Assembly (NCBI RefSeq): GCF_018448905.1
Contig: NZ_RCWA01000004.1
Span: 124,001-188,000, forward strand
Origin: Photorhabdus heterorhabditis
GTDB lineage: Bacteria > Pseudomonadota > Gammaproteobacteria > Enterobacterales > Enterobacteriaceae
Direction of reading: 5' to 3'
Length of the DNA stretch: 64,000 nucleotides
Of this stretch, positions 1-64,000 are shown one piece after another. Below the pieces are notes generated by a model. It saw only the letters and a list, made by a program, of their open reading frames with translations. It made no database searches and had not been told where the DNA came from. Numbering within the stretch: position 1 is the first letter of the stretch; each line of letters opens with the position of its first letter. Made by a program: the position numbers and the translations under genes.

Positions 1-932
1 TTCACAATATTGGTAATCAGATAGCCGGCATCACCGCCAACAACCGCAACTTTATAAATATCGGTATAACGACAGTAATTGACCTTACCGCCCACACCTT
101 CATATTTATCCGCTACAGGCATCCCTTTGCGGCGAAATGTATAGCCAAAGGAGGGTTCATATTCATCAGCGCTTTCTGCTCCTGCCTGCGGAGGTGATAC
201 GTAATGCAACATCAAATTATCAGCCCAGATATCAACAGGATTTTCTTTAATGCTTGGGGTAGAAACAGGTTCACCAACGACAACGTTTTGGATTTGGAAA
301 AGGTCTTTGAGTATTTCTATTGTGATACGTTTACGTTCGTTGGCTCCAATAGCTGCCTGAATTTCAGGATGAAATTTTAACAGTGACATCACGCTAGCCC
401 CCATTGTCATGAGGTTTGGACGTACACCAATGGCAGTACGAACAGCATCAATTCCAGCTTCAATGACTTTGATTGGATTACCTTTGCCACCAGCCCAACG
501 TTCATTAGCTGTCAGACTCTTCACCGAGTCACTAAGATAAACTTCAGGGTCTTGTGCCAATCGAGCTGCATACAGTTCACGCTTGAGATTCACGCCATTG
601 GTGGAACGACGGATTGCCTTTGCTTCTTCATTAAATAAAGATTCTGATTTCTCACGATAATCAACAGGTGCAGCTAGATCATGTTCGTTGAGCACGATAT
701 CTAACGAAGAGCCTTTCTCACGGATCAAAACGTTACTGTTGGCACCAACGGCACGCGTGGTGTCATATTCCACAAAAGCACTTTTGCCAAATGTCGGCAC
801 ACTAGCACCTTCTTTCTCCATTTCGACAATGGGAAAAATATGTTCACCAATAAACACCGCATTTTTATAGCCACGCGCCACGCTGGTTAGCACAGGGTCA
901 ACAATACGTTTGCCTTTCAAATAATCAGACAT
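1..932 (-). CDS. Phage major capsid (head) protein, C-terminus outside the window
   Basis: The frame is open from the ATG at 932 to the window edge (310 codons seen). It starts MSDYLKGKRIVDP and has a GGAG ribosome site seven bases upstream. It lies directly downstream of the protease/scaffold gene in a head gene cluster, where transposable phages carry the capsid gene. The visible part has a typical coat-protein layout: an N-terminal segment naming the head vertex, a long charged helix region near residues 90-130 with REKSESLFNEEAK, then a beta-rich segment. No catalytic motif is expected. The assignment rests on position and overall resemblance to phage coat proteins, not on a signature motif. 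Confidence 0.75.
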   Translation of the reverse strand, partial: MSDYLKGKRIVDPVLTSVARGYKNAVFIGEHIFPIVEMEKEGASVPTFGKSAFVEYDTTRAVGANSNVLIREKGSSLDIVLNEHDLAAPVDYREKSESLFNEEAKAIRRSTNGVNLKRELYAARLAQDPEVYLSDSVKSLTANERWAGGKGNPIKVIEAGIDAVRTAIGVRPNLMTMGASVMSLLKFHPEIQAAIGANERKRITIEILKDLFQIQNVVVGEPVSTPSIKENPVDIWADNLMLHYVSPPQAGAESADEYEPSFGYTFRRKGMPVADKYEGVGGKVNYCRYTDIYKVAVVGGDAGYLITNIV

Positions 933-963
933 TTATTTCTCCTCAATAGCTACGTCCGTAGTG

Positions 964-1119
964 TTACAGGCAGCGGGTAACGGCTACGTCGTAACTGATA
1001 CCTTCTTTCTTCGCCAGAGAGATGGCTTTTTGATGCAACGCCAGACGTTCAGGATCTGCATCAGAAAACTCAGCAATATCTGATGATGTGTTTTGGTCAA
1101 CCCGGTCTTTATGTTGCAT
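964..1119 (-). CDS. 51-residue ORF overlapping the end of the I gene (possible displaced I C-terminus)
   Basis: An ATG at 1119 lies inside the last codons of the protease/scaffold gene, in another frame, and opens a 51-codon ORF ending at 964. It begins MQHKDRVDQNT and ends KEGISYDVAVTRCL. A stretch of the type DPERLALHQKA followed by a short helix is what I remember at the C-terminus of Mu-like I proteins. This may therefore be the true end of I displaced by a one-base frameshift, or a small scaffold-like protein made by translational coupling. It fills the space between I and the capsid gene exactly. Confidence 0.5.
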   Translation of the reverse strand: MQHKDRVDQNTSSDIAEFSDADPERLALHQKAISLAKKEGISYDVAVTRCL

Positions 1120-2059
1120 GTTCACCAAAATCAATAATAGGTTGGGTAGAACTCAGCAGATCTTTAAACGCAGTAGCCAATGGTTTTTTCACACCACCTT
1201 CAGCAAACTCGACAGGGGAATCACCTTGGGTTACAGCGTCCAGCAAGGCGATCACGACAGATTGAGCAGTTGGCACCAATTTGCCGTCTGCGATCAGCCT
1301 TTCGGCAAATGCCATGTTTCCAGCATGTTGCTCAGTTTGTTTGCGCTTTGCGTCGGCAGCATCACGGGCAACAAGCTGTTCTTTCAGGCGAGTGTTTTCA
1401 TCTTTGAGCGCCTTTTTTTCTTCATTTGTCACGATGTTTTCCTCATGTTGATGTGTGTTATTGGGTTCATGAAAGGCAGGAGCAGGCTGAGTCGTGCTAT
1501 AAGCTTCTTCACGTAATGAATCCACCTGCCAAGAAGGAAGCGCTTTGTCTGCTTCGTCCATACCGAATTTACTAATCAAAAATTCTCGCAAACGCCCCCA
1601 AAGTGAAGCGGTGGTGATATCACTCCAATCAGAGAACTCGACGACACCATATTCTTGTTCACTGAATTCAACCTGTCTCAATCCTTTAATGGAGGGTGGC
1701 TTCGCCCCCAAAAAGCCGACATGACGCAAATAGAGCACGCCGGGTTTAGGGTTGTTTGGGGAATCAGGTAAATAGAAAGAAGCAGAAATTTTTTTATAGC
1801 GGCCTGCATCGACCAATTCAGCGAACTGAACATCAACCTGTTGAGGCTCCGCAATCAAGTCATCACCGGAAGATGTCAGCGATTTAACCCAACCATAGGC
1901 GGGCAAATTGTCTTTTGGATGCCCAATCACAATCGGTGCTTCATGCAATGATGAGTCATAAGCCTTTGCACAAGCTTGCAAATCTGCGGGGCTGAACGGC
2001 AATTGTTTGCCATTCATATCGGTATGTGTACCGGATTTGAAAATGTGAAGTGATTTCAT
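1109..2059 (-). CDS. Mu gpI-like prohead protease/scaffold protein
   Basis: A 316-residue protein. In the Mu family this gene encodes the maturation protease, with an internal scaffold made from its 3' part, acting inside the prohead. The N-terminal half has the family pattern: IVIGHPKDNLPAYGWV near residues 43-58, then SASFY near 90 and YLRHVGFLGAKPPSIKGL near 110-128. The C-terminal third (about 200-270) is charged, Glu/Lys/Gln-rich and predicted coiled coil, as expected for a scaffold. The ATG at 2059 is preceded by GAGG, which sits inside a perfect hairpin (2063-2091). The 3' end overlaps a 51-codon ORF that may be its displaced tail. Confidence 0.85.
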   Translation of the reverse strand: MKSLHIFKSGTHTDMNGKQLPFSPADLQACAKAYDSSLHEAPIVIGHPKDNLPAYGWVKSLTSSGDDLIAEPQQVDVQFAELVDAGRYKKISASFYLPDSPNNPKPGVLYLRHVGFLGAKPPSIKGLRQVEFSEQEYGVVEFSDWSDITTASLWGRLREFLISKFGMDEADKALPSWQVDSLREEAYSTTQPAPAFHEPNNTHQHEENIVTNEEKKALKDENTRLKEQLVARDAADAKRKQTEQHAGNMAFAERLIADGKLVPTAQSVVIALLDAVTQGDSPVEFAEGGVKKPLATAFKDLLSSTQPIIDFGEHAT

Positions 2060-2062
2060 TTC

Positions 2063-2091
2063 ACTGCCTCTATTACGTTAATAGAGGCAGT
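2063..2091 (-). promoter_or_regulatory. Perfect 13-bp hairpin covering the I gene ribosome site
   Basis: ACTGCCTCTATTA at 2063-2075 pairs with its exact complement at 2079-2091 around a 3-base loop. On the minus strand the distal arm contains the GAGG that lies a few bases before the I start codon at 2059, so folding would hide the ribosome site. No U-run follows, which argues against a simple terminator. It lies between the G gene and I and could uncouple their translation. Confidence 0.6.
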
Positions 2092-2262
2092 TTCTCCATA
2101 ATCAGAAAAAACGACTTTTAATCTGCTTTAGAAAAGACTTCGGAAGGAAATAAAAAAGTGGAGAACTGCATGCAATTAGATACCGAAAATTTGAGTCTGT
2201 AAACGCTTTATAAAGTTTTTTGCGGATGACAATGATAAATCACCCGCATAGCGAGGCAACGT

Positions 2263-2712
2263 TTAACGGTGTGCCGCTGATTCAAGATGTCGTTGAATGG
2301 TACTTAATACGGCTCTTTCTGCTTCTGGTGATAATTCGCCTTGTTCTGTTACGGGCAGATAAGGCCGGGCTGGTAACAATACAGATTGATCGCGGCCAGC
2401 TTTACCTCCCAATTGATGAATACGCCCGTAGACTAAGTTTGTACCGACAACTGCCGTGTGAGCATCATATCGGGTACTGACTGAACGCATCAAACGAGCA
2501 GTTTTTTGCAGTGTCTGACCACCACGTTCCTTTGCCGCCACAGAGGGTATCCATGCCGGGCGTCCTCCAGTTTCAAAGTTAAAATCGGTTTCTGCTGACA
2601 ATGTTCCAGCAATTTTACGCATGGCAAGTGTCAGATCATTAGTAGCCAATTCTAATGCCCGCAGTCCACGTCTTAGGTCTCCATCATTAATGGTGATAGT
2701 GATATTACTCAT
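2263..2712 (-). CDS. Mu gpG-like virion morphogenesis protein
   Basis: A 149-residue protein of the phage virion morphogenesis family (Mu gpG), a small head-tail joining or tail assembly factor. Family features visible are the N-terminal amphipathic helix (LRRGLRALELAT), a GRPAW segment near residue 50, TLQKTARLMRSV near 80, VYGRIHQLGG near 103 and the RPYLPV motif near 125. It overlaps the preceding F gene by eight bases, which suggests translational coupling. A non-coding gap of about 200 bp separates it from the next gene downstream. Confidence 0.85.
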   Translation of the reverse strand: MSNITITINDGDLRRGLRALELATNDLTLAMRKIAGTLSAETDFNFETGGRPAWIPSVAAKERGGQTLQKTARLMRSVSTRYDAHTAVVGTNLVYGRIHQLGGKAGRDQSVLLPARPYLPVTEQGELSPEAERAVLSTIQRHLESAAHR

Positions 2713-3535
2713 TCTGTCCTCTCAGTTCGCGGCGGGCCAGTCCAGATAGCTCCCCCTGATATCTGGCCAAATCGGGACGATATGCTGCCCCCGGCGAATA
2801 TGACCAACCTACATCAGTCGCCACTTTTGTTATGCCGGTGTTGAATGTAACAACGGGCTGTATCTCACCTGTTTTTTGTGAAACCAATTTCAACTCCCAG
2901 CCCATTGCTTTACCTGAATGCATAACTTTTATCCCTCTGGCACGAACATCATCATGACTGAGGGCAATCACACTGCAACGGCAACGCCAGCCATTAGGAG
3001 GATAGAAGGCTTGCCAAAATGGGTCGTCAGAGCGAAATACCAAACCATGCAATGCGAGATGGCTCTTGCGTGTATGGTTATCGTTGATCCCTGTATACAT
3101 CCAGTACGGTCGGTCATCAATATTTTCCATTTGTTCGGCCCAACGGCCTGCACTGTACAGCACCGACATGTTGGTACGAAAGATAGTATCAAGGCGCCAC
3201 GGACTACCTTGCTGAACAGTGACACGCTCCCCTGTAACGGGGTCATCGGTCTCTTTCGTTCCCCACCACCCCTTACGTTTTAATGTTGGCTCCAGCTCCT
3301 GACGAAACCAACGATCAGTCTTGCCTTCATCCAGTGCCTGTTGTAGCGCCTGGCGAATATCTTCCAGAATATCCAGACGCGTGACTTTCGCCACCGTGAA
3401 TGCACGGGCATGAGTCTCTTGCCAAAGTTCTTCCCAATCCCACGTTATCTTGTAACCCTTAGATTGCAGATAACCAATGGCTCGCTTGGGAGGTAATGTC
3501 ATGCAATACGCCAGTTCAGGCGTGGTTATGCTCAT
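2705..3535 (-). CDS. Mu gpF-like minor head protein (SPP1 gp7 family)
   Basis: A 276-residue minor head protein, probably a portal-associated assembly or ejection factor. The C-terminal half has the family signature: HTRKSHLALHG near residues 155-165, then FYPPNGWRCRCSV near 180-193 with the two close cysteines. I place the start at the ATG at 3535, which has a GGGGG ribosome site nine bases upstream. An upstream in-frame TTG at 3562 has no good site. The start lies 20 bases inside the portal gene, so the two are probably coupled. Confidence 0.85.
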   Translation of the reverse strand: MSITTPELAYCMTLPPKRAIGYLQSKGYKITWDWEELWQETHARAFTVAKVTRLDILEDIRQALQQALDEGKTDRWFRQELEPTLKRKGWWGTKETDDPVTGERVTVQQGSPWRLDTIFRTNMSVLYSAGRWAEQMENIDDRPYWMYTGINDNHTRKSHLALHGLVFRSDDPFWQAFYPPNGWRCRCSVIALSHDDVRARGIKVMHSGKAMGWELKLVSQKTGEIQPVVTFNTGITKVATDVGWSYSPGAAYRPDLARYQGELSGLARRELRGQNE

Positions 3536-5009
3536 GCAAGCGCCCCCAGATGTTAGACACAAACAAAACCCGTGCTAGCCGCTCTTGCAAACCCTCTGCG
3601 TCCATGTGTGGATAAAGCTCGGCTAACTCCCCTATTAGATCGCTGGGATTAACACCGTTTTGAACACGATGGAACAAAGGAAGCAGCAGAGACTCCAATG
3701 ATTCATTCAATGATCCTTCATTCATCAAAATATCCAGTGCTTCATCTAAGGTGTCTTGTGCTGCTAAATCTGCGTGAACAGCTTCAGAGAACGCCAGTGG
3801 GAGGGATGGAATAGTCGTGGTTGACAAGGTTGTTTCATCAATATCCCCATCCTGCAATTGATATTCGCGTTTCCAGTATTGCGGAGTAAATCTGACACCA
3901 GCCTGACTCAACTTAACATCACGATTAGCCTGTGTTTCATCAACCGATTGCTGCTCCCAAAGACGATAGACCGGACATTCAACGTTACCGAAGTTCAGTT
4001 CTACAACCCAGCGTATAGCCTGATTGATGGCACTGGTGATAACGTCAGCATCAGCATCACGAATATCATCCGTTACCTCTAATCCCGCTTGTGCAGAGGC
4101 TTTATTGCTGTTTGCTTCGGTTGTTTGGTTTTGTCCCAGTAACGCAATAGAGATCTCACTGCGAGCAACGGTAATTAAGTTCTGGTAAATATCACTGCTG
4201 TCTGATTTACCTGCTGCCTCTTTAATCTCGACGGAGGAATCATCAGGAATGGCGGCGACTGCATCATCAATCATCGCTTCCATCGAATCCAATAACAGAT
4301 CAATTTCACTTTGTGGCGTACCTCGTGGATGCTTTCCAATCACCCACGGTGAACCATACTTCTCAGCAAAGCGCACCCAAAACTTCATGCCGCCTTTCTT
4401 AAAGGTGACGGGCCAGAAGCACATGGATAAATCTGGAAATCCATAAGGGTTGTCATAAGTAGCATCTTGACGTGGTGTTACAAATTTATAAAGAGGAACC
4501 CGTTCTCCTTCAACGCCTGCATCACGGGCACGAAAACGCAGTTGGTTATCACGGTCATAATGGAACCAGTCAGGCGGTTTGCTAACAATATCCGTCACTG
4601 ACCATGATTGATTCTGGTTCCAAATCAATTCACAAGGCTGATAGCCGTACAGAACCGCGTCATGCATTTCGCCAATGATACGTGACATATCCAAGTCCGC
4701 GAGCATGTCGCGGATAAAGTTAAAGACTCGCACAGGGGCATTACTACGTTCTACACCACGCTCCAGTGCTTTCACTCCGGCCTTGCGGCGGCGAATACAT
4801 CCACCAACTAAAGGATCAGTACGTAATTCACGATAGATACGAATATCCCGCCCTTGGGCTTTGAGAATAGCATCAGGGTTAGGTAGATATGTGCCCAGAC
4901 TGTAGAAGTCAATGGAACGGCTACGCGATGCAATTTGTTCAGTGAACGACTGCTTTGATTCGGAAAAGTTAATAAATTCTGTTGGTGAAACCCAGATACC
5001 ACGAGCCAT
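3516..5009 (-). CDS. Mu gp29-like portal protein (DUF935)
   Basis: A 497-residue portal protein, the dodecameric ring at the DNA-entry vertex of the head. Typical DUF935 features are DPLVGGCIRRRKAGV near residues 63-77, YGQP-like GYQPCELIW near 125, WFARFAEKYGSPWVIGKHPRG near 210-230, and the acidic C-terminal region that contacts other head proteins. Length fits the family. The ATG shares bases with the terminase stop codon (TAATG), so packaging and portal genes form one tightly coupled operon reading terminase, portal, F, G. Confidence 0.9.
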   Translation of the reverse strand: MARGIWVSPTEFINFSESKQSFTEQIASRSRSIDFYSLGTYLPNPDAILKAQGRDIRIYRELRTDPLVGGCIRRRKAGVKALERGVERSNAPVRVFNFIRDMLADLDMSRIIGEMHDAVLYGYQPCELIWNQNQSWSVTDIVSKPPDWFHYDRDNQLRFRARDAGVEGERVPLYKFVTPRQDATYDNPYGFPDLSMCFWPVTFKKGGMKFWVRFAEKYGSPWVIGKHPRGTPQSEIDLLLDSMEAMIDDAVAAIPDDSSVEIKEAAGKSDSSDIYQNLITVARSEISIALLGQNQTTEANSNKASAQAGLEVTDDIRDADADVITSAINQAIRWVVELNFGNVECPVYRLWEQQSVDETQANRDVKLSQAGVRFTPQYWKREYQLQDGDIDETTLSTTTIPSLPLAFSEAVHADLAAQDTLDEALDILMNEGSLNESLESLLLPLFHRVQNGVNPSDLIGELAELYPHMDAEGLQERLARVLFVSNIWGRLHEHNHA

Positions 5010-6532
5010 TAGTATCCCTCCAGCATACGTGCAGACTGACGTCGTCGGCGGGAACTTGCCTTCACCGGACCTTTGTTAATTTCACGGCTGGCGAAGTACG
5101 CTAGGGCAAGGGCTATCGCTGCATCACCGTGGCGCTTGCCGCCGTCCGCTTTTGCTTTTGAGCGCTGCTCAGGTACACGGGGAACACCGTTAATGACCTG
5201 TACTGCTCTCAGGTCATCCAAAGTGTCTTCATCCTTTGGCAGTGCCTCCAGATCGCCGTCTTCCAGCGCAGCCTTCACCGGGGGCATATTGTCACGATAC
5301 CAACCTTCGGTGAGCATGACTTGCTGAACACGGCTGATGCCATATTTTTGCACGGCATATTCGGCCAGATAAGCACCGTTACCACGGGCATCAAAGGCTG
5401 CACCCAGCAGATTAGGAAGTCCATCCATTAGATACCAAGTGATTTGCTCCTGTTGTTTAAATGGCACGTTGCGCAGCTCCAGAACAAACGGCACTCTGCG
5501 TACCAGATTTTTTTGTTGCAGCAATGGATAATCCACGGACAAATCACCACTGCGGCCAAAATCGCGTCCCAGAAACGAACGAGCATCAGAAGGCAATGCA
5601 TCCAACAACGGTTTCAGGTTGGCTTTTAGCCACTCTTCGGTATCTGTGCGGCGTATTTCATCGGATTTAAGCTCATATCCTTTCGGACAAGTCAGTCGCA
5701 GCAGTGGCGTATCGGGAGACATCCGAGATTCAATCAGAGCGCGGGACAACCATGCTCCACCACCATTAGCAGGAATACAGTCCAATTCTTCTGATGCTCC
5801 AGCTCCGTAGAACTTGTACACCGACATCATCCACTGTTGTTCAGCCTCTTGTGACCATTCACGTCCGGTACGTAAGCAGACACGGTGAAATAGTCCTTCA
5901 GCCACAGCTTCCTTAAAGGTCATACGGTGGATAACGCCGTCCCTGCGTCCTGCCCGGATATCGTTCAGCAACTCATTAAACAAGTTGCTATCCCCGTTAT
6001 GGGTGGAGATCACTCGCACTTTACCGCCCCAGATAAGCATGGCTAGTGCCGCTTTCAGTAATTCATCGAGCTGTTCGTGGAAAGCAGCTTCATCAATGAC
6101 AATGATCCCCTGACGGCCACGCAAGTTAGACGGACGGCTAGAAAGCGCCACTACACGGAATCCAGAATCTGGAAATTTGATAGTGAAAGTTTTGATGTGC
6201 TTATCATCTTCGTCTTCTTCCCAGAACCCTTCTTCAATTTCACTAGCCGCATAGTTGAAAGCACGAGCCCACATTGCACAGGCTTGAATATATTCAATGG
6301 TCATATCTTGGTTATAGGCGATGTAATACACATTCATACCACCCGCCGCGGCAGAAGATGCGGCGATGAGTACATTATCTGACGCTTCAGCCCAAGTAAT
6401 TCCCGTTCGACGACTCTTCTCATTGACTTTAAAAGAAGACGAGTCGGCCACCCATCGTTGCTGGTATGGCAATAAGACGACAGGTGCTGCTATTGAGGAA
6501 GTATCTGGTAGAACAGGTGCAAGCTGACTCAT
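5009..6532 (-). CDS. Mu gp28-like terminase large subunit
   Basis: A 507-residue packaging motor. The ATPase domain shows an atypical Walker A (KSRRTGITWAEA, residues about 38-49), Walker B GIIVIDEAAFHE near 145-156, and coupling motif ISTHNGDS near 180. The C-terminal nuclease domain has GRDFGRSGDLSV near 320-331 and a later acidic DARGNG segment. It translocates DNA into proheads and cuts at packaging initiation and headful. The start overlaps the small subunit stop by four bases (ATGA). Length agrees with the family and no lesion is visible. Confidence 0.92.
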   Translation of the reverse strand: MSQLAPVLPDTSSIAAPVVLLPYQQRWVADSSSFKVNEKSRRTGITWAEASDNVLIAASSAAAGGMNVYYIAYNQDMTIEYIQACAMWARAFNYAASEIEEGFWEEDEDDKHIKTFTIKFPDSGFRVVALSSRPSNLRGRQGIIVIDEAAFHEQLDELLKAALAMLIWGGKVRVISTHNGDSNLFNELLNDIRAGRRDGVIHRMTFKEAVAEGLFHRVCLRTGREWSQEAEQQWMMSVYKFYGAGASEELDCIPANGGGAWLSRALIESRMSPDTPLLRLTCPKGYELKSDEIRRTDTEEWLKANLKPLLDALPSDARSFLGRDFGRSGDLSVDYPLLQQKNLVRRVPFVLELRNVPFKQQEQITWYLMDGLPNLLGAAFDARGNGAYLAEYAVQKYGISRVQQVMLTEGWYRDNMPPVKAALEDGDLEALPKDEDTLDDLRAVQVINGVPRVPEQRSKAKADGGKRHGDAAIALALAYFASREINKGPVKASSRRRRQSARMLEGY

Positions 6533-7074
6533 GTAGCAATTCCCAATATTTCCCGACGTAATGCAGCAACTGCTTCGGCAGATAATCCACCTTTGCGTGC
6601 AATTTTCTCTGCATTACTTGCAGCAGCTTCAGTCCGTGCCCGGACTTCAGATTGGAATTTTTTCAGATTCACGCTAGCACGAGAAAGTGTAGCTACGTTT
6701 TTTGCCACCGTTGAAAGCAGTGTGACGCGCTCTTTTGGCGCAATCTCTCCGTTTTCAGCTTCCTGAAGTTGAATAATACTTTCAAAAAGTTCAGTCTGAA
6801 TTAAAGCAATCACAGCCTCAGAACGTGCATCTTGATCATCCACGGCACCTTCTGTGAGCATCCGTGCTGCTTCTGTTGCTGCCCGTATTGCACCGTATCG
6901 CTTTTCTATTTTTTGACCATAACGGTGAATAGCAGACTTACTGATTACATAACCTTGATCACGCAGCAAGATTTCGAGTTCCTGGTATCCACTAAATCCT
7001 GATTCAGTCAAAGCCCGCTCCAACCAGCGCCGGACATCTTCAGGGAGTTTATCGATTGTGCTTCGACGCGCCAT
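6529..7074 (-). CDS. Mu gp27-like terminase small subunit (DUF3486)
   Basis: A 181-residue DNA-recognition partner of the large terminase. It begins MARRSTIDKLPEDVR, a hallmark opening of DUF3486, followed by a helix-turn-helix region (SGYQELEILLRDQGYVISKSA, split here around residue 40) and a long helical C-terminal oligomerisation region rich in Ala and Glu. It overlaps the previous gene at TAATG and the next at ATGA, so its expression is coupled to both. Confidence 0.9.
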   Translation of the reverse strand: MARRSTIDKLPEDVRRWLERALTESGFSGYQELEILLRDQGYVISKSAIHRYGQKIEKRYGAIRAATEAARMLTEGAVDDQDARSEAVIALIQTELFESIIQLQEAENGEIAPKERVTLLSTVAKNVATLSRASVNLKKFQSEVRARTEAAASNAEKIARKGGLSAEAVAALRREILGIAT

Positions 7075-7385
7075 TATTCACTCCAGTACTTTTCAGGGCG
7101 AGCAATACCAAGGCCGCATTCAACCGTATATTCAACAACATCAACACCAATACGAGTTAAGTCAGCAAACCAGCTACCCGATGGCTGTTTATTGAGGTCA
7201 ATTAATTTACGGTCTGCCAGATAATCCAATTCCTTCCGTAATTCCAATGCAGTGACGTCAGGATAAATCGCGCGAGATATATCCAATAACAGTGTTTCAC
7301 TGGCGGTATATGGGCGGGTTTTATTCAGTGCGACCAATAGACTCCAACGCAATGATTCACGACGAACACGAGCAACATCAATCAT
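7074..7385 (-). CDS. Mu gp26-like small phage protein
   Basis: A 103-residue protein of the family encoded at the Mu gp26 position, upstream of the small terminase. A winged-helix-like arrangement is visible: ALNKTRPYTASETLLL, then ALELRKELDYLADRKLI, then a short beta part (SGSWFADLT). This could bind DNA or regulate packaging, but no function is established. The start is the ATG at 7385 with GGAGG five bases upstream; an in-frame TTG at 7400 overlaps that ribosome site and is unlikely. Confidence 0.8.
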   Translation of the reverse strand: MIDVARVRRESLRWSLLVALNKTRPYTASETLLLDISRAIYPDVTALELRKELDYLADRKLIDLNKQPSGSWFADLTRIGVDVVEYTVECGLGIARPEKYWSE

Positions 7386-7710
7386 TTTTACCTCCGGCAA
7401 TTCGGTGCTGCTGCACCATCTCTAATTTGCTGTAAAGCGCATCCAGCTTGGCTTCAATTACTGTTTGACCACGAATATAATCTTCACGGCGCACGTAATT
7501 CAGCGGCAAGTCAGCCTTAAACTGCATAAACTCACGTTCGAGCTGAGACCAATTGTCTACGGAATTTTTAAGCGCCTGCTCTAACGAGGCGTGTCTTTCC
7601 TCCTGTCGCTCTTCGGCTTTGCTGAATAACCACTTTGCGATACCAAAAACGAAACCAAGGAAAGAGAGCAGAAAACCTACGGCAGCCCAAAATTCAATCT
7701 GTAGTGTCAT
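7378..7710 (-). CDS. Mu gp25-like membrane-anchored coiled-coil protein (DUF2730)
   Basis: A 110-residue protein with one N-terminal membrane helix (WAAVGFLLSFLGFVFGIAKW, residues about 7-26) followed by a charged coiled coil. DUF2730 members sit between lysis and packaging genes in Mu-like phages and have no known job. The ATG at 7710 shares four bases with the Rz stop codon and has AAGGA upstream. A longer reading from 7770 would overlap Rz extensively and lacks a ribosome site. Confidence 0.8.
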   Translation of the reverse strand: MTLQIEFWAAVGFLLSFLGFVFGIAKWLFSKAEERQEERHASLEQALKNSVDNWSQLEREFMQFKADLPLNYVRREDYIRGQTVIEAKLDALYSKLEMVQQHRIAGGKND

Positions 7711-8330
7711 TGTTGTAATCCTTCGATGTAATCCAGCAGGCCATTGACCTGCGCTTTCAATGCAAGACACTGTTCTCCGTTATCGATGATATTGGCAAGG
7801 ATATCTCGTTGTGTGATACCGGATGGCCGTAGTTGGGCATCAGAGCTTTCATTTCCACGGGACGCTTCATCAGCGCCGGAGGTAACGGAGGCAGAGCGAG
7901 TTTGTTCACCGGATAGGCCGAGGGCGGCGTTGTATTGCTGCATGAAGCCACGAGTAAACACACAATTAACAGGATGAAACTGTTGTTTTTCATCCATCCA
8001 ACTCTGGGTAACATGGTCAATTTTCCTCTTCAGTTGTTGGTTCTGAGTGCGAAGTTGTTCAATATCGTTGAGATAATTGGCTTCTGCCTGATGCGCTGAG
8101 TTGACCTGCATTTGGTAACGTTGCTGCAAGGCATTGAGTGCTGCCAGTTCCTGTTCTGTCCGTCGCTTTTCCAGCAGAAGAAATTCGGTTTTCTGCTGTG
8201 CTAATGCGGTGTTTCCTGTCTCCGTTGCTTTCTGAAAGCCTATGGTATGGCCTCTCCAGTGAGCCAAAGCGAACATACCAATTAGCAACAAAATCAATAC
8301 AACAGGTTTAGCCCATAATTTAATTGGCAC
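7707..8330 (-). CDS. Rz-like inner-membrane spanin
   Basis: A 207-residue protein read from a GTG at 8330, which has GGAGG eight bases upstream. It has a single N-terminal membrane helix (VVLILLLIGMFALAHW), then a long alpha-helical periplasmic region with Gln/Glu/Lys heptads and AEANYLNDIEQLRTQNQQL near the middle. This is the layout of phage i-spanins, which join an outer-membrane lipoprotein partner to fuse the two membranes at lysis. The partner is encoded inside this gene in another frame (7757-7993). A longer upstream reading runs through the transglycosylase gene and is not believed. The start overlaps the transglycosylase stop. Confidence 0.8.
   Translation of the reverse strand: MPIKLWAKPVVLILLLIGMFALAHWRGHTIGFQKATETGNTALAQQKTEFLLLEKRRTEQELAALNALQQRYQMQVNSAHQAEANYLNDIEQLRTQNQQLKRKIDHVTQSWMDEKQQFHPVNCVFTRGFMQQYNAALGLSGEQTRSASVTSGADEASRGNESSDAQLRPSGITQRDILANIIDNGEQCLALKAQVNGLLDYIEGLQQ
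7757..7993 (-). CDS. Rz1-like outer-membrane spanin lipoprotein nested inside Rz
   Basis: A 78-residue ORF wholly inside the Rz coding region in a different frame. It starts MKNNSFILLIVCLLVASCS: a lipoprotein signal peptide with lipobox LVASC, cysteine at residue 18. A Pro-rich stretch follows (KLALPPLPPALMKRPVEM), typical of Rz1 proteins. Together with the i-spanin it would form the complex that disrupts the outer membrane in the last step of lysis. Embedded Rz/Rz1 pairs are well known, as in lambda; this copy shows the arrangement with no in-frame lesion. Confidence 0.8.
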   Translation of the reverse strand: MKNNSFILLIVCLLVASCSNTTPPSAYPVNKLALPPLPPALMKRPVEMKALMPNYGHPVSHNEISLPISSITENSVLH

Positions 8331-8937
8331 AGCTGGTACCTCCCCAAGCCAAATAACGGGGCGCGAGTTCCAGTAATATGCGTTTAGAATAATGTCGATT
8401 TTCTTTCCATGCTGGCGCTCTACGTCCAGCATTCTGAGATTCAACATGGCCGAACCAGACCCACGGATTGAGACCAACTGCCTCGGTTTTCTTCTTATCC
8501 CGTAGTAACCAGCCTAAGCCCCCGTTATAGGAAGACAGCACCATCGCCATTCTTTGGCACTTATCGACAGCTTTAATGCGTTGCCATAGCCAATGATCAT
8601 AGTGAACCATCGCCCGTATAGACCAGACTGGGTTGAAGGGATCTTTATTGGATAATTCAGGAATGCGTTGACTAATCCAATCCGCTGTTGCGGGCATAAA
8701 CTGGGCCATACCCTGAGCACCAATAGGCGAAATAGCTCGTGATTTCCAGTCACTCTCCTGATGCAACTGAGCGGCAAAATCAGCTACAGGCGCATTCAAT
8801 CCCCAGATCACACGAGAAGCACGTATTAAGTCATTGCGGTATTGCCGCGAACGGTGTGGCAGTTCGTCAGCCAATGCTAGGCTGACCATACCGCTACACC
8901 ACAACAGAACAATTCCGATAATCTGCCGCCAATTCAT
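8320..8937 (-). CDS. Phage lytic transglycosylase (SLT domain) with signal peptide
   Basis: A 205-residue peptidoglycan-cleaving endolysin. The N-terminus has a hydrophobic export segment ending ALA-D near residue 24. The catalytic domain carries HQESDW with the acid Glu near residue 60, then SPIGAQGMAQFMPATA near 70-86 and a late SYNGG near 138, all standard for the SLT goose-type lysozyme fold. Export through Sec means a holin may only need to depolarise the membrane. The ATG at 8937 follows AGGG; a GTG at 8943 overlapping the holin stop is an alternative. Confidence 0.88.
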   Translation of the reverse strand: MNWRQIIGIVLLWCSGMVSLALADELPHRSRQYRNDLIRASRVIWGLNAPVADFAAQLHQESDWKSRAISPIGAQGMAQFMPATADWISQRIPELSNKDPFNPVWSIRAMVHYDHWLWQRIKAVDKCQRMAMVLSSYNGGLGWLLRDKKKTEAVGLNPWVWFGHVESQNAGRRAPAWKENRHYSKRILLELAPRYLAWGGTSCAN

Positions 8938-8939
8938 AA

Positions 8940-9290
8940 TCACAACCCTGTAGCTACACTCAGACAGGTAGCGGCAACAATCAATGCACGGCGTATCAGA
9001 ACGGCTGCAAATACCATATGGTAGCCAGTCTGAACGGGATATTTTCCTTTTTTCATGAGTATTTCATCATATTTCAGATACTGACCGGGCCTTGCTTTCG
9101 GGAATAAACTACGATCAAGCCAGTACCCCAAGACAACAGCCAGAGCAATAAGCGACAATTTGTAGATCACAACAGGGACTTGTTGAGGGGAAACTAAACC
9201 GATAGTGATCAGCAATAGAACAGCTGTTAACAACCAGCCACCGAGGCGTAATTTTTTGATAAGTGATACAAACGATTTGAAAGTTTTCAC
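8940..9290 (-). CDS. Putative phage holin
   Basis: A 116-residue membrane protein, first gene of the lysis cassette. Three hydrophobic segments are visible: about residues 19-35 (LLTAVLLLITIGLV), 42-60 (VIYKLSLIALAVVLGYWL) and 90-113. The sequence YWLDRSLFPKARPG between the second and third recalls a holin family found in Mu-like phages. It has a GTG start with GGAG eight bases upstream. It would open the inner membrane to trigger lysis. No biochemical marker distinguishes it from another small membrane protein, so the call rests on topology and position. Confidence 0.7.
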   Translation of the reverse strand: MKTFKSFVSLIKKLRLGGWLLTAVLLLITIGLVSPQQVPVVIYKLSLIALAVVLGYWLDRSLFPKARPGQYLKYDEILMKKGKYPVQTGYHMVFAAVLIRRALIVAATCLSVATGL

Positions 9291-9399
9291 TGAACTGTCT
9301 CCGTAGTCGTTGATGGAAACAGTTTTGCCAATTTATCGGAAAAAGGATTTTAAAGGGCGTTAAGAGCGCATCAGAAAAGTAAAAGACAGGATAAGAGCG

Positions 9400-9505
9400 A
9401 CCTGCCTAACACTCGAATACTGGGTAGGCTATCAACTCACAGGTATGTACTGTGAGTCAACCGAGGCTCTTTCCGCTATTGATTATTGATGACCGGGAAA
9501 GCCTA
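9400..9505 (+). ncRNA. Candidate structured RNA or leader upstream of the phage methylase
   Basis: The 250-bp gap between holin and methylase holds three consecutive hairpins: GCCTA 9404-9408 with TAGGC 9425-9429; ACTCACAG 9435-9442 with CTGTGAGT 9450-9457 (7-base loop); and AGG plus CTTTCC 9464-9474 with GGAAAGCCT 9496-9504 around a two-base bulge. They end 36 bases before the methylase ATG. The strand is uncertain because a hairpin series folds on both, but the nearest gene it could control reads rightward. The family, if any, is not recognised. Confidence 0.4.
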
Positions 9506-9540
9506 ACTCATTTTCAGCTAATGGAAAAGGCTTACGGATA

Positions 9541-10311
9541 ATGAAAGAACAATCTTTACCTATCGTTCCGTGGATTGGTGGTAAACGCCGATTAGCAAAA
9601 CATATTTTACCGTTATTTCCTGAACATACCTGTTATGTCGAACCGTTCTGTGGTGCTGCCGCGCTGTATTTCCTAAAAGTACCGAGCAAATGTGAAGTGA
9701 TTAATGATCTTAATGGTGAGTTGGTGAATCTTTATCGCGTAATAAAACATCACTTGGAAGAGTTTGTCCGGCAATTTAAATGGGCATTGGTCAGCCGCCA
9801 AATATATAAATGGTTACAGATTACCCCCGAAGAAACGCTAACCGATATTCAGAGAGCAGCACGTTTCTACTATCTCCAAAAGCAGGCGTTTAGCGGTAAG
9901 GTTGCTGAACATACTTTCGGTACTTCCACCACCAGCCCACCGCGATTTAATTTACTCAGAATAGAAGAAGAGCTATCAATGGCTCACCTACGACTAGCAA
10001 GAACGATCATTGAAAATATGAACTGGGCACAATGCGTCCAACGGTACGACAGGCCACATACGCTGTTTTACTGTGATCCGCCGTATTGGGGTACAGAGGG
10101 ATATGGCATAGATTTCGGACTTGAGAACTATGATTTATTAGCAGAACTAGCACATACCATCCGAGGGGAAATGGTAATTTCGGTGAACGATATTCCAGAA
10201 ATGCGTAAGGCATTCAAAGGATTGAAAATGCAAGTAGTCAATATCGGTTACAACTTGAAAGTCACGGGGAAAGCTAAACAGAGTAAAGAGCTGATTATTT
10301 GTAATTTCTAA
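9541..10311 (+). CDS. Phage solitary DNA adenine-N6 methyltransferase (D12 class)
   Basis: A 256-residue Dam-like enzyme with no restriction partner nearby. Motifs run in alpha-group order: PWIGGKRRLAKHI (residues 9-21), SAM-binding EPFCGAAALYF near 34-44, INDLNGELVNLYR near 54-66, and catalytic DPPYWGTEGYG near 178-188. Motif I is EPFCGAAA where Dam-type enzymes usually have EPFxGxGxV, a mild departure. It probably methylates adenine to protect phage DNA or alter its expression. It is divergent from the late operon and convergent with the next genes, ending at a strong terminator. Confidence 0.9.
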   Translation: MKEQSLPIVPWIGGKRRLAKHILPLFPEHTCYVEPFCGAAALYFLKVPSKCEVINDLNGELVNLYRVIKHHLEEFVRQFKWALVSRQIYKWLQITPEETLTDIQRAARFYYLQKQAFSGKVAEHTFGTSTTSPPRFNLLRIEEELSMAHLRLARTIIENMNWAQCVQRYDRPHTLFYCDPPYWGTEGYGIDFGLENYDLLAELAHTIRGEMVISVNDIPEMRKAFKGLKMQVVNIGYNLKVTGKAKQSKELIICNF

Positions 10312-10318
10312 TAACCGA

Positions 10319-10354
10319 GAATGGCAAGGCAATATATTTGCTTTGCCATTTTTT
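10319..10354 (+). terminator. Rho-independent terminator after the methylase
   Basis: A 13-bp stem with one G-U pair (10320-10332 with 10338-10350), a 5-base loop and a run of six T follow the methylase stop by seven bases. Being nearly symmetrical, it may also stop the convergent transcript ending at 10359. Confidence 0.85.
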
Positions 10355-10358
10355 ACCT

Positions 10359-10796
10359 TTAACCTAAGCCAATAGAACGGGATACAAACTGTAAGCCTAT
10401 TCCGAGAGTTTGGCTCACTAAAGACCTTAACGCTTCTTTACTTTCAGTCTTCAATGTTTCCTTAATGCGATCACCTAATGGGGTTTCTAAGCTGTCAGGG
10501 ATTACTTTAAGAACTTCTAAACCTTCAGCCGTTAATACGGCTCTATGACAACCTTCAGAGCTCATAGTCCCTGCCAAGTAACCATTTGTCATGAGCCAAT
10601 CCACTGTATCCAGAAAAAATCTATGATCTTCTACTGTAGTACAAAGTTCGTCAGAGTATGTTCCATCAGAATATTGAAGGGATTCACCGATTACCTCTAT
10701 AGATAAAAGATCTATCTTTAAAGGAAATGACTCATATAGTTTCCCAAATATAATACCTACAATTTCATTAAACTTTTCTATGTTTGTAGTAGACAT
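10359..10796 (-). CDS. Hypothetical winged-helix-like phage accessory protein
   Basis: A 145-residue soluble protein, family not recognised. The middle (about residues 60-110) looks like a winged helix: EDHRFFLDTVDWLMTNGYLAG, a turn, then a beta hairpin ending RAVLTAEGLEVL. The C-terminal third is a basic amphipathic helix region. The ATG at 10796 has AGGAT four bases before the spacer; an upstream reading to 10877 overlaps the preceding ORF and lacks a site. It sits between methylase and repressor, where Mu-like phages carry cargo (morons). Confidence 0.65.
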   Translation of the reverse strand: MSTTNIEKFNEIVGIIFGKLYESFPLKIDLLSIEVIGESLQYSDGTYSDELCTTVEDHRFFLDTVDWLMTNGYLAGTMSSEGCHRAVLTAEGLEVLKVIPDSLETPLGDRIKETLKTESKEALRSLVSQTLGIGLQFVSRSIGLG

Positions 10797-10813
10797 AAAT
10801 ATCCTATTTGTTT

Positions 10814-10996
10814 CTAAAGTTTCAATTTCAATGTTCCACCAGGTACATTCTGTTGATCTAAACAAACAGATTGGCAAACTGATTTAGATATGGATAAAAT
10901 TGTTTCGTTATCCCCTATATCAAGAAAACAATTATTCCCATTGGCTATATAATCATTGGGAAGTTTGGCATTTGTGGGAATTAATAAGTTACGCAC
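10814..10996 (-). CDS. Hypothetical 60-residue protein
   Basis: A small ORF with a GTG start preceded by AAGGG at good spacing, ending 17 bases before the next gene in the same direction. It begins MRNLLIPTNAKLPNDYI. Composition is ordinary for a soluble protein with two central cysteines. No family recognised. Placement in a short co-directional run with its neighbours supports it being real. Confidence 0.45.
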   Translation of the reverse strand: MRNLLIPTNAKLPNDYIANGNNCFLDIGDNETILSISKSVCQSVCLDQQNVPGGTLKLKL

Positions 10997-11035
10997 AGTC
11001 CATACCCTTATATGAAATAAAAAATAACTATATTT

Positions 11036-11572
11036 TTAAGAATTTCTACGTTGTAAGATGACATCTATGGTATCAATAACATCCTGATTTTCATCTATTA
11101 TCCTATTTTCTATCTTCCTGTGCTTGTCCATTTTTTTTCCGCAAAGCGCTATCAACACGACCCAAGAAATAAAGATTATCAATGTTTTATCATTAAGTAC
11201 CAATACATTAGTAAATCCTTCACCGAAAAATATCATATAAGCGTTCCATAGGGCAAACGTGAATGCTATAAGCACGAGGCTAAGTAATAGCAGGCAAGGT
11301 GTATTGATGTAATAACGCCATTTAGCATCTTTATTTTCTATAAGTAATTCTCGTTTTATAGCAAGTAATTCCCGACTATTCCTTTCATGAAGCTCACGCG
11401 GGCGAGATGGCATGGGGTTAATATTGACGACTGAACCTACATGAATAGAGCCATGATTATTGCCACCAACGCTGATGGTTATTTGTCGTTCCTGCCCATC
11501 TTGGGGAAGTTGTTTAAGGCTATCAAAAACTTGTCCTGCTAATGTTTGTAATTCTTCATCTCTTCTGTCCAT
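11036..11572 (-). CDS. Hypothetical membrane protein, two TM segments
   Basis: A 178-residue protein, family not recognised. It has a charged N-terminal domain of about 85 residues, including a short glycine/asparagine beta segment (VGGNNHGSIHVGSVVNI), then two membrane helices near 92-112 and 130-148, and a basic helical tail (KKMDKHRKIENRI). It lies 17 bases downstream of the repressor gene and in the same direction, so it may be expressed in the lysogen. Lysogenically expressed membrane proteins beside a repressor are often superinfection-exclusion factors, but nothing in the sequence proves this. Confidence 0.65.
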   Translation of the reverse strand: MDRRDEELQTLAGQVFDSLKQLPQDGQERQITISVGGNNHGSIHVGSVVNINPMPSRPRELHERNSRELLAIKRELLIENKDAKWRYYINTPCLLLLSLVLIAFTFALWNAYMIFFGEGFTNVLVLNDKTLIIFISWVVLIALCGKKMDKHRKIENRIIDENQDVIDTIDVILQRRNS

Positions 11573-11588
11573 GCAAATCCTTTATTTT

Positions 11589-12005
11589 TTAATGATTAAC
11601 AACCAGTTTTAATACTCTGTCAATTCTACTGTCATCGACAACCGACTCTTTAATTAAAAAGTTATATATTTTTGATGATTGCAGGACGAGTTCATCGGGC
11701 GTCCAGCGGCGATTAGCCTGTTGTGCCATCGAATCTAGTTTATGAACAATTTTTCCCAGTAATTCTGTATCTATCTCACTGTTTTTGTAAGCGGTAGAGG
11801 CTGACTGTTGAACTTGCCCTGTTATTAGGTACAACACATCAAGACCCGCTTTTGCCCAAAGGCTTATAGCATCAGCCCCTGGTGCAGATTCGTCTTTTTC
11901 CCACCTTATCTGTGATTTTCTTGATGCGCCAACCATCTCCGCGAAATCGGACTGACTAAACCCCAATCGCTCACGCTCTTTTTTTAATCTCTCACCAAGA
12001 GACAT
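11589..12005 (-). CDS. Phage repressor-like XRE-family HTH regulator
   Basis: A 138-residue protein with an N-terminal XRE helix-turn-helix: LGERLKKERERLGFSQSDFAEMVGA, then RKSQIRWEKDESAPGADAISLWAKAGLDVLYLITG. The C-terminal part is helical and lacks the Ser/Lys autocleavage motifs of LexA-like repressors, so induction would not be by RecA-driven self-cleavage. It diverges from the Ner-like gene across an operator region (12023-12067), the normal layout for the lysogeny switch of transposable phages. The ATG at 12005 is preferred; an in-frame TTG lies four codons upstream. Confidence 0.8.
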   Translation of the reverse strand: MSLGERLKKERERLGFSQSDFAEMVGASRKSQIRWEKDESAPGADAISLWAKAGLDVLYLITGQVQQSASTAYKNSEIDTELLGKIVHKLDSMAQQANRRWTPDELVLQSSKIYNFLIKESVVDDSRIDRVLKLVVNH

Positions 12006-12022
12006 TTTTGTCACCAAAACCC

Positions 12023-12067
12023 TTTACAAGTCCCATTAATGGGACAATAATGTCATGTATTGTACAA
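12023..12067 (+). promoter_or_regulatory. Phage early promoter with palindromic operator in the spacer
   Basis: TTTACA (12023-12028) and AATAAT (12046-12051) are spaced by exactly 17 bases, a good sigma-70 promoter facing the Ner-like gene. The spacer is almost wholly the perfect palindrome GTCCCATTAATGGGAC (12030-12045). A second, smaller palindrome TTGTACAA lies at 12060-12067. Bound repressor would cover the promoter. The opposing repressor promoter is not clear from sequence. Confidence 0.7.
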
Positions 12068-12095
12068 ACATCATTGCATTACCGGAGGCCATAGC

Positions 12096-12284
12096 ATGAC
12101 ACCCGAGAAAATTAAAAGCCGCTTTCATCAACACGGCATCACTATTACCCAATGGGCACAGGAGAACGGGTATTCCCGCGAAGCTGTATACCGAGTTCTT
12201 AATGGACAATCCAAAGCTAATTACGGAAAGGCCCATGAAATAGCTGTAAAGCTAGGTCTGAAAACGCCAAGTTTAGGCATTTAA
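12096..12284 (+). CDS. Ner/Cro-like phage DNA-binding protein
   Basis: A 62-residue HTH protein: KIKSRFHQHGITITQWAQ, then GYSREAVYRVLNGQSKA, then a short helix with HEIAVKLGLK. This is the small negative regulator type that sits first in the early operon of transposable phages and opposes the repressor. The ATG has GGAGG eight bases upstream. Transcription would start just downstream of the promoter at 12023-12051. Confidence 0.8.
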   Translation: MTPEKIKSRFHQHGITITQWAQENGYSREAVYRVLNGQSKANYGKAHEIAVKLGLKTPSLGI

Positions 12285-12350
12285 ATTTAGCCTAACTATT
12301 TTATCACTTTATGTAACAGATTATCACATATTGAAAAGGGAGAATGTGAC

Positions 12351-12659
12351 ATGCGCAAAATTAACGTTTCCAGTTCTGGTACGCGCATATTACGAGTTCT
12401 TAAGGCTCTACGTGGTCATTCCTTGTCTGGGATGAGTAATGGTGAATTAGCGGAATTACTGGAGGAATCTCCTACAAATATTAATCGTGCACTAAATACA
12501 TTAATAGAAGAAGGGCTGGCGCAAAAACTGGGTAGCGGCAGATATGCACCCGGTATGCAATTACTGCAAATAGCACAATCGTTCTCAAATGAAATGGCTA
12601 ACACCCAAGCCAAAATTACAGAAATGAATCAGCGCGTTTTGGCTGGTAGCAGAAATTAA
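12351..12659 (+). CDS. IclR-type winged-helix phage regulator
   Basis: A 102-residue protein made almost only of an IclR-like DNA-binding domain: RILRVLKALRGHSLSG, then SNGELAELLEESPTNINRALN, then LIEEGLAQKLGSGRYAPG as the wing. A helical tail of about 30 residues replaces the IclR effector-binding domain. Similar short IclR-like proteins occur in the early operons of BcepMu-type prophages. Function unknown; probably local control. A good AGGGAG site precedes the ATG. Confidence 0.75.
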   Translation: MRKINVSSSGTRILRVLKALRGHSLSGMSNGELAELLEESPTNINRALNTLIEEGLAQKLGSGRYAPGMQLLQIAQSFSNEMANTQAKITEMNQRVLAGSRN

Positions 12660-12678
12660 TTAACAAGAGATTCATACA

Positions 12679-13635
12679 ATGGCACGCTCAAAAAATACAA
12701 CATCAGTAAAACTAGCCGAAGATGTTCAACTTGCTGACGATCTGCAGGTCAATCTCAACGCTATGACAACACACCGCCTGCAAATCATGGAACAGTTTGG
12801 AGATGGTCTGCCGTATGAACGTGAACGTATCGTTCACGAAACCCGTTTCTATATGGCTCAGAGTGCTGAAGCGATGTTGGAAGCTGGGAAGCGCCTCATT
12901 ATTCTTAAAGAGAATGAACCTCATGGTGAATTTGTTGACATCGTTAAGGATCAACTTGGCTTGGAACCCCGAATTGCTCAAAAAATGGCACAAGCTGCAC
13001 TCAAATTTCTTTCACCTGGATTAGAAACAAAAGCGAAAACGTTTTCGCTTTTGGGACGTTCCAAACTGTATGAGTTGATGCTTGAAGATGATGATGAACT
13101 GTCAGAATTGGCTGAAGGTGGCACTGTAGCAGGTTTGACATTAGATGATATTGATCGCATGTCTGTCCGCGAACTACGTAAGACCCTGCGTGATACACGC
13201 GCTGATCTGGAAATCTCACGCCAGACGGTGCAGGAAAAAAAGGAACTTGTTAGTAATTTGATTGAGGAGAAATCTCAAATCCAGCACAAACTTCAGCGCC
13301 GAATCAATCATGAAAAACCTGAAGAAGAAGGTGCAGCTTTGACACAAGAGGTTAATTCATTGTCTTTTGCTATTGATGCCGCTATCACCAATCTTTTCAA
13401 TGGATTTGAAACGCTTAATGACCATACCAGACGCACCGATATTAGCCATGTTGGGTTTATGGCAGGCGTACTCGATGACCTTGAAGTCAAAATTCGTAAC
13501 CTGCGTAATCACTTTAATCTGCCTGAGTACAGAGAACACAGCATTGTTCCTGATTGGGCTAAAGAAGGTGCGAAAGCAGAAGAGGAAAGATTCGAACGAC
13601 CAGAATGGATGGATAAGGAAGAGGCACATGAATAA
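12679..13635 (+). CDS. DUF3102 family phage protein
   Basis: A 318-residue soluble protein. The N-terminal half has the DUF3102 pattern: a helix with ETRFYMAQSAEAMLEAGKRLIILKE (split), then HGEFVDIVKDQLGLEPRIAQKMAQAA, which resembles a ParB-like or KilA-like DNA-associated helical bundle. The middle (residues about 160-215) is a coiled coil (RADLEISRQTVQEKKELV). The family is common in early operons of transposable prophages, without a known role. It lies directly upstream of the transposase. Confidence 0.8.
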   Translation: MARSKNTTSVKLAEDVQLADDLQVNLNAMTTHRLQIMEQFGDGLPYERERIVHETRFYMAQSAEAMLEAGKRLIILKENEPHGEFVDIVKDQLGLEPRIAQKMAQAALKFLSPGLETKAKTFSLLGRSKLYELMLEDDDELSELAEGGTVAGLTLDDIDRMSVRELRKTLRDTRADLEISRQTVQEKKELVSNLIEEKSQIQHKLQRRINHEKPEEEGAALTQEVNSLSFAIDAAITNLFNGFETLNDHTRRTDISHVGFMAGVLDDLEVKIRNLRNHFNLPEYREHSIVPDWAKEGAKAEEERFERPEWMDKEEAHE

Positions 13636-13678
13636 ATCTGAATTGAAAAAAATGCTTGAAAAGAAACTGAAGAAATAA
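13628..13678 (+). CDS. 16-residue lysine-rich micro-ORF
   Basis: ATG at 13628 overlaps the end of the DUF3102 gene in another frame and reads MNKSELKKMLEKKLKK before a stop at 13678, eleven bases before the transposase start. The peptide would be a perfect basic amphipathic helix. It may serve only to couple translation into the transposase, or be accidental. Confidence 0.3.
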   Translation: MNKSELKKMLEKKLKK

Positions 13679-13688
13679 GGGCAATAAC

Positions 13689-15473
13689 ATGAATACCACA
13701 ATGACCGAACGATTAGTTTCTATTGCACAGGCAGCACATAAAGCCGGACATGGCAGTAAAGAAGCAATATATCGGGCGGCTTGTGAAGAGCTGTGTATGT
13801 CACGTTCAACATTGATTAAAAAACTTGGTGAAGTTTCTGGCAAAAAGCCACGCAAGAAACGTTCTGATGCAGGTAATAGCGCGCTGACACGTGAAGAAGC
13901 AACTTTGATCTCAGGGGTATTGATGGAGGCCACTCGTAATACAGGGAAACGGTTATATAGCCTCGAACAGGCCGTTAATGATCTGCGTTCAAATAGCCTG
14001 ATTAATGCAGGCCATATTGATACCAAAACAGGCGAATTTTCTCCGTTATCCATTGACGCGATTAGTCGTGCATTGCGCCAGTACAAACTTCATCCTGAAC
14101 AGTTGAAAGTGCCTGCGACTAGCCTACAATTGGCTAGCCTGCATCCCAATCATGTCTGGGAATTAGACGCCTCAATTTGTGTGCTATATTACCTAAAAAA
14201 CCCTAATAAAAACAATGGGATTGACAGTGGATTACGCATGATGCCTGTGGCTGAATTTAATAAAAATAAGCCGAAAAATCTGGCTCGTATCATTAATGAT
14301 CGCGTTTGGTCGTTTGAATTAACAGATCACACAAGTGGCTGGATATATGTTGAATACTTATTTGGCGGTGAAACCAGTCAGAATTTTACTTCTGTGTTGA
14401 TTAACGCAATGCAAGATCGTGGTGACGCAGATGTATTACACGGTGTACCCCAAATTTTATTTACTGACCCCGGTTCTGCTTTGACAGCACCTACACTACG
14501 TAACTTGTGTAAGGCCCTAGGCATTCAAATGATACAACACAAGGCCCGTAACGCCCGTGCTACGGGCTCTGTTGAAAAAGCACGTGACATCATCGAACGC
14601 AATTTCGAATCCGGTTTACGCTTTCGACAGGTTGATAATATTGATGAACTTAACCGTCTGGCACGGCTATGGCGTATGAAGTTTAACCGCAGTGCAATAC
14701 ATAGCCGACATGGACAAACCCGTACAGATTGCTGGCTAAAAATCACAGCAGAACAGTTAGTAAAAGCACCTGCCATTAATGTTTGTCGTGAATTGGCAAT
14801 TGGCACCCCAGAAAGCCGTAAAGTACAGTCAACCTTGCGAGTATCTTTCAGGGGACGTGAGTATGACGTCAGTACCGTTCCTAGTGTGAGTGTTGGTGAT
14901 TCTATCATGATCATCCGCAATCCGTGGCGTGACGAAGAGGCACAGGTAGTCATTACTGGTGAAGATGGCTTTGATGTTTTCCATCTTGTTAATGAAGTCA
15001 CTAAAGATGAGTACGGCTTTGCCATCGGAGCACCTGTAATTGGTAGTGAATTCCAAGCCATTCCTCAAACAATTGCACAACGTAATTTAGCCGAAGTTGA
15101 ACAGAAAATCATGGGGACAAACAACACAACTGAAACTGAAATAGCACGTAAATTGAAAACACTTCCCCTCAATGGTCGGTTTGATCCATATTTGGATATT
15201 GAACGTAATGATGCACCAACGTATATGCCAAAACGTGGACAAGCCTCTACGGTACATAGCCCACGAATTGAACAGCTTATGAACCCCGTTGATGTTGTCA
15301 AAATTTTACGTGAACGGTTTCAATTACATGGTAAGACATGGCGTGGTGAATTTTATCAGCAAATAGTTAAACGCTTTCCTAATGGTGTTCCAACAGATCA
15401 AATTGATGAATTGGTTGATGAATTCATAGGGAAATCAACAACTGTTGTATGCAATATTGTTAACGGTAATTAA
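13689..15473 (+). CDS. Phage DDE transposase (MuA/TniA-like, rve core)
   Basis: A 594-residue recombinase that cuts the phage ends and strand-transfers them in replicative transposition. The N-terminus holds helix-turn-helix modules for end binding (SKEAIYRAACEELCMSRSTLIKKL). The catalytic core shows WELDASI (first Asp, near residue 155), LFTDPGSAL (second Asp, near 258) and GSVEKARD (Glu, near 293), the DDE triad on an RNase H fold. A C-terminal Mu-type beta barrel and helical tail follow, the latter for contact with the MuB-like ATPase encoded next. Ribosome site AAGGG is well placed. Confidence 0.9.
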   Translation: MNTTMTERLVSIAQAAHKAGHGSKEAIYRAACEELCMSRSTLIKKLGEVSGKKPRKKRSDAGNSALTREEATLISGVLMEATRNTGKRLYSLEQAVNDLRSNSLINAGHIDTKTGEFSPLSIDAISRALRQYKLHPEQLKVPATSLQLASLHPNHVWELDASICVLYYLKNPNKNNGIDSGLRMMPVAEFNKNKPKNLARIINDRVWSFELTDHTSGWIYVEYLFGGETSQNFTSVLINAMQDRGDADVLHGVPQILFTDPGSALTAPTLRNLCKALGIQMIQHKARNARATGSVEKARDIIERNFESGLRFRQVDNIDELNRLARLWRMKFNRSAIHSRHGQTRTDCWLKITAEQLVKAPAINVCRELAIGTPESRKVQSTLRVSFRGREYDVSTVPSVSVGDSIMIIRNPWRDEEAQVVITGEDGFDVFHLVNEVTKDEYGFAIGAPVIGSEFQAIPQTIAQRNLAEVEQKIMGTNNTTETEIARKLKTLPLNGRFDPYLDIERNDAPTYMPKRGQASTVHSPRIEQLMNPVDVVKILRERFQLHGKTWRGEFYQQIVKRFPNGVPTDQIDELVDEFIGKSTTVVCNIVNGN

Positions 15474-15711
15474 TTTTTCATGGTGTATATTAAGGAAAAG
15501 AAAAATGGCAATTAAAATTCATGATCCACTGCTTTCACTGACCACTTAAAATACAACTGAGGTTTATTTATAAAAGTGACCCAGTTTGTTTTCGTGGAAC
15601 TCATTATAACGTAAGAAGTATACAGGATATTTTGCCAGGGAATGATGTTGCTATCTCTTATTATCAATAGCATATGCAGAAATAAAGATAGCCGCTTAAC
15701 GGGGGATTATT
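15474..15711 (+). other. Gap between transposase and ATPase genes with a decayed small ORF
   Basis: An ATG at 15505 opens a 14-codon ORF (MAIKIHDPLLSLTT). After it, another frame stays open to a TAG near 15670 and reads like protein (VCFRGTHYNVRSIQDILPG). This may be the ruins of one small gene broken by stops and frameshifts, but the pieces are too short to identify. Confidence 0.3.
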
Positions 15712-16884
15712 ATGCTGGTGTTTAAACAGCAGTTACAAGAACATCAGTTAACGCAAAGTGCAGCAGCAAGTGCGGCAGGAATTTCAGCGGCGGCGTTGGC
15801 TCAAATTGTTAATCACAATATATGGCCACGACAGAACGCAGATGCAATTCGTCAGCGTATTACTGATTTCTTGGCAAAAAGAGGTATCGATACCGCAAAA
15901 AGTTTTGAGGTGGTACAAACAACCAATAAATCAGATATCTATACCGATAATAAAAATACAACCCTCATTTCTGAGGAGGAAAACATGTTACTAAAAAAAC
16001 AAGTGTTATTTCCAGCTACGAAAAAGCACTTTGGTTTATTTCGTGATCCATTTGAAGATAGTGCAATTCAAAGTGCTGAAGATGTTTTTGTGACTCCAGA
16101 TAGCCGTTATGTACGGGAAACCATGTATCAAACAGCCCGCTATGGTGGTTTTCTGGCAGTATCAGGGGAATCAGGTTCAGGTAAAACGACACTGCGTCGT
16201 GATCTTATTGACCGTATTAACAGGGAAAATACCCCCGTTATTGTTATTGAACCCTATGTATTAGCAATGGAAGACAATGATATAAAAGGTAAAACCTTGA
16301 AAGCATCAAACATTGTTGAAGCTATTGTGAATACCTTAGCGCCATTGGAAAACTTGAAACGATCGCCTGAAGCACGCTTCCGCCAGTTGCACAAGATATT
16401 GAAAGACAGTTCACGGGCTGGCTATCAACATGTGTTAATAATAGAAGAAGCACACTCGTTGCCTTTACCAACATTAAAACACCTTAAACGATTCTTTGAA
16501 CTGGAAGATGGATTTAAAAAACTGTTATCGATCATTTTGATTGGTCAGTCTGAGCTGGAATTGAAGCTATCTGAACGTAATCAAGAGGTTCGTGAAGTAG
16601 TGCAACGTTGTGAAGTTGTTAATTTGTTTCCTCTTAATGATTATCTGGAAACATTTCTGGATTTTAAATTTAGTCGCGTAGGCATGAAGACTAACAAGAT
16701 TTTAGATAATAGCGTTATTGGTGCTATCCGTGACCGTTTATGTCTTAGTCGGCATAGTGGTAAAGAAACTGTTAGTTTATTATATCCATTAGCTATCGGA
16801 AACTTGATTATTGCAGCTATGAACATGGCTGCAATTAATGAGATACCTATGGTTGATGCCAATATTATTCGCAGTGTTAGCTAA
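15712..16884 (+). CDS. MuB-like transposition ATPase (AAA, ExeA-like)
   Basis: A 390-residue target-selection ATPase. The N-terminal 60 residues form a cryptic HTH (FKQQLQEHQLTQSAAASAAGIS) as in MuB. The AAA core has Walker A GESGSGKTT near residues 152-160, Walker B HVLIIEEAHSLP near 241-252 and a sensor-1-like IILIGQSELE near 277. A helical lid domain completes it. It would bind target DNA, confer target immunity and stimulate the DDE transposase encoded upstream. GGGGGA ribosome site. No lesion seen. Confidence 0.9.
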   Translation: MLVFKQQLQEHQLTQSAAASAAGISAAALAQIVNHNIWPRQNADAIRQRITDFLAKRGIDTAKSFEVVQTTNKSDIYTDNKNTTLISEEENMLLKKQVLFPATKKHFGLFRDPFEDSAIQSAEDVFVTPDSRYVRETMYQTARYGGFLAVSGESGSGKTTLRRDLIDRINRENTPVIVIEPYVLAMEDNDIKGKTLKASNIVEAIVNTLAPLENLKRSPEARFRQLHKILKDSSRAGYQHVLIIEEAHSLPLPTLKHLKRFFELEDGFKKLLSIILIGQSELELKLSERNQEVREVVQRCEVVNLFPLNDYLETFLDFKFSRVGMKTNKILDNSVIGAIRDRLCLSRHSGKETVSLLYPLAIGNLIIAAMNMAAINEIPMVDANIIRSVS

Positions 16885-17249
16885 AGATATCATTATGATA
16901 AAAAGTTCTATTTAGCAATTAATATTGAAAATATTCATATTAAAGCTGCCTCATCACAAGTTAAATATTCAAGGCGGATTTGACTAATTTCTGATTTTAT
17001 TAATTTCAAGTTGGTTACAACAAGGGCGGAACATACCATAACCAAAGAAATGGAAGTCTTGTAAATATTAAGTTCGGAATTTCATTGTCGATCTACTTGA
17101 AAAAATTTCTTTGTTGAGGAAAAGAAGAAAATATATTGGTATTAATAAAAACATTCATTAAGTAACAGGTAATTAAATATCAATTAATTCATGTAAAGAA
17201 AATTTTTCAATTATCCATTTGAACAGAAAATTAAGTAAGGAGCACATTT
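16885..17249. other. AT-rich intergenic stretch, no gene seen
   Basis: The 365 bases between the ATPase and the zinc-ribbon gene contain no ORF with a credible ribosome site. They are strongly AT-rich with scattered A/T runs. They may hold a promoter for the gemA-mor segment, but no clean -35/-10 pair can be chosen. Confidence 0.5.
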
Positions 17250-17441
17250 ATGAAAATAACATGTAATCACTGCAAACAACCTGTTGAAAAAATGAATCTA
17301 AAACAAGCCAATGTTATCCAAACTCCTGAATTTGGTGAGTGGGTTGTCGATTTAATCTTAGTTTGTCCACATTGTAGTCAGCAATACGGTGTATCTGTGG
17401 CAACATGGGATTTACAGCCATTGGAGACCACTCATGGATAA
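17250..17441 (+). CDS. Small zinc-ribbon protein
   Basis: A 63-residue protein with two knuckles, CNHC (residues 5-8) and CPHC (39-42), that would bind one zinc ion. It recalls the Com translational activator of Mu only in being a small phage zinc protein; the rest differs. The start has AAGGAG seven bases upstream. It overlaps the next ORF by eight bases. Confidence 0.65.
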   Translation: MKITCNHCKQPVEKMNLKQANVIQTPEFGEWVVDLILVCPHCSQQYGVSVATWDLQPLETTHG

Positions 17442-17538
17442 AACGGCCTTATACCGAAAAGCCAAGCTCAGTAGTATCAAGTTAATGCTGGCTATTTTAG
17501 TTTACTTAATTCAAGAGTACATAGCAGAGGATGAATAA
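17434..17538 (+). CDS. 34-residue small ORF, possible single-TM peptide
   Basis: ATG at 17434 lies in the tail of the zinc-ribbon gene; the ORF ends at 17538, one base before the gemA start. It reads MDKTALYRKAKLSSIKLM followed by a short hydrophobic helix and an acidic end. No family recognised. The tight overlap on one side and abutment on the other favour real translation. Confidence 0.45.
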   Translation: MDKTALYRKAKLSSIKLMLAILVYLIQEYIAEDE

Positions 17539-17539
17539 G

Positions 17540-17970
17540 ATGGCAAAACAGAAACTTATTCAGCTTACTTTCATATTGCACGTAGTGATCTAAAACTAGA
17601 CGAGGATACGTATCGCCAGATGTTACTTGCAGAAACCGGAAAAGCCTCTACGCGGGAAATGGATATCCCGCAGTTAACTCGCGTTTTGGAAGCTATGAAA
17701 AAGCGCGGTTTTAAAATTCAATCTTTTAGGAAATCCAAAAAATCACGTCCATTAGATAGACATCCCCAATCAAAGAAGATACGTGCATTGTGGCTGGAAA
17801 TGGCATCTATAGGTATTGTTCGTAATAGTTCTGAACAAGCCTTAGCTCACTGGGTTAAGCGTGAAACGAATATTGATGGTTTTCAGTGGTTAGATTCAGA
17901 CCAAGTCAGCAGCATTATTGAAAAACTGAAGAAGTGGCAGAACCGCGTCACGAGGAAAAAGTATGAATGA
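17540..17970 (+). pseudogene. gemA: gemA / Mu gp16-like protein, frameshifted near the start
   Basis: The ATG at 17540 (site GAGG upstream) begins MAKQKLIQL, the usual opening of the family, but this frame meets a stop 18 codons in. One frame over, similarity resumes at once as HIARSDLKLDEDTYRQMLL and runs to 17970 with the expected middle and C-terminal parts (DRHPQSKKIRALWLEMA, ALAHWVKRE). Loss of one base around 17566-17572 explains this. No alternative start exists in the second frame before the ATG at 17620, which would drop the first helix. It could be a dead gene, a shortened protein or a programmed frameshift. In Mu, GemA affects host gene expression and replication. Confidence 0.7.
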
Positions 17971-18331
17971 TGTGAATAACTTTCGTAGCAAAGGTCCTGA
18001 GTTGCTAGTCGAACTGGCACAGCATACAGCTTGCACGGTCAGTGAAATAATCCATGTTGAGCCTGCGTTAGCCGAACAAATTGGTGAAGCTGTTGCGAAC
18101 CATATGATGCAGGTTTGGGGCGGTCAGAATGTCTATTTTCCTATGGGCATGGTTTGGAAAGTCAGCCTCCGTGATCGTGAGATTTTCAACGAATTTAACG
18201 GTAAAAATCATCATGACCTGGCTCGTAAGTTTGGTGTTTCTATTCAATGGATTTACAGCGTAGTGAAACGTATTCGAAAGGAGGAACTGGATCGCCTGCA
18301 AGGTAAGTTATTCGATAACGAGTCTGAATAG
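17963..18331 (+). CDS. Mor/C-family middle-operon transcription activator
   Basis: A 122-residue protein of the Mor family. The N-terminal dimerisation part ends with WGGQNVYFPMGMVWKVSLRDREI near residues 50-70 (split pattern, fully family-like), followed by a helix-turn-helix FNGKNHHDLARKFGVSIQWIYSVVKRIR. Mor activates the middle/late promoter in transposable phages by recruiting RNA polymerase. It overlaps the gemA reading frame by eight bases and is the last gene before the prophage end. Confidence 0.9.
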   Translation: MNDVNNFRSKGPELLVELAQHTACTVSEIIHVEPALAEQIGEAVANHMMQVWGGQNVYFPMGMVWKVSLRDREIFNEFNGKNHHDLARKFGVSIQWIYSVVKRIRKEELDRLQGKLFDNESE

Positions 18332-18366
18332 GCAGGTCAAACTAATTGAGCTTAGTAAAATCAGAT

Positions 18367-18402
18367 GGCAGACTAAACATGATTCTCGTTCGGTCTGCCT
18401 TT
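18367..18402 (+). terminator. Likely terminator after the early operon
   Basis: GGCAGAC (18367-18373) pairs with GTCTGCC (18393-18399) around a 19-base loop, then TTTC. The stem is short and the loop long, so the call is moderate. It lies 36 bases after the mor stop. Confidence 0.45.
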
Positions 18403-18496
18403 CAAATACTGAAAAGGATTTACAATTGAATCTCCATAACTTCCCATTTAGTCCAAGTTTTTCCCATAATTATCTTTCAGTTTCTTTTCAAATATC

Positions 18497-18901
18497 TTAC
18501 TTATGATCATTAGTATGGGTGAATTCAATAGTGCCAAGTGGAGTGTAATAAACACCTTTCCTGCCTGTTGTCATCACGGTGAGTCTGTCGATAGGGATCT
18601 GTGAAATGATCCCATATTCACTTAATGCGGATTCAAGGCTAACGTAGTTGTACTCACCGCGTCGTAGTGCTTTGGCAATATGTTCAATGGTGTAACTATC
18701 GCGGCTGTGCGCAAAGTTAAATAGATAAACTCCGCGTACAGGCCGCGAGAGCACCGATTCTTTAACTAGGCGATTTAAGCCTGCCTGAAGTGTTTTAGTG
18801 CCATCTTCAGGAAAGATTTTTCTGAGATCGGCAAGGGTGAAGATATATCGTCCTTTTTTGTCCCAGTCAGTTAATCGATTAAGTGCAGTGGATCTATCCA
18901 T
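18497..18901 (-). pseudogene. abiEi: AbiEi-type antitoxin gene cut by the prophage
   Basis: The ATG at 18901 opens a frame reading MDRSTALNRLTDWDKKGRY, a winged-helix start typical of type IV AbiEi antitoxins. It continues LRKIFPEDGTKTLQAGLNRL, YVSLESALSEYGIISQIP and TVMTTGRKG through IEFTHT near residue 130, then leaves family sequence and stops four codons later inside phage DNA. Family members run about 60-70 residues longer. Their toxin (AbiEii) would lie downstream, on the far side of the prophage. The remaining part keeps the DNA-binding domain, so it might still repress the promoter. Confidence 0.8.
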
Positions 18902-18936
18902 TAGTAGACAAGTAGCTCTATGTATTCGTGGGTATA

Positions 18937-19059
18937 TACCTGTTATCTTTCAAGTTGCCTCTTGGTTGGCTGCACTCGCTCACCCCGGTCACAGAGTTAC
19001 CTATGCTCCCGGGGATTCACTCTCTTGCCGTCGCGATCCATCTTGAAATCTATTGGGTA
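18937..19059. repeat. ERIC element, 123 bp, between abiEi and its probable operators
   Basis: Imperfect palindrome with the ERIC hallmark arms: TATCTTTCAAGTTG at the left, CACCCCGGTCACAGAG and CTCCCGGGGATTCAC in the core, CTTGAAATCTATTGGGTA at the right. It lies within the abiEi 5' leader, between the start codon and the repeated motifs at 19060-19138. Confidence 0.9.
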
Positions 19060-19138
19060 TAATGTTTACTTAATTAACGATAGTTTTATTTTAAGTAGAC
19101 ATTAAAACTACATTATTATGGTGTTAATGCCCACTTAA
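19060..19138. promoter_or_regulatory. Three copies of TTAATG-N3-ACTTAA, probable abiEi operator
   Basis: Copies at 19060-19073 (ATAATGTTTACTTAA counting one base earlier), 19124-19138 (TTAATGCCCACTTAA) and, inverted, 19091-19105 (TTAAGTAGACATTAA). Only the three middle bases vary. AbiEi antitoxins are known to repress their own operon by binding inverted repeats, and these lie upstream of the abiEi start. The link to AbiEi is inference. Confidence 0.55.
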
Positions 19139-19281
19139 TGCGCTTGATCAAAAATAGTGAAGGAGATTCTTATTTCACTAGCGTAGTTAAATTATTCCAA
19201 TAACTAATTGATATTTAAGCAAGTGTTATAAAGGGGTTTTCTTTGTTAACTAAACTTAAATGCAACGTGAAATCAGTGATA

Positions 19282-20475
19282 TTAATCAGCAAAAATTCGC
19301 TTAAACCCCTCGGCTAAATCATCAATCAAATCCTGAACATTCTCCAGCCCGATATGCAGGCGGAATAAGGTGCCTGTTTTTTGTGGGATAGGGTATTGCC
19401 GCATCATTTTTATCTCTTCCGGTTGATAACCCAGAATCAGGGATTCAAAACCGCCCCATGAGAATGCCATTTTAAAATGGTGAAAATTATCCAGATAATC
19501 GGTGAACTGTTGAGAGGTTAATCTCTCTTTTAACCGGAAGGAAAACAGGCCATTACAACCACTAAAATCGCGGATAAAATTATCGTGACCGGGGCAGGAG
19601 GGGAAAGCAGGATGATAGACTTCTGCAACTTCGGTTCTTTGTTGCAACCAGCGTGCTATTTCTATACTGCTTTTTTCATGCTGTTTCAGGCGAATTGCTA
19701 AAGTACGTAGACCGCGACTTGCCATATAAACCGTATCGGCATCGGCTATTTGTCCCATCAAATAGGAATTTTCCCGCAGTTGCGCCCAACAGCGTTCGTT
19801 AGCTACGGCAATACCTAACATAGCATCTGAATGACCAATAATATATTTGGTGCCGGACTGAATAGAAATATCGATACCAAACTCCAGTGCTTTAAACAGC
19901 ACACCCGCAGCCCAGGTATTATCTATCATGATGATAATATCTGGATTGACTCGCCGTACAGCGCGGACAATAGCCGGAACATCTTGTACTTCCATGGTGA
20001 TTGAACCAGGGGATTCAAGAAACACCACTTTGGTATTGGGCTTAATGAGTTTAGCAATCTCCTCACCGATCATAGGATCGAAATAATCGGCAGTAATATT
20101 CATTCGTGACAATATTTTGTTACAAAAGGCTTGTGTTGGGTCGTAAGTCGAACCGGTTAACAGAATATGATCACCGGTAGCAGCAAAAGAGAGAATGGCA
20201 TTACTGATCGCGGCAACACCAGAAGGATAAAGCATACAGCCTGCACCACCTTCCAGTTCAGTCATTGCTTTCTGAAAGGAGAAATGGGTTTGTGTACCAC
20301 GACGGCCATAAAATAGCTCGCCATTGGCGCAATTCTTTGTCGCCTGCTTTTTGGATTCCACAGAATCGAAAATTACAGATGATGTTCGCTGAATGATTGG
20401 GTTTACTGCACCTTGAGTAAATTTATGGATTCTGCCCGCGCTGACTAATGAAGTCTCCAGTTTTTTTTCTGTCAT
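19282..20475 (-). CDS. metC: Cystathionine beta-lyase MetC
   Basis: A 397-residue PLP enzyme that splits cystathionine to homocysteine, pyruvate and ammonia in methionine synthesis. Cys/Met-metabolism fold features are visible: [22 protein letters not shown] near residues 56-77 (split), [10 protein letters not shown] near 184, and the PLP lysine in [11 protein letters not shown] near 210. Length matches E. coli MetC (395). The ATG at 20475 follows AGGTGG; a longer reading to 20532 has no site. It is divergent from exbB, as in E. coli. Confidence 0.92.
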
Positions 20476-20656
20476 GATACATTGCCACCTTAATTTCGAT
20501 TTTTGAAAAGGTGTAAAAAATAGGGTTAACACGTTAAAAGATTTAGTTCTTTTTGTACAAAGGGATTAGCGCAACTTGACGAAAATTCATCTGATAACCT
20601 GCGAGTGGGGCCTCTTTAACTTTATTTTGTGAAGGGGTAACACTTTTTTATTAAAC

Positions 20657-20675
20657 AATAATGATAATTACTATC
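20657..20675 (+). promoter_or_regulatory. Fur box upstream of exbB
   Basis: AATAATGATAATTACTATC matches the 19-bp Fur consensus at 16 positions. It lies in the metC-exbB intergenic region, 154 bases before the exbB start chosen here. Iron-replete Fur would repress exbBD. Confidence 0.85.
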
Positions 20676-20828
20676 AAATCACTTAATGTTTGATATTATC
20701 AGCCTGCATTTTTACTCATCTGGTGAAAGATGAGAGGAGACTCAGGGTAAATTAAGGTTAGCGAGATGACGAAAGGCAATTCACAGCTAAATAACAAGGT
20801 TTATAAGAAAGGGAGCAAAGGCCAACTG

Positions 20829-21800
20829 ATGCGTAATTTGACTGCTTCAATAATATTGGCGTTCGGACTGACAGGCACAGCACTGGCTGATACAGCACCA
20901 GCATCCGTAACAGACAACAATCCTACGGCAAAAACCACACAGGTTGCCGCGCCTGCTCTGACAGCTACCGCCGTAGCTTCAGATACGACTGCATTGCAAG
21001 CAAATCAGGCCGCTCCACAAACTGCGCTTGCTACAGAGTCTACCCAAGTGGCTCCGGTTGTCACTGATGCTGGTTTATCTGACGTTCCAGAGGATCAAGC
21101 CAACCTCTCTAGTGGCTTTGCAACCGATCTATCTATTTGGGGCATGTATCAGAACGCTGATGTTGTTGTGAAAACCGTTATGATTGGTCTGGTGATTGCT
21201 TCTGTTATTACTTGGGCACTGTTCTTCTCAAAAGGTGCTGAATTGCTGGTGGCGGGTCGTCGTTTACGTAAAGAGCAATGGGCGCTGGCGGAAGTCAAGA
21301 GTCTTGATCAGGCGGCTGAAATTGCAGAAGGTTTCAGTAAACTTAGTATCAGTCGTTTGCTGTTGAGTGAAGTACAGACAGAACGCCAGTTATCTTCTGA
21401 GAGCATTGATTTGAATAGCACTAAAGAACGTGCTTCTTTCCGTCTGGAGCGCTCAGTTGCGGCTATCAGCCGTTATATGGGGCGTGGTAATGGTTATCTG
21501 GCGACTATTGGTGCGATTTCTCCTTTCGTTGGTCTGTTTGGGACGGTGTGGGGCATCATGAACAGCTTTATCGGTATTGCTCACTCACAGACAACTAACC
21601 TTGCAGTTGTTGCTCCGGGTATCGCAGAAGCTCTGTTAGCGACTGCTCTCGGTTTAGTGGCGGCAATTCCAGCTGTTGTGATCTATAACATTTTCGCTCG
21701 TATGATAGCTTCTTACCGTGGTCAGGTTGGTGATATGGCGGCCCAGTCATTATTACTACTTGGCCGTGATCTGGATTTGGCAAATAGCAAGACAAGGTGA
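20829..21800 (+). CDS. exbB: TonB-system energiser ExbB, long form with signal peptide
   Basis: A 323-residue protein from the ATG at 20829; an in-frame ATG at 20766 would add 21 basic residues. It starts with a cleavable-looking signal peptide (MRNLTASIILAFGLTGTALA-D) and an Ala/Thr/Pro-rich periplasmic linker of about 85 residues, both absent from E. coli ExbB (244 residues). The core then follows E. coli closely: LSIWGMYQNADVVVKTVMIG, RASFRLERSVAAISRYMG, and ISPFVGLFGTVWGIMNSFIGI. With ExbD it forms the proton-driven motor for TonB-dependent import. Overlap-free, three bases before exbD. Confidence 0.92.
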   Translation: MRNLTASIILAFGLTGTALADTAPASVTDNNPTAKTTQVAAPALTATAVASDTTALQANQAAPQTALATESTQVAPVVTDAGLSDVPEDQANLSSGFATDLSIWGMYQNADVVVKTVMIGLVIASVITWALFFSKGAELLVAGRRLRKEQWALAEVKSLDQAAEIAEGFSKLSISRLLLSEVQTERQLSSESIDLNSTKERASFRLERSVAAISRYMGRGNGYLATIGAISPFVGLFGTVWGIMNSFIGIAHSQTTNLAVVAPGIAEALLATALGLVAAIPAVVIYNIFARMIASYRGQVGDMAAQSLLLLGRDLDLANSKTR

Positions 21801-21803
21801 TTT

Positions 21804-22229
21804 ATGGCAATGCGTCTTAATGAAGATTTGGACGATAGTGGCGAATTGCACGAAATCAACGTCACACCGTTTATTGACGTGATGTTGGTGCTGTTAATTA
21901 TCTTCATGGTAGCAGCACCACTGGCAACCGTTGATATTAAAGTGGATTTACCTGCTTCGTCGGCAAAACCGCAACCACGTCCTGAAAAACCGGTATTCCT
22001 GACGGTTAAGGCTGATCGTCAGCTTTATGTCGGTGATCAGCCGGTAGATCATGATACTTTAGCGGCGGTATTGGATCAGACAACCCAATCTAATAAAGAG
22101 ACAACCATCTTCTTTCAGGCTGATAAAACCGTGGATTATGAAACACTGATGAGTGTAATGGATTCTCTGCGTAAATCGGGTTATTTGAAAGTGGGATTGG
22201 TAGGGATGGAAGCGGTTCCATCGGGTTAA
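21804..22229 (+). CDS. exbD: TonB-system energiser ExbD
   Basis: A 141-residue inner-membrane protein with one membrane helix and a periplasmic domain. The essential membrane Asp is in INVTPFIDVMLVLLIIFMV (residue 25). The periplasmic domain runs from VDIKVDLPAS to the end. Length equals E. coli ExbD. It is three bases downstream of exbB and is the last gene of the Fur-regulated operon. Confidence 0.95.
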   Translation: MAMRLNEDLDDSGELHEINVTPFIDVMLVLLIIFMVAAPLATVDIKVDLPASSAKPQPRPEKPVFLTVKADRQLYVGDQPVDHDTLAAVLDQTTQSNKETTIFFQADKTVDYETLMSVMDSLRKSGYLKVGLVGMEAVPSG

Positions 22230-22242
22230 TTTCCCACTAAGT

Positions 22243-22264
22243 AACCGCGCTGAGAAGCGCGGTT
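22243..22264. terminator. Hairpin after exbD
   Basis: AACCGCGCT (22243-22251) pairs perfectly with AGCGCGGTT (22256-22264) around a GAGA tetraloop. It is very stable but lacks a following T-run, so termination may be Rho-assisted. Confidence 0.6.
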
Positions 22265-22297
22265 CAGATAAAACGAATAGGTAGCTGGTGTAGTAAA

Positions 22298-22625
22298 TTA
22301 CCTGACAGAGTGAAGCGCTGATGTATGATCTAGCAGCCGTTCCAGTGGATATACAGCTCGAATCACAACCTCATCATGCATTTGTGCGCTGTGATCTAAT
22401 AGCTGTTTCGCGTGTTGCCGTTGCTGTATCGTTAAATATCGCGTCAGGCATTTCATCACTGGTGATTTCAATTTTCAGCGTGTTATCAATATCCAGACGT
22501 CCTTTTTGCACCGAAATATTTTGTGGCCACGGCATAAGAGGAAGGCTATCTAAAGAAATAGCGATTGACGGAAAGCTACAGCTTAAAGCAGTGGCTAATA
22601 AGAAACAGCGAAAAGGAAATTTCAT
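22298..22625 (-). pseudogene. N-terminal stub of a beta-N-acetylhexosaminidase (chitobiase)
   Basis: The frame from the ATG at 22625 (GGAGG upstream) gives a signal peptide (MKFPFRCFLLATALSCSF...) then LPLMPWPQNISVQKGRLDI, the N-terminal domain of GH20 hexosaminidases, and ends at residue 83. Full enzymes are many hundreds of residues. One frame over, an open stretch continues to 22298 and reads like protein (TIQQRQHAKQLLDHSAQ, VYPLERLLDHTSALHS), but I cannot place it. The stub probably results from a large deletion joining two unrelated gene pieces. Confidence 0.55.
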
Positions 22626-22734
22626 CAGTTTCCTCCGTGTAGTATTAGGTGGAATGCTAGATGGTGTTTGTTAATTAACCTGAATTCTGGTTAAGCCGTT
22701 ACTTCCCGTCGTGAGTATCGTTAAGATTTGAGAC

Positions 22735-23540
22735 TCAAGCTAAGATGCTGCTTGCTGGATGTAAAAATCTTTCTGGTACATAAAGATCATAATTATTAAA
22801 GCGACAGTATTCTTCCAATTGCTGAGCAGACTTAACATCAACCTTTCTGTATATTTGTGCCGTATATATCCGTCATCTTTCAAGTTGCTTCTTTGTTGGC
22901 TGCACTCACTCACCCCGGTCACATAGTTATCTATGCTCCCGGGGATTCGCTCCCTTGCCGCCGCGATGCATCTTGAAATCTATTGGGTATAGTGTTCAAC
23001 GGTACGGTAAGAAATGTTTAATATTCTGCCAATTTGTTTACTGGTATATTTATGTAAAGAGAGAAAAATGACATCCCATTCCCGTTGGGTAAATAAATTA
23101 GTCGGTGGTTGAAACATAATAGAAGCGGGGAGTTTTCCATAAAATAGACGGGTTAATGAGAAATCCTGAGCTTCCCATCCGTGGAAAATGACTCCGACAC
23201 ATTCGTTTTCATCATTATATAGTGGGTATTTTTCACAAAAATGAGATGATAAGAATTTATTGTTCCCGTACATATGTGTTTCAAGCGAACATACTGTTGT
23301 TTCACTCTTCATTACACTTTGATCATGAAGAACGAATTCTTTTGCAAACTCAGCTCCATCCCAAGGAAGCTCATAATCATATCGTCCTTCATAATTAAAT
23401 GAATCTGGGAGATTTTCAAGATGTTTAAGTGCCTTATTGCCATAAATAAAGCATGAGTTTTTATCTTTTATTCCCCAAGGGTCGTTACTGGCTTCCAATG
23501 TATTAATTATTTGAGGTGAAATGATTACTTTATTATTCAT
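22735..23540 (-). pseudogene. PAS4-LuxR solo regulator split by an ERIC element
   Basis: From the ATG at 23540 (AAGGA site) the frame encodes a PAS-type sensor domain (ASNDPWGIKDKNSCFIYGN, HFCEKYPLYNDENECVGVIFHG) and the start of a LuxR HTH (LFTQREWDVIFLSLHKYTSKQIG, ISYRTVEHY), then stops inside an ERIC. Beyond the repeat the HTH resumes (AQIYRKVDVKSAQQLEEYC) and ends NYDLYVPERFLHP before a stop at 22735, matching the C-terminus of the neighbouring intact paralogue. Removing 125 bases restores one frame. PAS4-LuxR solos are abundant in Photorhabdus and thought to sense eukaryotic signals. Confidence 0.85.
22867..22989. repeat. ERIC element, 123 bp, inside the LuxR HTH region
   Basis: Full-length copy with arms ATCTTTCAAGTTGC and CTTGAAATCTATTGGGTA. 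Removing 125 bases (element plus one TA) from the TA-flanked site joins CCGTA to TAGTG and restores the LuxR reading frame, so the precise empty site can be inferred. Confidence 0.92.
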
Positions 23541-23574
23541 ATCATCGTTCCTTATCATGTTTTAATGACATTAA

Positions 23575-24267
23575 TCAGCTTAGTTCTCTACTCCCAATAG
23601 TGATAAATCTTTCAGGGATATAGAGATCAAGTTTATGTTCTTTACAGAAATCCTTTAATTCTGCATGTAATGGCAAATTGAATTTTTGGTAAATAGATTG
23701 AATATGATTAACCACATCTTCGGGACTTATCATTAACTCTTCACTGATTTTCTCATCATCCCATGAACGCAGAGTTAGAAAGAGAACTTCCCATTCAAGT
23801 TGCGTCAGTGTGTCATTAGGAGGGATGAATTCCAGCGTTGCTGGAGAGCTTTTTTCATAGTAGTAAGCAGTAGAAAAGTTTTGCGTTTTGTGCATATGAA
23901 AGGTGATCCCAATACAATTGCCATCTTCATCACAAAGTGGATATTTATCACAGAGATAAACTTGTTTAATTTTACGTTCTCCAAATGAGTGAGTTTCCAT
24001 TGAAGTGACTCGTTGCATAGTCTGAATAACTTTTTGATCCTGACGGCAAGATTCCTCTTCATATTCTGCAATAGGTGAGGGTAATTCACCTGTAGTAAGC
24101 CCTGCAACGTCGAAATTTTCAGGTAAGTCAAGCAGTTGGTAAAAAGCAGGATTGGCATAGATAAATCTTGATTGAAGATCTTTTACCCCCCAAGGGTCAA
24201 TACTTTTTTCCCACATGTAAATTAATTGTGGAGTGATATTACTCGGTTTATTCTTCATATTTGACAT
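23575..24267 (-). CDS. PAS4-LuxR solo transcription regulator
   Basis: A 230-residue regulator. Residues about 15-120 form a PAS domain (SIDPWGVKDLQSRFIYANPAF, VYLCDKYPLCDEDGNCIGITF). Residues about 155-225 form a LuxR HTH (LTQLEWEVLFLTLRSWDDEKISEEL split here, EDVVNHIQSIYQKFNL). There is no matching LuxI in the window, so it is a solo. It lies 34 bases upstream of its ERIC-broken paralogue and reads the same way. GGAG five bases before the ATG. Ligand unknown. Confidence 0.85.
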   Translation of the reverse strand: MSNMKNKPSNITPQLIYMWEKSIDPWGVKDLQSRFIYANPAFYQLLDLPENFDVAGLTTGELPSPIAEYEEESCRQDQKVIQTMQRVTSMETHSFGERKIKQVYLCDKYPLCDEDGNCIGITFHMHKTQNFSTAYYYEKSSPATLEFIPPNDTLTQLEWEVLFLTLRSWDDEKISEELMISPEDVVNHIQSIYQKFNLPLHAELKDFCKEHKLDLYIPERFITIGSRELS

Positions 24268-24605
24268 AGTAACTCCTTAATTATGATTAAATCATTATCT
24301 GAATGAATTGTTTTCTGATTATATAAAAGAACTCAAGAATATAGTATAACAATTATCCAGCCAAAGACTGCATGTTGATTAATTTTATAATGTTATTATA
24401 AATAGCAAATAATATAATCAAAGATATCGTTTTTATTGAAATTTATTTAAGTGGTTTATTTTGTCAGTTAAAAATTTCACGGACATAACATCGTAATTTG
24501 TTAAGATGGATGGTCTTATAAAGATATGAGATATTATTACGACAGGCAGCCTATCTCCACTTTTAAGCCATGTAACATTGACATTGAGACATTCACTGAT
24601 TGTGT
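24268..24605. other. AT-rich regulatory gap upstream of the LuxR gene
   Basis: No ORF with a credible start was found in these 338 bases. The region is rich in A/T and includes several TATAAT-like hexamers. It probably contains the promoter of the leftward LuxR genes. Confidence 0.4.
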
Positions 24606-24749
24606 CTATGTACTTTTGTCGATTTGCCCTGAAAGAAGTTTCGGAATATAACCACCTTCACCTTGCACACCGATTCGATGAACTAACTGAGTGGGTGTCA
24701 TTCCTCGCAACTGAAGAGTTTCTTTAAGACATTCATTAAAGTATTTCAT
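24606..24749 (-). CDS. 47-residue HTH-like ORF, possibly truncated
   Basis: Reads MKYFNECLKETLQLRGMTP, then TQLVHRIGVQGEGGYIPKLLSG, which fits the first helices of an XRE/lambda-repressor HTH, and stops at residue 47. Such domains usually continue. Upstream (24795-24830) the motif GAAC is repeated as AAAGAACATTTAAAGTTC, an operator-like inverted repeat. Ribosome site spacing is poor, so this may be a remnant. Confidence 0.35.
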   Translation of the reverse strand: MKYFNECLKETLQLRGMTPTQLVHRIGVQGEGGYIPKLLSGQIDKST

Positions 24750-24991
24750 ACCCTTCCATCATTCTCAAAAATAACTAAAATCTTTGAACATTCTGGTATT
24801 CTAAAAAGAACATTTAAAGTTCAAATTTGAATAATTAGCGTTAATTTGTAACCTTTTTGTCGTTAGACATAACATTTTCCTATTCGGAGAATATTTGGCT
24901 GTACTTGGCGGGGTTTAATATCTTAGTACAGCTATTTTTTAGCATTCCGCGCCAGTGCGGACTCAGGGAAAAAGCTGTAGAAATAAATATA

Positions 24992-25069
24992 TACCCAATG
25001 GATTTCAAGATGGATCGCGACGGCAAGGGAGTGCAGCCAACAAAGAGGCAACTTGAAAGATAACGGGTA
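24992..25069. repeat. Short ERIC derivative, 78 bp
   Basis: Both ends match full ERICs (TACCCAATGGATTTCAAGATGG at left in two halves, AACTTGAAAGATAACGGGTA at right). The central 45 bases, between two GAGTG direct repeats in full copies, are absent. Confidence 0.88.
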
Positions 25070-25134
25070 TAAAAATATCAATTTGAAGAGAGTGTGAATA
25101 TAGCACCTTGAATAATAAAACTGAGGAGAAAGGA

Positions 25135-25347
25135 ATGATTGTAAAAAACGACTGGCACCCAGCGGATATTATTGCGGGACTTAAAAAACGGGGAACGTCG
25201 TTATCTGCTGTTTCAAGAGAAGCGGGGCTTGCATCATCCACGTTAAGTAATGCACTGCATCGACCATGGCCTAAAGGTGAACAGCTCATTGCTACCGCTT
25301 TGAATTGTGAGCCTTGCGAAATATGGCCAAGCAGATATTTTAAATGA
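25135..25347 (+). CDS. Nlp/SfsB/Ner-family DNA-binding regulator
   Basis: A 70-residue HTH protein: DWHPADIIAGLKKRGTSLSA, VSREAGLASSTLSNALHR, then GEQLIATALNCEPCEIWPSRY. This is the Ner-like family (Mu Ner, E. coli SfsB/Nlp). The ATG at 25135 has GAGGAGAAAGGA directly upstream; a start 27 bases earlier has no site. It stands alone next to a short ERIC, so it is either a lone regulator or a phage leftover. Confidence 0.8.
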   Translation: MIVKNDWHPADIIAGLKKRGTSLSAVSREAGLASSTLSNALHRPWPKGEQLIATALNCEPCEIWPSRYFK

Positions 25348-25405
25348 ATTGCTATTTTTAAAATTAACATGAAATTCTCATATAAAAATTAATGAGAGGA
25401 AACTC

Positions 25406-25437
25406 ATTACCTGATTACCTGATTACCTGATTACCTG
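25406..25437. repeat. 8-bp tandem repeat, four perfect copies
   Basis: ATTACCTG repeated four times without interruption (25406-25437), in non-coding DNA between the Nlp-like gene and a terminator. It could vary in copy number by slippage. Confidence 0.85.
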
Positions 25438-25477
25438 AAAATTTTCTTGTGGAAAGCTTCAGGTATGATAATAGAAT

Positions 25478-25501
25478 TAAAACAGGGCTATTAACGCCCT
25501 G
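25478..25501 (-). terminator. Terminator below the malY/patB remnant
   Basis: CAGGGC (25483-25488) and GCCCTG (25496-25501) around seven bases; on the minus strand TTTTAATT follows. It lies 35 bases past the stop of the leftward aminotransferase remnant. Confidence 0.7.
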
Positions 25502-25535
25502 CTTTGTTATTATGCTCTGATTAAAATTTTTTATT

Positions 25536-26411
25536 TTATAGCGTCAATTGAACTAAACCGTCGATTGCCTTTTCAAGATAGGCACGAGGACAACCTAAGT
25601 TTATTCTGATAAACCCTTTTCCCTTATCGCCAAAACTTAATCCCATTGAAACGGCTATTTTGGCTTTTTGTAATAAAGCCCGTTGCAAAATATCATCATC
25701 TAAGCCTAAATCGCGACAATCCAGCCAGGCCAAATATGTACCTTCCGCTTTGGTCATTCGGCACCAGGGAACGGCAGACGTTAAAGCCTGCTCGAACCAG
25801 CAACGGTTTTCCGCTAGGTAATGTTGTAATTCATCAAGCCATACATCCCCATGTTGATATGCTGCTGTAGCCGCAGCCATAGATAGCGCGTTGAATACGT
25901 CTAGCCCATGAGCATTCAATCGATCGATAAAAGCACGTCGAAGTTTAGGATTTGGAATGAGAAAATTTGATATACGGAGTGATGAAAGTCCAAATGCCTT
26001 ACTTGTTGAGGTGGCGGCAATGACATTATCATGCCATTCACTCCCCAGATGCAGGATCGATGTGAATGTTTCTCCAGGTAAAACTAAATCAGCCCAAATT
26101 TCGTCGGAAATAACTGTTGTCCCGTGCTGTTTGCAGAGTATTAATAGCCGAGTCAGCTCGTTACGATCCCAGCATCTGCCAGTAGGATTATGTGGATTAC
26201 ATAACAATAGCAAAGGTGGCCTGTGTTGCTCTAACACTTGCTCTAAATGAGCATAGTCAATTTTATAACCTGCCGGGCTTTCAAGTAGAGGATTTTCAAC
26301 AACTATCCTGTCGTTCATGGTGATAATTTTGGCGAACGAACTATAATAAGGCCCCTGCACAACGACGCCTTGCCCCGGTTTACTCAGCATTTGTATCAGT
26401 AAAGCCATATA
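25536..26411 (-). pseudogene. MalY/PatB-type aminotransferase (C-S lyase), N-terminus deleted
   Basis: The frame matches a PLP C-S lyase from about residue 85 onward: MALLIQMLSKPGQGVVVQGPYY, LLLLCNPHNPTGRCWDRNEL, VISDEIWADLVLPG and the PLP lysine in ATSTSKAFGLSSLR. The C-terminus is complete. The missing first part, which forms the domain interface and part of the active site, is replaced by nhaC sequence joined near 26411. An in-frame continuation to 26459 encodes only out-of-frame nhaC bases. It is most likely inactive. Confidence 0.8.
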
Positions 26412-26692
26412 GGTATGGTTCCGCTGAACATCCAGGTTCCAATTAACCCACCTACGCAAATCAGTATCATCATTACCGGCATAGCTTTGGCTAGCTTTGC
26501 GATAATCGCATCAATGATGTCATTCCAACGATAACCTTGCCAATATGCCAAGGCTGCTGTTATTCCTGCTGATATGAGCAATAAAGATTCAATGCGTAAA
26601 TTCAGTTGACCATATCCAATAACTAATAGTAAGAGCATTGCTGCGATTGGCAGTATAGCGAGTCCCAGATTAAGCTTTTTCTTATCATCCAT
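26396..26692 (-). pseudogene. nhaC: NhaC-type Na+/H+ antiporter, N-terminal fragment
   Basis: A 98-residue frame: short cytoplasmic start (MDDKKKLNLGLAILPIAAML), two or three membrane helices, then LAKAMPVMMILICVGGLIG and TWMFSGTIP, the conserved NhaC stretch. It stops five residues later at the junction with the aminotransferase remnant. Full NhaC proteins exceed 450 residues. One deletion between two co-oriented genes accounts for both fragments. Confidence 0.8.
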
Positions 26693-27010
26693 ATAAAAAC
26701 TCCAGTTTCAGATAGGTTGTTGAAATAGAATAATGAATTTATTTCGAATGAGATGTGACAGAGATTACTTGTTCATGTAATTGGTTTCATGAGATGTGAA
26801 AATGTGATTTATATATCAACTTTTGATCTTGCTTATAATTGAGTAGCTGTAATAACCACTGGCTTTGTGTCGGTATATTTCAATGGATATTCTTAATATC
26901 ACATTTGGCTCAAATATCCCGTAAGAGTCTATATATTTCCATTTCAAACTGGAAAAAATGGGCCTCCAAATAGTGAATTAAAGAGTGTAGGGTAATCTCA
27001 TTGAAAAAAG
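26693..27010. other. AT-rich gap, no gene seen
   Basis: These 318 bases hold no ORF with a ribosome site. GAGATGTGA occurs twice (near 26750 and 26790) within an imperfect repeat. It probably includes the old nhaC promoter and the truncated 5' side of the BglG-type remnant. Confidence 0.4.
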
Positions 27011-27820
27011 ATGAATAACCAATATGAATTGGGCTATTTAGCTGTGCATATTGTGGTAGGGCTTGAACGAAATTACAACACGGGTTATACCCGATATCCT
27101 CAGGTTCTGATTGTGACGGATGCGGGTAATTCAACAATTCGTATGATTGAATCGAATATTATTCGTGAATTTCATCAACTTAAATTGCGGAACATTATTG
27201 CATTATGTGAGTATCAACAACTGGAATCCGTTGATGAAAATTTTATTATTACCACAGTTAGGTTGACAGAAAAAAATAAACCCATTGTTAAAATTGCACC
27301 ATTCCCAACACCTTACCAATTAGAACAAATCGGGTGGTTAGCCATGATCGACCGGACTAAACCCTATATTCTTGAACGTTTCTTTGACGAAAAATACTTT
27401 ATGATCCTCAAAAGAAAAATAACGCAGAAAGCCTTATTTAAATATGTTTGTAAAAAATTGGAAACAGACGGTTATGTGACTAAAAACTTTTATTCTTCAC
27501 TGATTGAACGAGAGGCTATTGTATCAACTCTATTGGGAGAGGGAATTGCATTACTACATGCATTGGGATTAGTAGCGCATAAGACTGTGGTAGTAACAAT
27601 ATTGTCCCCGGACGGCATTGAGTGGGACAAAGAGAAAAAAGAGATGGCGAACGTTATTTTTCTGCTGGCGATCAGTAAAGCGGAATATGAAGAAGCAATG
27701 ATAATTTATGATCTATTTGTGACTTTCTTACGCGAAAAAGCAACGAAAAGATTATTGAATAGCCAAAGCTTTTATGATTTTCAGGTTATCGCCAAAGATA
27801 GTTTGGGGTGTAGTGTGTAA
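27011..27820 (+). pseudogene. BglG/MtlR-type PTS regulator, C-terminal half only
   Basis: A 269-residue frame that begins in the end of a PRD domain (ELGYLAVHIVVGLERNY, residues 6-22), continues with an EIIB-like domain (PQVLIVTDAGNSTIRMIES) and ends with an EIIA-type domain (REAIVSTLLGEGIALLHALG, where the phosphorylatable His is expected). The N-terminal RNA- or DNA-binding domains and first PRD are missing, and no upstream frame supplies them. The ATG has no strong ribosome site. It is probably the remnant of a sugar-operon regulator whose operon is gone. Confidence 0.65.
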
Positions 27821-27822
27821 GA

Positions 27823-29013
27823 TCATATTTTCTTGCTGTTATTTGAGCTAAACAGAACCTTCAGAGCGGCTAATAATGCGCATCCACCACCGCTGAAAGC
27901 AACACCATACCAAGAAAAATGCCAGGCTGCGACAGCACCCAAAGAGGAACCTATTGCGCCACCGGCGAAATAACAGGTCATAAATACGGTATTTAGCCGG
28001 TTGCGAGCATCAGGTAATAATGTATACAACCGTGTTTGATTTGCCACTAAACCCGCTCTGCTGCCAAGATCTAACAGAATAATACCCGCGAATAAAAATA
28101 GAATACTGTGGCTCGTGCCGCTAATTAGACATAAGGCCAATGTCACTAATAAAGCGCCTGTGGCAACAATGGCTTTTCCACCGAAGCGATCTGTCAATGA
28201 ACCTATTATTGGTGAGGCGAGCATTCCTACAATGCCCGTCAAACCAAAAAGACCTGCGATATCACTTCCCCATCCGTAAGGTGGTTGGGAAAGTAATAAG
28301 GCCAACGATCCCCACAGCGTATTAAAAGCGGCGAACAGTAAAAAACCGGATAATGCGGCTTCACGCAAAAGGGATTGTTGCTTTACTAATTTACCGAGTG
28401 AAATAAGAAGTTGGCCGTAAGTCATCGTGTGTGGTGGTTCTATTTCTGGCAACACAAACCAGATCAGAAAAAATAGGCATATATCGATTAAAGCAGCCAA
28501 TATAAACATTTCACGCCAGCCGAAATGTTCTCCGATTGCACCACTTAATGTTCTGGCAAGCAGTGCTCCCGCGAAAAGGCCACTCATCAGATTTCCTACA
28601 GCTCGTCCCCGTTTTTCTGGTATTACCCAACCAGATACGGCGGGAATGATGATTTGTGCTGAAATAGAAGTTAGTCCCACAATCAGACTACTTGCCAGAA
28701 GACACGTAAAATTTGGTGCAGTGGCACATAGGATAAGGCTGATTATATTGCCGATTAACAGGCAGAAAATCAGTTTGCGACGGCTTAACGTATCTCCAAG
28801 CGGTCCAAAAAAGAGAAGTCCCGCCGCATAACCGATCTGCGTTAGTGTCGCGATCCAGCCGGATATTGAACCATTAGCGTTAAAACTTGTCCCAATTATT
28901 GGCAATAATGATTGGTTATAATAAATATTCGCTACAGCAAAACCACAAGCAATAGATAACAAGATGAGAGAGATAGAAGAAATAGGATTTGGTTTGGTTG
29001 CTGTATTTGACAT
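27823..29013 (-). CDS. MFS drug/metabolite efflux transporter
   Basis: A 396-residue protein with about twelve membrane helices. It opens ISSISLILLSIACGFAVANIYYNQ, a pattern of the YnfM/NepI-like MFS branch; the loop-2/3 signature is GPLGDTLSRRKLIF and a second copy GSLTDRFGGKAIV lies in the C-terminal half. Substrate unknown. The ATG at 29013 is the first in register with the family; 35 upstream residues have no support. It is divergent from a LysR gene, which probably controls it. Confidence 0.85.
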   Translation of the reverse strand: MSNTATKPNPISSISLILLSIACGFAVANIYYNQSLLPIIGTSFNANGSISGWIATLTQIGYAAGLLFFGPLGDTLSRRKLIFCLLIGNIISLILCATAPNFTCLLASSLIVGLTSISAQIIIPAVSGWVIPEKRGRAVGNLMSGLFAGALLARTLSGAIGEHFGWREMFILAALIDICLFFLIWFVLPEIEPPHTMTYGQLLISLGKLVKQQSLLREAALSGFLLFAAFNTLWGSLALLLSQPPYGWGSDIAGLFGLTGIVGMLASPIIGSLTDRFGGKAIVATGALLVTLALCLISGTSHSILFLFAGIILLDLGSRAGLVANQTRLYTLLPDARNRLNTVFMTCYFAGGAIGSSLGAVAAWHFSWYGVAFSGGGCALLAALKVLFSSNNSKKI

Positions 29014-29194
29014 GGGAACTCTCAGCATTTGGTCGGAATTATGATGAAATGATTCTGGCACTATCTTGAGATCGTGGGAATAAAAAGAGCGAGCGAAATT
29101 GTTTTGCATAGAATGCAAAAATGATAGCGCTAATAGGCGTTATTTATTATTTGTAATATATGAAGTGTTTGAATATTTATAGGTAAAAATTGCG

Positions 29195-30088
29195 ATGAAA
29201 GATTTATTACGTACCGATATGCTAACAACATTCATTCATGTTGCCCGCTCACAGAGTTTTTCTGCCGTTGCGCGTTTACAAGGTATGGCTGCATCTTCTA
29301 TCACTCGTCAAATAGACAACCTTGAACAGACGCTAGAGACAAAACTATTCTTTCGCTCTACCCGTGGTTTATCACTGACTGATGCAGGGGAGATTTTGTT
29401 TTCAAGGGCGCAAGATATTGTAAATAACCTTGTCGATGTTCAGGCTGAGTTAGCGGCGTTGAATGGCGAGCCGCAAGGGACATTACGCATAGCTTGCCTG
29501 CCAACGTTTGGGCGTCAGCATATTATTCCGATGCTGGCAGAACTATTTACGCGATATCCTAAAATTCAGGTTGAACTTGATCAAACAGAACGTATGACTG
29601 ATCCTGTTAGGGATCGTCTCGACGCCGTTATTCGTGTTGGAGAATTAAAAGACAGCACGCTTTATTCAAAACGCATCTCTATACAAACTTGGATTATTTG
29701 TGCTAGCCCAAGTTATATTCAAAGGCATGGAATGCCGACAACACTTACTGAACTGGGTGAACATTATTTACTTGATAAACATCATGACCCTGCTGGTATT
29801 TGCTGGTCACGCTATCGCAGTGCTATTAATTTCAGTGATAATAATAGGATCTTTCGTAGTGACGACTTTGAAACATTGAGAATGGCCGCAGTGAGTGGAT
29901 TTGGAATAGCGCTTCTGCCTAATTGGGTGGTATCCACAGATATTCGTTCTGAAAAACTTATCCCTCTATTTGATGATCCCGATGGACGTAAAGAAGATAT
30001 TTATTTACTGCGGGCACTTGCTCACCCGCCAGCAAAATTAACCGTATTTATATCGTTATTGCAGGAGTGGCTTACTAGGATTGTTTAG
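29195..30088 (+). CDS. LysR-family regulator divergent to the MFS gene
   Basis: A 297-residue LysR protein. The HTH is at residues 8-65 (MLTTFIHVARSQSFSAVARL, ASSITRQIDNLEQTLETKLF, RSTRGLSLTDAG). The effector-binding domain follows (GTLRIACLPTFGRQHIIPML, SGFGIALLPNWVV). The intergenic 180 bases to the MFS gene would hold its binding sites. A decayed copy of its 3' half lies at 33298-33645. Confidence 0.9.
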   Translation: MKDLLRTDMLTTFIHVARSQSFSAVARLQGMAASSITRQIDNLEQTLETKLFFRSTRGLSLTDAGEILFSRAQDIVNNLVDVQAELAALNGEPQGTLRIACLPTFGRQHIIPMLAELFTRYPKIQVELDQTERMTDPVRDRLDAVIRVGELKDSTLYSKRISIQTWIICASPSYIQRHGMPTTLTELGEHYLLDKHHDPAGICWSRYRSAINFSDNNRIFRSDDFETLRMAAVSGFGIALLPNWVVSTDIRSEKLIPLFDDPDGRKEDIYLLRALAHPPAKLTVFISLLQEWLTRIV

Positions 30089-30202
30089 TTATGATGGATA
30101 GATTTATATTACTACTATAATTTTTACTTATGTGTTAGGTTACATACTTAACTGACTTAGAATTTATTAGGTTAAATTATAAAAAATTAGGATGGTAATT
30201 TT

Positions 30203-30682
30203 ATGTCATACATGATTTATTTGTCTTTGAATGGTAAAAAACAAGGGCTGATCTCTGCTGGGTGTTCAACCCTAGATTCAATAGGAAACAGGTATCAAAA
30301 TGGTCACGAAAACCAAATACAAGTACTGAGTTTAAACCACACAATAACGCGCCAGCAGAATGTCAGCCATCAACCAATACAATTCATTAAACCCATAGAT
30401 AAATCATCACCATTATTAGCTATGGCAATAGATTCAAACGAATCTCTAAATGGTACTTTTGTTTTTTACAGAACAGGTCAAGCAGGACAATTGGAATTAT
30501 TCTATGAAGTAAAAATCACTGAAGCCACTATCACGGATGTTTCTTGTATATACCCGCATTCTATAAATGATTTTGAAGCCATGCCATATGAAAGAGTTAC
30601 ACTCAACTATAAATCTATCTCATGGAATCATATAACAGCCGGCACATCTGCTTATAGCATATGGGAAGATAGAAATTATTAA
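30203..30682 (+). CDS. hcp: Hcp, type VI secretion tube/effector-carrier protein (orphan)
   Basis: A 159-residue Hcp1-family protein that stacks as hexameric rings in the T6SS tube. Family features: MSYMIYLSLNGKKQGLISAG at the start, ENQIQVLSLNHTITRQQN near 36-53, HQPIQFIKPIDKSSPLLAMA near 57-76, and LELFYEVKITEATITDVS near 97-114. No toxin extension is fused. No other T6SS structural gene is in the window, so it is an orphan copy. It faces a convergent toxin-immunity pair across a strong hairpin. AGGATGG precedes the ATG. Confidence 0.92.
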   Translation: MSYMIYLSLNGKKQGLISAGCSTLDSIGNRYQNGHENQIQVLSLNHTITRQQNVSHQPIQFIKPIDKSSPLLAMAIDSNESLNGTFVFYRTGQAGQLELFYEVKITEATITDVSCIYPHSINDFEAMPYERVTLNYKSISWNHITAGTSAYSIWEDRNY

Positions 30683-30699
30683 TAAACATAAAACCCTAG

Positions 30700-30726
30700 T
30701 TGTGTCGAGTCGGCTACTCGACACAA
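30700..30726. terminator. Bidirectional terminator hairpin after hcp
   Basis: TTGTGTCGAGT (30700-30710) and its exact complement (30716-30726) around a five-base loop; ATTAAGC follows on the plus strand and CTAGGGTTTTA on the minus. It is repeated at 31865-31891 by the local duplication. Confidence 0.75.
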
Positions 30727-30747
30727 TTAAGCATAAAGAGCATATGC

Positions 30748-31146
30748 TTAGTAACAAAGTGAAATATCCTTAACATACTTATTTGGAGCCATCCATGATG
30801 ATTTACTACAGATTAAATATCCTTCAGATTTTAATTCATCATCAACATATAAAGACATAAATAGAGTAAGGATAAAACCGGCTATTGATACATATGAAAT
30901 ATAATCGCCTATTTTGCCATTAAGATTCTTTGTCCTATTTAACGCGATCATTAATAATGCATAAGCAAGATTAATAAGCAAAGGACTAAACCAAATAAAA
31001 CCCGCACTCTTCCATGAGAATGTAATGACGCTATCACGTCTAAAGAAACCTATATAATCACTCAATGAGAAAAATATAAATAACAAGGCCATAAAAATAA
31101 GCAACGACATGCCTAAATATAGTTTTGTTTTGCTTGTATTATCCAC
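30748..31146 (-). CDS. Membrane immunity-like protein, copy 1 (DUF1240-like)
   Basis: A 132-residue protein with three hydrophobic segments (about residues 9-29, 48-70 and 82-101). It resembles a family I remember as DUF1240 from Yersinia and Photorhabdus. The GTG start overlaps the stop of the toxin copy by eight bases. Sequence from about residue 75 to the end is almost identical to copy 2, while the first 70 residues differ at many positions. A membrane protein coupled to a toxin with a hydrophobic hairpin fits an immunity protein; this role is inferred. Confidence 0.65.
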   Translation of the reverse strand: MDNTSKTKLYLGMSLLIFMALLFIFFSLSDYIGFFRRDSVITFSWKSAGFIWFSPLLINLAYALLMIALNRTKNLNGKIGDYISYVSIAGFILTLFMSLYVDDELKSEGYLICSKSSWMAPNKYVKDISLCY

Positions 31147-31783
31147 GACTAAATCTACCCCACATATTAAAAAGTTGATCCGGATGGTATGGTGTCGGAT
31201 TTACCTTTCTATTCTTTATGTTTTTAATTATAGTTTCACTGATTTTAAAATGATCATCTAACCAATATAAAGCAAGAGAAGTTAAAAACCCAATAGCAAA
31301 AACGCCAAGAGCTACAAGCATAAGACTTCCTCCTACAGCTAAGAGTGGAGAAACCAATAGAGTATTAGCAGCCGTAGCAATACCTACTGAGATAGCTAAT
31401 TTTGCGGCATCCGTTGTTAAGTTAACAAACAAATCGACCAATCCATATTGATCTTTAAATATTAACTCAACTAGTCTATACCTTTCATCTTTCAAGCTGC
31501 TGCTTTGTTGGCTGCGTTCACTTACCCCAGTCACATCGTTATCTATGCTCCTGGGGATGCGTTCACTTGCCGCCGCACTGCAACTTGAAATCTATTGGGT
31601 ATATATGCAGCTGAGAATACTATACCGAATCTAGCACCTTGGGCAATTCCAGCTTCAATACCTAGTGTACCTACCCCAAAAGACACTATCTGGGGATTAT
31701 TAGCAAGATATCTTGTGGTGTTTAAATAATTTCTTACACCCGGGTAACCTGACAACTTTATATATTTTCTTCCATCAATCCAT
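31139..31783 (-). pseudogene. Toxin copy 1: C-terminal part, interrupted by an ERIC
   Basis: The sequence matches the toxin at 32310-33182 from DGRKYIKLSGYPGVRNYLN near 31780 to the C-terminus at 31139. The first 130 residues are missing; at about 31783 the DNA changes to a fragment of the hcp 3' end. A full ERIC (31479-31601) splits the remainder after FSAAY and shifts the frame. Differences from the intact copy cluster just after the ERIC (VELIFKDQ, NLTTDAAKLAISV). It is probably not expressed as a toxin but could donate sequence by recombination. Confidence 0.85.
31479..31601. repeat. ERIC element, 123 bp, inside toxin copy 1
   Basis: Full-length copy (core CACTTACCCCAGTCACATCG and CTCCTGGGGATGCG). 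The uninterrupted site is present in the sister gene at 32641-32660 (AGTCTATATGCAG). Comparison gives a net insertion of exactly 125 bases at TA. Confidence 0.95.
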
Positions 31784-31784
31784 C

Positions 31785-31847
31785 TCATGGAATTATATAA
31801 CAGCCGGCACATCTGCTTATAGCATATGGGAAGATAGAAATTATTAA
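31785..31847 (+). pseudogene. hcp 3' fragment left by the duplication
   Basis: These bases repeat the last 21 codons of hcp (ending YSIWEDRNY stop) with one base change, followed by the same hairpin (31865-31891). There is no start codon or upstream part. Confidence 0.9.
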
Positions 31848-31864
31848 TAAACATAAAACCCTAG

Positions 31865-31891
31865 TTGTGTCGAGTCGGCTACTCGACACAA
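31865..31891. terminator. Second copy of the hcp-type terminator hairpin
   Basis: Identical to the hairpin at 30700-30726 (11-bp perfect stem, 5-base loop). It now lies between immunity copy 2 and toxin copy 1 and would stop the leftward transcript before copy 1. Confidence 0.7.
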
Positions 31892-31912
31892 TTAAGCATA
31901 AAGAGCATATGC

Positions 31913-32317
31913 TTAGTAACAAAGTGAAATATCCTTAACATACTTATTTGGAGCCATCCATGATGATTTACTACAGATTAAATATCCTTCAGATTTTAAT
32001 TCATCATCAACATATAAAGACATAAATAGAGTAAGGATAAAACCGGCTATTGACATATATGAAATATAATCGCCTATTTTGCCATTAAGACGTTTCACCT
32101 TACCCAATGAGATTCTATATAAAATATAGGCAATATAAATCAACACAGGAGTAAACCAAATAGCTCCAGCGCTTTTCCATGAGAATGTAATAACACCATC
32201 ACGCTTAAAAAAACCAACATAATCATTCAATGAAAAAAATATAGATAACCCTGCCATAAAAAGAAGCAATAAAATTCCTAAGTATAATTTAGTTTTATTT
32301 TCATTTGTATTATCCAC
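31913..32317 (-). CDS. Membrane immunity-like protein, copy 2 (DUF1240-like)
   Basis: A 134-residue paralogue of copy 1 with the same three hydrophobic segments. Residues from about 77 onward are the same as copy 1 (NGKIGDYISYMSIAGFILTL versus YVSIAG); the N-terminal half diverges (ENKTKLYLGILLLLFMAGLS). The GTG start overlaps the intact toxin stop by eight bases, so toxin and immunity are translationally coupled. Position and topology suggest protection of the inner membrane against the toxin encoded just upstream. Confidence 0.7.
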   Translation of the reverse strand: MDNTNENKTKLYLGILLLLFMAGLSIFFSLNDYVGFFKRDGVITFSWKSAGAIWFTPVLIYIAYILYRISLGKVKRLNGKIGDYISYMSIAGFILTLFMSLYVDDELKSEGYLICSKSSWMAPNKYVKDISLCY

Positions 32318-33182
32318 GACTTAATCTACCCCACATATTAAAAAGTTGATCCGGATGGTATGGTGTCGGATTTACCTTTCTATTCTTTATGTTTTTAATT
32401 ATAGTTTCACTGATTTTAAAGTGATCATCTAACCAATATAAAGCAAGAGAAGTTAAAAACCCAATAGCAAAAACGCCAAGAGCTACAAGCATAAGACTTC
32501 CTCCTACAGCTAAGAGTGGAGAAACCAATAGAGTATTAGCAGCCGTAGCAATACCTATTGAGATAGCTAATTTTGCACCATCGATTGTTAAGTTAACAAA
32601 CAAATCAACCAATCCATATTTATCTTTAAATATTAATTCAATTAGTCTATATGCAGCTGAGAATACTATACCGAATCTAGCACCTTGGGCAATTCCAGCT
32701 TCAATACCTAGTGTACCTACCCCAAAAGACACTATCTGGGGATTATTAGCAAGATATCTTGTGGCGTTTAAATAATTTCTTACACCCGGGTAACCTGACA
32801 ACTTTATATATCTTTTTCCATCCTTACCAAAATACTCTGTTGCTTCCACACTGAAGCTTCTTAAATCATTTACTATTCTTGCCACTCCAAAGGAATCGTA
32901 GATATTACCAGCAAAAGATGAAACTGGATCAGTATATGAATAGATAGTTTTGATATTATTCTTCCATGAGTTATAGAAATTATGATCTAGTGTTTTCATA
33001 TAATCTATAGCTTCATCCTCTGTCAATAAAGCGATAACTTCTTGGTTTAGTTTAAATTGATTTTCCAATTCCAATAGCATGCGGTTATGTTTTTGATCTT
33101 CTATTTGTTTCTTAAAGTTAAGATGGTCTTCATATCTATAATCATCTTCAACAAATGTTTTTAACCGTGGATCATATTTCAT
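32310..33182 (-). CDS. Putative T6SS-associated membrane-active toxin
   Basis: A 290-residue protein from the ATG at 33182, which has GGAG seven bases upstream. The first 100 residues are charged and helical (MKYDPRLKTFVEDDYRYED). Residues about 125-175 contain GKRYIKLSGYPGVRNYLNAT and GIEAGIAQGARFG. Residues about 200-255 form a long hydrophobic block (AISIGIATAANTLLVSPLL, LMLVALGVFAIGFLTSLALY) that could insert as a helical hairpin, as in pore-forming colicins. A short basic tail ends it. No enzyme motif is visible. Its place beside hcp and a membrane immunity gene points to an interbacterial effector; no such function is established for the family. Confidence 0.7.
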   Translation of the reverse strand: MKYDPRLKTFVEDDYRYEDHLNFKKQIEDQKHNRMLLELENQFKLNQEVIALLTEDEAIDYMKTLDHNFYNSWKNNIKTIYSYTDPVSSFAGNIYDSFGVARIVNDLRSFSVEATEYFGKDGKRYIKLSGYPGVRNYLNATRYLANNPQIVSFGVGTLGIEAGIAQGARFGIVFSAAYRLIELIFKDKYGLVDLFVNLTIDGAKLAISIGIATAANTLLVSPLLAVGGSLMLVALGVFAIGFLTSLALYWLDDHFKISETIIKNIKNRKVNPTPYHPDQLFNMWGRLSRG

Positions 33183-33297
33183 CTTGTAACTCCACATATA
33201 TTTATAGTTAATTGATATTGCATATCTTATCGGACTTGACTATTTTTTCTTTAGTTTTTCTGAACTTTTGTGAACTGGCTCAAGTTTCCCTATTGAG

Positions 33298-33645
33298 GCT
33301 GGCAGAACTATTTACGCGATATCCTAAAATTCAGGTTGAACTTGATCAAGCAGAACGTTTGACTGATCCCGTTAGGGATCGTTTAACTTCAATAATGATA
33401 ACAGGATCTTTCGTAGTGATGACTTTGAAACATTGAGAATGGCCGCAGTCAGTGGATTTGGGGTAGGGCTTTTGCCTGATTGGGTGGTATCGACGGATAT
33501 TCATTCTGGAAAACTTATGCCTTTATTCAATGATCCCGATGGACGTAAAGAAGATATTTATTTATTGTGAGTACTTGCTCACCCGCCAGAAAAATTAATA
33601 GCATTTATGTCGTTATTGCAGGAATGTCTTGCTAAGGTTGTTTAG
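33298..33645 (+). pseudogene. Decayed 3' half of a LysR gene (copy of 29195-30088)
   Basis: From GCTGGCAGAACTATTTACGC to the TAG at 33645 this follows the LysR gene at 29533-30088 at high identity. About 205 bases are deleted after the codons for DPVRDRL, and a CGG codon has become TGA near 33570. There is no promoter or 5' half. Confidence 0.9.
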
Positions 33646-33925
33646 TTATTATTTATACATTTGCGATCTTTTAATGTTGATTTTTAAATAAATTATAGTG
33701 TCGATTTTATTTGTTGAAATAATCATATCTATGTAATTTTTGGGTTAATGCAATAAATTAAAAGTAATAATTTAGAGTTATAAGATGTAGTTAAAATTGA
33801 TATTTAACTATTCTCTATGTATTCGATTCATTTATTGTTGTTGAGCTTTCAGAGAAATATATTTATTCTTCTATATTGTTTTTTATTTATAGCAATATCA
33901 TTATTAATGAATATAGAGGTTTATT

Positions 33926-35671
33926 ATGACTAAAGTTTTTTCATTTAATAAAAATCACCGAGATTTATTAGCAGGGCATCAATCATTGCTTAAAGAGGTT
34001 AATGGTTTGAATGGTGTTCCTAAATCTTTGATGCCGGGTTTCCCTGATTTAGATGATCAATTTAATCAGATGGGCATTACACATATCCGGCTTCATGATG
34101 GTTTTGGCATTGGCGATATGGATAATTATGTCCATGCGGATCGAGTCAATGATAACAATCAAATTATTGTTAATGTTCCAGAAGAAAATAAACCTGAGGC
34201 TAAAAAACTGTTCGCTGATATTTCAAATATCAGAACTATCTTTCCCTATGCTGCTGTCGGTATGAGAAATAATGATATTAGTCTTGCATTAAAAGAGGCT
34301 AATTATAAAATGACGGATGCTTATCTGCGTGACATTATGAATAATAACGCTGAACTGAACCCAGATAATATTCAGCGACAGATAATGTTTCGTATTGGGC
34401 GTTCCGTTGATGGTGGATATGAAATACCAGAGGATTTTGATATTTATGCAATATTAGTCAGCACGTTGGTGAATCGCTATGCTTTAAACTATGCCAGGAT
34501 CGGTTTACCAAGAAAAATAACTTATTGGCAGGTTTGGAATGAACCTGATTTATATTTTTTCTGGAATAATGATGATCCTAAAAAGTATTATGAGTTATAT
34601 GCAAAAATTGCAAGAATAATTAAAGCTGTTGATCCTTCGGTTAAAGTAGGTGGTGCTGGTATTGCGTTTGTTGATAGATCAAAAGTAGATTATTTTGAAG
34701 GGTTTTTACGATATTGTAGAGATAATCATGTACCGTTAGATTTCTTTTCCTGGCATGGATATGTTGAAACTGGAGACCCGCAAAACATTATTGATGTGGG
34801 GAATACAGTTCAAGAGGGGTTGAATACTTATGGTTTTACCGATGCCGAGAGTTTTTGTACTGAATGGAATTCCTGCCCTATTGCGACAAAAAATACATAT
34901 ACAAAGATACAGAGCATTAAAAATGCGGCATATATTGCTTCCACCTTTATTTATATGCAGTATATAAAAGCCGACAGAGCTTATTATTATCGGGGAGATG
35001 GCTCATCTTTTGGTTTGTTTAATAATCAGCCTAATCCTAAAAAACCAAATGTTAAAAATTTTTGTACCTATTCGGCTCAATCCTTTTACTTGTTTGCCAG
35101 AATGTTCGAAACACCTTATATCTTAAGTAGTAATAGGGATTTCTCAACAGGATTAACGGTTTTAGCAACTGAGAATACGGAAGGTAATAAGATTAATATC
35201 CTGGCTGCAAATTATAAAGTTGATAAGGATTTTGCTGATGGTAATGTAGCTCCTGATTATTTATATCAACAATACTATCTGGATACTGGGCGATTACTGG
35301 ATCAATTAACGGATAATTGGAGTAAGGATAAATGGTTTGGTGGAGTTGATCCGACAACCATCCGTGTTGATAATGCGGTAGTGCAACATGATCCTGTTAA
35401 GCCATTTCCGAGTAATCTGTTGAAAGCTAAAAGTCGTGATTATACTGATAGCGACCATGGCGTTACCGTAGTCATTAACCATATCAATTATAAAAAATTT
35501 AACGTTAAAGCCTATCGTATTCAAGAAGGTGGATCGCTGGAACAAATGACACCACCAGAAGTCACTAACCAAATTAATATGTCTATTGCTGATAATAAAT
35601 TAACATTAGTAGATAGAGGTGCCAAACCTTCAACGGTAACATTATATTCATTAGAGCTAGAGAATAATTAA
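33926..35671 (+). CDS. Glycoside hydrolase family 39-like protein
   Basis: A 581-residue protein with a GH39-type TIM barrel. Acid/base motif WQVWNEPDLYFFW has Glu206; nucleophile motif AESFCTEWNSCP has Glu313, a separation typical of the clan. SWHGY near 275 and the early ITHIRLHDGFG near 51 also fit. A beta-sandwich C-terminal domain runs from about 450. GH39 members act on beta-xylosides, iduronides or bacterial exopolysaccharides; the substrate cannot be told here. There is no signal peptide, so it would act in the cytosol or leave by another route. GAGG six bases before the ATG. It stands alone. Confidence 0.75.
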   Translation: MTKVFSFNKNHRDLLAGHQSLLKEVNGLNGVPKSLMPGFPDLDDQFNQMGITHIRLHDGFGIGDMDNYVHADRVNDNNQIIVNVPEENKPEAKKLFADISNIRTIFPYAAVGMRNNDISLALKEANYKMTDAYLRDIMNNNAELNPDNIQRQIMFRIGRSVDGGYEIPEDFDIYAILVSTLVNRYALNYARIGLPRKITYWQVWNEPDLYFFWNNDDPKKYYELYAKIARIIKAVDPSVKVGGAGIAFVDRSKVDYFEGFLRYCRDNHVPLDFFSWHGYVETGDPQNIIDVGNTVQEGLNTYGFTDAESFCTEWNSCPIATKNTYTKIQSIKNAAYIASTFIYMQYIKADRAYYYRGDGSSFGLFNNQPNPKKPNVKNFCTYSAQSFYLFARMFETPYILSSNRDFSTGLTVLATENTEGNKINILAANYKVDKDFADGNVAPDYLYQQYYLDTGRLLDQLTDNWSKDKWFGGVDPTTIRVDNAVVQHDPVKPFPSNLLKAKSRDYTDSDHGVTVVINHINYKKFNVKAYRIQEGGSLEQMTPPEVTNQINMSIADNKLTLVDRGAKPSTVTLYSLELENN

Positions 35672-36118
35672 TTTTATATTTAATGGAAATGTTATAGTAA
35701 ATTTTTCATCTGGATTAATTAATTGGAAATAAAATCATTTTAATTAAACAGGCTCTTAAGAGAGTTTGTTTGATAATGATAATTAATTTGATAAGATGGA
35801 TTTTATTTATAATAATCATGATGCTTATTATGTAAATCCACTATGAATAATTTATTGAAATAAGGTTAATTAGGAAGGAGGTAAGTGTTTGTTATTAATG
35901 ATTGAATGGGGAATTGTCTTTCTATTTAATTATATGGTTTTTGAAAATAATGTTTTATTTTAATGGTGATATCCTGTTTATAAAGTGATGGGTTTTTTAT
36001 GTTTATTATTATTTTATTGCGTTAAACTATATAATAAATATTGCCAAAATTGAGATTTATTTATTAACGCTGGTTTTACTCAGCGTTAATAATTCGTATA
36101 TTCAATTAATTTGTAAGA
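35672..36118. other. AT-rich gap after the GH39-like gene
   Basis: About 447 bases without a convincing gene. AAACAGGCTC...GAGAGTTTGTTT near 35748-35773 is a weak inverted repeat that might terminate the GH39 transcript. A strong ribosome-site-like GGAAGGAGG lies at 35874 but leads only to very short ORFs. Confidence 0.4.
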
Positions 36119-36448
36119 TTATTCTGGATAAAAATCTTGGGATAAAATCTGATCCATATTCCAGAGACAGGATGCAGGGAAAACATCCAATCCAGTTTCA
36201 TCAGCAGCGCTTGCAACTGCATCAGGCCATGCATCGTCCAACCACTCTTTATCGGCCAAACATCCCTTAAGGCTTGGGGTTTTATCAATGCGTCGTAACA
36301 AAGATTTTCGTTGCTCTTTGATGGTTCTTTGCCAGCTGGAGCCGCGACGACCTGGTTGAAATTACCACTTTAGAAGGGGAGCCAGTAGAACTGCCAGCCT
36401 GCTTGCCAATTTGCGCTTTTCACTTTTGCCCACGTCTTCTATTTTCAT
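36119..36448 (-). pseudogene. DUF29 family protein remnant with a nonsense codon
   Basis: From an ATG at 36448 the frame reads MKIEDVGKSEKRKLASRLAV LLAPLLKW (written in two parts), the helical start of DUF29 shortened at its N-terminus. A TAA at 36362-36364 replaces a codon where relatives have Gln. Beyond it similarity continues in the same frame (FQPGRRGSSWQRTIKEQR, WLDDAWPDAVASAADETGLD) to the natural end at 36119. Two lesions, a missing 5' part and the stop, make this a dead gene. DUF29 proteins are small, common in enterics and cyanobacteria, and of unknown function. Confidence 0.8.
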
Positions 36449-36459
36449 GGTGAGTTAAT

Positions 36460-37482
36460 TTATTGTTGTTTTAAATTTAATCCTTTTTCTGTCAGACGAT
36501 AGCGCTGTAATGGACTGCTCGGTTTTTCTGGATGGCTCATTTCAATTAATCCTGCTTCCAGTGCAGGTTGCAGATAGCGCAAACGGAATGAGCTGCGATC
36601 TTTTAATCCAAGTGCTGATTGCAGTTGTTCACGATTCATCTCTCTTTCCAATATCATGATTAATTGCTTAACTTGATGGGTAGCCTGATGGGTAGCCTGA
36701 TGGGTAGCCTGATGGGTGGATGCCTGAATTGCATCACGGATCATGTGCAGCATAAATTCAATGAATGGCGCACAATCAACGAGTTGGCTACTGAGATTAA
36801 TTGCCTGGTAGTAATGAGTTTGATGTTCGTAAATCAGGCTTTCAACGGGAATAAATTCAAATAATGGGTTCCAGTGGTTTAAAATCAATGTCTGCCATAA
36901 TCTGCCCATTCTACCGTTTCCATCTGCGAACGGATGAATGAATTCAAATTCATAATGGAAAATACAGCTGGTAATAAGTGGATGAATATCAGTAGAGTCT
37001 AACCAGTGAAAAAGGTCGCCCATAAGTTTTGGAACCCGGTTTGCCTGTGGCGCCATATGAATGACTTTTTCTCCGTCCATCACACCAACGCCGCTGTGTC
37101 GGTAATTGCCAGCATTATCTAGTAATCCCTTCATCAGAATATAGTGGGCTTCCAGTAAGTTTTGCTCTGATGTGAAATGCCAATGATTGAGCTTTTCATA
37201 AACTAAGATAGCATTTCGTGCTTCTTGTATTTCACTGCTGGGGGCAATGACTCGTTTTCCTTCAATGATGGCTGTGATTTGGGTTTCATCAAGTAAGTTA
37301 CCTTCAATTGCCAGTGAACCGTGAATAGTTCGTATCCGATTGATACGTCTCAATCGCAAGGCTTTTATTTGTTCCTGTTCTGTGCTTAACCGCCCGATAT
37401 TTTCACTGATTTCAGCAACTAATTGGATCATTTTAGCTGTAATTGAGAAAGGGGGGTGATAGCCTTTTCTAGCTGAATTCAT
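36460..37482 (-). CDS. Fic-domain protein, class II, with THQA repeat
   Basis: A 340-residue Fic protein, probably an AMP-transferase or AMP-removing enzyme. The active-site loop is HPFADGNGRMGR near residues 185-196, with all canonical residues. An N-terminal inhibitory helix is present (GSLAIEGN, near 55-62, S/TxxxE motif), which marks class II autoinhibited proteins. The C-terminal 70 residues form a winged helix (REQLQSALGLKDRSSFRLRY after a small change). Between the two lies a four-times repeated THQA tetrapeptide encoded by a 12-bp repeat. The target is unknown. Confidence 0.88.
   Translation of the reverse strand: MNSARKGYHPPFSITAKMIQLVAEISENIGRLSTEQEQIKALRLRRINRIRTIHGSLAIEGNLLDETQITAIIEGKRVIAPSSEIQEARNAILVYEKLNHWHFTSEQNLLEAHYILMKGLLDNAGNYRHSGVGVMDGEKVIHMAPQANRVPKLMGDLFHWLDSTDIHPLITSCIFHYEFEFIHPFADGNGRMGRLWQTLILNHWNPLFEFIPVESLIYEHQTHYYQAINLSSQLVDCAPFIEFMLHMIRDAIQASTHQATHQATHQATHQVKQLIMILEREMNREQLQSALGLKDRSSFRLRYLQPALEAGLIEMSHPEKPSSPLQRYRLTEKGLNLKQQ
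36675..36720. repeat. 12-bp in-frame tandem repeat in the fic gene
   Basis: GATGGGTAGCCT occurs three times in a row followed by a partial fourth copy (GATGGGTGGA). Each unit adds four residues (THQA on the minus strand). Being a multiple of three, gain or loss would lengthen the linker without frameshift. Confidence 0.9.
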
Positions 37483-37616
37483 TGGATACCTTGATTGGAT
37501 TGAGCGGGTTACCGTAAATAGCTTTAACGTTATTATTGGTTCTTAAACAGGCAGATATTATCGCCAGTAAGGGGAGAACGAGCAATAGACTGGCGATTAT
37601 TGTGTGAGTTGTCTGG

Positions 37617-38465
37617 TTATTTTCCTGCCAGCACGCTATACATCAGTGGCATACGGGGCATGCCTTCCGGTTGGACCATTCTGCCGCCGCCAATATGACG
37701 CATGCCTGCAAATTCCCCCCATCCGTTGGAATAAGGGTATTCATTGAATTGTTCAATGTGTAATCCTGCCTGTATCAACGCGTTTAGGACTTCGTGAATT
37801 CCCCAATAAAACTCATAACTATGATGAGGATTTTGGAAATCGGTAATGCCTTCTACAATTTCGTTCAAACAGAGTGTTTCAGCACATTCAGTAACATAAT
37901 CGTGGATACCGCTTTCTTCAATTATTGCACCTTCTCGGAAATAGTCGTAATGGGGTTGCCATTGTGCATTAAAATAGAGAGCAAAAGGATGAAATTCAAC
38001 TAGTATAAATTTCCCTTCTGGTGTTAATAATTGTGAGATAAGTTCGGCCCAATGTTTCAGATCAGAAAGCCAAACTAATACACCATAAGAGCAAAAAACT
38101 CGGTCAAATTTTAGATTTTTTGTAATAGCTTGCTCCATCCAATCGAAAATATCGGCTCGATGAAATTGTGCTGGAATGCCACTGTCGGCCGACAATTGAC
38201 GGGCGAAATTAATAGCTTCATCAGAAATATCGACCCCGGTTACATTGGCGCCATATTGGGCTAAACTCAATGTATCCTGACCAGAATTACATTGCAGATG
38301 TAAGATGTTGAGACCTTTTATATCACCTAATAATGATAATTCCTCTGGGTAGAGTGTATTACCTCCTTGCTTGAAAAAAGCAGCTTGATCACCTTTATGG
38401 CTGTTATGGGCAATAGTGGCAGCATTCCATGATAAACGGTTGGCTTCGTGAAATTCTTTATTCAT
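37617..38465 (-). CDS. Class I SAM-dependent methyltransferase
   Basis: A 282-residue enzyme. SAM-binding motif I is HLQCNSGQDTLSLAQYGANV near residues 56-75 (a variant with QCNSGQ rather than GxGxG), the acidic motif II end is GVDISDEAI near 77-85, and post-I DRVFCSYGVLVWL near 118-130. C-terminal DFQNPHHSYEFYWG may contact substrate. The substrate cannot be told. It stands alone and leftward, with an ERIC between it and rdgC. Confidence 0.8.
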   Translation of the reverse strand: MNKEFHEANRLSWNAATIAHNSHKGDQAAFFKQGGNTLYPEELSLLGDIKGLNILHLQCNSGQDTLSLAQYGANVTGVDISDEAINFARQLSADSGIPAQFHRADIFDWMEQAITKNLKFDRVFCSYGVLVWLSDLKHWAELISQLLTPEGKFILVEFHPFALYFNAQWQPHYDYFREGAIIEESGIHDYVTECAETLCLNEIVEGITDFQNPHHSYEFYWGIHEVLNALIQAGLHIEQFNEYPYSNGWGEFAGMRHIGGGRMVQPEGMPRMPLMYSVLAGK

Positions 38466-38671
38466 CTGTTTTTCTACCTTTTACTATTTTCTACCTTTTA
38501 CTAAATTGAGTAATATTGTTTACTACGATTTTTACGGTTTTGTTTTAAATTACAGAGTTGTATTCTTTAGGCGAAAGATCAATTGTAGCGGGTAATCTGC
38601 TGAATGCCATTATTCAGTTGGGTTATTTTGTGACAAGATGATAGCGAATAAAATTAATTTTCTATAATTTA

Positions 38672-38794
38672 TACCCTTCATCCTTCAAGTTGCTGCTTTG
38701 TTGGCTGCGTTCATTTACCCCAGTCACATCGTTATCTATGCTCTTGGGGATGCGTTCACTTGCTGCCGCGCTGCAATTTGAAATCTATTGGGTA
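38672..38794. repeat. ERIC element, 123 bp
   Basis: Full copy with CTTCAAGTTGCTGCTTTG at left and TTTGAAATCTATTGGGTA at right, between the methyltransferase start and the rdgC stop. Intergenic; the adjacent genes look intact. Confidence 0.93.
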
Positions 38795-38879
38795 TATGAC
38801 TATTCACTTACTATTATCTGTCAGTTAAATGCCGCTTTGAAAAATAATTCAAAGCGGCAAAGAGTATTAAAGGTTGCAG

Positions 38880-39791
38880 TTATTTTTCTGCTTCGCCGCC
38901 TAGTGCTTCAATGGTGCTTTTAATCAGTGCACTTAATTCACCTGTCATTAAAATAAAATCAGCATCAAATCGTTGGGCAAAATCTTCCCGGTCAATGTCA
39001 TCATTTTGCTCACGCAATGTATCACTGAATTTTATGCGTTTGAAAGCACCATCATCTGACAACATCAACTGAATACGTTCTTCCCAATCAAGAGCCAATT
39101 GAGTGACACATTTTCCTGCTTCTATATGGGTGGCAATTTCGTCAGAGATCAAATCTTGTTTTTTACAACGAATTACGCCACCTTCTTCCAAAATGGCTTT
39201 TAGTTCGGCTTCATCCATTAAAGCAAAGCCCGTCGGTAAATCGCCGGAACGTACCCATTCTGTTAGTGTTAATTCTATCGGGTCTTTAAATGTCAGAGGA
39301 ACGACGGGTAAAGAACCAAGACTTTTTCTCAGTAATGCCAGATTATCTTCAGCCCGTTTGGCACTGGCAGCATCAACAATAATCAAATTATTGGCGATAT
39401 CGATCCAAATATAAGTTTGGCTGAATCGGCTAAACGCCCGTGGTAACAGAGTATGCAATATTTCATCTTTCAGAGAATCTTTCTCTGTTTTTTTAAGTTT
39501 GCGATGCTGCTCTCCTTCCAGTTTTTCAATTTTTGCCTGTAGTGCCTGTTTGATAACCGGTGAAGGTAACATCTTTTCTTCTTTGCGGGCACAAATCAGG
39601 ATTTGATTATTCGCAACATGAGTGAAAGCGTCACTGTTCGACCCCATTGGCGGCACCCAGCCTGTTTTCGCCATATCCTGACTACCGCATGGGGTGAATG
39701 CTAACGGACTCAATTGTTTTTCCAGTTCATCCGCAGAAAGTGAAATTTCCCGGTTTAAACGGTAAATCATTAAATTTTTGAACCACAACAT
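38880..39791 (-). CDS. rdgC: Recombination-associated protein RdgC
   Basis: A 303-residue protein that forms a DNA-encircling ring and limits RecA access. The sequence follows E. coli RdgC from [16 protein letters not shown] through [18 protein letters not shown] and [12 protein letters not shown] to the end. Same length. In E. coli it also sits just before the sbcC-sbcD-phoBR block, so its location is ancestral. Confidence 0.95.
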
Positions 39792-40201
39792 GAAGTTACC
39801 CCATATTTTTGCTCATTTAATCGGGTGAGCATCTCAAACATAAGGCAGCATGATAGCGAATCACAGAGTTAAGCCCTAGTATCTTGTGTCAATTTATCCT
39901 GAATGAGTGTCGGCTTTAGTGTGGGTATGCAGTCGGCTCTTTGTGTAATGGAAATGCGGATACTTTTAATTATAAAAAAACAAGCTTACCCTGTTGGTTT
40001 AGATAAACGTTTTTCAGTTTCTCAGTACAATAGCCTGCGTTTTTTCGTTGTAACGGAATATGATGATGCGTGCAGTGACAATCCAGTTTATAAGGTAAAA
40101 ACAGACTATTTTGGCAACAGAAGCGTGTCTGTACTTCTAAGTTGAAAGTTGTAAGGAAAGTCATCAAGGCTTTCCTGCATTAATCTAAAAAGAGGTGTGA
40201 A
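39792..40201. other. Gap between rdgC and cpdB with cpdB leader hairpin
   Basis: No credible gene in 410 bases. A short stem AGGAAAG (40154-40160) with CTTTCCT (40170-40176) lies 25 bases before the cpdB start. The divergent rdgC and cpdB promoters must lie here but are not distinct. Confidence 0.45.
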
Positions 40202-42157
40202 ATGGTTAAGAATGTGTCGAAAGTCTCAACATTAGCCTTATTGGTCGCATTCAATGTAAATGCTGCAACAGTTGATTTGCGGGTAATGGAAACATCTGAT
40301 GTTCATAGTAATTTGATTGATTTCGATTATTTCAAAGATAAACCCACTGAACAATTTGGTTTGATACGTACAGCGAATTTAATTAAAGCAGCCAAAGCAG
40401 AAGCCACCAACACCATTCTGGTCGATAACGGTGACCTGATTCAAGGCAGTCCGCTAGCGGATTACATGGCAGCCAAGGGCATTAAAAAAGGAGAAGTTCA
40501 TCCGGCGTATCAGTTAATGAATACGATGGGCTATACCGTGGGTAACTTTGGTAACCATGAGTTTAATTTTGGCTTGGATTATTTGAAGAAGGTTATTGCT
40601 GGGGCGAAATTCCCGTATATCAATGCCAATATCTTGGATGCTAAAACCGGTAAGCACTATTTTACTCCTTATATTATCGTTGATACACCGGTTAAAGATC
40701 GGGATGGTAAAACTCATACCATTAAGATCGGTTATATCGGCTTTGTACCGCCACAGATTTCTATTTGGGATAAGGCCAATCTGGACGGAAAAGTCGTGGT
40801 TAACGATATTACTGAAACCGCGAAAAAATTTGTTCCTCAAATGAAAAAAGAGGGCGCAGATTTGATTGTTGCGATTCCTCACTCTGGTTTTTCCAAAGAT
40901 CCATATAAAGCAATGGCTGAAAACTCGGTTTATTACTTGAGTGAAGTCACTGGCATTGATGCGATTATGTTTGGTCACGCGCATGGTGTGTTTCCAAGTA
41001 AAGAATTTGCAGACATTAAAGGTGTTGATATTGCCAGCGGAACTGTTAACGGTATTCCGGCAGTCATGCCAGGTCAGTGGGGGGATCATTTAGGTGTTGT
41101 TGATCTGGTTATCAACAATGATGGCGGGTCATGGCAGGTGACGGAAGCAAAAGCTGAAGCCCGTCCGATTTATGACAAAATAAATAAAAAGGCATTGGTT
41201 GAACGCGATAGTGAATTAGTCAAAATTATCGATGAAGCCCATCGGGGAACTCAGAGTTTTGTTGGCAAATTTATTGGTAAAGCCTCTGCCAATATGTACA
41301 GCTATTTGGCTTTGATCCAAAGCGATCCAACAGTGCAGATCGTGAATGATGCGCAGGCAGATTACACACGGCATTTCATTCAGGGTGATCCTGATTTAGC
41401 CGATATTCCTGTTTTGGCCGCAGCGGCTCCATTCAAGGTCGGTGGTCGTAAGAATGCGCCAGCAGACTTTGTTGAAGTTGAAAAAGGCGATCTGACGTTC
41501 CGTAACGCAGCGGATCTGTATCTGTACCCAAACACGTTGGTTGTTGTGAAGGCAACCGGTGCAGATGTGATTGAATGGTTGGAATGTTCTGCCGGCATGT
41601 ATAACCAAATCGATCCAAATTCCACTCAACCCCAGTATCTGTTGAATTGGAGCGGTTTCCGTACTTATAACTTCGATACGATTAGTGGTGTGAATTATAA
41701 AATTGACATAACTCAGCCAGCTAAATATGACGTGGATTGTCAGGTCATCAATCAAGGGGCTAACCGTATCAAGGATGTGACTTATCAAGGTAAACCAATC
41801 GATCCTAACGCTAATTTCCTGATTGCTACCAATAATTACCGTGCATATGGCGGTAAATTTGCTGGTACAGGCGAAAACAATATTGCATTTGCATCACCAG
41901 ATGAGAATCGTACTATCCTGGCTTCTTACATTGTCAAAGTGTCTAAAGAAAAAGGGATGGTAGTGACCAAGGCGAATAATAATTGGGTAATCATGCCGAT
42001 CAAAACTGACAAGAAACTGGATATCCGTTTCGAAACGTCTCCCGGAGAGAAAGCCACGAAATTCATCAAAGAGTTTTCCCAATATCCAGTGAAATATCTG
42101 GAAAATGATGAAGTTGGTTTTGCAGTGTATCAAATTGATCTAACTGAAAAAAAATAA
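40202..42157 (+). CDS. cpdB: 2',3'-cyclic-nucleotide 2'-phosphodiesterase/3'-nucleotidase
   Basis: A 651-residue periplasmic enzyme for salvage of extracellular nucleotides. It has a signal peptide ([15 protein letters not shown]), then metallophosphoesterase motifs in order: [10 protein letters not shown]-type [10 protein letters not shown] near 28, [16 protein letters not shown] near 79, [14 protein letters not shown] near 115, IPHSGFS near 223, and FGHAHGVFP near 257. The C-terminal nucleotidase domain ends with [14 protein letters not shown] as in CpdB. Length matches E. coli (647). Strong terminator follows. Confidence 0.93.
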
Positions 42158-42168
42158 TTTTAATAACC

Positions 42169-42202
42169 ACCTGCCCTCTGTTTGGGCAGGTTTTTGCTTT
42201 TT
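42169..42202 (+). terminator. Rho-independent terminator after cpdB
   Basis: ACCTGCCC (42169-42176) pairs with GGGCAGGT (42184-42191), seven-base loop, then a T-rich run. It starts 12 bases after the cpdB stop. Confidence 0.92.
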
Positions 42203-42237
42203 TACCCACAGCAGGGAAATGATTTCCCGTCAGGAAT

Positions 42238-42315
42238 ATGATGCGTTTCTTTAACTTATTGTCGGTAGCATTCGTTTTGTTGGTTGCTGGTTGTGCGACA
42301 ACCAGAAGTGATTGA
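42238..42315 (+). CDS. 25-residue predicted lipoprotein
   Basis: ATG at 42238 (CAGGAAT before it; a second ATG follows at once) reads MMRFFNLLSVAFVLLVAGCA then TTRSD. This is a signal peptide with a perfect lipobox (LVAGC), leaving a six-residue lipopeptide after processing. A 10-bp perfect hairpin overlaps its last codons. It resembles short lipoproteins such as entericidins only in design. Confidence 0.5.
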   Translation: MMRFFNLLSVAFVLLVAGCATTRSD

Positions 42316-42333
42316 ACCTTTAGAATCACTTCT
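42304..42333 (+). terminator. Hairpin at the end of the small lipoprotein ORF
   Basis: AGAAGTGATT (42304-42313) and AATCACTTCT (42324-42333) pair perfectly around a ten-base loop. A run of six T comes 13 bases later (42345), so it is not a textbook terminator. Confidence 0.5.
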
Positions 42334-42395
42334 GGAGGAAGAGGTTTTTTGTTTACTGCCAGCTCAGGGCAGGGATATAAGGCGCGGTTTTCAGA

Positions 42396-42740
42396 CTAAC
42401 TGGGTGTTTGCTGTTGCTCAATGTATTGGCGAATGATTGATATTGGCGCACCGCCACAATTGCCCACAAAATAACTCGGTGTCCAAAGAACACCTTTGTA
42501 GTAATAGCGCTGTGCAATATCAGGATGATCTCGGCGAAGCAATCGACTTGATACCCCTTTGAGGCTGTTAACCCGATTAGATACCGCCAATTTAGGGGGT
42601 AATTAATTAGCCGGTGAACATGATCTTGTCCGCCCTCCATTTCAACCAGTTCAACATCAAAATTGGCACATACACGGGCAAAATAGCCTCTTATTTTGTC
42701 AGGCCATTTTGTTAATGATACCTGCTGAGATAGTCCTTGA
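42396..42740 (-). pseudogene. tnpA: IS200/IS605-type transposase (tnpA) remnant
   Basis: Pieces in two frames match TnpA: CANFDVELVEMEGGQDHVHR (HUH motif) in one, then AVSNRVNSLKGVSSRLLRRD, GVLWTPSYFVGNCGGAP and the Tyr region SIIRQYIEQQQTPS in the next. The first about 45 residues are missing. Downstream, GCGCCTTATATCCCTGCCC recalls the 3'-end sequence of the intact copy at 63.5 kb, so remnants of the transposon end also survive. Confidence 0.8.
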
Positions 42741-42831
42741 ATGAAAACGATAATATAGGAGTAACGTATTGAGCAAACAGGATTTCATCGTTCCTCTGTT
42801 TGCTCATTTGAGTACCTTGTTCTTTTTTTAC

Positions 42832-45800
42832 TCACTGTCTGGTATAGCGAAACTCAGGTGCGAGTTTGCTTATCCCAAGTCCGTTAATTTTTTTCACTTT
42901 GATCTGTACAGGGATACGTTCTTTCATGGCTTCGACGTGGCTTATGACGCCGATCGTTTTCCCGGAAGCATTCAGATTATCCAAAGCATCAAGAGCAATA
43001 TCCAGGGTTTCTGGATCAAGTGTGCCAAAGCCCTCATCCAGAAATAGCGAATCAATACAGGTTTTATTGCTGACTAAATCAGATAAAGCTAAAGCTAGCG
43101 CGAGGCTGACCAGAAAACTTTCTCCACCGGAAAGTGTTTTGGTATCACGGATGGCATCGGCTTGCCAGGTATCAACGACTTGTAGTTCAAGTCCGTCACT
43201 ATTTTTGCGTTGCAAATAGTAGCGTCCGTGGAGTTTGTTCAGTCGTTGATTGGCAAGATGAATCAGGTGATCTAGCGTCAGACCTTGGGCAAAACGGCGG
43301 AATTTAGCGCCATCTGCCGAGCCTATCAGGTTATTAAGATAGCTCCAGTCATCATAATTTTGTCGGCAATGGTTGATTTCTTCCAACAAGGATTTTTGTT
43401 GTTGACGGCGGGCTGCATCATGACTAATCAGGTTTTTCAATTCTCCTTGTTGTAGTGTGTTTCTTTTCAATTCTCCAATAATATTTTCCAACTGTTCAAT
43501 GAGTTGTGGTTTTGTATATTGATCAAACAACTTAGGACGATTTTTCAGGTGTTGTTGTAAGGTTTCTGCGGCTTTCTGACATAAGATTTTGGCTTGCACC
43601 TGTTGTTGTTCAAGCTGTCCTTTGAGTTGTTGTAATTCCTTACGTTGTTCTGGTGATAACAGTGCTGTTTCAAAGGTACTTTGATCGACAAAGATGCTTT
43701 CGGTTAATGCAGAAGTGAAATTTTGTTCTGCCAGCTGTTTTTGGTGCTCAGCTTGGTTACAGTTTTTTTCTGTCTCATCAATTGCACCGGTGAGTTGGTT
43801 AATATGAGATTGTGCTTGTTGCAAATGTGATAATGCCTGTTTGCACTCTTCTTCTAGCTTCTGAGAATGTTGCTGTAGTGCTTGAGTTATTTTCGCAACA
43901 GATTGTTCACCAAATAGCTCTTGGCGTTGTTGTTGCATCTTTTCGAGTTGCTGTTTTTGTTGTTGCTCTTTTTGATGAAACCCGTTTAAACGGGATGTGT
44001 ATTCTTCTTTCTGTTTATTCAATGATTCAATCTGACTTTGAACGACAGCTTGTTCTTTTTGGAGCTGTTGCCAGTTTTCCCGGCAGTTTTGATATATCTG
44101 CCACTCATTTCTACGTTGTTGTAGCCAGTTCTCAGCATCATTTAGAATTGGCAGTGGTAAATTATATTCTTGTAATTCCGAGTTTATTTTTTCGATAACA
44201 TCAGTTAGCTTGCGCTGCTGCTGCTGTATCTCTGGTTGCAGTTCAGACAGAGATATTTTCCGGGCATCATATTGTTGTTTATCTAGTCCAACTCTGTGCT
44301 CAATTTCTTTAATGTGCTCTTGATGAGCTGTCAGTGTTTTTTCTGTTTTTTGATACTCTTTTTCTGCTAGTTCAAATTCGGTTAATTGAGTTTGGTAAAG
44401 CTGATAAGCAGATTGGTTCTGTTGCACAAATGCTTCAAGTGCTGGTTTATCTAACGGAGAAATTTCAGTTTGTAATATTTCACAAGTTTGTTGCCATTGT
44501 TGAGTCAATGAATTCAGTTGTAGTTCAGCATCTGCAATTTCTTGCAAAATATGGTTGTATTGTTGTTGTTGAAATTCTTTTTTATTGACCAACGATATTT
44601 TGGTTGTTTGCAATTCTTCAGATTGCTGACGTAAATCTTTTAGCCGTTGTTCTGATTTTGGCAATTCAATATTTTGATAAGCTTGAATAGCTGGATGATG
44701 TTCAGAGCCGCAAAGAGGGCAAGGGTCGCCTTCCTTAAGTTGTACTCGTTCTTTTTCCAGACTGACAATCTTTTGTTCTAATTGAATACGTTGAGAAAGA
44801 TCTTCCAGATGTTGCTGTTTTTCTGAAAGTTGTTTATCAGCAACTTCCATTTGTATAGGAAGTTCTTTTAATAATTTTTCTGGTTGTTGTAAGCGAATAT
44901 TGTTACTGGCAATAGTTGTTTGTAATTGCAGGATCTGAGGGGACAATACCTCCAATTTGTGTTGTAGAGTCAGCTGTTGCTGATATTCAATGAATTGTTT
45001 TTTTAATTTTTCCTGTGAATATTGCTTTTGCAGATTAAAGAATTGCTGCTCTGCTTGTTCAAATGCCAGTTTCAGCGGTTGGCTATTTTCAATCTGTTGT
45101 TTTAAATCTTTTTGTTGCTTATTCAGACTATCATTGAATTGTGTTAGCTCAGTCGTGAGTTTATCTGTCTTTTGGGTCCGCTGATTAATCTGTTGTTGCT
45201 GGTCTTGCCACCAGGAGAATTGGTGTTGCCAAAAAGTAATTTTTTCACCGAAATATTGATGATGAGGTTGCTGCTCAAAATAATTTTCCAATTGTTTTCT
45301 TTGGCTGGTTAATGACTGAGCATGTTGGTTTGCCACGTTGTATTGCTGATTAGTATTTTCAAACTCTGCTTTTTGTTCATTGATGTGTTGTTGAGTAAGA
45401 TTAAGATCTTTAATCTGAATATCAATTTGATGATCCAATGGAATCACTTGCTCTGATATCAGTTTTTCTTGCTGTTGCCGGTATTGTTGATGTGTTCTTT
45501 GGGCCGACTCTGAATCAGTTACTTTGTGCTGTATTGGTGTGAGAGTTTGCTGTTGTTGATGAAGTTGCTGATGCATATCTGCCAACTGTTTACTGATTCT
45601 CTGGTATTCAGATTGAGTTCGATTCTTGCCCTCCAGTAATGGGCGAAGTATTTCTGCTGGTTCACTGCTAGCCAGTTTTTGTAGTTGTGGTTCTGCGTGG
45701 GTAAGTGCTTTTTCTGCTTGTTGTAAAGCCGCATGATTTTCAGTAGCAAATTGCTGGAGTTCTTCTTCACGAATCAGCCATTGTTGCGAATGTTGCAGTG

Positions 45801-46521
45801 TTTTTATCTGCTGATTCAGCTGTGATTCAGAATGTATGAGTTGTTGCTGTTGTTCCAGATATTGTTGATATTGTTCTTCTGTTAGTAAATCAATGGCAGA
45901 TGCTTTGGCTTGCAAAATCCCTAGCTCTGATTGTGCTTCTTTGTATTGCTGGTAAATTTGCTGAGATAAAATACTGTAAATTTCAGTACCGGTTAATTCT
46001 TCCAATAAATCAGCCCGTTCATTCGCTTTAGCATTGAGGAATGCGGCAAAGTCGCCTTGGGATAACAACATGGATTTGGTGAAACGGCCATAATCCAATC
46101 CGGTAATTTCAGTGACTTTCTCTTCCTTATCCTGAACTTTATCAGCCAAGATTTTGCCGTCCTCTTTGCATGCGAGTTCGACTTTGGGCGTTTGCAGGTT
46201 GCCGTCGGGTTGATTACGCGCTCGCCGTTGGCTCCAGAAAGCGCGATAGGCGACGCCTTTCACTTCAAATTCAACCTCAGCCAATGATTCTGCTGTGTGG
46301 CGGGTCATCAGTTCATTTTGTGAGGTAGAAATCGTCGTCAGGCGTGGTGTTTTGTGATAAAGCGCAAGACAGATAGCATCCAGTAAGGTGGTTTTACCTG
46401 CCCCGGTAGGGCCGGTTATTGCGAATAGACCATTACTGGCAAACGGCTCTGCTGTGAAATCAATTTTCCATTCACCTTGTAATGAATTAATGTTTTTTAG
46501 CCGTAGACTCAGGATCTTCAT
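42832..46521 (-). CDS. sbcC: SbcC subunit of the SbcCD nuclease
   Basis: A 1229-residue SMC-like ATPase that with SbcD cuts hairpins, cruciforms and protein-blocked DNA ends. Walker A is [12 protein letters not shown] near residues 38-49. Two very long Gln-rich coiled coils flank the zinc hook [11 protein letters not shown] near 600. The C-terminal lobe has [17 protein letters not shown] and Walker [13 protein letters not shown]. The ATG has GGAGG upstream. In E. coli sbcC overlaps sbcD, but here about 160 bases of ERIC DNA separate them. Confidence 0.95.
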
Positions 46522-46550
46522 GTCTGTTCCTCCTTGTTTTTATTCTGATA

Positions 46551-46673
46551 TACCCTTTATCTTTCAAGCTGCTGCTTTGTTGGCTGCGTTCACTTACCCC
46601 AGTCACATCGTTATCTATGCTCCTGGGGATGCGTTCACTTGCCGCCGCACTGCAACTTGCAATCTATTGGGTA
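46551..46673. repeat. ERIC element, 123 bp, between sbcD and sbcC
   Basis: Full copy, ends TACCC and GGGTA, followed directly by a TA and a second, short ERIC in the same orientation. It lies in the sbcDC operon leader of sbcC. Confidence 0.94.
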
Positions 46674-46675
46674 TA

Positions 46676-46754
46676 TACCCTTCATCTTTCAAGCTGCTGC
46701 TTTGTTGGCTGCGCTCCCTTGCCGTCGCGATCCATCTTGCAATCTATTGGGTTA
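46676..46754. repeat. Short ERIC derivative, 79 bp, overlapping the sbcD 3' end
   Basis: Same structure as the 78-bp copy at 24992: both ends present, the same 45-base core missing. One extra T near the right end. The sbcD frame reads into it and stops in it at 46682. Confidence 0.9.
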
Positions 46755-47959
46755 TAGATGTCATTCAGTGTTTGTTCGAAAAGAGTGGTCAGACGTTTTT
46801 TATGTTCTTCGTCGTTAAGTTCTGTTTGCTCAAGCCTCCGGGCAAAAACTTCGTTAACGCTGAGTTCTGTTAGGGTTTCTCTGTTTTCTTTCGTCAACAT
46901 ATTTTGTCGTTGTGTTTTGGCACGTCGTAGCAGAATGACTTCTACCGGAAGTTCTGCAACCATTGATTGAATTCTTTTCTGGATATCATGGAGGTAATCT
47001 TGTGTTGCAACTTCGATATCCAACCAAACAGGTTGCTCACCTTTATAATCATTAAGAGTCTGTAACTGTTGCTCAATTTGTTGCAGGTTGCCTCTAATAA
47101 GTTGCATAGGCTGATATTGAGGAACGGGTAAAAGTTTAATGGATTCTAGCTTGCATTGAGTAAATTCCACTAAACAGAGACTTTTCTCCTGTCCCACTTC
47201 ATCAAAACTGAGTGGAATGGGGGAACCGCTATAACGAATATGTGCAGATTTAGCGACGATTTGTGGCCGGTGAATATGCCCAAGTGCAATATAGTCTGCC
47301 GGCGGGAAAGCGTGCGCTGGGAAGGCATCAAGTGTACCAATATAAATATCCCGAACTGAATCGGTGACAGAGGCGCCAATAGTGGTCAGATGCCCGGTAG
47401 CAATGATAGGTAAAGGGATATTTAGTTGATCACGTAATTCACAGGCTTGTCGGTACAGTTGATGATAGTGCTCTGCAATAGCTTCCTGTAATGCCAGCTG
47501 TTTTTGTTCACCTGACTGGCCCGCTTGACTGGTCATAATATCCCTTGGTCGTAGAAAAGGGATTGCACAGAGGATTGCACCGGCATTGCCGTCCTGAGTG
47601 TTGAGTATTTTTATCTGTTTTTGTGGATCTTCTTCAGCATTTGCAATAACGGTGGTATTCAGGCAGGAAAGTAGTTCCTTTGATTCATTCAGCGTTGCTA
47701 CTGAGTCATGATTGCCTCCAAGGATAATTAACTGACAGCCAGTAGGTTGCAGTTCAACAACAAAGCGATTGTACAATTCACGGGCGTAGCTGGGAGGTGA
47801 GCCGGTATCAAACACATCTCCGGCAACAATCAATGCATCGACCTGGTAATTTTTAATCTGTTCAACCAGCCAATGCAGAAAATGTTTATGTTCAGCAGCT
47901 CGGCTTTTTGTAAAAAAATATTGACCAAGATGCCAGTCAGAAGTGTGAATAATGCGCAT
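46682..47959 (-). CDS. sbcD: SbcD nuclease subunit, C-terminus supplied by an ERIC
   Basis: A 425-residue Mre11-type nuclease. Metal-binding phosphoesterase motifs: HTSDWHLGQ (residues 5-13), IVAGDVFDTGSPPSY near 44-58, LGGNHDS near 80-86, ATGHLTT near 185, and YIALGHIHRPQ near 219-229. The core ends about residue 400 (LTTLFEQTLNDIYN). The last 23 residues (NPIDCKMDRDGKGAQPTKQQ...) are translated from a short ERIC. ATG at 47959 matches E. coli SbcD (MRILHTSDWHLG). Confidence 0.93.
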   Translation of the reverse strand: MRIIHTSDWHLGQYFFTKSRAAEHKHFLHWLVEQIKNYQVDALIVAGDVFDTGSPPSYARELYNRFVVELQPTGCQLIILGGNHDSVATLNESKELLSCLNTTVIANAEEDPQKQIKILNTQDGNAGAILCAIPFLRPRDIMTSQAGQSGEQKQLALQEAIAEHYHQLYRQACELRDQLNIPLPIIATGHLTTIGASVTDSVRDIYIGTLDAFPAHAFPPADYIALGHIHRPQIVAKSAHIRYSGSPIPLSFDEVGQEKSLCLVEFTQCKLESIKLLPVPQYQPMQLIRGNLQQIEQQLQTLNDYKGEQPVWLDIEVATQDYLHDIQKRIQSMVAELPVEVILLRRAKTQRQNMLTKENRETLTELSVNEVFARRLEQTELNDEEHKKRLTTLFEQTLNDIYNPIDCKMDRDGKGAQPTKQQLER

Positions 47960-48146
47960 AATTCCCCGCAATTCGTTAAGGTGAAAGATGATTATAACGA
48001 TTGTAATCTGGATATCATTCTTAAATCTGATTTCGTGAATATATCTCCGAGTCGCTTCTCATTTCATTATGAAAATGACAATTGTTAAATTAATTATTGC
48101 GAAACAGATTGCAGGTGAGGGATAACGGAGGCAGGATTTCATAAAT

Positions 48147-48169
48147 TTGTCATAAAACTGACGCATAAT
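48147..48169 (+). promoter_or_regulatory. Pho box and -10 of the phoB promoter
   Basis: TTGTCATAAAACTGACGC (48147-48164) matches the tandem CTGTCA-type PhoB site; CATAAT/TAATAC just after serves as -10. It is placed as in E. coli, between sbcD and phoB, and implies autoregulation. Confidence 0.8.
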
Positions 48170-48194
48170 ACTTTTTAAAATTAAGTAGCGCTTA

Positions 48195-48317
48195 TACCCA
48201 ATGGATTTCAAGATGCTTCGCGACGGCAAGGGAGTGAATCCCCGGGAGCATAGATAACTATGTGACCGGGGTGAGTGAGTGCAGCCAACAAAGAGGCAAC
48301 TTGAAAGATAACGGGTA
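48195..48317. repeat. ERIC element, 123 bp, in the phoB leader
   Basis: Full copy between the Pho box and the phoB ATG, 27 bases from the start codon. Orientation opposite to those at 46.6 kb (AATGGATTTCAAGATG first). The phoB mRNA leader would carry this long hairpin. Confidence 0.95.
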
Positions 48318-48344
48318 TATCTCAATAGATTAACAGGATTGACC

Positions 48345-49034
48345 ATGACAAGACGTATTCTGGTAGTTGAAGATGAAACTCCAATCCGTGAGATGGTTTG
48401 TTTTGTATTGGAAAAAAATGGGTATCAGCCGATAGAAGCGGAGGATTACGATTCAGCGCTGGCATGTTTATCTGAACCCTATCCTGATTTGGTATTGCTG
48501 GATTGGATGATCCCGGGTGGTTCTGGTTTGCAGATAATAAAGCAAATGAAACGAGATAATCATGTTCGAGATATTCCCGTGATGATGTTGACGGCCCGGG
48601 GTGAAGAGGAAGATCGGGTTCGTGGTCTGGATGTCGGGGCAGACGACTATATAACTAAGCCTTTCTCCCCTAAAGAGTTGGTTGCCAGAGTTAAAGCGGT
48701 ATTGCGGCGTATTTCACCCATGATGATGGAAGATATCATTGAAATGGATGGCCTGATTTTGGATGCAATTTCTCATCGGGTGACTAGCCAGGATCAAGTG
48801 CTGGATATGGGGCCGACTGAATTTAAATTACTGTACTTTTTTATGACTCATCCTGAACGGGTCTACAGCCGTGAACAGTTGCTCAATTATGTTTGGGGAG
48901 CAAATGTTTATGTCGAAGACCGAACTGTCGATGTGCATATTCGTCGTTTACGTAAAGTATTAGAAATCGGTGGTCATGATAAAATGGTCCAGACTGTTCG
49001 TGGTACTGGTTATCGTTTTTCTACCCGTTACTAA
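48345..49034 (+). CDS. phoB: Phosphate response regulator PhoB
   Basis: A 229-residue OmpR-type regulator, same length as E. coli. Receiver: VEDETP with acidic pair near residue 9-10, phospho-acceptor in [11 protein letters not shown] (Asp53/54), [12 protein letters not shown] and KPFSPKEL with Lys105. DNA-binding winged helix: [13 protein letters not shown] through [15 protein letters not shown] and [11 protein letters not shown] at 48345 has AGGA six bases upstream. Activates the Pho regulon when phosphate is low. Confidence 0.96.
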
Positions 49035-49057
49035 GTCCGCGCACCGGAGAATCTAAT

Positions 49058-50395
49058 GTGTTAGAACGTTTATCTTGGAAGAAACTGCTTTCAGAACTGT
49101 TTCTTTTCTGTTTACCTGCCTTAATTTTATCGATGTTTATTGGGCACTTAGCTTGGTGTTTGTTTGTTTCGGTATTTTTGGTGCTGATATGGCATGGCTA
49201 TAACTTACTGAAACTTTCGGATTGGTTATGGTTGGATCGCAGTATGTTGCCACCTTCGGGAAGAGGGGGATGGGAGCCTATTTTCTATGGTATTTACCAG
49301 ATGCAACAACGAAATCGGAAGCGACGCCGTGAACTGGTTCTTTTGATCAAACGTTTTCGCAGTGGGGCTGAGTCATTGCCAGATGCCATTGTTATGATGA
49401 CAACTGAGGGTAACATTTTCTGGTGTAACCGCTTAGCACAACATTTACTCGGGTTCCGCTGGCCCGAAGACAATGGGCAGCATATTTTTAATTTACTTCG
49501 CTATCCTGATTTTAACCGATATGTTCTTTCCCGGGATTTTTCACGACCGTTATCGATCGAATTAAATAATGGCTTCACTGTTGAATTCCGAGTTATGCCT
49601 TACTCTAAAGGGCAATTATTAATGCTTGCCAGAGATGTGACACAGAAACGAACATTAGAAAATGCCCGCCGTGATTTTTTTGCAAATGTCAGCCATGAAA
49701 TGCGTACTCCTCTAACTGTATTGCAGGGGTATTTGGAAGTGATGCAGGATCAGGATGTAAGTGGTTCGCTGAATAAGAAAATGTTGAATACCATGCAGGA
49801 GCAAGCCCGGAGGCTGGACAGTTTGGTGAAGCAATTATTGCAGTTGTCTAAAATCGAAGTCGCTCCTCAGATTGATATGAATGAAATAGTTGATGTGCCT
49901 TTGATGCTTAAGGTATTGCGTCAGGAAGCGACGGCGCTTGGTAATGGATGTTATAAAATTAATTTCGATATTAGTGAAGAATTGAAAGTTTTTGGTAATG
50001 AAGAGCAGCTACGCAGTGCGATGTCGAATCTGGTTTATAATGCTATTAACCATACCCCGGAAGGGACTCAGATTGATATCAATTGGAAAAAGAATTCCCA
50101 TGGCGCTGAGTTTGCAGTGAAAGACAATGGGCAGGGTATCAGTGCTGAACATTTACCTCGTTTAACTGAACGTTTCTATCGGGTAGATAAGGCCCGTTCC
50201 AGGCAAACGGGGGGAAGTGGTCTCGGTCTTGCTATTGTTAAACATGCCTTACATCATCACCATTCTCATCTTGAAGTCCTCAGTGAAATAGGACGAGGAA
50301 CAACCTTCAGTTTTACTTTACCGATAGGACTGATTGTACCGACTAAAATAACCGGTAAAAGAGATAAGGATAGTTTGATTAAAAGTAATAATTAA
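49058..50395 (+). CDS. phoR: Phosphate sensor histidine kinase PhoR
   Basis: A 445-residue inner-membrane kinase. Two N-terminal membrane helices (residues about 12-30, 34-52), PAS domain ([20 protein letters not shown]), H-box [20 protein letters not shown] with the phospho-His, N-box [14 protein letters not shown]1 VKDNGQGI and G2 [17 protein letters not shown] start with GGAG eight bases upstream. The 23-base gap to phoB makes an operon. About 15 residues longer at the C-terminus than E. coli PhoR. Confidence 0.96.
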
Positions 50396-50744
50396 TCTCC
50401 GCAATTAATCATTAGCTTATCAGGTCAAAAAAAACACAAATCATATAGTGTGTATTCAATGATAGCTAACAGCAATCACTGAATTTAAAAAAGAGTGTGG
50501 TATATAGTTCTGCATTCTGGTTTATCTATTGCCTTCTAGCACTATAAAAGTTTTACTTGTGGGCAGTTGCTGGCGATTCTGTCTATAATAGTTACTATAA
50601 TTCTGTATTTAACAGATACCAGTGAATATTATTTTGATAATAAATCGTTAAATTGGGGTTCAATATTGCCAATATGTGCCTAATTATTGGTGGTATTTAT
50701 ACTATTCAAACCATTAAAATGGTAAAAAAACATTAATAATCATT
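50396..50744. other. phoR-brnQ intergenic region
   Basis: 349 bases with no gene. A TATAAT hexamer at 50584-50589 could be the brnQ -10, but no good -35 lies 16-18 bases before it. No terminator after phoR was found. The brnQ start lacks a clear ribosome site. Confidence 0.45.
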
Positions 50745-52076
50745 ATGACACATCGTTTATCATCTAAGGATATTTGGGCATTAGGGTTTATGACTTTTGC
50801 CCTGTTTGTGGGAGCCGGAAATATTATTTTTCCGCCTATGGTGGGATTGCAATCGGGTGAATATGTTTGGCTGGCGGCATTAGGCTTTCTAACCACTGCG
50901 GTTGGTCTACCCGTAATTACAATCATTGCGTTGGCAAAAGTAGGTGGAGGTATTGAAGCGCTGAGTTCACCAATTGGTAAGGTTGCTGGTCTGTTGCTTG
51001 CTACGGTGTGTTATCTGGCTGTTGGTCCTTTATTTGCAACTCCACGTACTGCAACAGTCTCTTTTGAAGTGGGAATTGCTCCTCTTACGGGTTCAGGTGA
51101 ATTACCGCTCTTTATTTACAGTCTGATTTATTTTACTTTGGTGATTGCTGTCTCGCTTTATCCTGGCCGTTTACTTGATACGGTTGGGCATGTGTTAGCA
51201 CCCATCAAAATGCTAGCGCTAGGTATACTTGGTGTTGCCGCTTTACTTTGGCCGGCGGGTAGTTCAATTCCTGCAATTGATGTTTATCAGCAAATCCCAT
51301 TCTCTAGCGGTTTTGTTAATGGCTATCTGACGATGGATACCTTGGGGGCTATGGTATTTGGTATTGTCATTGTTAATGCTGCGCGTTCAAGAGGTGTTGC
51401 TTCATCTTCATTATTGACTCGTTATGCGATGTGGGCAGGATTGATTGCTGGGATTGGTCTGGTGCTGGTTTATCTGTCTCTGTTTAAACTGGGTTCGGGT
51501 ATTGGTGCATTAGTTCCTCATGCAGAGAACGGCGCTGTAATTTTGCATGCCTATGTTCAGCATACTTTTGGTAGTGTGGGCAGTATTTTCTTGGCGGTAC
51601 TGATTTTTGTCGCCTGTATGGTGACGGCAGTTGGGTTAACTTGTGCGTGTGCTGAGTTTTTTAGCCGTTATTTGCCTCTGTCTTATCGTTCACTGGTGCT
51701 GATCCTTGGAGTGTTCTCCATGCTGGCTTCTAACCTTGGTTTGAGTTATTTGATTAAGGTTTCTATACCAGTACTGACTGCTATTTATCCACCGTGTATC
51801 GTTCTGATTGTGCTGAGCTTCACTTTCGGCTGGTGGAATAATTTCACCCGTATTCTCGCCCCAGTTATGCTAATTAGCCTGTTGTTTGGTATTTTAGATG
51901 CCATCAAGTCATCTGAAATGCTGGTGCATTTATTACCAGATTGGGCAACGCGTTTACCGTTGGCTGATCAAGGGTTGGCTTGGTTAGCACCATCCCTGTT
52001 GATTCTGATTATGTTTGGTATCTATGACCGTGTTCTGGGGCGTTCTGGTACACGCGAGAGTCAGATTCATCAATGA
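50745..52076 (+). CDS. brnQ: Branched-chain amino acid:Na+ symporter BrnQ
   Basis: A 443-residue transporter with about twelve membrane helices, importing Leu, Ile and Val. It follows E. coli BrnQ from [20 protein letters not shown] through [20 protein letters not shown] and [20 protein letters not shown]. Same position after phoR as in E. coli. No frame lesions. Confidence 0.95.
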
Positions 52077-52218
52077 TGAGCTGTTTTATCTGACTTTTTG
52101 CTATTGTCAGATGTTTAAGGAAAGTATGGGATGGGATTATTAAGAAAAGGATATCCCATCCCGGTATTTTGAAATTTTTTCTCTTACATGGATTGTTTGT
52201 TTCCTGAATTATTGGTTA

Positions 52219-53979
52219 TTAGTAACCAATAGCAGCACCTGCCGGACGTCTAACATCATTGGCACCATAGAAATGTTTTTCACGCACCTGACCCGATACG
52301 GCAGCATCGTTACCTGAAGAATCGGTATTTGAAGCAACAGCTTTCGGCAAACCAACCATAATCACCTCAGCGGCACCCCATGGTGTTTGTTCCACCATCT
52401 TATATCCCATTTTTTTCAGTAGATTCAGTGAATCTTTAGAAAGACCACGTTGTTCATAATATACTTCATCTGGTAACCATTGATGATGAATACGTGGGCT
52501 ATTGACGGCTTCTTGAGGTTGCATACCGTGTTCGATGATATTCAGAGCCGCTTGCAGGGTGATGGAGATAATACGAGAGCCACCTGGGGAACCTAGTACA
52601 AGGAATATCTTATTGTCTTTAGTGACAAGTGTCGGACTCATCGATGATAGTGGACGCTTACCGGGGGCAATGGAGTTCGTTGCTCCCTGAACAAGCCCAT
52701 ACAGATTCTTCTCACCAATTTTAGTTGTAAAATCATCCATTTCATCATTAAGGAAGAAACCTGTCCCAGGTGCAATAACAACGGCCCCAAACAGCCCATT
52801 AATGGTATAGGTGGTTGAAACTGCATTACCTTCGCTATCTACAATTGAGTAGTGTGTGGTTTCTGGTTTCTCATGTGGTCCAACACCGGGTTGAACGTTT
52901 TCTGATCTTGTTGCTTCCCCGGGTCTTATATTTTTACGTAAAGATTCAGCATAGCTCTTACTCAATAAGCGATCGATTGGGTTTTTGACAAATTCCGGAT
53001 CGCCAAGGTAAGTATTTCTATCCATATAGGAATGACGCATTGCTTCCGTCAGTGTGTGAACATAATCAGCAGAATTGAATCCCATTTCTTTGAGGTTGTA
53101 GCCTTCCAGAATATTCAATGTTTCACACATTGTTACCCCTCCTGAACTTGGTGGAGGTGAAGAGATAAATTTGTACCCACGATAGCTACAGGTGATTGGT
53201 GTCGTTTCTGAGATTTTATAATTGGCAAAATCGGCTTCGGTGATGATACCGCCTGATTTTTTAGCTGCTTCTGCGACTAATTTAGGAATATCTCCATGGT
53301 AGAAAGCTTCCGGCCCTTTTTTGGCAATTAACTCCAATGTATTCGATAAATCGGTTTGTACCAGTTTATCTCCCGGTTGATAAGGGGAACCATCTTTACG
53401 CAGGAAAATGCGGGCCGCTTCTGGATCTTTGCGAAAACGTTCGATTGTAGTGTCCAGAATATCGGTGTCTGCTCGTGTCAGTATAAAACCTTCACGTGCT
53501 AGCTTAATCGCGGGTGCCATGACTTGTTCACGGCTTAGTTTGCCGTATTTTTTCAGGGCACTGTCCAGTCCCATGACTGTTCCCGGCACACCGACTGCCA
53601 GATAGCCATATAAACTGGCACCTTTAATAATATTGCCTGTTTTATCCAGATACATATTTGCGTTTGCTGCATTTGGTGCAGTCTCGCGGAAATTAATAAA
53701 GGTATCAGTGCCATCTGCTAAATGAATTGTCATAAAGCCACCGCCGCCGATATTGCCACAGCATGGGTTGACAACGGCTTGGGCATAACCAACAGCAACA
53801 GCTGCATCAATCGCATTTCCACCTATTTTGAGAATATCTACACCAACTTGTGAAGCAAGATGTTGAGCTGATACAACCATGCCATTTTTAGCTTCAACGG
53901 CAGGTTCAGAAGCTGCATAAAGATGAGAGGAGATAAGTAAGGATATTATAGCCAGTGGTGTTTTCCATGTTTTTAACAT
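52219..53979 (-). CDS. ggt: Gamma-glutamyltranspeptidase, periplasmic
   Basis: A 586-residue enzyme made as a proenzyme and self-cleaved. Signal peptide MLKTWKTPLAIISLLISSHLYA-A. Large-subunit motifs: GGNAIDAAVAVGYAQAVVNP near 53-72, RETAPNAAN near 98, and SSPPPSSGGV near 285. The cleavage and catalytic Thr opens the small subunit in KPETTHYSIVD near 385, and GSPGGSRI binds glutamate near 480. It moves gamma-glutamyl groups and degrades glutathione. It replaces the E. coli proY-malZ segment here, so it is a lineage insertion. Confidence 0.94.
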   Translation of the reverse strand: MLKTWKTPLAIISLLISSHLYAASEPAVEAKNGMVVSAQHLASQVGVDILKIGGNAIDAAVAVGYAQAVVNPCCGNIGGGGFMTIHLADGTDTFINFRETAPNAANANMYLDKTGNIIKGASLYGYLAVGVPGTVMGLDSALKKYGKLSREQVMAPAIKLAREGFILTRADTDILDTTIERFRKDPEAARIFLRKDGSPYQPGDKLVQTDLSNTLELIAKKGPEAFYHGDIPKLVAEAAKKSGGIITEADFANYKISETTPITCSYRGYKFISSPPPSSGGVTMCETLNILEGYNLKEMGFNSADYVHTLTEAMRHSYMDRNTYLGDPEFVKNPIDRLLSKSYAESLRKNIRPGEATRSENVQPGVGPHEKPETTHYSIVDSEGNAVSTTYTINGLFGAVVIAPGTGFFLNDEMDDFTTKIGEKNLYGLVQGATNSIAPGKRPLSSMSPTLVTKDNKIFLVLGSPGGSRIISITLQAALNIIEHGMQPQEAVNSPRIHHQWLPDEVYYEQRGLSKDSLNLLKKMGYKMVEQTPWGAAEVIMVGLPKAVASNTDSSGNDAAVSGQVREKHFYGANDVRRPAGAAIGY

Positions 53980-54141
53980 GTTGAGAACTCCTGTTATTTT
54001 GTGAGGTGATTTTTATAAGTAGAAATATTTACTTTTGTACAAATTTTAATGTTAACCAATTGTAAATTTAATTATAAGAGGTGATAGTTATCTGGAAGGC
54101 TGTTTTTTTGTGCGCAAGGTGGCAAAATGAGGAATTTCAGA

Positions 54142-54173
54142 ATAAAAAACCAGTTGGAATAAACCAACTGGTT
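54142..54173 (-). terminator. Rho-independent terminator of the peroxiredoxin gene
   Basis: AACCAGTTGG (54148-54157) pairs with CCAACTGGTT (54164-54173), six-base loop. On the minus strand six T follow. 22 bases past the stop of the leftward gene. Confidence 0.93.
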
Positions 54174-54194
54174 AAATATTGGTAACGTTTGAGC

Positions 54195-54797
54195 TTACAG
54201 TTTAGCAGCGTTTTGGGACAGGTACTTAGCAACTCCGTCTGGAGAAGCACTCATACCTTCTTTACCTTTTTCCCATTGTGCAGGGCATACATCGCCGTGC
54301 TCTTCGTGGAATTGCAGTGCGTCAACCATACGCAGCATTTCGTCAATGTTACGACCCAGTGGCAGATCGTTAACGACTTGGTGACGGACAATGCCATTTT
54401 TGTCGATCAGGAAAGAACCACGCAGAGCTACGCCTGCATCTGGATGCTCAATGCCGTAGGATTTTTGAATTTCGCGTTTAGTATCAGCAACCATTGCATA
54501 TTTAACTTCGCCAATACCGCCTTTCTCGATAGAGGTTTTACGCCAAGCGTTGTGAACGAATTCAGAATCAAAAGAAACACCAACGACTTCAACACCACGT
54601 TTTTTAAATTCTTCGTAGCGGTGGTCAAATGCGATCAGTTCAGAAGGACATACGAAAGTAAAGTCCATCGGCCAGAAGAAGATAACGGCAGGCTTACCGT
54701 TCAGATGATTTTTTAGGTTGAAATTTTCAACGATTTCGCCATTACCGAGAACAGCTGCTGCTGTAAAGTCGGGGGCTGGACGGGTTACCAGAACCAT
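54195..54797 (-). CDS. 2-Cys peroxiredoxin (AhpC/TSA family)
   Basis: A 200-residue thiol peroxidase. Peroxidatic Cys in DFTFVCPSEL (residue 50), resolving Cys in HGDVCPAQW (near 171), with supporting GVSFDSEF and the GG-LG-type loop sensitive to over-oxidation (GGIGEV). It reduces hydrogen peroxide and organic peroxides using thioredoxin or AhpF-like donors. It is a typical-length PRX1 subfamily protein and not the E. coli AhpC orthologue (187 residues, with ahpF beside it). Monocistronic with its own terminator. Confidence 0.93.
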   Translation of the reverse strand: MVLVTRPAPDFTAAAVLGNGEIVENFNLKNHLNGKPAVIFFWPMDFTFVCPSELIAFDHRYEEFKKRGVEVVGVSFDSEFVHNAWRKTSIEKGGIGEVKYAMVADTKREIQKSYGIEHPDAGVALRGSFLIDKNGIVRHQVVNDLPLGRNIDEMLRMVDALQFHEEHGDVCPAQWEKGKEGMSASPDGVAKYLSQNAAKL

Positions 54798-55006
54798 AAT
54801 TTACTCCTGTAATTTTGATCGGGGTTTGTGTAAAAATTGGATATAGAATAAGGAATTAGCGTACACCAATAAAGGAAAAAATACTAATTTTTGCAATAGA
54901 TTTTACCTATCAATACCTTATTTTTATTTTCTTTACCTTAAGAAAACAGGGATATTTTTGCAAAGGTTTAGCAGGATTCGTATTAAAAGGCCATTTCATT
55001 AGGTTA

Positions 55007-55142
55007 TTAGACCGTGGCGAGGATGGTAATTTCTGGCGCACCATTACCACTGGGGTTATCGTCGTGCTGAATAACGACAGACAAAGTAAATGGATCGTTT
55101 AGGTTTCCCTGATAAAGATCTTTCCGAATACAACCGCGATTA
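55007..55142 (-). pseudogene. Unidentified gene remnant, C-terminal 45 codons, cut by an ERIC
   Basis: Between an ERIC and a stop at 55007 the frame reads like folded protein: DLYQGNLNDPFTLSVVIQHD then NPSGNGAPEITILATV. Upstream of the ERIC no continuation is found. I do not recognise the family. It may be the tail of a surface or inclusion-type protein. Confidence 0.4.
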
Positions 55143-55265
55143 TACCTGTTATCTTTCAAATTGCCTCTTTGTTGGCTGCACTCACTTACCCCGGTCACAG
55201 AGTTATCTCTGCTCCCGGGGATTCGCTCCCTTGCCGTCGCGACGCATCTTGAAATCTATTGGGTA
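55143..55265. repeat. ERIC element, 123 bp
   Basis: Full copy with TACCTGTTATCTTTCAAATT at left and CTTGAAATCTATTGGGTA at right. It abuts the coding-like remnant at 55007-55142. Confidence 0.94.
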
Positions 55266-55306
55266 TAAAACATTTGTTTATAAAAAGAGTTTCCTACTAT
55301 TCATCT

Positions 55307-55329
55307 ACGGCCAGTCAAAGGCTGGCCGT
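55307..55329. terminator. Hairpin downstream of acpH
   Basis: ACGGCCAG (55307-55314) and CTGGCCGT (55322-55329) pair exactly. No T-run on either side, so termination is only possible. 30 bases beyond the acpH stop. Confidence 0.5.
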
Positions 55330-55358
55330 TAGGAAATTATTTACAGGGGTAATAATGC

Positions 55359-55955
55359 CTATTGAGTTGGACAGTAGAAGCCCTTATTTTCTGCTTTATT
55401 CATCATATAGGGATAAAATTGCCAGAATAGTGCTTCTAAATCAGAATAATGTCGCTCTATATCCTGAAATGAACCAGATAAGGCCGATAACCTGGGATGT
55501 CTTCGAGCCATTCCTTTTAATACATTTGCGATAAACGGAAGATCTGCATAGCGGATCAGCCAGTTTTGTGGCCATAAAAATTCATTCAGTTCCTGAAAGC
55601 TTTCAGGAGTTTTATAAAGATGGGGTTCTATCTGATTATGGGCATGGTGAATAAATGCGGGTAGCGAGTAAGTAGGTACCAGTTTATTCCAATGCAGGGA
55701 AAGGAAGTGATCCCAGATAATATCCAAAGTAATCGGCGCAACCCGTCGATATGGCGCACTGAACAAGTGACGGGCTTGAATAACCAATGGATGGGTATCT
55801 GTTAATACGTCAACACGCCGATGCATGCGAATACCAGCGGCTACATCAGCGTCGTATTGCCCCTCTGGATTACCTCGAACAAAGTCCGCCATTAAGTTTC
55901 CTAGTAGGGAACTTTCAGCCAGAGTAGCTAAATGAAGGTGAGCGAGAAAATTCAT
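55359..55955 (-). CDS. acpH: Acyl carrier protein phosphodiesterase AcpH
   Basis: A 198-residue enzyme that removes 4'-phosphopantetheine from ACP. HD-like metal residues are visible in FLAHLHLA (residues 3-10), [10 protein letters not shown] near 19-28, GIRMHRRVD near 41-49 and [12 protein letters not shown] near 78-89. Divergent from queA, as in E. coli, with about 100 bases between. Length matches the family (193). Confidence 0.93.
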
Positions 55956-56059
55956 CCAGTAATTATAATATAAATCAGCGAAGTTATGTGCTTATTTGTT
56001 GCACCCTCAGAATTGTGGCACTAGACTAGTCCGCTTGTTTTTCTGAATGATTAAATATA

Positions 56060-57127
56060 ATGCGTGTCTCCGATTTTACTTTTGAACTTCCTGACGAAAT
56101 GATTGCTCGTTATCCTCAACCACAACGCAGTAGCTGCCGTCTGCTTTCTCTTGACGGTGAAACAGGGGCGTTAACGCATGGTGTTTTTACGGATGTTCTC
56201 AATAAACTGAATACTGGAGATTTGCTGGTTTTCAATAATACCCGGGTAATACCTGCGCGTATTTTTGGCCGAAAGGCCACTGGCGGTAAGTTGGAAGTTC
56301 TGGTTGAACGAATTTTGGATGATAAGCGAGTACTTGCACATGTGCGTGCTTCTAAAGCGCCGAAAGAGGGAACTGAGCTGCTGCTGGGGGATAATGAGAG
56401 TATAAAAGCAACCATGCTGGCCCGCCATGATACCCTGTTCGAAATACGTTTTGAGGATGAGCGTGATGTGCTATCCATTCTGGATAATGTTGGTCATATG
56501 CCTTTGCCTCCTTATATTGATCGCCCCGATGAAGAGGCGGATCGCGAGCTATATCAGACGGTATACAGTGAACGTCCCGGTGCAGTAGCGGCGCCAACGG
56601 CGGGGCTTCATTTTGATGAGCCGTTATTGGAAGCTCTGCGTGAAAAAGGCGTGGAGATGGTTTTTGTTACCTTGCATGTGGGCGCTGGGACTTTCCAGCC
56701 AGTGCGTGTAGAAACTATCGAAGACCATGTTATGCATTCGGAATATGCTGAGGTACCCCAGCATGTGGTTGATGCGGTTCTGGCATGTAAAGCGCGAGGT
56801 AATAAAGTCGTCGCTGTCGGCACAACGTCGGTCCGTTCTTTGGAAAGTGCAGCAAAAGCTTGTAAAGATGAATTAATTGCGCCATTTTTTGGTGATACAC
56901 GGATTTTTATTTATCCGGGTTTTGAATATCAGATTGTTGATGCCCTGATTACGAATTTCCATTTGCCGGAATCGACACTTATTATGCTGGTTTCTGCATT
57001 TGCCGGTTATAAAAATACGATGAATGCTTATAAAGAGGCAGTGGCAGAAAAATACCGTTTCTTTAGTTATGGTGATGCCATGTTTATTCGTCGTAACCCA
57101 TTGGCTTTCGAGGAAAAAATTTCTTAA
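56060..57127 (+). CDS. queA: S-adenosylmethionine:tRNA ribosyltransferase-isomerase QueA
   Basis: A 355-residue enzyme that adds the cyclopentane ring from SAM to preQ1-modified tRNA, giving epoxyqueuosine. Conserved parts: [19 protein letters not shown] at the start, [15 protein letters not shown] near 52, [13 protein letters not shown] near 174, [13 protein letters not shown] near 205 and [16 protein letters not shown] near 300. Followed by tgt as in E. coli, 178 bases downstream. Confidence 0.96.
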
Positions 57128-57270
57128 TTCATTATCATAATGTATACAATCAGCGGGAGTGTGTCGTTGAGGATTCCTGAGAAGGATATGTCTGGATATC
57201 GTTTTGTCGGGATCACTGTTTGTCCGTAAATATCCACTCCGCCTTGGTTTCAAACGTTTTTTAAGTAACA

Positions 57271-57301
57271 GCATCAGACTGTTTATCTGATGCCTGGAGG
57301 T
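57271..57301 (+). promoter_or_regulatory. Hairpin next to the tgt ribosome site
   Basis: GCATCAGA (57271-57278) pairs with TCTGATGC (57286-57293), seven-base loop, ending three bases before the tgt GGAGG (57296-57300). It could stack on or modulate the ribosome site. No T-run, so not a terminator for queA. Confidence 0.5.
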
Positions 57302-57304
57302 TAA

Positions 57305-58429
<1,125 letters not shown>

Positions 58430-58575
58430 CTTATAACCTATCCTAATCGGTGGAAGTGTTGCATAAGTGGTTAATGGGATAGGTAGTTAGTAGTGATTGA
58501 CTGGTTTCGGTGTGTATAGCATATTGCGGCTGGTTTTTGATTACTATCGATTTTGATAACAATGAGGGAAGTTTA

Positions 58576-58908
58576 ATGAGTTTTTTTATTTCTGAAGCAG
58601 CAGCATCTGCTGGCGCACCGGCTCAGGGAAGCCCATATTCTTTGATCATCATGCTGGTTGTTTTCGGTTTGATCTTCTACTTCATGATCCTGCGTCCACA
58701 ACAGAAACGTACGAAAGAACATAAAAAGCTGATGGATTCCATTTCCAAAGGTGATGAAGTTCTGACCAATGGTGGTTTGATTGGTCGTGTCACGAAAGTT
58801 TCTGACACGGGTTATGTTGTTGTAGCGCTGAATGACACTACTGAAGTGACCATTAAACGTGATTTCGTCGCTGCCGTTTTACCGAAAGGTACAATGAAAG
58901 CTCTGTAA
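58576..58908 (+). CDS. yajC: Sec translocon accessory subunit YajC
   Basis: A 110-residue protein with one membrane helix (SLIIMLVVFGLIFYFMILRP) and a cytosolic basic domain (KRTKEHKKLMDSISKGDEVL). It joins SecD and SecF in the holo-translocon. ATG at 58576 has GAGGGA upstream; a reading from 58510 lacks support. It heads the secD-secF operon. Confidence 0.95.
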   Translation: MSFFISEAAASAGAPAQGSPYSLIIMLVVFGLIFYFMILRPQQKRTKEHKKLMDSISKGDEVLTNGGLIGRVTKVSDTGYVVVALNDTTEVTIKRDFVAAVLPKGTMKAL

Positions 58909-58935
58909 TTTCTGATTTTCCCGAAGGGAACTGCC

Positions 58936-60783
58936 GTGCTAAACCGTTATCCTTTGTGGAAGTATCTGATGCTGATCGCTGCGATCCTCATCGGTTTGCT
59001 TTATGCACTTCCCAACCTTTATGGTGAGGATCCGGCTGTACAAATCACTGGCGCGCGAGGCATTGCCGCCAGTGAGCGAACGCTGGACCAAGTCCGTAAT
59101 GTTTTAGAAAAAGATCAAATCACGAGTAAATCCATTGCGCTGGAAAATGGTGCAATTCTTGCTCGTTTCAGTAATTCTGATATTCAGCTTCGTGCCCGTG
59201 AAATATTGATGTCCGAATTGGGCGATCAGTATGTGGTGGCATTGAACTTGGCTCCAGCAACACCAACTTGGCTGAGTAAGCTTGGCGCAGAGCCAATGAA
59301 ACTGGGTCTTGATTTGCGTGGTGGTGTTCACTTCTTAATGGAAGTGGATATGGAAACCGCGTTAGGCAAACTGCAAGAGCAGAATATTGATGGCCTGCGC
59401 ACTGATTTACGTGAAAAAGGTATTCTTTACTCCACCATCCGCAAAATTGAGAATTATGGTGTAGAAATCCGTTTCCGTGATGAAAAAGCTCGCTCTGATG
59501 CAGAGAGCTATCTCACTGGCCGTCACCGTGATTTAGTGTTCAGTGTTGGAACAAACAATACCCTGAAAGCGGTAATGAGTGATGAGCGTCAGCGCGAAGC
59601 CCGTTCTTATGCAGTGCAACAGAACATTACCATTCTGCGTAACCGTGTTAACCAACTGGGTGTTGCAGAACCATTAGTTCAGCGTCAAGGCTCTGACCGT
59701 ATCGTGGTTGAATTACCGGGTATTCAGGATACTGCCCGCGCTAAAGAAATTCTTGGTGCGACAGCGACATTGGAATTCCGTTTAGTTAATTCCAGCGTTG
59801 ATGCTACAGCGGCTGCGTCAGGCCGTGTACCGGGTGATTCTGAGGTGAAAAATACCCGTGATGGTAATCCGGTTGTGTTGTATAAGCGCGTTATTCTGAC
59901 GGGTGATCACATTACAGATTCGACCTCTGGTACGGATGAATACGGTCAGCCAGAGGTGAATATTTCACTAGACAGTGCTGGTGGTACCGCGATGTCTAAT
60001 TTCACCAAAGACAATGTTGGTAAACCAATGGCGACGCTGTTTGTGGAATATAAAGACAGCGGCAAGAAAGATGCTAATGGCCGGGCGGTGTTAGTCAAAA
60101 ATGAAGAAGTGATTAACATTGCTAATATCCAGACCCGTTTGGGGAATAATTTCCGTATTACTGGTATTTCCAATGCAACTGAAGCCCGTCAGTTATCTTT
60201 ACTGCTGCGCGCAGGTGCTTTGATTGCGCCAATTCAGATTGTGGAAGAGCGCACTATAGGACCAACTCTTGGCCTGCAAAACATTGAGCAAGGTTTGGAA
60301 GCTTGTTTGTGGGGATTGATCGCATCAATCCTGTTTATGGTGATTTACTATCGCAAATTTGGTTTGATTGCGAGTAGTGCACTGTTGGCTAACCTGGTGC
60401 TGATTGTTGGTGTAATGTCCCTATTACCGGGGGCTACGCTAACCATGCCGGGGATTGCAGGGATTGTTCTGACTTTGGCGGTGGCAGTTGATGCTAACGT
60501 GTTGATAAACGAGCGTATCAAAGAAGAATTGCGTAATGGCCGTACTGTACAGCAAGCGATACACGAAGGTTATAAAGGGGCTTTCTCCAGTATTGTCGAT
60601 GCTAACCTGACTACGCTGATTACGGCTGTCATTCTTTACGCTGTTGGTACCGGGTCAATTAAAGGCTTTGCGATAACAACGTCAATTGGTGTCGCCACTT
60701 CTATGTTCACTGCTATTGTCGGTACGCGGGCTATCGTGAACCTGCTATATGGCGGTAAGCGTATTAAGAAGCTGTCAATTTAA
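58936..60783 (+). CDS. secD: Protein translocase subunit SecD
   Basis: A 615-residue inner-membrane subunit that pulls exported proteins on the periplasmic side using proton motive force. It matches E. coli SecD in length. Landmarks: [13 protein letters not shown] at the start, [20 protein letters not shown] near 115-135, [16 protein letters not shown] near 245, [19 protein letters not shown] near 415 and the membrane motif [16 protein letters not shown] near 515. GTG start with GAAGGGA upstream. Confidence 0.97.
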
Positions 60784-60793
60784 GGAGCTCGTT

Positions 60794-61762
60794 GTGGCAC
60801 AGGATTATACTGTTGAACAATTGAACCATGGTCGTAAAGTCTACGACTTTATGCGCTGGGACAACGTTGCTTTCGGAATTTCGTTGCTGCTGTTGGTGGC
60901 TTCTATTTTTGTGATGGCAACTCGCGGTTTTAACTGGGGATTGGATTTTACCGGTGGTACGGTAATCGAAATTAAGCTCAGTAAACCGGCTGATCTGGAT
61001 AAAATGCGTGATAACCTGGCAAAAGCGGGTTTTGTAGATCCCCTATTGCAAAATTTCGGAAGTAGTCGTGACGTGATGGTGCGTATGCCGCCGGTTACAG
61101 GTGCTGCTAATGAAGAACTGAGCAAAAGGGTAATCAAGGTCATCAATGACACCGTTGATAAAGATGCGAGTGTAAATCGCGTTGAAATTGTTGGGCCGAG
61201 TGTTGGTGCTGAACTCGCTCAAAATGGTGCCATGGCGTTGTTAGCGGCGCTTATCTGTATCTTGATTTATGTTGGATTCCGCTTTGAATGGCGGCTGGCA
61301 TTGGGGGCGGTTCTCGCGCTTGCGCATGACGTCGTCATCACGCTAGGGGTACTGTCGTTGTTCCATATTGAGATTGACCTGACAATTGTGGCATCTCTGA
61401 TGTCTGTTATTGGTTACTCACTGAATGACAGTATCGTGGTTTCTGACCGTATCCGTGAAAACTTCCGTAAGATCCGTCGTGGTACGTCGTATGAAATTAT
61501 GAATGTATCTCTGACCCAAACACTGAGTCGTACCATCATGACTTCTGCGACAACCTTATTGGTGGTACTGATGTTGTATATTTTCGGTGGTGCGATGCTG
61601 AAAGGGTTCTCACTGGCAATGTTAATCGGTGTTTCTATCGGTACGATATCTTCTATCTATGTTGCTTCCGCATTAGCGTTGAAACTGGGTATGAAGCGTG
61701 AACACATGATCCAGCAAAAGGTTGAAAAGGAAGGGGCTGATCAGCCATCTTTATTGCCTTAA
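60794..61762 (+). CDS. secF: Protein translocase subunit SecF
   Basis: A 322-residue partner of SecD with six membrane helices. Start GTG at 60794 (AAGGAG eight bases before) reads [20 protein letters not shown] as in E. coli. Landmarks: [12 protein letters not shown] near 46, [14 protein letters not shown] near 88, [18 protein letters not shown] near 222. Ends at a strong terminator. Operon yajC-secD-secF. Confidence 0.97.
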
Positions 61763-61785
61763 TGATTCGGCCTTAATGCTGTTTA

Positions 61786-61822
61786 AACACCCTGTGAGTA
61801 TCCGGCTGACAGGGTGTTTTTT
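61786..61822 (+). terminator. Rho-independent terminator after secF
   Basis: AACACCCTGT (61786-61795) pairs with ACAGGGTGTT (61809-61818), 13-base loop, then a run of T. 24 bases after the secF stop. Confidence 0.95.
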
Positions 61823-61877
61823 ATTCAGATTAAGGATAAACTGTAAATTTAGTTCGTATTAACCATCAGGAAACGAT

Positions 61878-62327
61878 ATGCATTGCCCATTTTGTGCTGC
61901 TGTTGATACCAAAGTGATTGACTCCCGTTTGGTCGGGGATGGTTCGCAGGTGCGCCGCAGGCGCCAGTGTCTTGAATGTCATGAGCGGTTCACCACTTTT
62001 GAAATGGCTGAGCTGGTTATGCCGAGGGTAATAAAAAGTGATGATATCCGGGAGCCATTCGATGAAGAAAAATTACGGCGCGGTATGCAAAAAGCACTGG
62101 AGAAACGCCCAGTCAGTTCTGATGATGTAGAAATGGCGATTAGCTATATTAAATCTCAGTTACGAGCTACTGGTGAACGGGAAATTCCATCTAAAATGAT
62201 TGGTAATTTGGTCATGGATGAGTTGAAGAAATTGGATAAAGTCGCCTATATCCGTTTTGCTTCCGTCTACCGTAGCTTTGAAGATATTCGTGAATTTGGT
62301 GAAGAGATTGCTAAATTACAGGATTAA
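61878..62327 (+). CDS. nrdR: Ribonucleotide reductase repressor NrdR
   Basis: A 149-residue repressor of nrd operons. The zinc ribbon is at the start (MHCPFC, then [15 protein letters not shown]), followed by an ATP-cone ([38 protein letters not shown]). Same length as E. coli NrdR (149). ribD follows, as in E. coli, after seven bases, so the two are cotranscribed. Confidence 0.97.
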
Positions 62328-62334
62328 TAAGCTA

Positions 62335-63444
62335 GTGAATAGAGATGAAAAATATATGGCGCGCGCGCTTGAATTGGCGCGTCAGGGGCGTTTTACCACA
62401 TCACCTAATCCCAACGTTGGTTGTGTAATTGTGCGTGATGGACAGATTGTTGGGGAAGGTTTTCATTTACGTTCTGGTGGCCCGCATGCTGAAGTTCATG
62501 CTTTACGGATGGCCGGAGATAAAGCCAAAGGCTCAACCGCTTATGTCACTCTCGAACCATGTAATCATCACGGTAAAACTCCTCCTTGTGCTGATGCCTT
62601 GATTACGGCTGGTGTCAACCGTGTGGTTACTGCTATGCAAGATCCTAATCCCCAAGTAGCGGGAAGAGGGCTTTATAAGCTGCAACAGGCGGGTATTGAA
62701 GTAGAACATGGGTTGATGATGGCGGAAGCGGAATCCCTTAACCGGGGGTTTCTGAAGCGGATGCGTACAGGGTTCCCGTATATTCAATTGAAGATGGCTT
62801 CTTCTCTTGATGGGAGAACTGCGCTGGCTTCCGGAGAAAGTAAATGGATTACATCATTACAGTCTCGTTATGATGTGCAGAAACTCCGCGCTCAATGTAG
62901 CGCAATTCTGAGTTCCAGCAGCACGGTTCTGGCTGATAATCCTTACTTGACGGTTCGTTGGAGCGAATTGGATGCAGAAACTCAGGCGGTTTATCCGAAG
63001 GAAAATCTTCGTCAGCCAGTGCGTGTCATTGTTGACAGTCAGAATCGTGTTGCTCCGCATCATCAGGTCATACAACAACCTGGTCATTGTTGGTTGGCTC
63101 GAACCAAAGCGGATGAAGATAACTGGCCTGAAAATGTAGAGCAAATACTGCTGCCTGCTCGTGATGCTGGTGTGGATTTAGTGTTACTGATGATGCAACT
63201 GGGCAAACGTCAGATGAATACGGTTTGGGCAGAATGCGGCCCGTTATTGGCTGGCGCATTGTTGAACTTGGGGCTGGTGGATGAGCTGGTTCTTTATGTC
63301 GCACCAAAGGTGCTGGGTGATACCGCTTGTGGTTTGTTTACTATTCCTGAACTTAAAAATCTAGCCGAAGCGCCAGAATTTAACATTTTTGATGTACAGC
63401 AAGTCGGGCCGGATCTTCGCCTGCGCTTGCGGCCTGTATACTGA
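62335..63444 (+). CDS. ribD: Bifunctional riboflavin deaminase-reductase RibD
   Basis: A 369-residue two-domain enzyme in riboflavin synthesis. The deaminase has the zinc site HAEVHALRMAG near 49-59 and EPCNHHGKTPPCADA near 79-93. The reductase runs from about 147 (LKMASSLDGRTALASGESKW, AILSSSSTVLADNP). GTG start at 62335 gives MNRDEKYMARALELA, matching E. coli RibD. In E. coli ribE and nusB follow; here an IS200-type element does within the window. Confidence 0.95.
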   Translation: MNRDEKYMARALELARQGRFTTSPNPNVGCVIVRDGQIVGEGFHLRSGGPHAEVHALRMAGDKAKGSTAYVTLEPCNHHGKTPPCADALITAGVNRVVTAMQDPNPQVAGRGLYKLQQAGIEVEHGLMMAEAESLNRGFLKRMRTGFPYIQLKMASSLDGRTALASGESKWITSLQSRYDVQKLRAQCSAILSSSSTVLADNPYLTVRWSELDAETQAVYPKENLRQPVRVIVDSQNRVAPHHQVIQQPGHCWLARTKADEDNWPENVEQILLPARDAGVDLVLLMMQLGKRQMNTVWAECGPLLAGALLNLGLVDELVLYVAPKVLGDTACGLFTIPELKNLAEAPEFNIFDVQQVGPDLRLRLRPVY

Positions 63445-63465
63445 TTGGATGTATGAAATATGGGT

Positions 63466-64000
63466 TAGCGAAAAACGCCGTAAACCCTTGCCCAGTGCGG
63501 GCGGGGATATAAGGCGAAAAGCCCGGGGGGCTTTCAAGAACACTCAGGCGTTGACTGACTCTGAACGTAGGCTCTGAGTGTTTCGAGCGTTGCCCCTCCG
63601 GTGCTACAGACAAAGTACGATCTTGACCACAGCAACCCTGTTTTGCTCTGCATTCGTAGATGTGTATTCTGCTGGCGTAGTAGCCGTGATGATACTGATT
63701 TCAGGTTGTTAACCATCACGCTCACTGCCAGCTTTGGCGGGTATGCGACCAGAAGGTGTACATGATCCTGCTCACCGTCCATCTCTATGATTTCGCATTC
63801 GAGCTTTGCGGCGGCAGACAGGAATGCTTCCCGTAGCTGCTCAATCATATGCCTGTCAAAGAGCTTTCGACGGTACTTTGTCGTGAAAATCAGATGCACA
63901 ACCAGTTTACTGACGCTGTGCCGTTTTCGGAGAAATCCCTCCAGTGCCTCATGCTGATGACTCAATTGATATATCCACCTAACCGGTTAAAATAGATGAA
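63466..64000 (-). mobile_element. IS200/IS605-type insertion sequence, right part cut by the window end
   Basis: It comprises the tnpA gene at 63534-63965 plus end structures. The 3' (right-end) side has a hairpin CCCTTGCCC with GGGCGGGG (63486-63510 region) and CTTATATCCCCGCCC. The 5' side shows palindrome AACCGGTT (63981-63988), compatible with the left-end hairpin. No tnpB lies inside the window. Outer boundary not visible. Confidence 0.75.
63534..63965 (-). CDS. tnpA: IS200/IS605 family transposase TnpA (Y1 HUH)
   Basis: A 143-residue single-strand transposase. HUH motif DHVHLLVAYPPK near residues 66-77, and the catalytic Tyr near the end in TLETLRAYVQSQ. The middle has SVMVNNLKSVSSRLLRQQ and GLLWSRSYFVCSTGGAT. 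A TTG start at 63965 has AGGTGG nine bases upstream; no ATG fits. It transposes as single-stranded circles, often at replication forks. Confidence 0.9.
   Translation of the reverse strand: MSHQHEALEGFLRKRHSVSKLVVHLIFTTKYRRKLFDRHMIEQLREAFLSAAAKLECEIIEMDGEQDHVHLLVAYPPKLAVSVMVNNLKSVSSRLLRQQNTHLRMQSKTGLLWSRSYFVCSTGGATLETLRAYVQSQSTPECS

Follow-up and report, generated by a model that had tools for sequence, protein, structure and literature searches.

The window, which is the whole 64,000-nt stretch of Photorhabdus heterorhabditis DNA that was analyzed, contains an hcp (tssD) gene (30203..30682, + strand) facing two toxin-immunity units on the − strand. The encoded protein of 159 aa carries no C-terminal toxin extension and matched TIGR03344 (E = 5.6e-58, covering positions 1-166 of 167) and PF05638 (E = 3.9e-24). 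It is an orphan, as the initial annotation had recognized, because all five VipB matches of the genome lie on contigs other than that of hcp. A strong stem-loop between the converging genes (30697..30729; −19.1 kcal/mol, as stable in 0 of 200 shuffles) makes the shared terminator claimed at first a probable two-way terminator, although a terminator scan did not flag it. The same annotation had let hcp meet the toxin-immunity operon directly, which proved incorrect: a second, displaced unit sits between hcp and the intact pair, and 1634 bp separate the intact toxin from hcp. Starting from hcp, this unit comprises an intact immunity gene encoding 132 aa (ImmA, 30748..31146, −), the C-terminal fragment of a disrupted toxin copy (31139..31480, −; toxin profile 171-285) overlapping ImmA by 8 bases, a dispersed repeat element of ~118 bp within that copy (31481..31598), an internal toxin piece (31599..31776, −; profile 115-172; 98% identical to 32645-32822), a second hcp reduced to its 3' end (31774..31847, +; hcp profile 135-159) and a second copy of the stem-loop (31862..31894). 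Behind this leftover hcp tail lies the intact pair, consisting of ImmB (31913..32317, −, 134 aa) and the 290-aa effector (32310..33182, −), followed by a remnant of a LysR-type regulator gene (33295..33662, +) that duplicates parts of 29530-30105 (86% over 280 nt, 95% over 88 nt). The second intact immunity gene (30748-31146), the broken toxin copy and the hcp tail had all been missed initially.

Self-comparison of the window gave a 91% match between 30609-31480 and 31774-32651, with the hcp remnant region (repeat D1) 98% identical over 300 nt to the sequence from 30609 onward, and a pattern scan found the core of the dispersed repeat seven times in the window (≤3 mismatches) and never in 100 shuffles. 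An array of similar kind is also present in P. australis. We read the locus as growing and decaying through tandem duplication: one unit here was displaced, truncation and the insertion of a repeat disrupted its toxin, and its immunity gene remained intact. That the array is instead a decaying relic whose module is unused appears very improbable: one toxin copy in the window is broken, and 19 of 47 copies in 37 Photorhabdus stretches were scored as broken, a figure that is too high (L108 and L109 each form one uninterrupted frame, and contig ends truncate one copy in L084 and one in L112), but in the window hcp, one toxin gene and the two immunity genes are all intact, 84 of the 95 immunity genes are intact in the same stretches, and ImmB compared with its P. 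australis counterpart imm3 gives dN 0.029 and dS 0.115. Constraint is looser for ImmA compared with imm2 (dN 0.105, dS 0.298). Toxins were scored broken more often than immunity genes (19/47 vs 11/95), from which we do not claim selective toxin decay, because the toxins are ~2.2 times as long and part of the apparent breaks come from contig ends or split profile matches.

The 290-residue protein with a long hydrophobic C-terminal block that had been described was confirmed as an ORF ending at 32310, whose ATG at 33182 fits the MKYDPxL start common to close relatives. It can be divided into an N-terminal segment (1-60), a middle region, the motif D201xxK204, a hydrophobic hairpin (205-251), D252 and a C-terminal tail, the hydrophobic stretch covering residues 205-252 with a hydropathy peak of 2.44 at 230-248. 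D201, K204 and D252 correspond to the Tme signature (DxxK, transmembrane stretch, D) and do not vary in an alignment of the window protein with 24 homologues (25/25 sequences); of 64 toxin frames extracted, 63 carried the signature, the exception (L103) having a D-to-E change. A DUF1240-like gene lies directly 3' of the toxin in 59/65 toxin copies. Homologues from Vibrio are 26.5-27% identical to the toxin, and one of them (L082) is included in alignment A4. The AlphaFold2 model of the toxin was poor (pLDDT 48, pTM 0.29, 29 sequences). Phage carriage received no support from a tblastn search of 50,697 phage records (no match at E ≤ 0.01). Searches with two N-terminal types in 198 family genomes each returned matches in 8 and 9 genomes and did not support reading the N-terminus as a new, shared delivery domain, the strong matches lying in toxin-length open frames or short fragments as judged by open-frame lengths rather than by alignment of every frame. 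A single frame joining a toxin N-terminus to a DUF1240 gene (L209:2144-2740) is read as a deletion scar, and in L210 a toxin with an internal deletion adjoins an intact DUF1240 gene.

The topology had been likened to a pore-forming colicin with its immunity protein, an analogy that is reasonable for the mechanism and did not extend to membership of the colicin family. A true relative of pore-forming colicins (PF01024) moved to T6SS delivery would share the same layout, in which a membrane immunity protein accompanies a protein with a single long hydrophobic hairpin close to its C-terminus, and in an hhalign comparison with 12 colicin domains the hairpins did align (42 columns, probability 41%, single-comparison E = 2.9e-4). 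This match spans hydrophobic residues only, however; PF01024 gave no match for the window protein (E ≤ 1) and none listed among the 25 A4 sequences (E ≤ 0.1), and the PDB profile search returned no colicin chain at E up to 10. With nothing firm from Pfam, the PDB profile search or profile-profile comparison, we consider colicin ancestry highly unlikely.

Both immunity proteins belong to DUF1240 (PF06836; E = 1.5e-28 for ImmB, 1.2e-28 for ImmA). ImmB overlaps the toxin gene by the eight bases originally noted (32310-32317), and its three-helix architecture was likewise borne out by an AlphaFold2 model that shows three long helices (mean pLDDT 84, pTM 0.69). By hydropathy scan, ImmB has two segments and ImmA three; with helices counted from the model, ImmB has the DUF1240 domain and the three to six membrane helices of a Tmi protein. 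C115 and C133 in its C-terminal segment are invariant in 53 aligned sequences. Foldseek returned 109 matches to the ImmB model at E ≤ 10 (the best 50 of 109 listed) and 0 at E ≤ 0.001. At the nucleotide level, ImmA and ImmB are 75% identical over the first 75 codons and 99% over the rest.

The genome contains 5 VipB and 13 hcp matches, the T6SS association that marks Tme. The window hcp shares 92% identity with the two hcp genes adjoining the C17 Tme modules and 20-37% with six further hcp genes in this genome. In a census of 33 Photorhabdus stretches (L045 and L112-L114 not included; a toxin copy being counted if a single frame covered 211 or more profile positions), a near-full hcp was present ≤5 kb away in 22 of 36 toxin copies and on the opposite strand in 22/22, while for the remaining 14 the stretch examined lacked a near-full hcp; among these, L084, which reaches a contig end, and L088 retain hcp remnants only. 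At other family loci a near-full hcp occurred within the 1.5 kb examined in 14/25 toxin copies. Chance proximity would amount to roughly 2.7% per locus, a figure to be read with the non-independence of the copies in mind. Annotated records show the gene order hcp-tox-DUF1240 in Rahnella and tox-DUF1240-hcp in Providencia, and a PAAR-fused homologue within a T6SS cluster in Lelliottia. The hcp link presumed from the outset holds in Photorhabdus and in other genera.

DUF1240 was proposed for redefinition as Tmi, conferring immunity to the membrane-disrupting Tme T6SS effectors (Fridman et al. 2020, PMC7046647); the same work reported that these effectors are toxic in the periplasm and abolish the membrane potential, and that Tmi rescues. 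The cassette considered undescribed in the initial annotation is thus part of an effector family published in 2020, and the predicted membrane-depolarising T6SS effector is well supported by family evidence, namely the DUF1240/Tmi partner, the DxxK-TM-D signature and the hcp linkage. Membership of Tme is assigned from the motif, the DUF1240 partner and the homologues rather than from comparison with the Tme1 and Tme2 sequences themselves. We conclude that the locus is very probably a Tme/Tmi antibacterial T6SS effector-immunity module kept with its own Hcp, in which the hairpin would be blocked in the membrane by the immunity protein. The T6SS would carry the effector, probably with the window Hcp or a near-identical Hcp copy, to the periplasm of a neighbouring cell, where the hairpin, held between D201xxK204 and D252, would enter the inner membrane and collapse the membrane potential. 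Kin would be protected by an immunity protein predicted to lie N-inside, with three helices and a periplasmic C-terminal segment, that blocks the hairpin within the membrane.

How Tmi blocks Tme was left for future study (PMC7046647), and the regional divergence of the toxins makes this question testable. We compared 13 complete Photorhabdus/Xenorhabdus toxins starting with MKYD or MRYD (type A) with a second lineage (type B), whose first set of 13 toxins came from a text filter that missed the complete toxins of L087, L097 and L099, with L104 and L108 set aside as more divergent; these five were added in the widened sets. In both Tme lineages the hairpin was the fastest-changing toxin region, with sliding-window dN/dS of 0.77 in type A and 0.79 in type B (13 toxins each), and it remained the highest when type B was widened to 16 and 18 toxins (0.71 and 0.62), values below 1 that do not tell relaxed from diversifying selection. 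With the remainder of the toxin corrected for, hairpin distance tracked immunity distance in type A (partial r 0.75, 13 loci, 0/2000 permutations) and type B (partial r 0.50, 12 loci, 0/2000 permutations), L086 being excluded for want of an intact adjacent immunity gene; a repeat for type B with 12, 15 and 17 loci gave partial r 0.50, 0.46 and 0.44, reached in 2, 1 and 0 of 2000 permutations. The N-terminal and middle regions of type A also tracked immunity, less strongly (partial r 0.34 and 0.40). Fast hairpin change and tracking of cognate immunity divergence in two Tme lineages are new here; hairpin variability goes unmentioned in the Tme/Tmi literature returned by a search that was not aimed at it by name and covered few subscription papers.

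The C-terminal tail of type B tracked immunity more strongly than the hairpin did (partial r 0.72 to 0.77), so the signal could stem, partly or entirely, from the toxin 3' end being inherited together with the neighbouring immunity gene. On such an account, only the toxin 3' end hitch-hikes with the overlapping immunity gene during cassette exchange, the hydrophobic segment is weakly constrained and recognition plays no part, and the 8-base overlap of the two genes fits it as well. Yet an MFS control protein shows slow change of its membrane segments within the genus (dN/dS 0.12; 6 of 9 matched copies, after three with stop codons were dropped, 4/13 genomes having no match), the tail from D252 varies less than the hairpin in each type (mean dN 0.20 vs 0.51 in A, 0.16 vs 0.37 in B), and the type A tail shows no clear tracking (partial r 0.16, 100/2000 permutations); we regard hitch-hiking as unlikely, though with a real chance of being right. 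Our tentative proposal, to which we give somewhat less than an even chance, is that the family owes its specificity to a hypervariable element, the hairpin between D201xxK204 and D252, read in the membrane by variable Tmi helices, that Tme and Tmi diversify by joint change of hairpin and immunity helices, and that the Hcp-linked tandem array stores displaced immunity genes as resistance. Since two natural lineages point to the same ~47 residues, cross-protection between natural pairs would answer how Tmi blocks Tme.

Among known systems, pore-forming colicins share the hydrophobic hairpin and the membrane immunity protein, whereas the window toxin has no family-level match to them and no receptor or translocation domain recognized by Pfam, and its delivery gene is hcp. 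In Hcp-ET, Hcp is fused to C-terminal toxins. The window resembles this class, named in PMC12469244, in that an effector is linked to Hcp outside the main cluster, but its Hcp stops at residue 159 with no extension and the toxin is a separate gene, which places it outside Hcp-ET. Ssp4, Ssp6 and Tse4 are pore-forming T6SS effectors that also depolarise membranes; in PMC12669606 and PMC9558359 they are described as separate from Tme, leaving overall membrane integrity intact, while Tme1/2 permeabilise. The window module shares with Tme1/Tmi1 and Tme2/Tmi2 of Vibrio parahaemolyticus (PMC7046647) the DxxK-TM-D C-terminal signature, a DUF1240 immunity gene directly downstream and T6SS genes nearby. 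RIX, the arginine-rich N-terminal domain of the Tme1 type, is reported as exclusive to Vibrionaceae and Moritellaceae in PMC10435454. Compared with the published Tme/Tmi pairs (PMC7046647), window-type toxins have an N-terminus of two other types (MKYDPxL... and ...YMGDFLRG...), hcp lies on the opposite strand in Photorhabdus, and units occur in tandem along with long arrays of immunity genes.

The hcp gene (30203-30682, + strand) is intact and orphan, with the genome's five VipB matches located on contigs C63, C3, C1, C34 and C65 and none on C4. The initial annotation had described this orphan hcp as facing one toxin-immunity cassette; the orphan status held, as did the eight-base overlap between the leftward 290-residue toxin (32310-33182, − strand) and its 134-residue membrane partner (ImmB, 31913-32317, − strand), whereas repeat and blastn analysis revealed two units. 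A 91% match between 30609-31480 and 31774-32651, a 98% match between 31599-31776 and 32645-32822, and a LysR remnant at 33295-33662 together gave the order hcp, the displaced unit's immunity gene (ImmA, 30748-31146, − strand, 132 aa), a broken toxin copy, an hcp tail, ImmB, the intact toxin and the LysR remnant. Nucleotide identity between ImmA and ImmB was 75% in the first 75 codons and 99% thereafter, and the sequences suggest a recent exchange of their 3' part. The broken toxin copy is without its 5' part and is interrupted by a dispersed repeat of ~118 bp, the core pattern of which matched seven times in the window (18966, 22896, 31508, 38701, 46580, 48262 and 55172) compared to 0 matches in 100 shuffles; further copies of the stretch 31477-31606 were found at loci L042, L084 and L112. 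A similar array was observed in P. australis, on two contig ends stopping inside the repeated part (L084 and L112), and seems to have one unit more than the window. The most parsimonious interpretation places the duplication before the split between P. heterorhabditis and P. australis, with transfer of the array between the two species as a possible alternative. Elsewhere in the window, ORFs at 1109-16884 resembled a Mu-like prophage (transposase, ATPase, portal-like and terminase-like proteins, judged by reading).

The cassette had also been called undescribed, and the toxin does look so because Pfam and NCBIfam gave a convincing match for 0 of the 25 toxins in our alignment (the best hits, at E 0.0073 and 0.0045, were to unrelated families). 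However, the DUF1240 partner and the DxxK-TM-D signature place it among the Tme membrane-disrupting T6SS effectors and their Tmi immunity proteins. ImmA and ImmB matched DUF1240 (PF06836) with E values of 1.2e-28 and 1.5e-28, respectively, and Fridman et al. 2020 link the proteins downstream of Tme effectors mostly to DUF1240 proteins and propose renaming the latter Tmi (PMC7046647). In the window toxin, the signature is made up of D201-G-A-K204 followed by a hydrophobic stretch at 205-252, with D252 as the final D; D201, K204 and D252 were invariant in 25 of 25 aligned sequences (the window protein and 24 homologues, including a Lelliottia protein fused to PAAR within a T6SS cluster, and one from a Vibrio plasmid). 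Of the 64 toxin frames extracted, 63 carried the signature under a looser pattern. The window pair is an additional member of this known family, at an instructive duplicated locus.

Toxin matches were detected in all 13 Photorhabdus genomes and in 52 of the 392 genomes sampled from the bacterial family. The window's genome carries five full-length toxin copies, together with 15 matches to DUF1240 that include fragments. With a profile built solely from proteins of the window's genome, a DUF1240-like gene was found directly downstream of the toxin in 59 of 65 copies, the exceptions being L079, L082, L135, L138 and two copies in L136. A near-full hcp lay within 5 kb of the toxin in 22 of 36 Photorhabdus copies, always on the opposite strand (22/22), on the immunity side in 8 (as in the window) and on the 5' side in 14, counts that are not independent since toxin copies of one array share one hcp; the chance of a nearby hcp per locus is ~2.7%. 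Among other genera (e.g. Rahnella), hcp was directly upstream on the same strand in 6 of 25 copies. The window Hcp was 92% identical to both Hcps of the C17 Tme modules, 77% to the C1-module Hcp, 59% to the C26 Hcp and 20-37% to six others (C65, C1:232k, C3, C1:181k, C9 and C63), the short frames C1:35k (52% over 63 residues) and C7 (68% over 25 residues) being left unranked. An Hcp subtype common to Tme modules would fit a dedicated carrier, without proving one. Both C17 modules sit just downstream of an ATPase and of genes resembling those of a Photorhabdus virulence cassette and its payloads (L042:155-5055). Loci of the second toxin lineage (type B) often carry immunity arrays, with a maximum of ten DUF1240 genes, one broken, behind one toxin (L086); L086, L091, L096 and L105 each contain a single Tme toxin followed by five to ten DUF1240 genes, a few of them broken. 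At L093 (G002 contig 3, 198500-214500), an intact hcp and an hcp remnant are surrounded by a tandem run of five toxin-immunity units, with three of the toxins scored broken. In a relative, a 198-aa frame (L209:2144-2740) joins a Tme toxin N-terminus straight to a DUF1240 immunity protein, the toxic part apparently having been lost through an in-frame deletion. A total of 52 plasmid records also contained Tme-like proteins; 33 were from Vibrio, several from shrimp.

The segment from DxxK to the last D was the fastest-changing in both type A (Photorhabdus/Xenorhabdus toxins starting MKYD or MRYD) and type B (13 toxins each), with a mean dN of 0.51 and 0.37, respectively, compared to 0.20-0.24 and 0.08-0.16 in the remaining regions, and its dS was not elevated. 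Sliding-window dN/dS peaked in both lineages at 205-251 (0.77 in A, 0.79 in B), the presumed membrane-inserting hairpin, and the top window clear of it lay at 61-107 in A, with 0.52, and at 1-47 in B, with 0.22. The hairpin was still highest (0.71 and 0.62) relative to non-hairpin regions (0.15-0.31) once type B had been enlarged to 16 and 18 toxins. Hydrophobic segments are not in general free to change, because membrane segments of an MFS transporter from the same genus gave a dN/dS of 0.12 (6 sequences). The last third of the immunity proteins was conserved (0.18 in both lineages) and the parts before it were more variable (0.33-0.95, with the extremes from a 15-codon segment), a pattern that the window's own ImmA and ImmB display in their 75% and 99% nucleotide identity before and after codon 75.

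To measure co-variation, toxin-region distances were related to cognate immunity distances over 2000 permutations, with the hairpin corrected for the rest of the toxin. The hairpin partial r was 0.75 in type A (13 loci) and 0.50 in type B (12 loci), with 0 of 2000 permutations each; a repeat test of type B with 12, 15 and 17 loci gave 0.50, 0.46 and 0.44 (2, 1 and 0 of 2000). The type-B N-terminal and middle regions did not track immunity (-0.29 and -0.20), and those of type A did so below the hairpin (0.34, 32/2000 and 0.40, 4/2000). Hairpin and tail (from D252 on) both track immunity, and therefore the toxin 3' part and the immunity gene evolve or travel jointly. Our favoured reading is that the immunity protein recognises the hairpin; the main rival, that cassette exchange produced the 3' co-variation instead, draws on the type-B tail, for which the values exceeded those of the hairpin (0.72, 0.77 and 0.76), whereas the type-A tail, which tracked it weakly (0.16, 100/2000), speaks against exchange. 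That the toxin changes fastest in its hairpin, and that the hairpin varies with the immunity protein, is a computed result of which we found no earlier report in the literature searched.

The toxin structure model was unusable, and the immunity model was good (pLDDT 84, pTM 0.69), with three helices (3-37, 47-70 and 79-109) followed by a small C-terminal part. An inside N-terminus and a periplasmic C-terminal part, where a disulphide is possible, are suggested by positive residues that precede helix 1 or lie between helices 2 and 3; C115 and C133 were invariant across 53 aligned sequences. From its family, the window pair would be expected to act as Tme1 and Tme2 do: both are reported to be toxic when periplasmic (cytoplasmic Tme2 slows growth too), to dissipate membrane potential and to let propidium iodide in, with Tmi1 blocking Tme1 but not Tme2, and Tmi2 blocking Tme2 but not Tme1 (PMC7046647).
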